DNA of 59,539 nucleotides from Anaeromyces robustus (lineage: Eukaryota; Neocallimastigomycota; Neocallimastigomycetes; Neocallimastigales; Neocallimastigaceae), in assembly GCA_002104895.1 (NCBI GenBank), contig MCFG01000409.1, forward strand, positions 1 to 59,539, read 5' to 3'. Under the pieces are notes generated by a model. That model worked only from the letters and a program-made list of their open reading frames with translations, made no database searches and was not told the DNA's origin. Of this stretch, positions 1-59,539 are shown one piece after another (position 1 is the first letter of the stretch; each line of letters starts with the position of its first letter). A program made the translations under genes and the position numbers.

Positions 1-3000
1 AAGTATTAACGATGGCTTGGACGCAATTAAAAAAGGAATTATTGAAGAAGTAAAAATAGTTTTACCAGAATTTAAATTTACTGACGAGAATGAAATTGTT
101 AAAATTTTTTAACGACATTAAAAATCATACAAGTAGGAAAATTGTTCTTATTATTGATAACTATGATTACGTATTAAGAAAAAGTAACAAAATTAATAAT
201 ATAAAACAAGATGATTACTTAGTTTACTTACAATTCTTGAATATATTAGTAAGTGATAAATCGTATTTGGCTTTAGTTTACATGACAGGTATTTTACCTA
301 TCAAAAAATATAGTGATCAATCAGAACTTAATAATTTTAATGAATATTCAATGATATCACCATTTGGATTGGAAAAATATTTTGGTTTTCTTGAAGATGA
401 AGTTAAAGAATTATGTAGAAAGTTTAATATCCCCGTAGAACAAAATAATTCATATAGAAACAATAATGAATTATTAAATGATAGAGAAAAAAAAATGAAC
501 TTTAATATTATTAAAAGTTGGTATGGTGGTTACAAGTTAATTGATAGTGAAAATAATTATGATGTATATAAACCATGGTCAATTATAAAAGCAATTGAAG
601 ATAAAACTATTAGTAATTATTGTGATGAATTATCAACAATAGAATCAATTACTAAATATATTGAAATAAATTTATTTGGATTAAAAGACATTATATTTTT
701 ATTAATGAATTCGAAAAAAATAAAAATAAATGTAACATCGTTTAAAAGTGATATGATAATATTTAAAAATAAAGATGATATTTTAACTTTATTTGTACAC
801 TATGGTTTTTTAGGTTATGATAGTAATACGAAAGAAGTATATATACCTAATGAAGAACAGCGTATAAATTTTAAAAATTTTATCAAATCAGAAAAATGGA
901 AAATTTTAAATACCAAAAGAGATATTTTTAATCCTGATGAAGAAAACTTTGAAAATATGTTAAATTCCAAATATTATGTAGATAAAACAGAATCAATACT
1001 ATATTTAAATAAAAAAGTCAATACAAAAGAAAAATATATATGTGATTCTAGACCTGCAGGTTTTGGAAAAACAACAACAGCTGAAATGATTTCAGCATAT
1101 TACAGTTTTAAAGAAATAAGAAAAAGTATTTTTAATAATAAAAAAATCTCTAAAAGCGAAAATCAAAACTGGGATAAATATTTAGGAAATTTTAATGTCA
1201 TTAAATTAAATATGAAGAAATTCTTCGATAATGGGGTAAGTATTAACGATGGCTTGGACGCAATTAAAAAAGGAATTATTGAAGAAGTAAAAATAGTTTT
1301 ACCAGAATTTAAATTTACTGACGAGAATGAAATTGTTAAAATTTTTAACGACATTAAAAATCATACAAGTAGGAAAATTGTTCTTATTATTGATAACTAT
1401 GATTACGTATTAAGAAAAAGTAACAAAATTAATAATATAAAACAAGATGATTACTTAGTTTACTTACAATTCTTGAATATATTAGTAAGTGATAAATCGT
1501 ATTTGGCTTTAGTTTACATGACAGGTATTTTACCTATCAAAAAATATAGTGATCAATCAGAACTTAATAATTTTAATGAATATTCAATGATATCACCATT
1601 TGGATTGGCAAAATATTTTGGTTTTCTTGAAGATGAAGTTAAAGAATTATGTAGAAAATTTAATATCCCCGTAGAACAAAATGATACATATAGAAACAAT
1701 AATGAATTATTAAATGATAGAGAAAATGAAATGAACTTTAATAATATTAAAAATAGGTATGATGGTTACAAGTTAACAGATGGTGAAAATAATTATAATG
1801 TATATACACCATGGTCAATTATAAAAGCAATTGAACATAAAAGTATTGAAAATTATTGGAATAACTCATCAACAATAGAATCAATTACTAAATATATTGA
1901 AATAAATTTATTTGGATTAAAAGACATTATATTTTTATTAATGAATTCGAAAAGAATAAGAATAAATGTAAAATCGTTTAAAAGTGATTTGACAATATTT
2001 AATAATAAAGATGATATTTTAACTTTATTTGTACACTATGGTTTTTTAGGTTATGATAGTAATACGAAAGAAGTATATATACCTAATGAAGAACAGCGTA
2101 TAAATTTTAAAAATTTTATCAAATCAGAGAAATGGAAAATTTTAAATAAAAAAAGATATATTTTTAATCCTGATGATGAAAACTTTGAATATATGTTAAA
2201 TTCCAAACATTATGTAGATAAAACAGACTCTATACTATTTTTAAATAAAAAAGTCAATACAAAAGAAAGATATATATGTGTTTCTAGACCTAGACGTTTT
2301 GGAAAAACAACAACAGCTGAAATGGTTTCAGCATATTACAGTTTTAAAGAAATAAGAAAAAGTATTTTTAATAATAAAAAAATCTCTAAAAGCGAAAATC
2401 AAAACTGGGATAAATATTTAGGAAATTTTAATGTCATTAAATTAAATATGATTGATTTCTTCGGATATAGGAAAAGTATTAACGATGGCTTGGACTCAAT
2501 TAAAAAAGAAATTATTGAAGAAGTAAAAATAGTTTTACCAAAATTTAAATTTACTGACGAGAATGAAATTGTTGAAATTTTTAACGACATTGAAAATCAT
2601 ACAAGTAGGAAAATTGTTCTTATTATTGATAACTATGATTACGTATTAAGAAAAAGTAACAAAATTAATAATATAAAACAAGATGATTACTTAGTTTACT
2701 TACAATTCTTGAATATATTAGTAAGTGATAAATCGTATTTGGCTTTAGTTTATATGACAGGTATTTTACCTATCAAAAAATATAGTGATCAATCAGAACT
2801 TAATAATTTTAATGAATATTCGATGATATCACCATTTGGATTGGCAAAATATTTTGGTTTTCTTGAAGATGAAGTTAAAGAATTATGTAGAAAGTTTAAT
2901 ATCCCCGTACAACAAAATGATACATATAGAAACAATAATGAATTATTAAATGATGGAGAAAATGAAATGAACTTTAATAATATTAAAAGTTGGTATGATG

Positions 3001-3135
3001 GTTACAAGTTAACAGATGGTGAAAATAATTATAATGTATATACACCATGGTCAATTATAAAAGCAATTGAACATAAAAGTATTGAAAATTATTGGAATAA
3101 CTCATCAACAACAGAATCAATTACTAAATATATTG
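1..3135 (+). repeat. Direct tandem repeat, 1236-bp period (three units)
   Basis: The string AAGTATTAACGATGG recurs at 1, 1238 and 2474. The second interval is exactly 1236 bp (412 codons); the first is 1237 because of the extra T near 105. Identity is very high over most of each unit, with scattered amino-acid changes. Similarity ends in unit 3 around 3135, where the protein reverts to a different C-terminal version of the middle region. This indicates unequal exchange or tandem duplication within one gene. Confidence 0.9.
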
Positions 3136-3407
3136 AAATGAACTTTTATGGATTAAAAGAAGATATACTAAGATTAGTTAAAGAAAACAAAAAAATAAAA
3201 ATAAATGTAACATCTTTTAAAAACGATATGAAAGATTTTAAAAGTAAAGACGATGTATTTACTATGCTTGTTCATTTAGGATATTTAGGATATGATCAAA
3301 TAACAAATGAAGTATTTATACCTAATAAAGAAATACAAAATGATTTTTTAAATATTACTAAATCTGTAGTATGGGATGCTATTGCTGAAAAGTTAAAAAA
3401 AATCTAA
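1..3407 (+). pseudogene. Tandem-triplicated AAA-ATPase-like gene, 5' end outside window, frameshifted
   Basis: The family (AAA-ATPase_like, usually fused to a C-terminal PD-(D/E)XK nuclease) is expanded in anaerobic fungi; its function there is unknown. An open frame of 1105 codons starts at 90, but that ATG is artificial. The true frame enters from base 2 and is broken by a sixth T at 105-110, where the other two copies have five. Three near-identical 412-residue units follow head to tail. Each holds a Walker-B-like strand (IIDNYD, Asp at residues 23, 435, 847), a middle region, and then the start of the next ATPase (FNPDEENFE, YVDKT). Walker-A-like loops are at residues 320-330 (SRPAGFGKTTT) and 732-742 (SRPRRFGKTTT). 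Family members usually read IDEYD, so the usual Glu is Asn in every copy. The fusion joins the end of the middle region to the next ATPase start, so internal copies lack the nuclease. Copy 3 diverges near its end, from about 3135. Confidence 0.8.
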
Positions 3408-3853
3408 AATGCTTTTAGAAAATGTATAAAAAGAAAATTCAGAGAAAGTTGCAAGATTAATTGAAGAATATCATGATAATGTAGATAGTATGGAATACAA
3501 TAATGAGAATTCGTTTAAATATACAATTAAAGATGCTTTTTATGTAGCAGATCAATATTACAATTGCTATGAAGAATATAGTTCAGGTAAAGGATATGCT
3601 GATATAGCATATGTTCCAATTAATAGTAATTCTAATTATCCCGCTTTAATTATCGAATTGAAATACGGAAAAAGCCCAGAAACAGCGATTAAACAAATTA
3701 AAAAAATGAAAATATTATCAAAAATTAAGTCGTTATGAAAATAATATGTTATTAATTGGTATAAATTATGATAAAGATGTTAAAAGTACAAATGAATAGT
3801 ATAAGCATCATACTTGTATCATAGAAAGATTTCAAAAATTAAAAAGTGATTGA
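3403..3853 (+). pseudogene. Decayed PD-(D/E)XK (DUF1703-type) nuclease tail of the ATPase gene
   Basis: This is the normal C-terminal nuclease domain of the ATPase upstream, now out of frame with it. A slip in the A-run at 3395-3402 ends the ATPase frame at 3407. In the next frame the coding sense resumes with an in-frame TAA at 3427, then stays open through 3490-3738. It carries GKGYADIAYVP and IIELKYGKS, which supply the D...E-x-K nuclease residues typical of the family. Another shift near 3703-3720 and a TAG at 3797 precede a final stop at 3851-3853. With at least four lesions it cannot yield an intact nuclease. Confidence 0.78.
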
Positions 3854-3854
3854 T

Positions 3855-4018
3855 TATATTTTACAAATATCAAATATTTTTTAATATTATTATATTCTAC
3901 AAATATCATATATTTTTTAATATTATTATATTTTATTAATATCAAATATTTTTTAATATTATTATATTTTACAAATATCATATATTTTTTAATATTATAA
4001 TATTTTATTAATATATAT
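3855..4018. repeat. 36-bp minisatellite, about 4.5 copies
   Basis: A unit containing ACAAATATCA followed by TATTTTTTAATATTA repeats with a 36-bp period (matching bases at 3864, 3900, 3936, 3972, 4008), with small variations between copies. It starts directly after the decayed nuclease gene. Confidence 0.8.
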
Positions 4019-5078
4019 ATGGAAATAAAATTATATAAAAAATAAAAAGTAAAAAAAAAAAATAAAATAAAGATTGAATAAAAAAACAGTAAATAATTTC
4101 ATATCAATAAATATATAAAAAATATATAAAATATATATAAATATATATAAATGTATATAAATATATATAAATATCTATTAAATTAAGATTTTAAACCATT
4201 TTTTTTCTATCAATAGAAAAAAAAATATTATTTCTTTTTAAATGGTTATTTAAAAATATTGAAATATTAAGATAAAATAAAATAAATTTGAAAATGAAAA
4301 AAAAGTAAAAATAAATATCAACATTGAAATTAATAATGAAAAAAAAGTATTACGTTTTATAATATAATATAATATGATATAATATAATATAATATAATAA
4401 AATTTAAAATATTTCAAATTAAAATAATTCATTTAATATTTATATATATATATATATTCAATAATAAAACTTCTTATTATACATAATAAATAAGCTTTTT
4501 TTTTTTTTTTTATTTTTTTTTTTAAAAAAGGAAATTTCTTTAAATCAGTTAAAATTAATGTCATAAATTTTAATATTTTGTTCTTTTTAAATATTATTTA
4601 TAATTGTTTTAATTATTTATAACTTTTTTTTTTTTATATAATTACCAAATTTATATTAATTTTTTTTTTCTTATAAAATACAACAAAGTAATTAATTATT
4701 TATATTTGAGGTATATAGTATTTGTGATTTATCAAGAAATGGAAAAGTATCAACATTATATTCATTCAAAAGTTTAAATCCATATTTTTCAAATATTTCT
4801 TTGATATGGTTACTATATACTATTTATATACCACTTTCTTATTTATTAATTATATAAAAATTGGTAATATATATTATTATCATATTCTGAATGAGTATAA
4901 TCTAAGAAAACTTAATAAATAAACGTGATATTTATGTATAAAATACATAAAATTAATGGTTATATGTAATTTTTACATATATTTAAACAATATTTTATAT
5001 ATATTTTAATAATATTTTATATATATTTAAACAATATATGTTGCTTCATCTCAGTGATATGAAAACTCTGAATTTTAA
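4019..5078. other. AT-rich intergenic stretch with one coding-like relic
   Basis: Mostly A/T homopolymers and TATAA-type simple repeats. Bases 4700-4835 are less degenerate and share roughly 50 bp with 53520-53580 in the opposite orientation (GATACTTTTCCAT...AATCACAAA on the minus strand here). They look like a fragment of an old gene or repeat, of unknown identity. No complete gene was seen. Confidence 0.5.
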
Positions 5079-5258
5079 TTTAATATTTCTAAAAATATTA
5101 ATAAAATTAAATGGATTAAAAACATAAATATCAAATATAATTATAATAAAGGTCTAACAAGTGATTTATCATTAATTAAAAGAGAATACAAAGAAATAAT
5201 CCTATGTTTAAGAAATTTGGAATGTGAGAAATTAGAGGATTATTTCTTTAATTTTTAA
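5079..5258 (+). other. Short open coding-like relic, unidentified
   Basis: An open frame without an initiating Met runs from after TAA 5076-5078 to a stop at 5256-5258. Composition is coding-like (KGLTSDLSLIKREYKE, NLECEKLEDYF) but I do not recognise a family. It lies directly upstream of another coding relic and may belong to the same lost gene. Confidence 0.3.
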
Positions 5259-5260
5259 TA

Positions 5261-5558
5261 ATAATAAAAGATAAGAATGGTTGGTTTATATCACCAAATA
5301 CTAAAGGTTATATTTTTTCAAGAGCAGATAAAGATAGTTGTTTAACAGTTGATAAAAATAATATTAATGTAAAAAAAATGAGATGGTGGTGTTACCTTTG
5401 AATATACTAATAAAAGTTTATTTAAGAACTAAGAATAAATTTTTAACTGTAGACGATGGTAAAAATGGTTTTAATGTAAATATTAGAAATTGTAATAATA
5501 ATATTTCTCATAAGTATGGTCTCTTTGGAATAAAAATGTATTTCTTTTTTAAATATTA
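5261..5558 (+). pseudogene. Decayed gene fragment, possibly ricin-type beta-trefoil
   Basis: Two overlapping frames read as protein: 5261 to about 5370 (NGWFISPNTKGYIFSRADK, then DSCLTVDKNN) and, after a one-base shift in the A-run near 5375, up to about 5558 (NKFLTVDDGKNGFNVNIRNC, then a C-terminal GLFGIK). The CLTVD and late Cys/Gly-Leu-Phe pattern recalls ricin-like lectin repeats, but this is weak. No start codon, one frameshift: a relic. Confidence 0.4.
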
Positions 5559-7073
5559 ATAAATTTCAAATAGTATGATAATAAATTATAACAATATTAT
5601 ATACTCGCTTATTAAATATATATAATCAACATTAAAAAAAAAATCTACTTAATTTAAAACTATCATATTTTACGTTTAGGTTTATTAAATTATTTATTTA
5701 GATTATTCAAATATTATCTTATCTTATTTATAAATATAAATAAGAAAATAGTAAATTTTTATTATTAATAGATTTATATATAATTAATAATAAAATAAAA
5801 ATAAAATAGTTTTTTTTTTTAATTATTAAGTAATATTATTATTATGATTAATGAAAAAAAAAGTTAACTAATATAGGATAATTTTAATAAAATTTCTACA
5901 TTTTACAATGTATTTTTGGATTTTTTCTGTGAAAAGGACAAGAAAAATAATCTATCAATTCAAATCGAACTCAATAAAAGAAAATAATAAATTAAAAACT
6001 TTATTTCATATTAAAAATAAATTAAGAAATTAATATAAAAAAAAAATGAATCATCAATTTTTTTTTTTTTTTTTTTGCTCGAGAAAATAAAAATTAAAAA
6101 AAAAAAAAAAAAAACAACAACAAAATAATTATAAAAATGAAAAACTTTTTTTAATAATAATAAATAATAATAAATAATTAATAATAATTAATAATTAATA
6201 ATTAATAATTAATAATAAAATTTTGCATAATATAATATAAAATATAAAATCATATTATGATTTAAAATCATATTATAATATATTGTAATATAATATAAAA
6301 TATAAAAATTTTTAAATAAAATAAATAATAATATTGATATTTTTAAATAGATTAAAAAAAAATTAAAATTAAAATTTAAAATTTTGATTAAATAATAAAT
6401 TTTTTTGTAATTACATTTTTGAGGTTTATGAACATTTTTTTTAAATAAATATTTTATATTAATATTAAAAAAAAATGTTTTCTTTTTTTCCCTTTTTTTA
6501 ATTTTTTTTATTTTTTTCTTTTTCTTTTTCCCTTTTTTTAATTTTTTTTATTTTTTTCTTTTTCTTTTTCCCTTTTTTTATTTTTTTTCTATTTTATTTT
6601 ATTAATAAAATTTTTTTATTATTATTAATTTAATTTAATTTAATGTAATAAAAACATAAATTTATGTAAAATTTGTTATTTTTTTTTTTTTATGTATCAA
6701 AAATGTTTTCCATGAAAAATGATTACATGTAATTAGAATAATTAGAATAATTATTATTATTAGAATAATTAGAATAATTAGAATAATAATTTAGAATAAA
6801 TATTGTATGTAAATTTTCCTAAACATTTTTTATAGGAATGATGTTCTTTTTTTTTTTTTTTTTTGTATTTTAATTAAATGATGATATAAATTAATAATAA
6901 AAAAGAAAAAAAGAAAAAAATTAAATTAAATTTAATATAAAATAAATTATTAAAATTGTTATAAATTCTTATCTTTTTTTATTTTTTTTTATTTTTTTTA
7001 CTTTTTTTCATTTGTTTTTTCTTTTCTTTTTTTTTTAAAAAAAAAATAAAAATAAAAACAAATAACTTTAAAA

Positions 7074-7108
<35 letters not shown>

Positions 7109-7231
7109 AATAAAATAATAATAATAATGTTATAAAAAAATAAAAAAATTCTTTAATAAAATAAAATAAAATTAAATAAAAAATAAAATAAAATATATAT
7201 AAATAACAATAGAATAATTAATATAATAAAA
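5559..7231. repeat. Low-complexity intergenic region
   Basis: No coding potential seen. Contents include TAATAA-type repeats around 6150-6230; a 40-bp polypyrimidine tandem (CCTTTTTTTA...CTTTTTC) in about 2.5 copies at 6491-6590; AATTAGAATA repeats at 6730-6790; and (AAAT)n at 7077-7108. The last 150 bases are the likely promoter/5'UTR of the CotH-dockerin gene, with no specific element I can name. Confidence 0.6.
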
Positions 7232-9772
7232 ATGTTAATAAAAATAAAAATAATAGTATTATTTTTTTTAGGTAAAATATAATATATATTTATAGTCATT
7301 TTTTATTATTATCTAATTTTATTTTTATTTTTATTTTTTATTTTATATTTATTTTTAATTTATTTTTTTTATTTTTTAACTTATTATATTTATATTATAA
7401 ATTATATATATATATAAATAAAGTTTATTATGTTTCCGCTATCACACCATTTATTGGAGAAGGTAAACGGGCTAAATTTTTTGAATTAATGGATGATGAA
7501 ATTCCAATATTTAGAATCCATATAACCGAGGAAAATTTTAATGAATTAATAAAAAATGCTCAAACAAGTATTAATATGGGTGATATAGGTGATTTAGGTG
7601 ATTTTGGTGATAAGGGAGATATGGGAAAAGGAAGTCTTAATATCTTTGGTGAAAAATACACTATTAATAATGCTACAATGATAGTTGAAATTAATGGGTA
7701 ATTTTTTTTTATTTTATTTTATTTTATTTATTTATATATATATTTATCTGTATAATACCTTTTATTTTATATCTATAATATTATTAATATAAAGTTTTTA
7801 TTTTCATTCTTTTATTACCATATAATACCTTTTTTTTTTTTCATATCTATAATATTATTAATAATATTATTTTTTCATTTTTTATTACCTTTTTATTACA
7901 TAAATATATAAATATGTCTTTTTTTATATTTCAAATATTTTTATTATTTATTAATTTAATATTATTTTTATGTATCATAATTTTTTATTTTAATATTATT
8001 AATAATTATTAACGTTATTTTTTTTTTGTTATTTTTTTTATATTTGTTTTTTTTTTGTTTTTTTTTTTATATTTTTTATTTTTTTAATTTCCTTTATTTA
8101 TATATGTACCATCCATCTATATATAAAATATAGAAAAAAGGAATCATTTAATTCAGTTAAATTTTCTATAGGAGGAAGTTCTTCACGTATTTATGGTAGA
8201 CAAGCTTTTAATCTTAAAATTAAAGATAAAAAAAAGGATTTATATGGTCGTAAACAATTTAGAATTCGTTCTGATGCTCGTGAAGCTACTTATTTAAGAT
8301 CAAAATTATCCTGTGATATGCATAATCGTTTAAATCTTTTATCTATTGCTGCTAATTATATGTTATTATATATTAATGATCAATATTTTGGTATTTATAT
8401 TATAATGGATGCTCCAAAAGAATCATGGGCTAAATTAGAATTTAATGATGAAAATTCAAAAAATTTATATAAATGTAAAAATGGTGGAGCCATTTTATCC
8501 GGGATATCAACAGCGAATACTTGTAAAAATGAAAATGATAAAATTACGGAGAATTCGGAATGGCTTGAATTTTTAGATAGGGTTGAAAAAGCTCAAAGTC
8601 CAGATGAGATTGAAGATATTTTTGATATTGATCAATTTTTATATGAATTAGTATTTGAGTATTTAACCGGTTCATGGGATCATTTTCTTAATGCTGCCCA
8701 TAATTTTAGTATGTATAAAAATCCAAAAAATGGTAAATGGACCATTATTTATTATGATTTTGATGCAGATATAGGTCAAGATGTTTATAGTATAGAAATG
8801 GATTTAAATCCTAGTTCTAATGATAATGATCATAATAAACCTAATGTTAAAGATTATATAGAATGTACTTTTAAAGAATGGGCCAATAAACCTCCTCAAT
8901 GGACTAATCAATCACGTCATATTCTTGATCTTTTAGTTTTTAATAATACTACACGTTTTGATAATATACTTCAAAAATTTGTAAAGGAAGTTTTTAATCC
9001 AAGTACTCTTTACCCTCATATTGATGAATTAAAAAAATTTATAAAACCTCATATATTAAAAGATAAAACTCCAAATGAAAATGGAAAATGTCCAGGAGTA
9101 ATTAATGAATTTGGATCGGATTATACTTTTGAACAATGGGATGCTAATAGTGAATTTACTTCTATATCTGGTAGTTTTGGTATTAAATATTGGATTCTTG
9201 CTAAATACAGATATATTTGTAAAAGTTATGGAATGGAATGTGATCCAATATATATGGATGAAAATTATAATTATCCTGTTAATAAAGAAATTGAAGGTAA
9301 TCCATTAGATTCATGGATTACCAATAATAAAAATAATAATAATGATAATAATGATAATATCAATAATAATAATATCAATAATAATATTAATAATAATGGT
9401 GATGATGATAAAAATGATAAAGATAAAGATGATATTAATCCATCACAAAGTTCAGAACCAGGAAAAAAAGAAGAACCAGTCTATAAATGTTGGTCTGAAC
9501 TTATTGGATATCCATGTTGTTCAGAAGGAAATAATATGGTATATGGTCATGATGATTATGGGGATTGGAGTTACGATTTTCAAAAGAATATATGGTGTGG
9601 TCTTGATGCCTATCATGAACCAATAAATGATGAAGAATGTTGGTCAGAAATTTTTGGTTATCCATGTTGTAAAAGTTGTGTTGTTTATGAAGAAGAAGAA
9701 GAATATGGTAAATGGGGTTATGAAAATAATCAATGGTGTGGTATTCAATCTTTCTGTAATTCTTCAAAATAA
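7232..9772 (+). CDS. Secreted CotH-family protein with two C-terminal fungal dockerins (3 exons)
   Basis: Proposed exons are 7232-7271, 7424-7697 and 8134-9772, joined in frame (1953 nt, 650 aa). Exon 1 supplies a hydrophobic signal peptide continuing into exon 2 (LFFLVYYVSA). The CotH (spore-coat H kinase-like) fold follows: IPIFRIHI, then the conserved GGSSSRIYGRQAF spanning the start of exon 3, RSDAREATYLRSKLSCD, and the putative catalytic region SWDHFLNAAHNF...YYDFDADIG, where SWD and DFD are the positions expected for catalytic/metal-binding Asp. An Asn/Asp-rich linker (about 9320-9440) leads to two CBM10-like dockerins, CWSELIGYPCC...WCG and CWSEIFGYPCC...WCG. Such dockerins attach proteins to the fungal cellulosome; dockerin-bearing CotH proteins are known in gut fungi, but their substrate is not established. 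The exon 1 assignment is inferred from frame and splice sites. Confidence 0.85.
7272..7423 (+). other. Intron 1 of the CotH-dockerin gene
   Basis: GTAAAA donor after a phase-1 base, AAAG acceptor; 152 bp. Joining restores codon GTT and an open frame from the signal peptide into exon 2. Confidence 0.75.
7698..8133 (+). other. Intron 2 of the CotH-dockerin gene
   Basis: GTAATT donor and ATAG acceptor; 436 bp of T-rich DNA. It is phase 2, and joining gives a Gly codon and links the VEIN end of exon 2 to KKESFNSVKF of exon 3, continuing into the conserved CotH core. Confidence 0.8.
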
Positions 9773-10602
9773 ATTATATATATATACAACATATATAACA
9801 TATAATATATATACATTTTTTTTAAAATAAAATAAAAAAAATTAAAACTAAAAAATAATAAAATTATAAATAAAAAATAAATATATATAAATAAATAAAT
9901 AAATAAATAAATAAAAAAAATAAATAAAAAATGTTAATAAAAATTATAGATAAAATGTTAAGAAGGAATATGTAAAACATAAAATAACATAAAGTAAAAT
10001 TAAATTAAAATAAAAAACTAAATTAAATTAAATTAATTATATATAAATAAAAATAAAAATAAAAAAATATATAAAATAAAATAAAATAAAATAAAATAAA
10101 ATAAAATAAAATTAATAAATAAAAAAATAAAATATAAATAAAAATATATTATATATATTTTTTGTTAATTTTCATTTTCATTATTATTTTAATCTTTATT
10201 ATTATTCATTATTATTATTATTTTTATTATTCTTGTATTAATTAAAATTTTTCCATTATACAATGTTTTCTTTTTTATTTTCTCAAGCTTTTTTATTTTT
10301 TTTTTTTTATATACAAGATTATTTAAAATATTTAATTTTTTTTAAAAGAGTAATATTATTTTTAATATTTAATAGTTATTAATTTTTATTTTAAAATTTA
10401 ATAAAAGTTAACTTTTTCTTCTTTCTTTCTTTTTTTAAAACTATTAATAAAAATTTACTTTACATTGTGTAAAAATTACATATATATGAAATTTTAATTT
10501 AGGATTAAAAAAAATAATTATAACTATTTATAATAAATATAATAAATATCAGGTATAAATTATTTTTTCTTTCTTATTTATTTTTTTTATACAAAATTTT
10601 AT
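9773..10602. other. AT-rich intergenic region after the CotH-dockerin gene
   Basis: Contains the gene's 3'UTR and (AAAT)/(AAATA) runs. No gene recognised; no terminator motif distinguishable from background. Confidence 0.5.
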
Positions 10603-10783
10603 ATAAAATAAAATAAAATAAAATAAAATAAAATAAAATAAAATAAAATAAAATAAAATAAAATAAAATAAAATAAAATAAAATAAAATAAAATAAAATA
10701 AAAAAGTAAAATAAAATAAAATAAAATAAAATAAAATAAAATAAAATAAAATAAAATAAAATAAAATAAAATAAAATAAAATA
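10603..10783. repeat. (TAAAA)n microsatellite
   Basis: About 36 copies of the pentanucleotide, interrupted once near 10700 (AAAAAGTAAAAT). The same motif on the opposite strand forms the larger array at 52454-52790. Confidence 0.95.
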
Positions 10784-10925
10784 ATTATTATTTATAATTT
10801 ATGGTTTCCTTGAAAAATATAAATCCATTCATAAAATGGTATAAAAAAAGAAAAAAAAATTAGTTAAAAATGAATTCTAAAATTATTATTTTTTTTTCTT
10901 TATTATTTACTCTTACTTTATTTAA

Positions 10926-11145
10926 TAAATATTTTATTTTATTTTATTTTTTATATAGTTCATTATATATTTTTTACTTCACTATTTATATAAATATTTT
11001 ATTTTATTTTATTTTTTATATAGTTCATTATATATTTTTTACTTCACTATTTATATAAATATTTTATTTTATTTTATTTTTTATATAGTTCATTATATAT
11101 TTTTTACTTCACTATTTATATAAATATTTTATTTTATTTATTATT
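10926..11145. repeat. 65-bp tandem repeat, about 3.3 copies
   Basis: TAGTTCATTATATA recurs at 10956, 11021 and 11086, exactly 65 bp apart. Each unit combines an ATTTT run with TTTTTTACTTCACTATTTAT. Small open frames here are only repeat translations. Confidence 0.9.
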
Positions 11146-11546
11146 TCTATTAACAATAAAAATATTTATTTTATAATATATATGTATATTTTTCATAAAT
11201 ACTATTAAGAATATTTATTTCATTTTGTTTTTTTATATTATACTAGATATTATAGAAAAAGGTAAAAATCAGTCTAATAAATAAATAAATAAATTTTTTT
11301 TTTTATTTTAACTATTACTTTATTATTTTATTATTTAATTATTTAATTACTCATAATAAGAATAATAAAAAAAAAAATGAGACATAACATATTTATTAAG
11401 TATTCATGTATTCATGTGTTCAAGTGCTCAAGTGTTCAAGTGTTCAATAATAATTTAATTTATTTAATATAATAAAAAAAATTTAATTATTTATTTATTT
11501 ATTATTTATTTATTTATTTATTTATTATTTATTTATTTATTTATTT

Positions 11547-11578
<32 letters not shown>

Positions 11579-14089
11579 TAATAAAAGTTGAAGTAAAAAA
11601 ATTAAGATAATCAAAAATTATTATTTTTTATTCTTTTTTTCTATTTGTGTATTTGACTTACTTTATATCTTTTATATTGTAAAAAAAAATTTTTTTAAAA
11701 TTTCTTACAAATACAAATATGAATCATAAAATGATTTTTATAATAGAAAAACTAAAAATTCAGAAAAAATAATAAATAATAAATAGAAAATAAAAATTTT
11801 TAAATAAATTTTAAATAATCTTTTTGTAATGTGATACTTTTATTATTATTTTTTTTCTTGTATTTAATTATTCAATTATTCATTTATTTTTATGTTTTTA
11901 AAATTTTTTTTTTCTTGTCTTATTTTTTTTGTGTTTGATTTGAGTTTTTATTTTACATTTTTTATTTTTTTATATTGTAACTCTTTAAATAAATAAAAAA
12001 AAAAAAAGAAAAAAAGAAAAAAAGAAAAAAAGAATAAACGATTTCTTCTATAAAAAAAAAAGATAAATAAATAAATAAATAAATAAATGAAAAAAAAATA
12101 ATTGATAATAAATATATATAATATATAATATATATAATATATAATATATATAATATATATATTATATAATATATATAATATATAATATATATAATATATA
12201 TAATATATAATATATATATTAAAAATAATAAATATTATTTTAATTATTATTTATTTATTTATTTATTTATTTATTATATATTATTTATTATATTTTATAA
12301 ATAATAAAAATATAAAAAATAGAATTATTAATAGTTTATTATATTATATTATATTATTTTTATTATATTTATGTTTCAATATGAAATAAGAAGTTTAATA
12401 ATATATAATAATTTAAAATAAGAAATATGAAACGATTAATGGAATTTAAAATACATTTCTTAAATATTATTTTACAATCCATAAATCCATAAATCCATAA
12501 ATCATAAATAGAAAAAACAAAATTATTTTTCTCTTTTATTCTTTTATTTTTTAATGTTTTTTTTTTTTTTTTAATGTTTATAATTTTTTAATGTTTTTTT
12601 TTATTGTTTACAGTGTGTGTGTGTGTGTGACTTTTTTTTTTTTTATTATTTTTATTATTTTTAGTGTTTAAAAATTTAATTTTATTTAATTTTATTTAAT
12701 ATAAAAAATTTATAAATTCATAAAATCATAAAATCATAAAATCATAAAATCATAAAATCAATGATTCATAATGGAAAAAAGAAAAAAGAAAAAAGAAAAA
12801 TTTTTTTTTTTTATTTTATTTTTTTATTATTAAAAATAAAAAAAGAAACTTCTATTAATTCTATACATTCATTCATAATTAAATATTAAATTTTAAGATT
12901 TTTTTATTTATATTCTATAAAACTTGTTAGAAAATAAAAGAAAACAAAAGAAATTATTATAGAATTATATAAAATTTATAGAATTATAGAATTATAGAGT
13001 TATTCATTCATTAAATAAAATAAAATAAGATAAGATAAAAATTCTATAATTGTTGAATTTTAGAATTTTATTTTTAATTTACAATAAAGTCATATGCAAA
13101 AAAGAAAAAGAAAAAGAAAAAAGAAAATCATTATCTTGATTTTATTTATCAAATTATTTAACAGTTCAAAATAAATATTTGTAACTGTTGAGTTATTTCA
13201 CATGTCTCAATTTTATTATTTTTATAATTATAATTATTACTATTTTAAAATAAAATTAAATAAAATAAAACAAACATCATTAAAATAAATTATTTATTAA
13301 TGAATCTATTTTTACTATTTCTAATATCTAAAATAATAAAATAATAAAATAATAAAATAAATATTTTATAAATACTTTTAATAGAAAATTTAATAGAATA
13401 GATTTTAAACCGTATGTTGTATTTGTTATATTTTGTGTAAAAAATTTTTTTAATATTAATTACTTTAATTTCAATTTTATTTAATTTTATTTTATTTAAA
13501 AAATTTTCTTTTTTTTCAATAACTACCTTCTAAATTATATTTTATTCTATTTTAGAAATCTTGAAAAATTGGTAACAAACATTTATTCATTAATAAATAA
13601 ATAAATGTTTTATATTATTATTATTATTAATTATTATTATGATAAATTATAAATAATAATTATTTTTATTTTCTATTATTTTCACTTTTATTTTTATTTT
13701 TCTTTTTCTTTTTCTTTATACTTTATTATAAAATAAAAATAAATAATAATTGGAATGTAACAAATAAAAATTCAAAAATAACTTTATTTCTATTATAATA
13801 AGTTAAATATTTATCACTTTTTCATTTAAAACTAAATACTAATAAAGTTTAATAATTAATAATTAATAAGTTTTTTTCTTTTTTTTTTTATCTTTTTCTT
13901 TTTTTATTTTTTTTGGTTTTCAATGCGATGGTTATATACCTCTATATACTATATATTATATATATTAGGTATATATTTATATATTATATGTAACAATAAT
14001 AATATGTAACATTACCTTACCTAACAATAATAATTAAGTAAACAATGTAAATATAAATTTTTTTTGATAATATTTAATATTTAATATTT

Positions 14090-14122
<33 letters not shown>

Positions 14123-17100
14123 AAAATATTTTATTTACAATAATATACATTTTATGTATGATAATATATTACATTATATTATAATATATTATACATATTA
14201 TAGTATATTACATTACATTATGATATATTATACATATTTCTTTATAATATATTATTATATATATTATATTATATTTTATTATACTATATAATATATCACT
14301 TTATATTATAATATATTGTATTATACATTTTATTTTATTTTATTTTTAATTTTTTACCATAAGAAATTATTATAAAATTAGATTGAAAAGAAAAAAAAAA
14401 AATGAAATAAAATTAAATAATCTTTAAAATTAATATATAGAATATAAAATATAATATAAAATAAATATATTAAATATAAAATATATAATATTTATTATTT
14501 ATTATTTATTATTTATTATTTATTATTAGTTATTAATTCTTTTTTATTTTTTATTATTTTACTTTTATTCTAATTCCATTTTTTATTATATAAATAAAAA
14601 ATAATTAATTTTTTAATTTTAATAAAATAAAATAAAAAGACTAATTATTTTTCTAAACAAATCAAATAGTTTTTGAAACGCCATTTCTTCTATTGATTTG
14701 TTTCATGGGATAATACATAAATAATAAATAATAAATAATAAATAATTAATAATAAATAATTAATAATTAATAATTAATAAATAATAATTAATTGTTTTTT
14801 TATTATTTTATCAATAATACTTTTATTAATATATATATTCAATTTCAATTATTATTAATAATAATTTTTTAGTTTTTATTATTATACACTTCTTATCATC
14901 TTATATTATTATATTTTTATTTATTTAGTTTATTTTTTTCAGGATTAAAAATATAAAGAAAAAAAATATTTTATTATTTACATTAAATTAAAAAAAAAGG
15001 AAAAATTAAATAATGAATGTCTAGATCATACATGAAATCAAAATAATTAAATAATTAAATAATTAAATAAAAAACAGAAAACTTAAATCATAATTCTATT
15101 AATGAAAATTGTCTTTTTATAGTAATTTTATAATATCTTTTTTTATATCTTTTATTTTTAATTTATTTAAAATAAATAATTAAAAAAGTTTTATTTTTTT
15201 TTTATAAAATATATATAAATATAATAGGATAAATTGCTTTTTTTCTTATTTTGTTGTTGTTGTTGTTGTTGTTGTGTTTTTTTATTTATTTTATTGATTG
15301 ATTGATTGATTAGTTATTTTTACATGATAAATCATAAAAAAAAAAATAAAAACAAAAACAAAAAAAAAATAAAAAAAAACGTGTCAATTAATAAATTTAT
15401 TTAAATGTCAATTAAAAAACAAAAATAGAAAATAAAAAAATTTTTTTAATAATTTTTTAATAATTTTTTTGTTATTTTTTTTTTACCAATCGAATGAATA
15501 TTATTGGTAAAAATTATTCAAATGAAATATTATAAAATAAAGTTTATATCTTAAAAATATATTAAAAAAAAGTATTAAAAAGTTTATAATAATTTCTTTT
15601 TATTAAATATTAATTATTAAATAAAGATATACCAAAAAAAAAAAAAAAAAAGATAAAAAAGAAAGTTATTAGTAATAAAATAAAATATTTTCAATTTCTT
15701 ATGTAATGATGTATAAATTAATTAATTAATTAAATAATGAATTATTTATAATGTTTTTTATTTTTCATTTTAGCTTTTAACTACTTAGTTAAAAAAATCA
15801 AAGCATTGTTATTTATTTCTTCTATATATAAATATAAAAGTTATATGAGTTATAAGCTATAATAATAGTAAATAAAAAAAGAATTATATCGAATTTTCTT
15901 TTAATCTTTTTTCTTTTTTTCTTATTAACAATAATAATTTTTTGTAATACTTTTGTAATTCTTAAATTTTTTCTTTTTCTTTTTTTATTTATTATTTATT
16001 ATTTATTTAATTATTTATATTATTAGAATAAAGGATTATACATATTATTTATATTCTTATTATATTATATTCTTATTATATATTCTTATTATATTTCTAA
16101 ATTATCATTATTATAATTAAAGTTATTATATTAATATTAATATATTAATGTAATATAAATGATTCCATATTTACTCATATATAAAATGACTAATAATAAT
16201 AAATTAAAAATAAATTAAAAATAAAATAAATTAAAAATAAAAAAAAAAAAAGGATTTTTTTTTTCTTTGATAAAATTTTTTTTTTATATTTACTTATTTA
16301 CTTTATGACTTATGAATTTTTTTTTTGTGTAAGGGTACAAGATAAATGAATAATGAGATTTATTTATTTAATTATTTATTTATTTATTCATTTATTTATT
16401 TATTTTATTATGATTAGGATGAATTAATTTTTTTTAATTTAATTATTAAAAAAAGATAAAATATATTTTGGTGTTTCATGTTAATGTTGATCAGTCATTT
16501 GAATTATGATATCAATTATTTATATTTATATTTATTTATTTATTTATTTATTTATTTATATATATCTATTTATTTATTAATTAACTATTATTTATTTATT
16601 TATATATTTATTTATTTATTATATAAGAATTATTAAATTATAGGAGTAAATTTTTTTTAAGTCTAGTCAATTTTTTTTTATCTTTCTATATATTATCAAT
16701 TAAATTAAAAATTTTATACTTTTTTTTTAATTTTTCTATTTTTTTTTTCTATTTACAAGTTTATAAATTTATATCAAAATGTATGAACTGTAACAAGTGT
16801 AACAAATGTATTAATTATAAAAAAAAAATATGAAAATGTAGGTGAAAACTAAATAATAAAAATAGAATAAAATAAAAATTATAATAAATTATTTTAATAT
16901 TCTTAATTAAAAATTAAAAATATTAAAATATCATAAAATACATGAATATCATAAAATATATTAAAAAATAAACATAAAATAAAATCAAAGATAAAAAAAA
17001 ACATATTTTACTAATTTAGTATATTTAGTTTTATTTATTTATTTATTTATTAATTTATTTATTTAATTAATTATATTATTTATTTAATTAATTATCTTAT

Positions 17101-17881
17101 TTATTTAATTAATTATCTTATTTTTTTATTTTCTTTTTTTTGTTCTTTGTTCTTTTTGTTCTTTTTGTTCTTTTTGGTTTTTTTTTTTTTTTTTTTTTTT
17201 TATTCTTTTATTGTTTAAATTCATTTTCTTTTTTTTTTTATTATTATTTTTTTGGAAAACTTAATTTAATATTATTTTAAATTTAATTTAAATTTAATTA
17301 AAATTTAATTAAAATATAACAAATAAATTTTTTTATATTGTATACCTAGAACATTCTTTTTTGATTCTATAAAATAAAAAAAAAAACTTTATTATTATTT
17401 TTAAAAACTATAATTTATTTATTTATTTATTTATTTATTAATATTATTATTCTAATATAAATAAATATATAAATAAACAATATCTAAATAAATAAATATA
17501 ATATTAATAAATAAATAAATAATAGAAAACTAAATAAATATAAAAAATTATTTTTTTTTTTATTTATGCAAAATGAATATAAATAAATGAAAATTTCGCA
17601 TAGTTTTCCAATTTATTTGATTCATAAAAATAAAAAAATAATTTTCTCCGGAAGAAATTATTATTAATAAATACATCATTTTTTTATATAAATTAGAATC
17701 ATTATAGATTTATATATATATATATAAATAAATAAATAAATTAAAAAATAAACTAACAAAAAAAAAAAAAAAAAAAGAAAATATATATAATAAAATAATT
17801 GATTAAATTATAAAAATATTATAAAAAACAAAATAATAAAGAAAAGAAAAGAAAAGATAAAGAATAAAAAAATTATCAAAA
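11146..17881. repeat. 6.7-kb gene desert of simple repeats
   Basis: I find no coding segment or RNA gene. Recognisable structures: 9-10-bp CAAGTGTT repeats at 11400-11445; (TTTA)n at 11490-11580; alternating TATATAATA palindromes at 12112-12215; a short (GT)n at 12612-12628; (ATAAAATC)n at 12720-12760; TATAT-rich DNA at 13940-14330; (GTT)n at 15253-15275 and (ATTG)n at 15294-15310; (TTTA)n around 16500-16620 and 17035-17100; a TTCTTTTTG tandem at 17145-17177. The purine-rich AAAAG tandem at 17838-17856 lies just upstream of the next gene and could be 5'UTR. Confidence 0.6.
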
Positions 17882-19510
17882 ATGAAAACTTTATATATTT
17901 TATTTATTAGTCTTGCTGTTAAAGCTTACGCTGAATGTTGGTCAGAAGAACTTGGTTATCCATGTTGTTCAAAATACATTAGAGAACCAAGTTATATTAA
18001 TGATGAAGGTAAATGGGGTCTTGAAAATGGTAATTGGTGTGGTATTTTAGATATAGAACCAACTACCACTACTACTACTACCACCATTAAATCTACTAAA
18101 ACTATTCCAACTGTAAGACGTAATTGTCCAATCTTTACTTTCTCACCAGAATTATGTACTAGACAAGGTGGTGTTGCTTCTGCTGTTACTAGAAATGGTT
18201 GTTCAACTCCAACTTGTGTTATTAATAAAAAGGTAGAAGAAGTTCCAGTTGTTAATAATGATGATGATGTAATTCCAGTTACTACCACCATTAAATCCAC
18301 TAAAACTATTCCAACTGTAAGACGTAATTGTCCAGTCTTTACTTTCTCACCAGAATTATGTACTAGACAAGGTGGTGTTGCTTCTGCTGTTACTAGAAAT
18401 GGTTGTCCAACTCCAACTTGTGTTATTGAACAAAAACCAACTGAAACCGTTAATGATGTTATTGAAACTTTCCAACCAGAACCAGAAGAAATTGATGAAT
18501 GTTGGGCTAGAGAATCAGGTTATGATTGTTGTTCCGAAGATAACCAAAAGGTTATTTACACTGATGAAATGGGTTCATGGGGTTATGAAAATGATAATTG
18601 GTGTGGTATTATTGTAAAGAAACAAGAAGAAGAAGAACAACAACCAATTAAATCTTCTAAAACTATTCCAAGAGAAAAATGTCCATTCTATACTTACTCA
18701 CCAGAACAATGTACTAGACAAGGTGGTGTTGCTTCTATTGTTACTAAAAATGGTTGTCCAACTCCAACTTGTGTTATTGAACAATTACCAACTGAAGCTT
18801 CCCAACCTGTACCAGAAGAAACTAATAATAATGTTGTTGCTGCTGCTGATGAATGTTGGGCTAAAGAATTTGGTTATAACTGTTGTTCCAAGGATAACCA
18901 AAATGTTATTTACACTGAAGAAATGTATTCATGGGGTTATGAAAATGATAATTGGTGTGGTATTGTAAAGGTTCAAGAAGAAGAAGTACAAGAAGAAGAA
19001 ATACAAGAAGAAGAACCAATTAAATCTACTAAAACTATTCCAAGACAAAATTGTCCATTCTACACTTACTCACCAGAACAATGTACTAGACAAGGTGGTG
19101 TTGCTTCTATTGTTACTAAAAATGGTTGTCCAACTCCAACTTGTGTAATTGAACAATTACCAACTGAAGCTTCCCAACCTGAACCAGAAGAAACTAATAA
19201 TAATGCTGTTGCTGCTGCTGATGAATGTTGGGCTAAAGAATTTGGTTATAACTGTTGTTCCAAGGATAACCAAAATGTTATTTACACTGAAGATATGTAT
19301 TCATGGGGTTATGAAAAAGATGAATGGTGTGGTATTGTAAAGGTTCAAGAAGAAGAAGTACAAGAAGAAGAACCAATTAAATCTACTAAAACTATTCCAA
19401 GACAAAATTGTCCATACTACACTTACTCACCAGAACAATGTACTAGAGAAGGTGGTGTTGCTTCTATTGTTACCAGAAATGGATGTCCAACTCCAACCTG
19501 TGTTTTTTAA
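17882..19510 (+). CDS. Secreted multi-dockerin protein alternating with a repeated Cys4 module
   Basis: Intronless, 542 aa. It begins with a clear signal peptide (residues 1-17, likely cleaved after AYA). Four CBM10-like dockerins (CW-x-EE/KE-x-GY-x-CC ... WG-x-E ... WCG) lie at residues 18-55, 206-242, 324-361 and 448-484. Between and after them are five copies of a compact module with the spacing C-x9-C-x14-C-x4-C (residues 82-112, 150-180, 267-297, 391-421, 510-540), each introduced by KSTKTIP-like text and containing QGGVAS and GCPTPTC. Acidic and Thr linkers separate the parts. No catalytic domain is present, unlike most dockerin proteins. It could bridge or crosslink cellulosome components, or the Cys4 module may bind a carbohydrate or act as a cohesin-like partner. 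I do not recognise the module, so that role is inference. The start is fixed by the signal peptide. Confidence 0.9.
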   Translation: MKTLYILFISLAVKAYAECWSEELGYPCCSKYIREPSYINDEGKWGLENGNWCGILDIEPTTTTTTTTIKSTKTIPTVRRNCPIFTFSPELCTRQGGVASAVTRNGCSTPTCVINKKVEEVPVVNNDDDVIPVTTTIKSTKTIPTVRRNCPVFTFSPELCTRQGGVASAVTRNGCPTPTCVIEQKPTETVNDVIETFQPEPEEIDECWARESGYDCCSEDNQKVIYTDEMGSWGYENDNWCGIIVKKQEEEEQQPIKSSKTIPREKCPFYTYSPEQCTRQGGVASIVTKNGCPTPTCVIEQLPTEASQPVPEETNNNVVAAADECWAKEFGYNCCSKDNQNVIYTEEMYSWGYENDNWCGIVKVQEEEVQEEEIQEEEPIKSTKTIPRQNCPFYTYSPEQCTRQGGVASIVTKNGCPTPTCVIEQLPTEASQPEPEETNNNAVAAADECWAKEFGYNCCSKDNQNVIYTEDMYSWGYEKDEWCGIVKVQEEEVQEEEPIKSTKTIPRQNCPYYTYSPEQCTREGGVASIVTRNGCPTPTCVF

Positions 19511-20691
19511 ATAAAATAATTTAATTCAAAAGGTGAAAAAAGATCATACAAAAAAAAATTAATTAATTAAAAAAACAAATAAAGAAACAAACAAATAAAT
19601 AAATATATATATATAAAATTAATTTTTATATCATTTTTTATAAATATATCAATAAATCAAATCAATTAAATAAATCAAATCAAATCAATTAAAGAAATAA
19701 TAAAAAGATGATTTATCTTAATTATTATTTTATTCAATATATAATACATACTATATATATATTATATTAGTAAATATTTATCAAATAATTAAATGTATAT
19801 AAAAAGAAAAATCTTTTTTTATATTTTTTTTTTTTTAAAAAAATTGTTTTTATTGAAAAAAATAAAAAAAAAGAATATTATTTATTTATATATAAATTAA
19901 ATAAATAAATAAGTAATATATAAATATATCATAAAAAAAAATATTTAGAAGATATTATTTAATTTACAAAATAAAAATTATTTTAAAATAAATAATAATA
20001 GAACTAAATATTTTTCTTTTCTTTTTTTTAAAAAAATATAATATTTACTATATAATATAATATTTTTTCTTTAAAGAATCAAAAAAAAAATATCCATTAT
20101 TTTATATATCTTATATAAATATATTAAGTTAATAATTCTTATAATATATAGTTTTTTTGTAAAAATATAATTATAATAATAAAAATATATTCAGGAAAAT
20201 ATATTTATTTATTATATTTTATATTTTTTACATTAAAAAAATTCGTATAATTCATTATATAATTCATAATTTATTTAAATAGAAGAATAAAAATAAAAAA
20301 TAAGAAATATAATTATTAAAATTTATAAAAATAGAAAAATAAATAAATAAAATAAATAAATAAAAGTTTATTATTAAAAAAAAAAATATTATAAAAAAAA
20401 ATTTATATTGTATCTTTTATAATTTATAATATTTATAATATAATTATAAATTTTTATAATTTTTGTGTGTGTTACTTTTCTTTTATTTATAATAAAAAGG
20501 ATAAATTTTTTAATTAACTTTTTTTTTGTATATATTAAAAAAAAAATAAATTTTAATTTTTTTTTTTTTTTTTTATTTCTATTTTAATAATTAATAATTA
20601 AATATGGAATATGGAATATCCTTATTTTTTTTTTTTATTTTTTTTTTATTACATCATGAAAATCATCAATTTATTATATTTTGTTTACACT

Positions 20692-20694
<3 letters not shown>
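19511..20694. other. AT-rich intergenic region
   Basis: 3'UTR of the multi-dockerin gene followed by low-complexity DNA with ATCAAATCAATTAAA repeats at 19650-19695. No coding sense detected on either strand. Confidence 0.5.
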
Positions 20695-20732
<38 letters not shown>

Positions 20733-20735
20733 CTA
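20695..20735 (-). repeat. Poly(T) tract ending in AGACTA
   Basis: About 35 T followed by AGACTA. Read on the minus strand this is TAGTCT plus a poly(A) tail, the same junction seen at 20865-20905 (plus strand) and, as its complement, at 22474-22488. It could be the 3' end of a short retroposed sequence. Confidence 0.6.
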
Positions 20736-20780
20736 GAATTAATCATTATTTAAAATTATTAATTTAAAATAAACATACAT

Positions 20781-20822
20781 GTGATAACGCCAAGGTCGCA
20801 GGTTCGACCCCTGCACAGAGCA
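20781..20822 (+). other. 3' half of a tRNA-Ile-like sequence (anticodon GAT), not a complete tRNA
   Basis: The 42 bases correspond to tRNA positions 32-73: loop GTGATAA with U33 and anticodon GAT, 3' anticodon-stem strand, variable AGGTC, a perfect T arm (GCAGG-TTCGACC-CCTGC), the 3' acceptor strand and discriminator A. From memory it resembles eukaryotic tRNA-Ile, whose usual anticodon is AAT. Upstream DNA is AT-rich with no D arm or 5' acceptor strand, so no functional tRNA can fold. It is probably a retroposed tRNA half or the head of a SINE-like element. Confidence 0.75.
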
Positions 20823-20867
20823 TTTAATTTATAAATAAAAACATGGAAGTGTATTCTCTTCCTTTAG

Positions 20868-20907
<40 letters not shown>

Positions 20908-20910
20908 TAC

Positions 20911-21004
20911 ATGTGTTAGGATTGGTAGATTTATGTCCAAGACTCCAAAATAATTCTCTATTAAATATAGATTGGGCTTTTTTGGTTTTAATCTTATTTG
21001 AACC
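20911..21004 (-). other. Exon-like coding block with splice-site borders
   Basis: On the minus strand a CCTTTTAG acceptor precedes 94 nt that read as protein (KKAQSIFNRELFWSLGHKS, NPNTC) and end at a GTAAGT donor. The following 'intron' (20869-20910) is a 42-bp poly(T) tract ending in TTTTAG. It may be the last part of a gene including the frame at 21134-21562. No family recognised. Confidence 0.4.
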
Positions 21005-21133
21005 TAAAAGGGGCGAGTAGTAGTTAATTTAAAATACCGATAATATGGGAAGAAAAGAATTCTTCATTTAAGAACCAATGGGATGTTGCGATTAAGGAAA
21101 CAAAAAAAACGAGAGAATGAATTTATAGTCAGG

Positions 21134-21562
21134 TTAAGTTGAGCTACGATTTAGATGTTTATAGAATTCGGTATTGAGTGGTGAAAGAACATTATTAGCA
21201 ATTCTTTGAATACGAGGATTGATTAATTTAGCTCTACGAATTTTATTGGTAATACACCATTTAATCTTGGATACAGATAGTTTTTGGGTTATCAATTTAA
21301 TGAGTTTAAGATGGGTATTAGGGTCTTCATAGTTAACTCTGATTATAAAGTAATTCTCTACGTTTGGAATGAAGTGTTTGGATATGCCATGAATGATGTT
21401 GTTGATATTAGATATATGTTTACTGAGAAAATCCAACAATCTACTAATAGTCCATGTTTGTAGGTCATGAATGAAAAGAAGAACAAATTCCTGTTCAAGA
21501 TAACCATGACATCGTAACCCACGACGCAATAACTGATGATTAGTAGAGTTTGAAGAATTCAT
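21134..21562 (-). CDS. Unidentified 142-aa protein inside the inverted-repeat element
   Basis: A continuous frame from ATG at 21562 to the stop at 21134, with balanced composition and lower AT than the surrounding DNA, which supports real coding. Features: SRLLDFLSKHISNINNIIHG, then a basic C-terminal half (TQKLSVSKIKW, KIRRAKLINPRIQRIANNVL). No catalytic motif, signal peptide or membrane segment is seen. A TTTAG acceptor-like site with an open frame lies just upstream (about 21563-21590), so this may be an internal exon. A role in mobility or DNA binding is only a guess from context. Confidence 0.5.
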   Translation of the reverse strand: MNSSNSTNHQLLRRGLRCHGYLEQEFVLLFIHDLQTWTISRLLDFLSKHISNINNIIHGISKHFIPNVENYFIIRVNYEDPNTHLKLIKLITQKLSVSKIKWCITNKIRRAKLINPRIQRIANNVLSPLNTEFYKHLNRSST

Positions 21563-22015
21563 GTTGAAGTGCTGGTAGCAACCTAAATAAAAATTATAAT
21601 AATAATAAAAAAAATAAAAAGGTAAAGAAATAAAAAGAATAAAATATATAAAAAACTAAATTTTTTTTTTTTTTGAAATAAGTATAAAAGTAAAATATAA
21701 TAAAAGAAATATATGTAAAAAAAAAATATATATATATATATATAAGTATATAAATATAAAAAACTTGAAAACTTGAAGAAAAAATGAGTTGAAGAAAAGA
21801 TAGACTAAAAAATTGAGTAAGTATATTAAATTGTCACTGATATTGTAATTTCCACTTTAGTTCGTAAATTTATTGATCGCTGTATTCTCTAAAATATGTA
21901 GTACTTCTGAAATTTTCATAAAATTGATTGATTTGTAGTATGTTTGAATTAATTATTACTTTTATGGGTAAGAAAGAGTTTTTGATTTATTTGACTAAAA
22001 GACAAAAGAAACCTA

Positions 22016-22345
22016 TAAAATACTGAAAATTTTTTTCCCAAAGCATTACCGTTGCGCATAATACTTAATTTTTCCACACATTATAGCTGAATATAATGTC
22101 CAATTAAAGACTCAGTATTCAAGCCAATAATTGTACCGTACAAAAAAGAATGATTTCCTCCGAGAAATCATTATGTGGGTTCTTTTTTGTAAAATAGTAC
22201 TAAAAAAAAATAAACCAAACATTATCATTGCGCATAATGCCTAATTTGATATAGTACTCATATCAAATTGTACCACCATAGCATCCAAATTTGCAATGCT
22301 TAATACCCTCAAGAGTTCGATGGATAAAACTCCATCCCAGGAGAA
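22016..22345. other. GC-richer, hairpin-rich segment of the inverted-repeat element
   Basis: Two diverged direct repeats containing GCGCATAAT-C-TAATTT (about 22040-22075 and 22208-22240) flank a strong nested hairpin at 22140-22190 (outer CAAAAAAGAA/TTCTTTTTTG, inner AATGATTTC/GAAATCATT). A further hairpin GATGGATAAAACTCCATC lies at about 22319-22336. It could encode a structured RNA. On the minus strand a short open stretch (DGVLSIELLRVLSIANLDAM) also reads as coding-like. Confidence 0.45.
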
Positions 22346-22530
22346 TATATTTATTAAATTAAAATAAATTTTTTATCATATTTAATTTTTAATCATATTA
22401 TATTTTTAAACATATTCGTTAAAAATAAATAATTTAGATTTAATTAAAAATAAGGAGGAGGAGAAAAGTTAGATTTTTTTTTAGACTAAAGAAAGAGAAT
22501 ACGCTTTCATGTTTTTTTATTTATTATAAA

Positions 22531-23165
22531 TATTTATTAATACATTTAGATTTAGTACATAAATAAAAATAGATTAAAATAAAAAAAAAATACTGTCTAA
22601 AAACCTATAACATAAATTTTATATAAAAAAAATATAATAAATTTCTGAAATAATTATAATTTTAGAATTATAAATATTTCAAATTATTCCTTAAAAAAAA
22701 CTTAAGAATTATAATAATTTTATTACATTATTGAATTATTTTATTATTTTTATATAAATGTACATATATAAATAATATAAAATACAATATTCAATTTTTT
22801 CATATTAAAAATTTATTATAATTATTATTTTTAATAGATTTTTTTCATTAAAATAATATATTTTGTTACATTATTTTATATAAATAAATAAAAAAAATTT
22901 TTTTTTCTCATATAAATATTACTAACGTGCAATTACAAAATTATTTTGTTATTATTAAATTAAATGAATTATTAAATTTAGAAAAAATATTTTAATTAAT
23001 ATGTTAATTCTTTCTAATAATTCCTGTAAAGAAGTTATACAAGTAATATTTGGATTTTTTATTATTTTTTTAAAAAATGAATTTCTGTTTTAAAATTTAA
23101 TATTATGTTTATCAATAATTATTAAATATAGATTATTCATCCTAATAATATTCATTGATATTAAC
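22531..23165. other. AT-rich region with one relic LRR exon
   Basis: Downstream of the LRR gene's stop. On the minus strand about 23019-23085 resembles the gene's post-cap exons (AACAG acceptor, NPNITCITSLQEL) but its donor reads TTATTAG rather than GT. The rest is low complexity. Confidence 0.5.
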
Positions 23166-28193
<5,028 letters not shown>

Positions 28194-28677
28194 TTTTTTT
28201 TATTATATTGAAAAATTGCCTTAATAGATATTTTTACAAAATTTTATTTAAAAAAAAAAACAAACGAAAAGAAATAAATAAAAAATATAATAATAAAAAA
28301 TATAAACAGAAAAAATATATTGAATTCAAAAATGAAAAAAAAATTGATGTAGTATTTATAGACCAGAAAAATTTAATTTAAAAGCTAAAATATATAATTT
28401 TAAAATCATTTTTTAAAAATAAAAAACTTTATTTCTTTTTAAAAAATTTTTTAAAGTTGATATTGCCATAATTTTAATGGTTAATTTTTTTTTTTTTAAT
28501 TAATTTAATATTTAATATTTAGCAAAAACTTTTAAATGTAAAAATAAAAGGGATATTTAATAATTACTTATTTATTTACGCATTAAAAATTATCATTTCT
28601 TTTAAAATATTTATACCTCGTATGCAAAAACAAATCCAAAAAATTACTCAAAAACAATTCATAAATATAAAGAAGTG
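28194..28677. other. Upstream region of the LRR gene
   Basis: AT-rich, no coding sense. It should contain the minus-strand promoter and 5'UTR of the LRR gene; no specific element is discernible. Confidence 0.4.
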
Positions 28678-28741
28678 ATTTAAGATTTCCAATGAATGAA
28701 GGAAGAGAACTTATATTATCATTATTACTTAATTTTCTAAT
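28678..28741 (-). pseudogene. Orphan LRR exon, copy of exon 5
   Basis: The minus strand nearly repeats exon 5 of the neighbouring LRR gene (KLSNND..., SSLPSFIGNLKSL) with a 3-bp insertion, and is followed by ATATT instead of a GT donor. It lies between the LRR gene and the LINE and is probably the stump of a second LRR gene or a partial duplication. Confidence 0.75.
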
Positions 28742-28816
28742 AATATATAATATTACATTTAAAAAATATAATCAATTTTAAATAAATAATAATATAAAAA
28801 AAAATAAAAAGTATAT

Positions 28817-28854
<38 letters not shown>

Positions 28855-29085
28855 GCACACAATTTGTACGTCAACTTTATTGAATTTAAATATTAAAATA
28901 CATGAATCATAAAAAAAACACATAATGAAAAAAAAATGATACTACTAAAAAAAAATAAAAACCAGTAATATATTATAGATAATAATAAATAATACTGGAG
29001 GGAAAAAAAATAGTATAATAATATTTAAAAACAATAAATCCATACAAGCCCTTAATTCTAAATATAGAATTAAAGTAAAATTGAT

Positions 29086-31476
29086 CTATCCTATTCCACT
29101 AGGGTCGGAAATAGGATCGGCATTTGCCCTACTAGGCTGTCCTACTGTGTTATCAGCATTGACGTTCCTGGAGAGGTTGGTTTTAAATTTATTGAACAAT
29201 ATATGTTGTCTTTTACAGACAACAGGCATGATATCATTCAATAGAGCCGCAGATCGCAACAAGAATGGGGATTTTGAATAAGTACCAGATTCAGTCTGAC
29301 ACTTAAACAAACATTCCCATTCCATTTTGTATGGACTATCGTTAATTCTATCACTAAAACCATAATCCCTTCCACCAATTAAAAAAATATAAATACTATA
29401 CCTATTAACTATTTTTTTATTACCTAATATATCTATATTACTAATACAATTAAACCTCATATTATTACTATTTTTATAACCCTTAACAATACTATTAATT
29501 CTATTATCCACACTAGGGTTATTACTGGTCCTAACTAAACTATTAAAAAGACTATCTAAAAAATAAAAAAAATTTCTATCTAGATCAGAGAAGTGATCAA
29601 TACGAAGATTTTTAAATAAGAAACAATTTATAAACCAATGATCAATTCTCTGATAACTGTCACAATGGAAACAACATGAACAACAATTAGGACAAGAATT
29701 ATTAATCATTTTTGCAGCTTTAGCAACTCTAGCATCGATTTTATATCCACATCTTGCCCTAAGTATCCACCTAAAACCTTTGCTATATTCAGGATATTCT
29801 AGATTAAGTTTTAAGTAATTCCTTGATTCTTCAAATTTGTACATTTTATAAGTTTTAGCTTTAATTGATTTATCACTGTTCATGTCTCTGTCCCAATAGA
29901 ATTCCATAATTTCTTTAGAAGAGGATGAAATATTGTTTAATTTATCATTTAATATTTTACTTTCTTTGTCCCAAGTCCATTTTCTTGTTGTAGCAACATT
30001 ATTAACTATCTTAGAGATAATGCAGTTGGAGTCCTTCCACTTATTAAAACATCTAACCTGAGCTAAAGCACATTTACCAGAAAGTGGAGGAATATTGAGT
30101 TCTTTTGAGATGCAATAAATAGAAACAAAAGAATTAGGTTTCGAGTAGCCTAAAATCCAATAAAAACCTTTGTTAATTATTGTTTGTGTAGAACTAGTAT
30201 TGTTTTTGTTAGAACCAAGCAAAGGCGCGTAATAGGAAACTTGTCCAATAACTTTTGCAGAGAATAAAGTTCTTTTAAGAGGAATAGGAATCAGATCATT
30301 TTTTAAAAAACCCTGAATTGAAAACAAAGCCTTACTAACTTTATTTTTCATTTTACTAATAACGAATTTTAAATCTAGAGATTTGTGAAAGGGAACACCA
30401 AGGTAAGTATAACAATCTGTTTTAGGGATTGGGATTCCTGTTAAATAAAAGGTAGGGTCTTCTCTAAGAATATATTCCGAATTTTCATGTCTAACAGCAA
30501 ATGTGGCACATTTATTAATTCCAAAAGTCATCTCATTGTCCTTAGCCCATTTACTAACTGAGCGAAGAAGTTTATTCATACGAGATCTACTAGGGGCACA
30601 AAGAACAATATCATCAGCAAATAATCCTCCACAGCAATATTCAGTATCTATTTTCACACCATTATGCAGGCAATCGTTGAAGATGTCGTTGATAAACAAA
30701 TTAAAAAGTATAGGAGATAAGGGACATCCTTGTCGAACTCCTTTAAGTATACTGAAGGAATCGGAAAATTGTCCATTAATTTTAACACAAGCTTTGGAAG
30801 ACAGATATAGGTTCTCCAAAAATTGAAAGCATTTTCCTTGTATACCAAGGGTATAAATTTTCGATAAAATGTTATAGATGGGCACAGAATCGTAAGCTTT
30901 TTTAAGATCCAGAAAAGCTAAATAAGTATCTTCCCCTTTGAATTTACGTCTTTGACAAATAGAAAGAATAGAGATAAAAAGACTAATACATTCTTCCTTA
31001 TTCCGAAAGCCAAATTGTTCTGGTCTAATGAATCCATGACTTATACCATATTCAGAAATTCTAGAAGCAATAATTTTCGAAAGAATCTTAATACCATTAT
31101 TGATAAGAGAGATACCACGATAGTTATCACAATTAGAAAGATCGCCTTTTTTTGGGATAGAAACAATGGATGCATTATTCCAAAAAATAGGAAAATCACC
31201 ATTCCAAATACGATTAATTAAGAAATGGAAACAACTAAGACCAGCCGGAATATAGGAATCATTATTTGCAGAGTCATCTGAAGAGGAATCAGGAATTAAA
31301 GCTTTATAAAATTCAATAGGGATACCGTCGGGACCCGAGGCTTTAAAGTTAGGGATAGAAAGGATGGCCTTTTTGATTTCTTCAATGCTGATATCTTGGT
31401 TAATATCCCATACTATGTTATTTCCACTCTTTATACGATTGATAGCGGGAGAATACTTCCAGAATTTTTTATTCAT
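29086..31476 (-). pseudogene. LINE reverse transcriptase with C-terminal zinc-binding region
   Basis: The open frame gives 796 aa. It shows the RT order expected of LINEs: FKASGPDGIPIEFYK, SIPKKGDLSNCDNYRGISL, QFGFRNKEEC, FLDLKKAYDSV, KGVRQGCPLSPILFN, the catalytic FADD box (GLFADDIVL), and YLGVPF downstream. Near the C-terminus the Cys/His cluster CPNCCSCCFHC...HWFINC matches the zinc-binding tail of many LINE proteins. The ATG used here is probably internal: the frame upstream is open back to a TGA at 31522-31524 and continues as the endonuclease beyond it. A single nonsense codon therefore divides what was one polyprotein. Confidence 0.88.
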
Positions 31477-31521
31477 GCTATGTCCAGTAGAGTCATTACT
31501 AAGTTTCTTATAATAATTACA

Positions 31522-32364
31522 TCAAACATCTAATTGATCTTTAGTACTATACACTAAGTTATCTTGGTGGTCTCTGATAGGATGAGGTATAAATAACTCC
31601 TGATTGTTATTTTTAATATTCTTCTTAATCCATGACCATGATTTTCTGCTGTCATTTTTTAAGGTAGCCTCGCAGCCTATTTTAATCCAAAATAAATAGT
31701 TTTGTCTTCTAAATTCATTACATTTTTTATGAATAGATTGGCATAATTTATTATAAGATGCAACAAGGATAATAAATTGATTAGGTTCATAATCTAAATG
31801 GCTCTTTTTAATTTGTCGATACTTCAAGCTTTTAATTCTTTGAAGACAGTAAATATTACGTGACATATGGAACATTGATTTCCTAATTTCAGTAGAAGAT
31901 GTAATTTCAAGATCCTCTGCAATTGAATTAGATGTATCAATAAACTTATCAACTAGATCATCAATAGAAAGATAAGGATTATTAAAAATCTCATTATTTA
32001 AAATAGCAAACTTGTTATTGTCAACAATATCGTTTTTCATTTCCTTACAGCGAATTCTATTCCATTGAACAACCTTTTTTGGGTGAGTAAAGGAGAGATC
32101 AACAAAGTTTTTCTTACAATATACTAGCATTGGTTTATGATCAGAGACTGGGTGATAATCAATAAAAGAAGCATACGATATAAGGTTCAACATTTTATAA
32201 TTAACCAAAGCATGATCAATATCTGAAGATAGATTACCTTGAACCCAAGAGATTCTTGAACTATTGAGAGGTAAAATCATCCAACCATTAATTTGTGATA
32301 TTTTTTCTTCAAGGTCCACTGTTTTCATGTTAAAATCCCCAACAAGAATAGAAGCATGATCCAT
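31522..32364 (-). pseudogene. LINE endonuclease C-terminal fragment
   Basis: 280 codons beginning MDHASILVGDFN. GDFN and, later, YHPVSDHKPM are the catalytic Asp/Asn and Ser-Asp-His blocks of the exonuclease-endonuclease-phosphatase fold used by LINEs to nick their target. The first roughly 140 residues of that fold are missing because the element is 5' truncated. The frame ends with TGA at 31522-31524, in phase with the reverse transcriptase frame. Confidence 0.85.
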
Positions 32365-33674
32365 AAAATTTATTAATAAAAAAAAATAATAATTAATATT
32401 TATCTTTATAGTTTGTATAAAAATTTATATTTTATAATTAAATTATTCATTGAAATAATAAACAATTGAATTTATTTAAAAATTATTTATTTTATATTTA
32501 TTAATTTTTTAATTTTTTTAATTTAATTTTTACTTTTATATTATTCGTTTATTATTTTTAAAAAAAAAATTTCTATATTATAAAATTCTATAAATTACTA
32601 ATTATTATTATTATGATTTAAAATAATATTTTATTTATATTAATTAAAATTTTATTATTTAACTGTTTTATACTTGTATATTATAATATTATATTTTTTT
32701 AAAATTATCAAGTATAAAATTTATAATTGGTAATAATTCACATAATAGTATTTGTTTTTTTTCGAAAAATGGTTGGGGGTATACCAAGTGTTTAATGATA
32801 AGAATGTTACTTTGACTGAAGATGTTCAATTAATGGGTTCAGTATGGATTAGTCATATGTACTTCTTATGATGAATTAGAAGTTATTAATTATATTTACA
32901 ATGAAGTAAAAATTTTAAAAAATGAATAATAAGCATTTCAAAAAGTATGTCACATCAACATAAAAAATTGTATTCTTAAAAAAAGAAGAAAATAGTCAAA
33001 CCAATATAAATATTGATAATTATTATTACCAAAAAAAATTGAAATTATTAAATATTAATAATTTCAATTTATTTTAGTTGAAATATTATTAAATATTTCA
33101 ACTAAATAAACCATGAAATTTATTACCATTTAGTCAGAGAGTAAAAAAATTCCATTTATAGTCGAAATATGTTTAAATAATAAAAAGATTATACTTATGA
33201 TTATATCCCGGTTTTATTCTAAAAATACTATAATATAATATAAAATAAAATAATATAGAATCTAAATAGTATAATTTCTATTTTTATTATATATGATATT
33301 ATAATAATGATTTACTACTTTTAATTCTAAACTAAACGACTACATTAAAATAATAAAATAATTTCGATATAGTAAAAATAACAAAAAAAAAAAAAAATAA
33401 TTAAATATAAAAAATAAAAATTAAATGAAAAAGAAAAAATAAAAATTATATAAATATAAATATATATAATAAACAAATAAGTAGAAAAAAAAAGGAATAT
33501 ATTACATAAAATAGAATAAGTATTTTATAGTAAGCAATAAAATATAAAAATAAAAAATGGAATATAATTATTAAAAAAAAAAAAAAATAAAGAATTTTTC
33601 TAAAAGTTAATAATATTTTAAATACTAAATAAATCTATTTATTATTATAATTATAATTAATTGGTTTGTTATTA

Positions 33675-33724
<50 letters not shown>

Positions 33725-34316
33725 TATTAAATTATAATAAATAATAGACCAAAGGAAAGAATTTCCGTCAATTTTTTTTTTTTTTTTTAAAAAAAAAAAT
33801 ATTAGGGTTTAAAGTTGATTGTAATATAAATAAAAATATTCATTATTAAATTTCAATTTACATATTACATTATTATATATATATATTATATATATAAATA
33901 TAAAATTTTGATAAATTAATAATATTTTATTTTTAAATATTTATATTATTGCATATTAAATATTAATTGAATAATATAAATCTAAAAACTATATTTTACC
34001 ATGTTTTAAATGAATTTTATTTTATTATATTTTTAATAATTATTAATTAGTTATTTATTTATACACTATTTAATGTTAAAAATGAAAAAAAAATATATAT
34101 ATATTCAATAATAATTATTTATTATTTATTATTTATTATTTTTATTATTTATTATTGATTATATTATTTTAATACATAACCATAAAACTCTAAAATATAT
34201 AATATAATACATTAAAATTTCTATATATTTATATATATCAATATTCACAATATTTATTTACTTATTTTACAAAAAATGAAAAAAAAAAAAAGAAAAAAGA
34301 AAAGAAATAAATGTTT
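32365..34316. other. Intergenic region with a coding relic and paired hairpins
   Basis: Bases about 32768-32929 (+) read as protein in shifting frames (KNVTLTEDVQLMGSVWISHM, then YDELEVINYIYNEVKILKNE and TAA), an unidentified dead gene. Two perfect hairpins sit at 33036-33070 and 33075-33104. A 47-base T tract is near 33680-33722. Otherwise low complexity. Confidence 0.55.
33036..33104. repeat. Two adjacent perfect hairpins
   Basis: Arms 33036-33050/33056-33070 (15 bp, AAATTGAAATTATTA) and 33075-33087/33092-33104 (13 bp, TAGTTGAAATATT), only 4 bp apart. Both contain the motif TTGAAAT. They may be a structured transcript end or a small foldback insertion. Confidence 0.7.
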
Positions 34317-37259
34317 TTACCTATGTAAATATTTCTTTAAATAAGAATTTTTATAATTTAATGCAATATTTAACGGTATTTCACCATCTTTATTTTTTTT
34401 ATAAATATTTGCCCCATGTTCAATTAAATATTTTACAATATATTTTACAGTGATTCTATTACAATAATTTTTACACGCAAAAAATAATGGTGTTTCACCA
34501 TCTTTATTTTCTTTATTGATATCTGCACCATTCTCAATTAAACATTGTACAATATTTTCATCTCCATGGATACATGCATAAAATAATGGTGTTTCATGAT
34601 TAAAGTTTTCTTTATTTATATCGGCTCCAAGTTCAATTAAACATTTTACAATATTTTCATTTCCACGTCTACAGGTATGAAATAAGGGTGTTTCACCATA
34701 TTTATTTTCTTTATTAATATCTGCTCCATGATCAATAAGATAAGTTACAATATTTTTGACAACTATTTTATTAATATCACTTTTACATGCAAAAAATAAT
34801 GGGGTTTCACCATCTTTATTTTCTTTATTAATATCTGCTCCAAGTTTAATTAAATATCTTACCAATTTTTCATAACCATTGATACATGCTACAGATAATG
34901 GTGTTTCACCATTCCAATTATTTTCTTTATTTATATCTGCTCCAAGTTCAACTAAATATTTTATGATATTTTTATTTCTACCTCTATAGGCACTGAATAA
35001 TGGAGTTTCTCCATTTCCATCTTCTTTATTAATATCTGCTCCAAGTTCAATTAAATATTTTACAATTTTTTCATTTCCATTTTCACAGGCATAAAATAAT
35101 GGAGTTTCACCTTCACTATTTTCTTTATTAATATCTGCTCCAAGTTTAATTAAATATTTTACCATATTTTCATCTCCATATTCACATACATTAAATAATG
35201 GTGTTTCACCATCAGAATCTTTTTCATTGATATCTGCTCCATGTTCAACTAAACATTTTATCATGTTTTCATCTCCATTTTCACATGCCACTGATAATGG
35301 TGTTTTCCCATCAAAATTTTCATTATCTATATATGCTCCATGTTCAATTAAGTACTCTACTATATTTTCATATCCATTGACACATGCATTGAATAATGGG
35401 GTTTCACTTTTAATATTACTTTCATTTAGTTTTGCTCCATGTTCCACTAAATATTTTACAATATTTTCATAGCCATTTCTACAGGCATGAATTAATGGCG
35501 TTTCCCCATTCCAATCCTTTTTATTGATATAGGCTCCATGTTCAACAAGATATTTTACTATTTTTTCATGTCCATTGGAGCATGCATAAAATAATGGTGT
35601 TTCACTATTTGGTGTTTCACTATCCCCATTTTCCTTATTTATATCTACTCCACATTCTATTAAATATTTTACAATATTTTCATATCCATTGGCACATGCC
35701 ACAAATAATGGCGTTTCCCCTAATTCATCTTCATTATCTATAAATGCTCCATGTTCAATCAAATATTTTACAATATTTTCATAGCCATTTCTACATGTTT
35801 CGAATAACGGTGTTTCACCATCATTATTTGCTTTATTTACATATGCTCCATGCTCAATTAAATATTTTACTATATTTTCATGTCCATTATAACAGGCCCC
35901 AAATAAAGGTGTTTCACCATCTCTATTTTTTTTATTGATAGGAGCGCCAAGTTCAACTAAATATTTTACAATATTTTCATGACCATTATAACAGGCATCA
36001 TATAAAGGTGTTTCACCATTTTCATTTTCTTGATTTATATCTAATCCTAATTCAATTAAATATTTGACAATATTTAAGTTCCCATTTTTACAAGCAGTAA
36101 ACAATGAGGTTTCATTATATTTATTGACTTTATTGATATCTGCTTCATATTTAATTAAATATTTTAAAATACTTTCATGTCCTTTTTCACAGACAATAAA
36201 TAATGGTGTTTCCCCATCTCTATCTTCTTTATTTACATCGGCTCCATATTCCATTAAACATTTAACAATATCCTCATTACCATTTTTACATGCCACATAG
36301 AGTGGTGTACGACCATTTCTATCTTCTTTATTGATATCTGCTCCATGTTCCAATAAATATTTTACTACATTTTCATTTCCTTTTTTACAAACATAAAATA
36401 AAGGGGTAAGACTATCTTTATTGACTTTATTTATATCTGCTCCATGTTCCATTAAATATTTTATAATATTTTCATTTCCATTTTTACATGCTTTGAATAA
36501 TGGAGTTTCACCATATTTATTTTCTTTATTTATATCTGCTCCATGTTCTATTAAATATTTTACTACATTTTCATTTCCTTTTTCACAAACAATAAATAAT
36601 GGGGTAAACCCATTTTTATTTTCTTTATTTACGTTAGTTCCTAGTTTAATTAAATATTTTATAATTTTTTCATTTCCATTTTTACATGCTTTGAATAACG
36701 GAGTTTCACTATTTTTATTATATTTATTGATATCTGTTCCAAGTCTAATTAAATATTCTACTATATTTTCATTTCCTATTTCACAGGCTTTAAATAAATA
36801 TTTATTACTATCATGGATACCATAATTATAATCTTGATTTTTAAAAAATATATATTTTTCAAATTTACGATTTAATTCAGTAGTTGTTATAGGTATTTTA
36901 TTTTTATAATATAAAAGTAAATTTAAAATAAACTCATTATCAAAAAATTTAAAATGACTAAAAATAATATCTAATAAGTCAGTAAAATTATCTTTGATTA
37001 AACATTTTATTAAATTTGATGATATATTTAAATATTCAGTACAATTTTCAACTATAAATTTTAATCTTTCACAAGTTAATAAATCTTTATTAAATATTTC
37101 AAATACAATATCTTTTTTGTTATTAATATTATTATTTTTCCTATTAATTAAAGATTTTATTTTTTTAATATTTTTGTTATTAATAGCTTCTACATATGAA
37201 TCAATTGAAAAATCATTATTATTAATATTTAATTCATTTTCATTTAAAACAATACTCAT
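34317..37259 (-). CDS. Large ankyrin-repeat protein (about 24 repeats)
   Basis: Intronless, 980 aa. Residues 1-150 form a helical, Asn/Ile-rich N-terminal region without repeats (FFDNEFILNLLLYYKNKI). From about residue 155 to the end there are 24 well-formed 33-residue ankyrin repeats with consensus ETPLF-ACxNGxENIVKYLIEHGADINKENxDG, and a partial capping repeat. Repeat 12 carries a 5-residue insertion (SETPN); repeats 21 and 24 contain short insertions before the second helix. No signal peptide, membrane segment or enzymatic domain is present, so an intracellular binding or scaffold role is likely but the partner is unknown. High similarity among repeats indicates continuing internal duplication. 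The N-terminal region resembles the protein encoded at 55054-56241. Confidence 0.92.
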   Translation of the reverse strand: MSIVLNENELNINNNDFSIDSYVEAINNKNIKKIKSLINRKNNNINNKKDIVFEIFNKDLLTCERLKFIVENCTEYLNISSNLIKCLIKDNFTDLLDIIFSHFKFFDNEFILNLLLYYKNKIPITTTELNRKFEKYIFFKNQDYNYGIHDSNKYLFKACEIGNENIVEYLIRLGTDINKYNKNSETPLFKACKNGNEKIIKYLIKLGTNVNKENKNGFTPLFIVCEKGNENVVKYLIEHGADINKENKYGETPLFKACKNGNENIIKYLMEHGADINKVNKDSLTPLFYVCKKGNENVVKYLLEHGADINKEDRNGRTPLYVACKNGNEDIVKCLMEYGADVNKEDRDGETPLFIVCEKGHESILKYLIKYEADINKVNKYNETSLFTACKNGNLNIVKYLIELGLDINQENENGETPLYDACYNGHENIVKYLVELGAPINKKNRDGETPLFGACYNGHENIVKYLIEHGAYVNKANNDGETPLFETCRNGYENIVKYLIEHGAFIDNEDELGETPLFVACANGYENIVKYLIECGVDINKENGDSETPNSETPLFYACSNGHEKIVKYLVEHGAYINKKDWNGETPLIHACRNGYENIVKYLVEHGAKLNESNIKSETPLFNACVNGYENIVEYLIEHGAYIDNENFDGKTPLSVACENGDENMIKCLVEHGADINEKDSDGETPLFNVCEYGDENMVKYLIKLGADINKENSEGETPLFYACENGNEKIVKYLIELGADINKEDGNGETPLFSAYRGRNKNIIKYLVELGADINKENNWNGETPLSVACINGYEKLVRYLIKLGADINKENKDGETPLFFACKSDINKIVVKNIVTYLIDHGADINKENKYGETPLFHTCRRGNENIVKCLIELGADINKENFNHETPLFYACIHGDENIVQCLIENGADINKENKDGETPLFFACKNYCNRITVKYIVKYLIEHGANIYKKNKDGEIPLNIALNYKNSYLKKYLHR

Positions 37260-37337
37260 ATTTTCATTTATACTAATAAATATTAATAAAAAATAAATAA
37301 AAAAAAAAAAACATGAATAAAATTTTTTATACTTTTT

Positions 37338-37424
<87 letters not shown>

Positions 37425-37450
37425 TATTATTTATTTATTTATTTATTTAT

Positions 37451-37490
<40 letters not shown>

Positions 37491-37700
37491 TTTTATTCTG
37501 CTTGTCTTACTTTAATTTATTTGTAATTAAAAAAATTAAAATTAATGAATTTTCATTAATTCTATTAAATTATTTATATATATTAAAATATATTGATAAT
37601 ATAAAAGAATAATTAAAATAAAATTTTAAATTTTATGTGTTAAGATTAATCATAAAACTTTTAATAAATTAAAAGAAAATAATGAAAAAAAGAAATTTCA
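37260..37700. repeat. (TTTA)n microsatellite upstream of the ankyrin gene
   Basis: Nearly pure TTTA/TTAT tetranucleotide from about 37337 to 37493 with two ATATTA breaks. The 77 bp before it would hold the 5'UTR of the minus-strand ankyrin gene. The remainder is AT-rich without features. Confidence 0.9.
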
Positions 37701-37704
37701 TTTC

Positions 37705-38016
37705 ATTTCAAAACCATCCTAAGAAATAACATTTCTTCTACATAAAATTCACATTTTTTTTCATATTTAGATATAAAACTATTTTCTAATAATATTATTA
37801 ATATATTTATTAAGTAATAATGATGGAATATAAGAGTATATCATCAATGTAAGAATTACAAATTCATCAAGGATAATCCCTTAAAAAACATTATTGAAGA
37901 ATTTTTGAAAAGTAGCTGGAGCGTTTTTTTTTTAACACAAATGACATTACTAAATAGTCGCAATGACCATAATTAATGCAAAAAGCATTTTTAAATTTAC
38001 GCCCCTTCCTTGATTC

Positions 38017-38057
<41 letters not shown>

Positions 38058-38130
38058 ATCTAATAAATCACATTATTTAAAATTGAAAAAGATTTTCTTT
38101 ATCGACTACCTAGATCTAAAGGATATTTTA
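37705..38130 (-). pseudogene. Fossil Ty3/gypsy-type reverse transcriptase fragment
   Basis: Reading the minus strand across several frames recovers the RT block order of Ty3/gypsy elements. There is IRIKEG near 38010, then a YGHCDYLVMSF segment (about 37945-37990) and NAPATFQKFFNN (about 37890-37930, after a T-run frameshift). The YIDDILLYS catalytic box follows at 37825-37851, and ISKYEKKCEFYVEEMLFL at about 37715-37775. A poly(T) tract at 38022-38052 interrupts it, and in-frame stops lie between the blocks. Only part of RT is left; no LTRs or integrase were found nearby. Confidence 0.75.
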
Positions 38131-38878
38131 ATTATTCAGTAATAATAATCATTGTTAACAGACTTTTCCAAAAATAATTCATTTAATATTATTCAAAATT
38201 TTTAAGTTCAAATCACTATTTTTTTAAAATCTGAAAAGAAAGTTTTGCCTAAACGAATATATTTTTACAATTTATCATATAATTAACAAATTTCAAAATA
38301 TTTTTCAAATATTTTTATTATTATTTAATAATCAATTTTTATTAATTAATTTTATAATATATTTCGATCTCTTACAATAATAGTTTATAATAATGAAATT
38401 TGCCATTAAAATTTTTTTAAAATTACTGTTTCATTAATATAAAATTAAATATTATATATATTAATATAATAAAATATATTAATATATATTAAATTATATA
38501 TATTAAAATATAAATATAATATTAATTTTTTAAAAAAAAAGGTTTTTTTTTTATTTTATTTCCATGGTATAATTATTTTTTCTTTGGTAAAACCAAATGG
38601 AAAAAAATAATTATTTGGTAAAATATCAAAAAAAAAAAAAATAATAATAATAACTTGATTAGAAATAATATTTAATTATTATTTCTATTATGAAAGAAAA
38701 AATTATAATGAAAGTATTTGATTTGATATAAACATAAACATAATATTAATTTATAATGCCATTTAAAAATAAAAATAATGAATCATTCAAACCATTAATA
38801 TTTTTTTATTTGAAAATTATAATTAATAATATCATAATCAATATTTTTATATAGGCAATAATAATAATAATAATAATA
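38131..38878. other. AT-rich intergenic stretch with an imperfect foldback
   Basis: The first part may hold further retroelement debris. At about 38562-38618 a foldback pairs GGTATAATTATTTTTTC...TTTGGT with ACCAAATGGAAAAAAATAATTAT. No gene. Confidence 0.4.
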
Positions 38879-39237
38879 ATTAATTTATCTATAAAAAAAA
38901 AATTGCCTATCAATACATATTTTAAATAAAAATATGTATTGATAGGCAAATAAATAAATACATCTAAGATTTATATAAATATATAAATTTTTTATTTTAT
39001 TTATCTATGAATAAAAGAAAAAATAATACTATTATTTTAGTAATATGATATAAAAAAAAGATATAATAAATATAAAATAATTAATTAAGATATTTATAAT
39101 GAAGAATAAATAAATATATAAAATTTCATAAAATATTATTTATTTATTTATTTATTTATTTGTTTGTTTGTTTGTTTATTTTTTATTTAAAATATGTATT
39201 GATAGGCAAATTTTTTTATACAGATAAATTAATTAAA
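38879..39237. mobile_element. MITE-like foldback element with long inverted repeats
   Basis: The segment 38879-38935 (AATTAATTTATCTATAAA... TTGCCTATCAATACATATTT) has an inverted, slightly diverged copy at about 39180-39237, giving arms of nearly 60 bp around about 240 bp of noncoding DNA. Inside the left arm, 38903-38922 also pairs perfectly with 38930-38949, so the core motif TTGCCTATCAATACATATTT occurs three times. No transposase frame. It may be a nonautonomous TIR element; a target duplication could not be defined in this AT-rich context. Confidence 0.6.
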
Positions 39238-40320
39238 TACTATTATTATTATTGATTATTTTTCATTATGTTTATCTTAATTATTTGTTTTTTTTATTTA
39301 TTTAGATAATAATATATAATAACAATTATAATATTATTTAAAATTGAACATGGAATTGATATAAGTAAAGAAAAAAAAATAATTATAGACTATTAATTAA
39401 AACATAAAAAAATAGAAATAAAAATATATAATAAAACATTGAGCAAACATTAATAAATAAATATATAAAGGAAAAATGTCATTATTTAAATAATGTTTGA
39501 AGATATGGATAAAATGTTTAATTGTATTAAGAAAATAAAAATAATTGGATATGAAATAAAAAATAAATATATATAATATAATATAATATTTTTATGTCAT
39601 TTTTCATTATTAATATCATAATCAAATATTTTTCATTATTAATAATGAAAAATGACATAAATTAAATTTTGGTTTCATCTTTACAATTATTGTCATATAA
39701 AATTTAAAAAGATAATATATATATTATATAACATTTAAAAGTATATTAAATACTAATGTTAAAAAATAATAATAATAATTATTATTATTATTATTATTAT
39801 TATTAAATAATTAATAAATAATAATAAATAATAAATAATAATGGGATGATGATGATGAATAATTATTATAATTTATTATAATAATAAATCATGGTAAAAA
39901 TAATATAATATAAAATAATAATAATTGTTAATTATATCTAAAAATAGTAATACATTAAAAATTAATTGAAATAAATTAAAATGATTTATTAAATTTTATA
40001 ATTTTAATGAAATATTATTTATTGATGAATAATAAAAAAATTAATTGAATTAAAGTTTTTATTATAAAACATTTCAAATCATCTGCAAAAGTGAAGATAA
40101 AGATAATAGAATTAAAAATCTAATAAAGTAACCGAGAAAAAAATAAATATAAAAAAATAAAAAAATAAAAAATAAATAAATGAAATAAAAAAAATTAAAT
40201 AAATAAATAAAAAATTAAATAAATAAAAATATAAAAAAAAAGAAAATAAAAAAAAATTTTTTCTTTCAAAAAAAAAAAAAAATAAAAAATAAAATAAAAA
40301 TAATAAAAAAAATAAATAAA
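39238..40320. other. Intergenic region upstream of the membrane-type CotH gene
   Basis: Low complexity with a perfect hairpin (separate entry) and ATT/ATA triplet runs at 39765-39845. The final 200 bases (AAATAAATAAA...) are the probable 5'UTR. No promoter element is distinguishable. Confidence 0.45.
39592..39660. repeat. Perfect 23-bp inverted repeat (hairpin)
   Basis: Left arm 39592-39614 (TTATGTCATTTTTCATTATTAAT) pairs without mismatch with 39638-39660; the spacer is 23 bp. The right arm also contains the palindrome CATTATTAATAATG. Confidence 0.85.
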
Positions 40321-42135
40321 ATGAATAAAATATTTATTATATTTTTATTAGTATTAATTTATACTATTAATGCTAAAGCATCTGTTGAATTTAAAGTAAT
40401 ATGTACACCTCATGAATATGGAGGTGAAAATGGTATGTCTGTTAATATTGATGGAAAATCTTATCCTATGAAAAGTAAAGATGATGATATTTTATATGAA
40501 TATACGTATGATGGAGGAGAACCAACAAAATATTATTATGAAATTGCTGGTACTGAACAAAATGAACTTTCTTTAATAGATAATGAACCAAGAACATGGG
40601 AAAAAGGAAAAACTTCTACATTATATGAAATTTATGGACGTAAATATACTGTAGGAGATTCTATTCTTAAAACAATTCCAAGACTTTATGAACCATTAGC
40701 AGGTTATGATAAATTTTCAGAACTTTTCCAAGAAGCAGAAGTTCCAGTCATTCATATTCATATGACCCCAGAAATTTATAATGAATATATTAGTTTAACC
40801 TCTAATACAGAACCAAGATATACCGTTTCATTTGATTATTATACTCCTGAAAAATTATATCAATTTACTAATGTCACTTTCAAACTTTCAGGTCAAGGAT
40901 CCACTAAATATGATAAGAAACCATTAAAAATTGATTTATCTAAAGGAGATACGGATAAATCCAATACAGAAATTTTTAAACGTGAAGAATTTAAATTACG
41001 TTGTTTACGTATTGATGAATCGTATGTTAGAAGTAAAATGTCCATTGATATTGCAGAATCTTTAGGTTTACCCGTTATTCAAAGTAGTTTTGCTAGACTT
41101 TATATTAATAATAAATCTTTTGGTTTTTATGAAGTTGCCGATTTATATAAAAAGAAATTTGTTAAAAGATTTTTTAATGTAGAAAAACCAGATTTAGGTA
41201 ATCTTTATAAAGGTTCATCTGGAGATGGTCCAGCTTTTTTATATCCTGGAGAAGATCATTATGAAGTTATTGTTACTAATAATGAAACAGATCCAAAGGG
41301 AGATTTACATGATTTAATGAATTGGTTAGTAGAATTACCGGATAATGCTACCAAGGAACAAATTGAAGAAAAACTTGAATTAGATACAGCTTTAAAGTAT
41401 CTTCTTCTTGAAATGTTAATTTGTCATTGGGATGGTTATTTAGGAAATGGTAATAATTTTTGGATCTATTCTGAACCTAAAAAGGGTAAATTTCATTTTA
41501 TATCAGGAGATTTTGATAGTACTTTAGGTAAATGGTGTAGAGCAACAGAATATGATATAGATGAATATATTACTTTAGGACCAGAAGGTAAAACTTATTC
41601 TAAAGAACCCTTACTTTATACTAAACTTATAAAAAATCCAGAAATTAGACCACTTTTCGAAGAACTTTTAAAGAATGTTGTTGGTAATTTATTTAATATT
41701 GAAGCTTTAGGTCCAAGACTTAAATATTTTTATGAATTTTTAAAACAAGATATGTATTGGGATGCTCAATGTTTAGATCCTAATTCCTCCTTCCATATAC
41801 CCACTCATGATTTTAAAGGTAATGATGATAGAGAAAGAGCTACACCTGAAAAAATTGATGAACATTTTTCCGATACTGCCACTAATCCTGAAGATAGTGT
41901 TACCGCTTATATTAAATTAAGATCTGCCGCTTTACAAACTAAATATGGTATTCCTGAATTAAAAGCCAATGGTAAATATGGTACTGTTGGTGGAAGAATT
42001 GTTAAAAAGAATAAAAAGGGAGATACAACAGAAGGTGGTGATGGAATGAATTTAAAAAGTAGTGATGGCTTTATTACTAAACCATCTATTTTAATGATTA
42101 CTATAATAACTATTTTAATTAGTTTAATATTATAA
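40321..42135 (+). CDS. CotH-family protein with N-terminal signal and C-terminal hydrophobic (GPI-type) tail
   Basis: Intronless, 604 aa. Residues 1-20 are a signal peptide (FIIFLLVLIYTINA). A beta-rich N-terminal part (to about 130) precedes the CotH kinase-like domain: VPVIHIHMTPEIYNEY, LSGQGSTKYDKKPLKIDLSK, RCLRIDESYVRSKMSIDIAE, and the putative catalytic segment HWDGYLGNGNNFWIYSE...GDFDSTLG, which contains both expected Asp residues (HWD, DFD). The C-terminus has a Ser/Gly/Lys-rich spacer and a terminal hydrophobic stretch (SILMITIITILISLIL), as in GPI-anchored proteins; CotH proteins at the surface of other early-diverging fungi have the same layout. Unlike the CotH gene at 7232-9772 it carries no dockerin. 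It therefore probably acts at the cell surface, possibly phosphorylating surface proteins as bacterial CotH does. Substrate unknown. Confidence 0.9.
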   Translation: MNKIFIIFLLVLIYTINAKASVEFKVICTPHEYGGENGMSVNIDGKSYPMKSKDDDILYEYTYDGGEPTKYYYEIAGTEQNELSLIDNEPRTWEKGKTSTLYEIYGRKYTVGDSILKTIPRLYEPLAGYDKFSELFQEAEVPVIHIHMTPEIYNEYISLTSNTEPRYTVSFDYYTPEKLYQFTNVTFKLSGQGSTKYDKKPLKIDLSKGDTDKSNTEIFKREEFKLRCLRIDESYVRSKMSIDIAESLGLPVIQSSFARLYINNKSFGFYEVADLYKKKFVKRFFNVEKPDLGNLYKGSSGDGPAFLYPGEDHYEVIVTNNETDPKGDLHDLMNWLVELPDNATKEQIEEKLELDTALKYLLLEMLICHWDGYLGNGNNFWIYSEPKKGKFHFISGDFDSTLGKWCRATEYDIDEYITLGPEGKTYSKEPLLYTKLIKNPEIRPLFEELLKNVVGNLFNIEALGPRLKYFYEFLKQDMYWDAQCLDPNSSFHIPTHDFKGNDDRERATPEKIDEHFSDTATNPEDSVTAYIKLRSAALQTKYGIPELKANGKYGTVGGRIVKKNKKGDTTEGGDGMNLKSSDGFITKPSILMITIITILISLIL

Positions 42136-43051
42136 TTAAATAAATAAATACAATACAATTCAATAGCAATATAATAACAATACAATAGAATATATAATTA
42201 AATAATTTTTTTTTTCTTTTTTTTTAAGATAAATATAAATTAACAAAATAAAATCCAATATAATAAATATTAAAATAGATATATACTAATATTTTATTTT
42301 TTATATAATATTTTATATAAAAAATAAAATACAATAAAATAAAATAAATTATAGATTTAAAGAAAAAAAAATGTATAATAAAATAAAAATATAAATAAAT
42401 AAAAATAAAAAAATAAAAAAATAAAAAAAAAAAAATAATAATAATAAATAATTCATATCAATATTCATTTATATGAAATCATAGAAAAATTTTTTGAAAA
42501 ATTTTTTTCTAAAAACATAAAAAATTTTTTATATTAAATATAAGAAACCCTATATTAAATTAATGTCATAAATATTATTAAACAATATTATTTTTTTTTC
42601 CACTTTATTATTATTTTTTAATTTTTTTTTTTTTTTGTTTAATTATTTTTTTATTTATTTTATAATTTATATATATTTATATTAATTTTAATTATATATA
42701 TATATATATAAATATTTTTTTTTTTTTGAAATATTTCTTATTATTAATACATATTTTTTTTTATTTGATATTTAAATTTTTAATCATTATTTATTATATT
42801 TATTTATTATTATTTATCTATAACAATAAATATATTATTTCTTATTTTGATTATTATTTTTATTTAGATGATTATTATTATCATTATTATTACTATTATT
42901 ATTATTATTTAAATATTTATATATAATAATAATATATAATTAGTTTAATAATAGTTTACTTTTAAAAATAAAAAAAAAAAAAACATTATTAAAAATTAGG
43001 ATATTATTATTATGATAAATAATATAAATATTTTTATGATAATAAAAACAT
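42136..43051. other. Convergent intergenic region
   Basis: Lies between two 3' ends (CotH on plus, acetyltransferase on minus). AT-rich low complexity; AAAAATTTTTTGAAAAATTTTTT at 42486-42508 is self-complementary. No gene. Confidence 0.45.
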
Positions 43052-43852
43052 TTATTCTTCAGTTTCTTCTGGGACATATGGGTCAAGTTGTTTAATTGGT
43101 TTAGCTGGATTACCACAAACTACAGTATTAGATGGAATATCTTTGGTAACAACACTACCAGCACCAACAACAACATTATCACCAATAGTAACACCTGGTA
43201 AAATAGTAACATTAGCACCAAAGAAACATTCATTACCAATACGAATTGGTTTAGCAATATTAATACGTGGTTCTCTTTTATAATTTCTTTGTTTATAATC
43301 AAGAGGGTGAGTAGCAGTAATAAGTTGACATCTTGGACCAAATAAACAAGCCTTACCAATAGTTACTTCGGCATTATCTAAAATCATACAATCATAATTC
43401 ATAAAACAATTATCACCCATATGAATGTTGTAACCAAATTCACAAATAAAAGGTTTTTCAATAAAAACATCATTACCAACATGTGGACAAAATTCCTTAA
43501 GCATTTTATTTCTCTTAAGAGCATCATTACCACTAGTAGCATTAAATCTATCAACGAAATTTTTACATTGTATACGATCAAACATAAGTTGAGGAATCAT
43601 AGAATTGTAGGATAAACCAGATTTCATTCTTTCAATTTCAATGTTGGTATCTTTTTCCATATTTTCTTCAAATAATTGTCTGTAGTAATTCTTTTTTTCT
43701 TCATCAGTTAAACTGGAGACATCTTCAACTTTACTTAATGCTTTATTTTTTTCTTCTTCAGTAATACTATCAACTCTTAAATCAACATAGGCCTTATTTA
43801 AAAACTTTTTAATAAGACTATCTTTTAAGTTATTTATAGCACCGAAAACCAT
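43052..43852 (-). CDS. Maltose O-acetyltransferase-like (left-handed beta-helix) acetyltransferase
   Basis: Intronless, 266 aa. The enzyme family transfers acetyl from acetyl-CoA to sugar hydroxyls. Residues about 75-110 ([18 protein letters not shown]) match the N-terminal 'Mac' helical domain of bacterial maltose acetyltransferases. Residues about 125-255 are hexapeptide repeats: [47 protein letters not shown] (with the expected catalytic His), [48 protein letters not shown]. The first ~70 residues are an acidic, helical extension that bacterial enzymes of about 185 aa lack. There is no signal peptide, so it is cytosolic. The gene has cleaner codon use than neighbouring repeat-protein genes. 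Bacterial origin by transfer is plausible, but not shown here. Confidence 0.9.
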
Positions 43853-44527
43853 TTTTATTTATTTTATTAATTTTATTTATTAATAGATTATTTATTTATT
43901 TTATTATTATTTATTTATTTACTTATTATTTATTAATTAGATTATTTATTTATTTTGTTATTTATTTATTTATTTACTTTATTATTTATTTATTTTATTA
44001 TTATTTATTTATTTACTTTATTATTTATTTATTTTATTATTATTTATTTATTTATTTTATTATTTATTTATTTTATTATTATTTATTTATTTACTTTATT
44101 ATTTATTAATTAGATTATTTATTTATTTTATTATTTATTTATTTATTTATTTACTTTATTTTTTTTTTAAAAAAATAAAAAAAAAAAAGAAATTTTTCTA
44201 TTTTTTATAGTTTCAAAAATTTATCCTATTATATTTATAAAAGGATAAAATTAATAATTAAATAATATATTAAAATTAATATATTTAAATTATATTTAAA
44301 TTATATTTAATTATATAAAAATCATATAGAATTCAAATATATTCAAATTAATTCTAATATATGATTAATACGAAAAAGAAAAAAATCCGTGTTTAAAACA
44401 AACCACAATTAAATAAAAATTTTGCATTATATATGAAAATATAAAACATAATATATTATATTATATTATATTATATTATATATTATATATACTAAATTAA
44501 ATTAATAAAAATGTATTAAAATTTCGC

Positions 44528-44582
<55 letters not shown>

Positions 44583-44587
44583 TAAAT

Positions 44588-44622
<35 letters not shown>

Positions 44623-45782
44623 TTAATTTATTAATTTATTTATTTATTTATTTATTTATTAAATTCATATAATTTGTACTTTAAAATAAAAAATAAAAAT
44701 TATTAAAAATAAAAAATCTTTCTTGGTTTTAAAACCTTAATAATTATTTAATTATTAATTTAATAATTAATTTAATAATGAAACTTATTAATAATTTAAT
44801 AATTCAAATAACAAAAAAAAATTTTTTTTTTTTGATTTCAAGCAAAATTGAGTACAAAAAATTAAAAAAAAATTAAAAAACGAAAAAATGAAAAAATGAT
44901 GAAAATTTTTATTTATTAATTAAATACTATTAAAAACTATTAAATAATTAAATATTAATTATATATTATTTATTATTAAACATTTATTTATATATTAAAT
45001 ATTAAATGTTTATTTATTTATTTATTTATTCTATTATTTATTAATTAAATACAATTAAACACTATTAAATACTATTAAATATTATTTATTATATATTATT
45101 TATTTATTTATTAATTTTTTTTTTTTAACAGATCTTTTTTTTTTTTTTATTTCTTTTTAAACTTTATTTAAATACCATTTGATTATTGATTAATTTATAA
45201 TTAAATAATAAAAATATTTTTTTATTTTTTTTTTTGTTTTTTTTTTTTTTTATAAAATAATGAATATTAATAAAATAATAATAATGAATAATAGTTAATA
45301 ATAATAATGAATAATAATAATGAATAAATAGTTAATAATAATAATGAATAATAATAAAGAAAGAAAGAATTAAACTACAATTTTTAAATAAAAAAACAAA
45401 TAAATGTAATTTTTATTTACTATAAAAGTATTAAATAAAATATCTTTTTTTTTTTTTATTTAATTCTGCCTTAATGATTTTTTTTTATTATTTTTGATGA
45501 AAAGTTTTAGTATTAAAAGAAAATGAAAGATTTTCCTCTTTTTTTTTTTTTTATTATTTATTAATTATTATTTATAATATATTTAAATAAATAAATAAAT
45601 AATAAATAAATTCTAATATTTAATAATAAATAAACTTATAATAAATAATAATTAATAATTAATTAATAAATTAATAATTTATAAACTTTTTTTTTTTTAG
45701 TTTTCTTTTCATGGGAAAAAAAATACAAAAAATTAAAAAATTAAAAATTTAATTAACTAAAAAAAGTCAAATGATATGGAAA
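43853..45782. repeat. Low-complexity region rich in (TTTA)n arrays
   Basis: Irregular TTTATTTATT arrays with ACTTTATTATT interruptions span 43860-44160, upstream of the acetyltransferase start. A denser (TTTA)n array lies at 44527-44660, with TAATTTATTAATTTA breaks. TTAATAATAATGAATAA repeats lie at 45285-45355. No coding sense. The copia element is inserted at the right edge. Confidence 0.7.
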
Positions 45783-45787
45783 GGAAT
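45783..45787. repeat. Target-site duplication (GGAAT), left copy
   Basis: GGAAT directly precedes the left LTR and recurs at 52138-52142 directly after the right LTR: the 5-bp duplication expected of LTR retrotransposon integration. Confidence 0.92.
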
Positions 45788-46078
45788 TCTTAGAATTTGA
45801 TTAATTAATATTTTATATTTTATTTATTAAGAACCCACATATTAATAATTACATTATTAGTAAACATTTTATATTAACTATCTATAATAATTTTACATAT
45901 ATTAATCATATATATCAGGTGATGTAATAATACGCCACTCTGTACATTTTAATAAAATAAATTTATACATTAACAATATTTTTATGATACTTAAATATTT
46001 ATAACTATATAAGAATAAACATAATATTTATTATAATATTTATTATATATTAATATATATTAAACTTTATTTCTAACA
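45788..46078 (-). repeat. 3' LTR of the copia element
   Basis: 291 bp; on the minus strand it begins TGTTAGAAATAAAG and ends AATTCTAAGA. No difference from the other LTR was seen. The end GA rather than the usual CA is unusual, but it is fixed by the flanking GGAAT duplication. Confidence 0.93.
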
Positions 46079-46086
46079 CTCCCCCT
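46079..46086 (-). promoter_or_regulatory. Polypurine tract (plus-strand primer)
   Basis: Minus-strand AGGGGGAG immediately upstream of the 3' LTR, a striking G-run in this genome and the expected RNase H-resistant primer for second-strand synthesis. Confidence 0.85.
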
Positions 46087-46091
46087 AAAGT

Positions 46092-49000
46092 TTAATATTT
46101 CTTTAATTCATATAAAATTTGTTTTCTAAAATTAAATAATAAATTTTCGTTTTGATATTTGGTTAAAGTATCCGCCAAATTATATTGTGATTTAATATAT
46201 TTTAAATTTATTATATCGTTTTTAATAAGTTCGCGAATTTTATGATATCTGATATTTATGTGTCTTGATTTTATATTTATTGTTTCATTTTTGCTTATAT
46301 AAATTGCTGCTTTATTATCTATATTTATTGTAATATTTTTAATGTTAATTTTTAATTCATTTAATAAATTAATTAGCCAAACACATTTTAACGCGCATTC
46401 ACTTAGGCTATAATATTCACTTTCTGCTGTTGATATTGAAACACAGTGTTGTAGTTTTGAATACCAAGTTATTGGTGTTCCACCCATTGTAATTATAAAT
46501 CCACTTGTGGACCTATATGTTTCTTTGTCACCTGCAAAATCAGCATCAACAAATGCTTTAATATTTATATTTTTATTATATTTTATTCCATAATATTTAT
46601 TTGCATTTAAATATTTAAAAATTTTTAATACATTATACCAGTCTTCATAGGTAGGATTTTTATTCTTTCTGGAAGCTTTACTAACAGCAAATAAAATATC
46701 TGGCCTGGTACCCATGGCTAAGTATAATAAGCTGCCCACGGCTTGCATATATAATTTTGAATCAAATTTTTCATTTCTTTTATTTTCGTCTTCTATATAA
46801 ATCATATTTGATGATTTATTATTTTCTTTAATATTAAATTTTTCTAAGATTTTTTCTAAATATAATAATTGATGCAAAATATAACCATTTTCACATTTTA
46901 TAAATTTTATTCCAATTATGAAATCTACTAAACCAATATCAGTTAAATCTAATTCATTTTTTAATTGTAATTTAATTTTATTAATATTATTTATATTACC
47001 ACAAATTAAAATATCATCCACATAAACTGCAATAATGCAAATTATTTTGTTTTCATTATTTAATTTTATATATATACATGGTTCATTTTTTAATCTTATA
47101 AATTCCAATTTTGTTAATATACTATCTAATTTATTATTCCACATTCTTCCAGCTTGTTTTAAACCATACAATGCCTTTTTTAATTTCCAAAATTTATTCT
47201 TATTATTCTCTACACCTTCAGGAATTTCTAAGTATATGTCATCTTCAAGTTCAGCATTCAAATATGCTGCTTTTATATCTAGTTGATAAATATCAAAATT
47301 ATAATATAATGAAATACAAATTATAATTCTTAATGAATCTTGTTGTAAAGTAGGTGAAAAAGTTTCAATATAATCTATAAGATAAATTTGTGAAAATCCT
47401 CTTGCAACCAGTCTTGCTTTGTACTTTATAATCTCCCCCTTGTCATTTTTCTTGTAAGTGAAAACCCACCTAGTAGAAATTATATTTTTACCTTCTGGAA
47501 TGTTGTCTATGATTTCGTAAACTTCTTTTTCTTTTAAGTTATTTAATTCCACATCTATTGCTTCCAACCATTTGTTTTTATCTTTTCTCTTAAATATTTC
47601 TTTAAAATTGTTAGGAGGTGATATTTCACTATCAAAAACTACTACTAAATTACTTACATATCTTGATTTTTTAATGTCATTTGTTATTTCGTCTATATTC
47701 TTTCTCTTTTTTACATTATATATTTTTTCTTTGTTATCATTTCTAGTGATATTATCATTTAGTTTATTGTTGTTGTTATTTAAATAATTATTATTTGAGT
47801 TGTTTATTTTATTTGTATTATTTTTATTTGATTCATAATTATTATTTAAATTAATACTTTTATTATTTAAATTATTGTTATTATTTGTTAAATAATTATT
47901 ATTTAAATTATTATTATTTAAATTTTTGTTTAAATTATTATTGTTTTCATTGTTATTTAAAATTTTATTATTTAAAACTTTACTATTGTTTTCCATATTT
48001 ATTCTATTAATATTATTATTTGAATTTTCATTATTGTTTTTATTTTTATTTAATTCAATATTATTATTTAAATTTTCGTTGTTGTTTTTATTTTTATTTA
48101 ATTCAATATTATTTTCTTTATTTAATATATTTTCAGTATTGTTTTTCTTTAAATTTTGTTGTTGAATGTTTTGATTTAAATTATTTAAATTGTTAATGGA
48201 ATTATTTTCTAAGTTATTAATATTATCACTTTTATTTTTATCAAGTTGATTTTTTGAATTTACATTATAGTATTTATTGTAATCAAAATATTCATCAAAT
48301 GAATTATTTTTATTTTGTAAATTATTTTCATAAATTGTTGGATTAAAATAATTTGGATAATATGGATAATAAGCATAATTTGGAATAAAATAATTATTAT
48401 TATTAGGAGGATATGAAAGATAATTATATAATAAATTTTTGTTGTTTAATAAATAATTAATATTATTATTATTATTATAATTTTTGTTATATAAATCATA
48501 TAAATTATTATTTGTATAATTATATAAATTATTATTTGGGTAATTGACATTGTTATATAAATTATTATTATTTAGATAATTATTGTTATATAAATTATTA
48601 TTATTTGAATAATTATTATTATATAAATTATTATTATTATTTGGAATATTATTAATATTATTTAAATTATTGTTAACATAGTTTAGTTTATTATCTGTAC
48701 TATTTATATTATTATTTGTGTCTATATTATTTAAATTGTTTTTTGAGTTATTATTTGTATTATTTGAATTGTTGTTATTTGTATTATTTAAATTGTTATT
48801 ATTTATATTATTTAAATTGTTATTATTTATATTATTTAAATTGTCATTATTTATATTATTTAAATTGTTATTATTTGTATTTATAGAAGAAATAGAAACG
48901 ATATCATCATCATCTCCCCCGATTTCATAATACGGAATAAAATTAATAGTTTCTGGAATGGAGGAAGGAGATGAAAAATTACCTGGAGTATCTTCAAAAA

Positions 49001-50876
49001 ATTCTAAGGCACGCGAAATAATAATTTTATTATTGGTAGTATCATAAATTTTAAAAGCAGAAGGATTGGAATCATAACCAATAAATATACCTGGAAGAGT
49101 AGAATTAGATAATTTTGAACGAAATTGTTTGGGAACAAAGAAAAATACTTGGCAACCAAACACTTTAAATTTATTATAATCAACTTTTTCGTTATATAAT
49201 AATTCATAAGGAATTTTAAAATTAATACCTTTATGAGGAATTCTATTATGAATATAATTTGCTGTAGATACAGCATCTTCCCAAAAAACATGGCTAAGCT
49301 TGGCATCATGAAGCATGGCTCTGGCGGTAGAAAGCAAAGTTCCATGAAGACGTTCAACGCGTCCATTTTGTGATGGGTTATATGGGACTGTATGTTGGTG
49401 AATAATCCCATGTAAGTTACAGAAGTTATTAAAATTATTATTAAAAAATTCTTTACCGTTATCGGTTTTTATATATTTAATATTTTTGTTAAAAATATTT
49501 GTAATTTTGTTATACCAATTAAGAAAAATATCAAAAACTTCAGTTTTAGATTTTAAGAAGAATACCCAACCATAACGCGTAAAATCATCTAAAATTGTTA
49601 AAAAATATTTATTTCCATATAAAGAATTTTCATTAACTGTAACTGTATCCATGTGTATTAATTCAAAGGGTTCCTTTGATTTATTTTCTGCACTGTAAAA
49701 TGGAAAATTTTTTAATTTCGAGCATGAACAAATTTTACATTTATTATTAATTTTTATTTTCTTTAATGTATTTTTAAGATTATTAATATTAAAATGCCCA
49801 AGACGACGGTGCCATAATTCTAAATTTTCGTCGTCATTATTTGTTGTATTTGTTAAACTATTTATATTATTATCTTTTAAATTATTACTAATATTATTAA
49901 AATTAAATTTGTTTTTTGACGTCCAAATAATATAAGTATTTGAGTCATTTGAAAAAGTACTATAAATTTTATTTTTATTTTTATTATATATTGATACTTT
50001 GTTTTTATTATTTTCTTGTTGAAAAATAGTTTTAAAATTTTGTAGACAAAGACAATCAATTGATATTAAATTTCTTTTAAATTCAGGGATATACAAAACA
50101 TTTTTTAAACATATTTTATTATCTCCAATATATCCCTTGTATGTACCTTTATAAATGGAACGAACATTGTTTCCATCTGCAAAGTAAATATCTTGGCTAT
50201 ATTTTATTTTATCAATTAAAATATCAGGATTGCCAGTCATATGAAAAGTGGCACCTGAATCTAAAGTCCAAGGAATTAATGTGTCATTTCTTTTATTTAT
50301 ATTATTTTTAACTTGTGTATTATTATTTTTAATTTTATAAGAATTGGTATTATTATTTTTAATATAGTAATTACTTTTATTTTTATTATAATAATTATAT
50401 TTATTTTTATTATAATAATTATATTTATTATATAAATTATTTTTATAATCATTTTTATTTTCATGATATTTATTATTATTATTATTAGAAAAATTATTAT
50501 AATAAGAAAAATATTTTAATTTTTTATATGAAGATTTTTTTAATGAAACATTGCTTGATTCAGCATTAATTGCATCATTATAATCTTCAAAAAATTGTTC
50601 TTCATATTTATCTATACTATTATTATTATTTTTACAATTATTTTTAAGATTATTATTTTTATTTTCTAAATTATTATTTTTATTAATTTTATTATTATTT
50701 TCAATATTATTATTTTTAACAATATTATTATTTTTATCAATAATAATATTCTTATTATATTGACTATTACTAGTACTATAATAGGAGTTATTTATTTTCT
50801 TGCCTCCCGTTATTTTGTTTAAAATTTTTATTATTTTTCTTATAGTTTTTAAATCTACAAGTATATATTGTGTGTC
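46092..50876 (-). CDS. pol: Copia Pol: protease, integrase, reverse transcriptase, RNase H
   Basis: The frame is open from 50876 to the stop at 46092, in +1 relative to gag and overlapping it by about 89 nt. An internal ATG at 50240 would miss the protease active site, DSGAT at 50247-50261, so translation presumably comes by frameshift from gag. Downstream: the pre-integrase His/Cys zinc region (LWHRRLGHFN...CKICSC), integrase D-D-E (HMDTV, KTDNGKEFF, NPSQNGRVERLHG), a very long Asn-rich spacer of about 400 residues (about 47700-48890), RT (LDIKAAYLNAELEDDIYLEI, KKALYGLKQAGRMWN, catalytic YVDDILICG) and RNase H (DADFAGDKETYRSTSGF, STAESEYYSLSE, DNKAA). All core catalytic residues expected are present and no stop interrupts the frame. 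Confidence 0.92.
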   Translation of the reverse strand, partial: DTQYILVDLKTIRKIIKILNKITGGKKINNSYYSTSNSQYNKNIIIDKNNNIVKNNNIENNNKINKNNNLENKNNNLKNNCKNNNNSIDKYEEQFFEDYNDAINAESSNVSLKKSSYKKLKYFSYYNNFSNNNNNKYHENKNDYKNNLYNKYNYYNKNKYNYYNKNKSNYYIKNNNTNSYKIKNNNTQVKNNINKRNDTLIPWTLDSGATFHMTGNPDILIDKIKYSQDIYFADGNNVRSIYKGTYKGYIGDNKICLKNVLYIPEFKRNLISIDCLCLQNFKTIFQQENNKNKVSIYNKNKNKIYSTFSNDSNTYIIWTSKNKFNFNNISNNLKDNNINSLTNTTNNDDENLELWHRRLGHFNINNLKNTLKKIKINNKCKICSCSKLKNFPFYSAENKSKEPFELIHMDTVTVNENSLYGNKYFLTILDDFTRYGWVFFLKSKTEVFDIFLNWYNKITNIFNKNIKYIKTDNGKEFFNNNFNNFCNLHGIIHQHTVPYNPSQNGRVERLHGTLLSTARAMLHDAKLSHVFWEDAVSTANYIHNRIPHKGINFKIPYELLYNEKVDYNKFKVFGCQVFFFVPKQFRSKLSNSTLPGIFIGYDSNPSAFKIYDTTNNKIIISRALEFFEDTPGNFSSPSSIPETINFIPYYEIGGDDDDIVSISSINTNNNNLNNINNDNLNNINNNNLNNINNNNLNNTNNNNSNNTNNNSKNNLNNIDTNNNINSTDNKLNYVNNNLNNINNIPNNNNNLYNNNYSNNNNLYNNNYLNNNNLYNNVNYPNNNLYNYTNNNLYDLYNKNYNNNNNINYLLNNKNLLYNYLSYPPNNNNYFIPNYAYYPYYPNYFNPTIYENNLQNKNNSFDEYFDYNKYYNVNSKNQLDKNKSDNINNLENNSINNLNNLNQNIQQQNLKKNNTENILNKENNIELNKNKNNNENLNNNIELNKNKNNNENSNNNINRINMENNSKVLNNKILNNNENNNNLNKNLNNNNLNNNYLTNNNNNLNNKSINLNNNYESNKNNTNKINNSNNNYLNNNNNKLNDNITRNDNKEKIYNVKKRKNIDEITNDIKKSRYVSNLVVVFDSEISPPNNFKEIFKRKDKNKWLEAIDVELNNLKEKEVYEIIDNIPEGKNIISTRWVFTYKKNDKGEIIKYKARLVARGFSQIYLIDYIETFSPTLQQDSLRIIICISLYYNFDIYQLDIKAAYLNAELEDDIYLEIPEGVENNKNKFWKLKKALYGLKQAGRMWNNKLDSILTKLEFIRLKNEPCIYIKLNNENKIICIIAVYVDDILICGNINNINKIKLQLKNELDLTDIGLVDFIIGIKFIKCENGYILHQLLYLEKILEKFNIKENNKSSNMIYIEDENKRNEKFDSKLYMQAVGSLLYLAMGTRPDILFAVSKASRKNKNPTYEDWYNVLKIFKYLNANKYYGIKYNKNINIKAFVDADFAGDKETYRSTSGFIITMGGTPITWYSKLQHCVSISTAESEYYSLSECALKCVWLINLLNELKINIKNITINIDNKAAIYISKNETINIKSRHINIRYHKIRELIKNDIINLKYIKSQYNLADTLTKYQNENLLFNFRKQILYELKKY

Positions 50877-51768
50877 CTAATTTACCACAATTTTTACATT
50901 TAATTATTTTATTATTATTATCATGATTATTTTTATTATAATTATTTTTATTTTTATATTTATTATTATTATTATTAAATTTATTAAATTTTGTATTTTT
51001 ATAATTATTATTATAATTATTATAATTATTATTATAATTACTATTATAATTACTATATTTTTTATTAGATGACACATTTACACTATTTGATTCTACATCT
51101 AACTGCTTTAATTTTTTCTCTTTTAATCTTTTTAATTGTTGATGTGTTTTTATTAAATAATTTGTTGTTTCTTCCCAGTTTTCTTGATGGTCTATTATAT
51201 TAGTTTTGATTGCTAATTCTTCTGGGATAGAATTATATAAATAATCAAATTTTTCTGAATCTTTTAAAGGGGATTTTAATTGTTCTAATTCATTGAATTT
51301 CATATTCATATTTGAAATAAATATTGATAGAGGAATATCTTGATTCTCATTGAATCTCATTGAATTTAAATAATTTTTTATTTCCTCTATTCTATCATTG
51401 TCATCACTTAAATTAATTCCTTTTATTAAATTATAGATTTCATATGCTGTTGATGATATGAAATCAATATTTACTGCTAAATCATTTTTGATGCTATTCA
51501 TTAAAATTTTTTTAGTTTTAGCATCTTTTTTAACCATATCTTTAGTGACAGATTTTTCATAAAATAAATTATTAATTCCATCCACTGGAATATGTTTTTT
51601 TAAGTCATCTTCAGCTATATTGTCTTTTGAAATTTTCTTTAATTTTTTATCATAAATAAATTGAGTTAAATCTTCTTCCTTTAATAACAGATATAATTGT
51701 TGTTTCCAGGTTTTGAAATTAGAACTATCTAATAGGTCCTTTGTACCGTTTCCTTCTTTATTACTCAT
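50788..51768 (-). CDS. gag: Copia Gag with CCHC zinc knuckle
   Basis: 326 aa beginning MSNKEGNGTKDLLDSSNFKT. The N-terminal two thirds is helical, like copia capsid proteins (FKTWKQQLYLLLKEEDL, YLNSMRFNENQDIPLSIFI). Asn/Tyr/Lys-rich linker (YNSNYNNNYNN) precedes a single zinc knuckle CKNCGKLGHTIYTC (C-x2-C-x4-H-x4-C), the RNA-packaging motif. The frame ends at TAA 50790-50788, after overlapping pol. Confidence 0.92.
   Translation of the reverse strand: MSNKEGNGTKDLLDSSNFKTWKQQLYLLLKEEDLTQFIYDKKLKKISKDNIAEDDLKKHIPVDGINNLFYEKSVTKDMVKKDAKTKKILMNSIKNDLAVNIDFISSTAYEIYNLIKGINLSDDNDRIEEIKNYLNSMRFNENQDIPLSIFISNMNMKFNELEQLKSPLKDSEKFDYLYNSIPEELAIKTNIIDHQENWEETTNYLIKTHQQLKRLKEKKLKQLDVESNSVNVSSNKKYSNYNSNYNNNYNNYNNNYKNTKFNKFNNNNNKYKNKNNYNKNNHDNNNKIIKCKNCGKLGHTIYTCRFKNYKKNNKNFKQNNGRQENK
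50802..50808 (-). promoter_or_regulatory. Candidate +1 programmed frameshift site GGG-AGG-C
   Basis: In the gag/pol overlap (50788-50876) gag reads GGG AGG CAA and pol reads GGA GGC AAG. AGG-C is the slow-codon core of the yeast Ty1 frameshift site (CUU-AGG-C). AGG should be a rare Arg codon in this AT-rich genome. Position and frame direction fit; function is inference. Confidence 0.45.
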
Positions 51769-51830
51769 TTTTTAATTTTTAATTTATTATTATATAATAT
51801 TCCTTTTATTATTTAAAAATAATTTGAGTC

Positions 51831-51846
51831 CATGAGACTCTTAATC
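51831..51846 (-). promoter_or_regulatory. Primer-binding site matching the 5' half of tRNA-Lys(CUU)
   Basis: Directly inside the 5' LTR. The plus-strand text CATGAGACTCTTAATC reads as tRNA positions 25-40 of a eukaryotic tRNA-Lys: stem TGAGA, loop CTCTTAA with anticodon CTT. The minus-strand (element) complement could therefore prime from a tRNA cleaved in the anticodon stem/loop, as described for Drosophila copia with initiator tRNA-Met. The tRNA comparison is from memory. Confidence 0.6.
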
Positions 51847-52137
51847 TCTTAGAATTTGATTAATTAATATTTTATATTTTATTTATTAAGAACCCACATA
51901 TTAATAATTACATTATTAGTAAACATTTTATATTAACTATCTATAATAATTTTACATATATTAATCATATATATCAGGTGATGTAATAATACGCCACTCT
52001 GTACATTTTAATAAAATAAATTTATACATTAACAATATTTTTATGATACTTAAATATTTATAACTATATAAGAATAAACATAATATTTATTATAATATTT
52101 ATTATATATTAATATATATTAAACTTTATTTCTAACA
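51847..52137 (-). repeat. 5' LTR of the copia element
   Basis: 291 bp matching 45788-46078, apparently without difference. It should contain the element's promoter; no TATA box can be singled out in this composition. Confidence 0.93.
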
Positions 52138-52142
52138 GGAAT
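52138..52142. repeat. Target-site duplication (GGAAT), right copy
   Basis: Direct copy of 45783-45787, immediately outside the 5' LTR. Confidence 0.92.
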
Positions 52143-52453
52143 GAACACAAAAAAATTAGAAAAAATAAAGAAAAAATATATTTTTTTATATATAAAATAA
52201 ATAATAATAATTTATATATATAAAATAATAAAATAATAAAATAATAAAATAATAAATAATAAAATTATTAACATAAAAAAATTATTATCATTTATTACAT
52301 TTACAATCATTGTATTAAAATATTTAACAATTTTAATTTCAAGCCACGAAATATATTGTATTAATAGATATTAAGTTTTATTTTGTATTTTGATTATTCT
52401 TTAACCTAATACATTAGTTATACAATAGTTATATAGTTATATAGTTATATAGT

Positions 52454-52790
52454 TATTTTTATTTTATTTTATTTTATTTTATTTTATTTTATTTTATTTT
52501 ATTTTATTTTATTTTATTTTATTTTATTTTATTTTATTTTATTTTATTTTATTTTATTTTATTTTATTTTATTTTATTTTATTTTATTTTATTTTATTTT
52601 ATTTTATTTTATTTTATTTTATTTTATTTTATTTTATTTTATTTTATTTTATTTTATTTTATTTTATTTTATTTTATTTTATTTTATTTTATTTTATTTT
52701 ATTTTATTTTATTTTATTTTATTTTATTTTATTTTATTTTATTTTATTTTATTTTATTTTATTTTATTTTATTTTATTTTATTTTATTTT
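52454..52790. repeat. (ATTTT)n pentanucleotide array, about 67 copies
   Basis: About 335 bp of uninterrupted ATTTT repeats, the longest pure microsatellite in the window, preceded by four AGTTATAT units at 52427-52455. Confidence 0.97.
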
Positions 52791-53349
52791 AAAGAATAAA
52801 AATATTTTTTACCCTATTAATTAAAATATTAAAATTTTAAATTATTTTCAATTTAAATATTTAAATAAATATCTATATATACTTATATTAAGTAGAATTA
52901 ATCTTTATATCTTTTAAGAAATTTTTTAAACAACCTTCTAAAAAAAAAAAAAAAAAAAGAGAGAAAGAGAGAGAGAGAGAGATAATTTTCATTCTTTGTT
53001 TTATTAATAATATTTATTTTTCAATAATTATTATTTAAATAGTTATTCAGTTCAATATCCGATATATTCAATTATATTCTTACTGATAGATAAAAGATTT
53101 AATAATAAAATTTTGGTCAAAAAAAAAAAAATTATATATTATATATATATATATAAATTTTTTTTTTTGATTAATTAATTCTTTTTCTAAAAATAGAATT
53201 TCTGGAATAATTAAAGAAGTACATTTTTTAAAATAAATAGTAATTTTTTGAATCAAGTTTTTTTTTTTTTTTTAATTATTTAATTAAATATTCAATAATT
53301 AAATAATAATACATTTTAGATTTATTATATTTATTTATTTATTTATTTA
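52791..53349. other. AT-rich intergenic region
   Basis: Low complexity with a short GAGAGA run at 52959-52982. No coding sense found. Confidence 0.45.
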
Positions 53350-53600
53350 TTATTTATTTTAGCTCCATTTTTTAATACAAAATTAATTTGCTAAATTAAC
53401 GTGCTTCAAAATTATTACTCTCAATTGAATTAAACAATAATTCCAGTATTATCAGATTGTTATTGATATTGTTTTTTTTTTTTTCAATAAAAATATGAAT
53501 ATATGAATATAAAATTTTTTAATGAATATATATCATTGATACTTTTCCATTACTTAATAAATCACAAACATTAAATTCTTCAAATTTATAAAAGTTATAT
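53350..53600 (-). pseudogene. Ankyrin-family gene relic plus a second short relic
   Basis: On the minus strand 53360-53480 reads, across frameshifts, as ELLFNSIESNNFEA...KLILY..NGA, close to the SIECNNFEVAKLLLRNGA segment of the ankyrin-like gene at 55054. The adjacent 53520-53580 shares about 50 bp with 4700-4835 in opposite orientation. Stops and shifts throughout. Confidence 0.5.
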
Positions 53601-54794
53601 GAATTTTTCAAATGTAAATAATTGATTAATTATTATTTTATTTTAAAAAATATATATTATAAGTAATAATTTTTAAAAAAATAATAATAATAATAATTAT
53701 ATCTAATTTTATTTAATGTTATTTAATAATGATTTTTATTAGATTAATAATTTTTTGGAAATAAACATCTTATAGATATATATTAAATCTAATTAATATT
53801 TTAAAAAGAATATTCTTTTAAAAAACATATTATAATAAATGTAATATTTATATTAATTATTTAAATATTTAATTTTTTTAAAAAAAAATTGCCTAACAAT
53901 AATATTTATAATTATAAATCTAAGAATTCATTTAGAAATAGCATAAATAAAAAAAAAAAAGAATTCTTTATAAATATAAAATTATAAATAATTTATAATT
54001 TATAGATTAAACAAAAGTTTAAAAAGAAATCATTCTAAATCATTCTATTATATATATAATATATATTATTTTTTATAGTCAAAAAAAAAAGTTTTTTTTT
54101 TCAAATTTTATTTTTTATTTTCTTTTTATTTTATATGTATTTGTAACTTATTCTACTTTACTACTTACTTTACTATTTATTTTATTTTATTTTATTTTTT
54201 ATAAACTTTTTGAATTTTTAATTATTGTTAATATTCAAAATTTTGTAAGATAGTAAATATTTTAATTATTAAATCTAATAGATAAATAATAATAATAATA
54301 ATAATAATTAATGATAATAAAGTTAAAGTAATTAATAAGACATTTCTAGTTTTAATGTTATTAATAGAATTATTACTCGTAATATTTGTGACACATAGAG
54401 ATCTATATTATTCGGATTCAAAAATAGAAATTATATTATCTAGTGCATGTATATATTTATAACTTTTTTTGTAGTTATGGTTAAAATACTATTCTAGAGT
54501 TCTAGAGCTGCTTGTTAATCTATAATATTTTTTTTATTTTTTTATAAAAATCTATCAATAATTCATACATTTTTTAGAATTAAAAAAAAATTATCATATA
54601 TAAAAATTGTTGTTCTTATAAATTTGGGATAGTAAAAGCAAAATATGGATATAAATTATCATTTTCATCTGTATAATACTAAAAAAAAAAATTTTTTTTT
54701 TTATCATTATTTATTAATATTTATTTATATACTTAAAAAAAATAGTATAATACCTTAATATATAAATTAGTTATTTATTTATTAATATATTAAT

Positions 54795-54845
<51 letters not shown>

Positions 54846-55053
54846 TTATTTTATATTTATATATGTTTATTATATATATATTTATATTAAATATTATAAA
54901 ATGATTTTTTTTTATATATAATTATTTGACAAAAAGAAATATTTATTAATATATATTATATATTTTATATATTTTAATATATATAATATATTTATTTTTA
55001 TTTTTTTTTTTCTTCTTTTTGTATTATTAATCATTTCATTGATTAAATAAATA
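53601..55053. other. Intergenic region upstream of the ankyrin-like gene
   Basis: Low complexity: (ATA)n at 54285-54307, (TTTA)n at 54790-54848. Bases 54350-54520 are a little more complex (GTGACACATAGAGATCTATATTATTCGG, ACTATTCTAGAGTTCTAGAGCTGC) but have no readable frame. The last 100 bases are the likely 5'UTR. Confidence 0.45.
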
Positions 55054-56241
55054 ATGACAATAGATAAAGAAAAGGATTTAATTAAAATAGTTCAGAAAAA
55101 AAATCTTGATGAAATAAAATATTTTTTTAATAAAAATAAAATAGATACTGAAAGACTGAATTATTTTAAAGAAACTATACATTATTTTATTGAAGAAAAT
55201 GGTCCCTTGGAAATTATTAATTATTTTATTGAACAACAACAACAACATATTTATAAATATGGAAATAATATAAATAATAACGATTTACTTTATTATTCGA
55301 TAGAATGTAATAATTTTGAAGTAGCTAAATTATTATTGAGAAATGGAGCACAACTAAATCATAAAAATAATAATATTATTGAATATTTAATTGAAAAAAA
55401 TAAACTTGATTCAAAAAAATTATTATTTATTTTGAAGAGTGTAAAAAATGCATCTGTAATAACCCTTAAAGCTCTTGTTTATTTAATAAAAGAATATGAA
55501 TTATTAGAAATAATATTTAAATATAAATTTTATGATATCAATTTTATAGTAAATATTATTATTTTAGGAAAAAATAAAATTGCATTATCGGATAAAGAAT
55601 TGCTGGATTATTTATATAATTGTAATAAAGCGGTTATTAAAGTTAAAGAAAAAATTAGTAGAAGTTTAACAAATTCATATATTGATGATTTTTTTGTGTA
55701 TTTCATAAGTTTTTGTGGAATAGATAACATTGGAAAATATCTTAAATTAATATTTAATTATGCTGATAATTATACTTTTGTATTAAATTTAAATTATGTT
55801 AAAAATGAATTTGAGTATATTCCGTTCAATAGTGTAAATGGTAATATAAAGAATATTAAAATATTTATTGAATATGCTGACAAAAATAACATTATAGTAG
55901 ATTTAAATACGAACATTAAAGGAAAATATACTCCATTTTATACTTCTTTAATGAGAAATGATAAAAAAAATAATGAAATAATTAAGTTTTTAGTTGATTA
56001 TTCTGAGAGAAAAAACTTTTTATTAGATTTAAATTATACTAAAGATGATGATAATAATAAAATAATAACATATATTGTACGCCGTAAAAATGTAGAATTA
56101 TTTATTCTAATAATAAATTATGCCATAAAACATAATATTATTATACGTATATTTAGATATGATATGTATTGTATAAAAGAAAATTTTGAAATTTTAAAAA
56201 TTTATAATGAATATAAACACATATTTGAATATATTGATTAA
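55054..56241 (+). CDS. Divergent ankyrin-like repeat protein
   Basis: Intronless, 395 aa. Residues 75-105 form one recognisable ankyrin repeat (LLYYSIECNNFEVAKLLLRNGAQLNHKNNN). The following region (KYKFYDINFIVNIIILGKNKIALSDKELLDYL, about 155-190) resembles the non-repeat N-terminal part of the 980-residue ankyrin protein encoded at 34317-37259 (FKFFDNEFILNLLLYYKNKI). C-terminal residues 225-395 contain weak 35-40-residue repeats (YTPFYTSLMRNDKKNNEIIK, FLVDY). No signal peptide or catalytic domain. Both genes probably come from one gut-fungal family in which the number of good ankyrin repeats varies widely. Function unknown, presumably protein binding in the cytoplasm. Confidence 0.75.
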   Translation: MTIDKEKDLIKIVQKKNLDEIKYFFNKNKIDTERLNYFKETIHYFIEENGPLEIINYFIEQQQQHIYKYGNNINNNDLLYYSIECNNFEVAKLLLRNGAQLNHKNNNIIEYLIEKNKLDSKKLLFILKSVKNASVITLKALVYLIKEYELLEIIFKYKFYDINFIVNIIILGKNKIALSDKELLDYLYNCNKAVIKVKEKISRSLTNSYIDDFFVYFISFCGIDNIGKYLKLIFNYADNYTFVLNLNYVKNEFEYIPFNSVNGNIKNIKIFIEYADKNNIIVDLNTNIKGKYTPFYTSLMRNDKKNNEIIKFLVDYSERKNFLLDLNYTKDDDNNKIITYIVRRKNVELFILIINYAIKHNIIIRIFRYDMYCIKENFEILKIYNEYKHIFEYID

Positions 56242-57045
56242 AGATATATTAAAATATAAATTATAAAATGATTTTTTATTATTATGATTTTTTTTTTTTT
56301 AAAATAATAAATAATTTTTAATATGAAACTTTTATTTATTATTGGTTTATTTTTGTTTAATGGTTAAATCATATAGTAGTTCTCATAATCACTTAAAATT
56401 TTTGAAACTGCTATATTAGTTTTAACTGCGGCTGAGGAAAAGTGTTTTTACCAATTTATCAGATTGTAAACCTAAAAAGGTAATAAATATAATAATTTAA
56501 TTAAAATTAAAAATTGGAGAAAATAAAGAAGCTAAGTTACATGATATGATATTATTCCTAATTTGAGATATTTTAATAAAGAGGAAAGAAGAGATAATTA
56601 TTTTAGATCTGTATTATTTAAAAAAGCTGTTGAAATTGCTAAAGGAAAATTGAATGTTCAAAATATTTTAAATATAAATGATATAAATGAATTAAAGAAA
56701 AATATTAATGTTGAAATAAATAAGAAAGATGGATTTAATGCTTTAATTACTGATGATGAATCAGATTTTTCTTTTCTTTATTTAATAATGAAGAAGAAGT
56801 ATTAATGTATATTTATTTATCCTTATAAGTATAGTAAAACTAAAAAATGTCGAAGATGATGAAAAAAAAAATAAGAATGGAGAAGGTTTTTTATCATTTA
56901 ATTGTTAATGATGGAAATAATAAAAGATTGGCACAGTCATTTACTTACTTTAAGATATAATCTTAATTATAAAGAAATAACAGAGGATGATGATAAAAAA
57001 ATAAAAAAAAAAAAAAATAATAATAATAATAAAAATTTTAAATAA
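56242..57045 (+). pseudogene. Frameshifted coding relics downstream of the ankyrin-like gene
   Basis: A frame open at 56563-56805 without a credible ATG reads RYFNKEERRDNYFRSVLF, then KAVEIAKGKLNVQNILNIND and KKDGFNALITDDES. A one-base shift near 56775 extends coding sense (FNNEEEVLMYIYL), and a third piece at about 56930-57040 reads HLLTLRYNLNYKEITEDDD before a stop. KDGFNALI resembles the start of an ankyrin repeat. It is probably a dead member of the same family; there are several frame breaks and no start. Confidence 0.5.
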
Positions 57046-57739
57046 TAAAAAACTTTTTTATATATATTATTACTTATATAATTATATAATTATATATATA
57101 ATATTTAGAAAGGGTTAATTAAAATAATTAATAATATTAATTAGTTATAGCTATATTAATTATTTTTATTGAATTAATAAATTATTAGTGTGAAAAATAT
57201 AAAAAGAAAAGTTTAAATTTATTTATTTATTTATTTATTTATTTTTTTTTTTTTGTAACTTTTATATAACATAATAATAATAATATAAAAAAAAATTAAA
57301 ATAAAATATTATATTATACTATATATAATATATTTTATATTATTATATTAAATTATTAGAAAGAAATTCTTTAAAATTTTATTATTAATTAAAGTTATTT
57401 TTATAAAATCAAAAAATGATAAATAAATTAAAATGAAATGGAATAAATGAATGAATAATTAAATCATAACTACCTATAGAAAAAACAAAAAAAAAAAATA
57501 AATAAATATAAAATAGTATAATAATATAATATATATAATATAATATATTTTATGCTTATTAATTATAAGATTATAATATAAATATATATTTTTTAATATC
57601 ATTATATTTTTTTATCAAAATATATTTTAAAATAATACTTAAAATGATTAACCATTGAATAAACTCTATAAAATATATATATACATATATATTTAGAATA
57701 ATATTAAACTTATTAAAATCCTTTAGTTTTAATTTTCTT
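57046..57739. other. AT-rich intergenic region
   Basis: Simple sequence only: (TTTA)n at 57215-57243, TATATAATATA runs near 57305-57345 and 57520-57550. Confidence 0.45.
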
Positions 57740-57990
57740 TCAATTTTTTTAATATATATCTTTTTTTCTTTTTGGTTTTTGGAATGTTTTAGTCATTAAT
57801 CCAATAATTTCTTCTGTTTTTACTTTGGAAGTATTTTTTTTTTATGCTTTTAAATAGTTTTAATTCTTGTAATATCTTCATTAATTATTTCAAAATCAAA
57901 GATCATATTAAAATTATCTTAAATATGATCAATATTTTTATTCTCTGGAGTAACAAAGAATTCTAATTTGAATATATGTCATTTAAAGAA
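57740..57990 (-). pseudogene. Unidentified coding relic
   Basis: The minus strand reads as protein with two in-frame stops: FKLEFFVTPENKNIDHI, NFNMIFDFEIINEDITRIKT, TSKVKTEEIIGLMTKTFQK, PKRKK. A further piece at about 58262-58305 (ENHKGEGEGENENEGNK) may be an exon of the same lost gene. Family not recognised. Confidence 0.4.
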
Positions 57991-58629
57991 TAATTTATTT
58001 ATTATTATCACATTTATTATATTTCTTTGATAATTTTTGTGAAAATTAATTCATTAAATTAAATTAACATTATTCTTGACCTAATGAGAACCAATTTATA
58101 AATTTAAAAAAAAAAATTTTTTTTATTTTGGTTATATATTTTTTTCTTAGTTTTTTTTTTTTTTTAAATATAGTATGGATGACATTCATTTTATATAATT
58201 TATGAAATATATTTACAATTATTTGAAATATTTTTTTCATATATATTTATCTTTATTACCTTCATTTTCATTTTCACCTTCACCTTCACCTTTATGATTT
58301 TCAAAGTAAAAAACACAAAATAGATAGACTTAATTTTACCTTTATCTTCTTTATAACTCTAACCCATTATATAATTTATTAGTTGGTTGGTTGGTTGGTT
58401 AATGTATATTAATAAATATAAAAAATACAGGAATTTACCTTGGATAAAAATTTTTTAAATTATTTAATTAATAATTTATAATAATTTAAAAAAATATACG
58501 AAATATAAAATAAAATTATTTTTAATTAATGTATTAAAATATATTTATATTTTTCATATTAAATATCATACTTATTTTATTAATATATCATAATTATAAT
58601 TAAATTTTATTTTCAATTTTCAATATAAA
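57991..58629. other. Intergenic region before the DUF2262-type gene
   Basis: AT-rich; contains an ACCTTC/ATTTTC hexamer-like tract (58258-58292) and (GGTT)n at 58383-58400. No intact gene. Confidence 0.4.
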
Positions 58630-59244
58630 ATGGGTAGAGAAATAAATGGTAAATTTTAATTTGTTCTTTTTTTTTTTTTAATGTAAATTATTATTATTAT
58701 TTTTTTTATTAATAAAAAAAAATTATATATATATTTATTTCAATATAATGAAAAAGAATTAAAAATTCAAAATGAACCTCCATATTCAGTTACAGTTGAT
58801 TTATGGGGAGTAAAAAAAAAAGTTGAAATTGAATTTTGTATTGATGATTTAGAGGTTGATGATAATTTTTTATATTCAATAATTCCAATTATTGAAAGTA
58901 GAATATCATTTATTAATGAACATCGTTCTAAAATAGAACAAGTATTGATTGACGATGAAGGAGTGGATCTTGCTGAAGAATGGGCATCTTCTGCTAAATC
59001 TTCAGAAGATGAAAAAGATTGTTATATTATGGAAAATGGTCAAAAAGTTTATATTCCTATATCTGAAGAATTCTTTAGAAATTCGCTTCATATAAGTGGA
59101 GCTTTAATTAGATTTGAAGATTCATTGGATAATGTTGAAACTGAACTTTATATTTATTGTGATCCTGATTTTTTTGCTGGACATGGATTTTATATTTCTA
59201 TTTATAATGATAATGAAATAAAAAGTAATGGATTATTTGGATAA
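58630..59244 (+). CDS. DUF2262-type protein, two exons
   Basis: Exons 58630-58648 and 58757-59244 join in frame (507 nt, 168 aa). The start MGREIN is followed after a GTAAAT...AAAAAG intron of 108 bp by ELKIQNEPPYSVTVDLWGVK. The C-terminal signature YIPISEEFFRNSLHISGA...LYIYCDPDFFAGHGFYISIY...GLFG fits the DUF2262 pattern, with an acidic residue-rich D-x-D-F-F-x-GH motif near the end. DUF2262 proteins are mostly bacterial and of unknown function, so transfer from rumen bacteria is plausible. No signal peptide. The intron's acceptor lies in an A-run without a pyrimidine tract, but phase and frame agree. An alternative is that only the 58945 ATG is used, which would drop half the domain. Confidence 0.7.
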
Positions 59245-59539
59245 TTTAAGAATAATAGGCTATCATAGGTTATTATGTTATATGTATAAAAATTGTCATG
59301 GGTAATAAATTTTAAAATTACAAAAAAAAAAAAAAAAAAATAAAAATAAAAATGAAAATAATAAAAGTAAAAAGTAAAAAGAAAAAAAGAAAAAATAAAA
59401 GATAAATTAATAATTAATCTAACAAAATTTTTACAATCTAACTTTTAAAAAAATAATAATAAAGCAAGACATTCAAATATATTGTTCTGATATTATGAGC
59501 GAATTACCTATTATAATTAATTAATAATTAAAAAAAAAA
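59245..59539. other. AT-rich window end
   Basis: 3'UTR of the DUF2262-type gene and A-rich sequence; nothing further recognised. Confidence 0.4.

Follow-up and report, generated by a model that had tools for sequence, protein, structure and literature searches.

A multi-dockerin protein of Anaeromyces robustus carries an undescribed four-cysteine module and may serve as a cellulosome connector

The window considered here, a stretch of 59,539 nucleotides that makes up contig C345 of the Anaeromyces robustus genome, contains at positions 17882..19510 of the forward strand one open frame, running from ATG to TAA and encoding 542 residues plus stop. The protein begins with a signal-peptide-like N-terminal stretch, MKTLYILFISLAVKAYA (17882..17932, +), which is resembled by the N-terminus of a paralogue, P0002 (MKTLFILFLIFVVKVYA); judging by this start, which was recognized by eye, the protein is probably secreted. 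Nine units follow on the same strand. Four of them are dockerins, located with Pfam (CBM_10) and with a dockerin profile: D1 (17933..18043), D2 (18497..18607), D3 (18851..18961), and D4 (19223..19333). The other five, located by their cysteine pattern and referred to here as Cys4 modules, are M1 (18125..18217), M2 (18329..18421), M3 (18680..18772), M4 (19052..19144), and M5 (19409..19501), the last of which ends two residues before the C-terminus.

A preliminary description of this DNA had reported four dockerins and five C-x9-C-x14-C-x4-C modules in a single frame, and both counts were borne out. The whole ORF matches CBM_10 (PF02013) with 137.4 bits, against a curated cut-off of 23, in four stretches, and the cysteine pattern occurs in five exact copies (residues 82–112, 150–180, 267–297, 391–421, and 510–540); when the protein was shuffled 20,000 times, the pattern appeared once in 26 of the shuffled sequences and more than once in none. 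The two kinds of unit are interleaved as had been described, although the alternation is not strict, because the order D-M-M-D-M-D-M-D-M places M1 and M2 side by side. Likewise, the two motifs that had been ascribed to the modules are each found in four of the five copies: QGGVAS is replaced by EGGVAS in M5, and GCPTPTC by GCSTPTC in M1. All 36 cysteines of the protein lie inside the nine units, 16 in the dockerins and 20 in the modules. The eight linkers between units measure 23–37 residues and are rich in T, E, and P; a tandem repeat search found just a 15-base linker repeat. Without its signal-like stretch, the protein has a computed mass of ~58.9 kDa and a pI of 4.4, which is distributed unevenly, the dockerins being acidic (4.1–4.3) and the modules neutral to basic (7.9–9.0). 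No N-glycosylation sequon is present in the protein.

The dockerins are of the fungal kind. All four match the fungal dockerin/CBM_10 family, represented by PF02013 and by the Piromyces equi structures 1e8p and 2j4m (Cel45A), to which they show sequence matches, and in the alignment they retain the cysteine and tryptophan pattern of 1e8p. They differ from the dockerins of Piromyces equi Cel45A in being interleaved with a new module and in having no recognized enzyme attached. In this regard, the earlier claim of an enzyme-free protein agrees with the Pfam search, where CBM_10 was the sole passer among the nine families listed and no enzyme family rose above its cut-off; neither a cohesin nor a bacterial dockerin family appeared among these nine matches, up to an E-value of 10.

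A second gene of cellulosome type lies in the same window, where a CotH kinase-like protein with a C-terminal CBM_10 dockerin is encoded at 8006–9772 (+), perhaps from 7276; one dockerin stretch was detected by Pfam and two were seen by eye. Another CotH protein is found at 40219–42135 (+), with no dockerin in the Pfam search. The remaining frames include a 1115-residue protein with three AAA-ATPase_like (PF09820) stretches (60–3407, +), a 1006-residue frame made largely of ankyrin repeats (34317–37337, −), and a hexapeptide acetyltransferase with a maltose-acetyltransferase capping motif (43052–43858, −), which by look resembles a frame close to the P0002 gene (L037, 165–830). By eye, a copia-type LTR retrotransposon-like frame (46092–51771, −) and a LINE-type reverse transcriptase-like frame (29086–32424, −) were also recognized. 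Finally, a DUF2262 frame is present at 58687–59244 (+) of this fungal scaffold; Pfam calls DUF2262 conserved in bacteria.

The public model of the multi-dockerin gene, and its best protein match, is P0001 (BCR32DRAFT_237870), a partial protein of 382 residues. It is the same as the 542-residue frame up to residue 53, lacks the following 149 residues, and with them M1 and M2, restarts just before D2, and ends at residue 531 of the full frame, within M5, which is thus shortened. The omitted stretch (about 18042..18488, +) would fit a GT...AG intron of 447 bases, whose apparent splice bases were deduced from P0001 and the closest GT and AG. Since the stretch keeps the reading frame and its two modules resemble the remaining three, its omission is most simply read as a modelling error; real splicing of the stretch is possible. 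Proteome searches against P0001 would miss part of the protein, since two modules are absent and a third is shortened. The A. robustus gene encoding an array of 11 Cys4 modules (C48, described below) had no counterpart in the predicted-protein searches. Together with the incomplete P0001, this indicates that gene models do lose such genes.

To place the dockerin content in context, 98 retrieved proteins and the window frame were compared; these 99 sequences were chosen by similarity and are not a survey. Our own dockerin profile, applied at a permissive threshold so that partial stretches were included, gave 51 proteins with three dockerins, 37 with two, 5 with five to nine, 3 with four, 1 with a single dockerin, and 2 with none. 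Two of the three entries with four dockerins are the window gene itself. The preliminary description had set the protein apart on two grounds, and neither is supported as it was put. The first was that one to three dockerins are usual: in this similarity-selected sample three is the commonest number (51/99). The second was that a multi-dockerin protein without an enzyme is exceptional: P0080, a metagenome protein of 491 residues, has six CBM_10 stretches by Pfam (nine dockerin-like ones by the looser profile), T/K-rich linkers, and no enzyme family, so that the enzyme-free multi-dockerin arrangement is not unique. Unlike the window protein, P0080 is devoid of the Cys4 module.

The module, in turn, is not confined to the window. 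Searches of the genome found it at four or more A. robustus loci (the window, C173, C48, and C255), counts that are lower bounds, in frames of up to 549 residues and in 21 copies: 5 in the window protein, 4 in P0002, 11 in C48, and 1 in C255. The paralogue P0002 (BCR32DRAFT_328973, contig C173) is an intact protein of 438 residues that shares with the window protein the two kinds of unit and a similar N-terminus, but its order, D-M-D-M-D-M-D-M-D, is strictly alternating, with a dockerin at both ends. Five dockerins were found in it by our own profile and four stretches by Pfam; the third lacks the last tryptophan in the alignment, and the fifth likewise by eye. Its modules are 38–51% identical to M4. 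The C48 gene (L036, 3941–5467, −) is an intact frame with a signal-like start, 11 tandem Cys4 modules, and no dockerin; few base differences separate its last eight modules, and 8 of the 11 carry an NCT sequon at the second cysteine. The third paralogue, at C255 (L038, about 2431–2759, +), has a dockerin and then one Cys4 module, but its gene is interrupted by a stop and a change of frame. Beyond these loci, two metagenome proteins, P0092 and P0098, contain six modules each and no dockerin by Pfam. The profile search with the modules that had been proposed at the outset thus yielded P0002, the C48 array, the C255 remnant, P0092, and P0098 as further carriers.

The profiles behind these searches were built from 20 modules and later from 29, the latter forming an alignment (A3) that combines the 12 metagenome copies with 17 of the 21 from A. 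robustus. A first protein search scored the best 7,993 candidates by shared words; when the protein collection was searched by profile, four proteins came up at E-values up to 10 among 3,371 candidates, and with the 29-module profile, at E-values up to 5, the 98 retrieved proteins contained none beyond P0001, P0002, P0092, and P0098. Among the candidates scored, which covered a limited length range, no predicted protein from another named genus carried the module, and the C48 protein used as query had no match at an E-value of 0.01 among 917 candidates. None of the 136 pattern stretches in GTDB contigs or the 31 in viral contigs was confirmed as the module, and plasmids gave no module match. 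Two weak rows obtained with the 20-module profile, P0069 (E-value 0.45) and P0086 (1.1), were rejected as carriers, because the 29-module profile gave no row for them at an E-value of 5. A genome match on C42 (E-value 0.49) was also discarded; its frame has no module-profile match and resembles a membrane protein of unrelated kind. Among the proteins found, the interleaving of dockerins and Cys4 modules occurs in A. robustus only. Since the module was found only in this species and in two metagenome proteins, it is not a core part of the cellulosome.

Choice-of-anchor-A domains may occur in ScaA. A frame of 2247 residues on C579 (about 176595–184674, −) includes a partial choice-of-anchor-A domain, a vWA-like stretch seen by eye, and a long repeat of KCxxC type; it was considered as a scaffoldin and set aside, as its cysteine-rich repeat differs and the Cys4 profile has no match in it.

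The four cysteines are invariant in 29/29 modules of A3, where identity to the first row falls to 23%, and this invariance suggests two disulfides per module. The spacing between the third and fourth cysteines is 4 in every module of A3; that between the second and third is 14, except for 13 in two P0002 copies and 15 in the C255 remnant, and that between the first and second ranges from 7 to 14. Most copies in A3 keep G-C-x-x-P-x-C. Directly after the first cysteine, an aromatic [FY]-x-[FY] segment, counted by eye, is present in 15 of the 17 A. robustus modules of A3, compared with 3 of the 12 metagenome modules, and might be a candidate binding platform. The likeness of the units inside the window protein mainly reflects recent duplication, given that their bases are nearly identical (of 93 positions, 2 are changed between M1 and M2 and 1 between M3 and M4) and that substitution is mixed, pS exceeding pN in five of the ten module pairs (the four with M5, plus M3/M4) and pN exceeding pS in five, with very few changes involved. 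Among the dockerin pairs pS exceeds pN in five of six, by a modest excess. The case for a constrained module would thus rest on the distant copies, namely those of P0002, C48, P0092, and P0098.

No significant match to Pfam, to PDB sequences, or to folds was obtained with single modules, which upholds the original view of the module as undescribed. When the 29 modules were compared one by one with Pfam, the best hit was to an unrelated family, NotI, at an E-value of 0.061, and no carbohydrate-binding module family other than CBM_10 was matched by a Cys4 unit. The window protein scores 35.6 bits (cut-off 30) against the CefA RiPP peptide family of NCBIfam (NF038108) in three stretches, the best at 387–429; P0092, P0098, and C48 have no match to it, and we tentatively read the score as a match of cysteine spacing. 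Similarly, the 32.6 bits of the C48 array against DUF333 (PF03891; cut-off 25), where none of the stretches passes singly and 1 of the 29 modules has an E-value of 0.079, may represent a sum over biased repeats. Kinship between module and dockerin was rejected, the comparison of their profiles giving a probability of 1.5%. The predicted structure of the module, a check that the preliminary description had called for, is a small helix plus β-hairpin (mean pLDDT 81) that gave no significant fold match. The full-length model is of low confidence (mean pLDDT 51), and a fold search with it returned the two dockerin structures (E-values 0.006 and 0.03), with no other match below an E-value of 2. All together, the Cys4 modules form a genuine family, undescribed in the libraries searched; a literature search, with most subscription papers outside its scope, found no description of the module or of the window protein.

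A role for the window protein in bridging or ligand binding, as suggested at the outset, would have to be deduced from its composition. The reading that we tentatively prefer, at somewhat less than an even chance, is that of a secreted, enzyme-free accessory or connector of the A. robustus cellulosome. Dockerins D1–D4 would anchor the protein in the cellulosome at more than one point, and the Cys4 modules on their T/E/P-rich linkers would form a second arm that binds another partner, be it a plant polymer, a fungal wall glycan, or a glycoprotein; by such multivalent binding, cellulosome parts could be joined to a second surface. We favour it on two grounds: arrays made of the module without dockerins exist, and [FY]-x-[FY] is kept in 15/17 A. 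robustus modules. The dockerin matches, the lack of a catalytic family above its cut-off, the invariant cysteines, the predicted helix plus hairpin, and the dockerin-bearing CotH protein in the same window count for it too. The scarcity of the aromatic segment in metagenome modules (3/12), the mixed pS/pN values, and the finding of the module only in A. robustus and two metagenome proteins count against it. The protein shares with the ScaA-group scaffoldins a repeat-rich, enzyme-free, and cellulosome-related character, but ScaA exceeds 500 kDa according to a passage of PMC8262932, compared with ~59 kDa for this dockerin-bearing protein, whose module was found at just four loci, a lower bound; the same source describes a wide range of sizes among classified fungal scaffoldins (PMC8262932).

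Small cysteine-rich modules in a row could just as well act as a stiff spacer. The modules would then be a protease-resistant stalk and the dockerins the sole binders, cross-linking scaffoldins, an explanation that we consider unlikely but deserving of attention. It would fit tiny cysteine-rich repeats with variable surfaces set within T/E/P-rich linkers, the 11 tandem copies of C48, the last eight nearly alike in their bases, and the lack of significant similarity between single modules and the families searched. Yet if spacing were all that mattered, one would not expect most copies to keep G-C-x-x-P-x-C or the A. robustus paralogues to retain the aromatic segment, and in the proteins with 11 and 6 modules there are no dockerins to space. 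The existence of these dockerin-free arrays (C48 with 11 modules, P0092 and P0098 with six each) indicates that the module is more than a dockerin spacer; because it occurs independently of dockerins, it probably also functions in its own right.

Rather less probable is that the window dockerins recognize glycans or glycoproteins instead of a cohesin. The protein would then be a glycan cross-linker, and its Cys4 units, like its T-rich linkers, would act either as glycosylated acceptors or as spacers. In 2007 Nagy reportedly observed a fungal dockerin binding a glycosylated GH3 enzyme. The T-rich linkers of the window protein and the NCT sequons in 8/11 C48 modules are compatible with this possibility, but the window protein itself has no N-glycosylation sequon. 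The dispute over the partner of the fungal dockerin also speaks for it, two mass spectrometry reports, as cited in a passage of PMC4601266, having named catalytic proteins. The binding of a recombinant fungal dockerin to scaffoldins, stated with a KD of 994 nM (PMC8262932, in the part consulted), speaks against it.

Two further explanations seem to us improbable to a like degree. In the first, the gene is a recent, lineage-specific product of tandem duplication, without settled function and possibly little expressed, as the near identity of M1 with M2 and of M3 with M4 and the broken C255 paralogue might suggest; against this, its frame is intact, all its cysteines fall inside the nine units, and intact paralogues exist at C173 and C48. 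In the second, the Cys4 module would give fungal cellulosomes a second kind of receptor, one that recognizes dockerins, glycoproteins, or wall glycans. Two interaction systems would then be joined by the window protein and P0002 as adaptor scaffoldins, and the C48 array would be a small scaffoldin to match. If so, the protein would work like bacterial adaptor scaffoldins, from which it differs in matching no cohesin or bacterial dockerin family in Pfam. This second possibility is limited by the rarity of the module, at four or more loci compared with the 26 or 32 scaffoldins given for A. robustus in passages of PMC8665504 and PMC12341934, and by the >500-kDa size of scaffoldins (PMC8262932).

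The least probable proposal is that the module is cohesin-like and binds dockerins, with the window protein as adaptor scaffoldin and C48, which looks like a small scaffoldin (a signal-like start, then only repeats, 11 modules), as its companion; modules neutral to basic beside acidic dockerins would suit it, and the fungal cohesin is still termed elusive or unknown in the passages concerned (PMC8262932, PMC10485095), but we doubt it strongly, since four or more loci with frames of up to 549 residues fall short of the 26 A. robustus scaffoldins stated in part of PMC8665504, or of the 32 in PMC12341934 (from a column with the 71.69-Mbp assembly, whose attribution to the species is inferred), fungal scaffoldins are said to exceed 500 kDa (PMC8262932), the choice-of-anchor-A frame of C579 has no module-profile match, and no module was found among the candidates scored from other named genera, yet dockerin–cellulosome binding across species is stated (PMC4601266). 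With four loci found and frames of this length, it is improbable that scaffoldins of >500 kDa are built from this module as their repeat.

In the passages of the literature that bear on the subject, the partner of the fungal dockerin and the attachment of the cellulosome to cells are described as unresolved (PMC8262932, PMC10485095, PMC4601266). An enzyme-free protein that combines dockerins with an orphan module, along with the C48 array, in which the same genome encodes that module without dockerins, would provide a small set for testing a second interaction.
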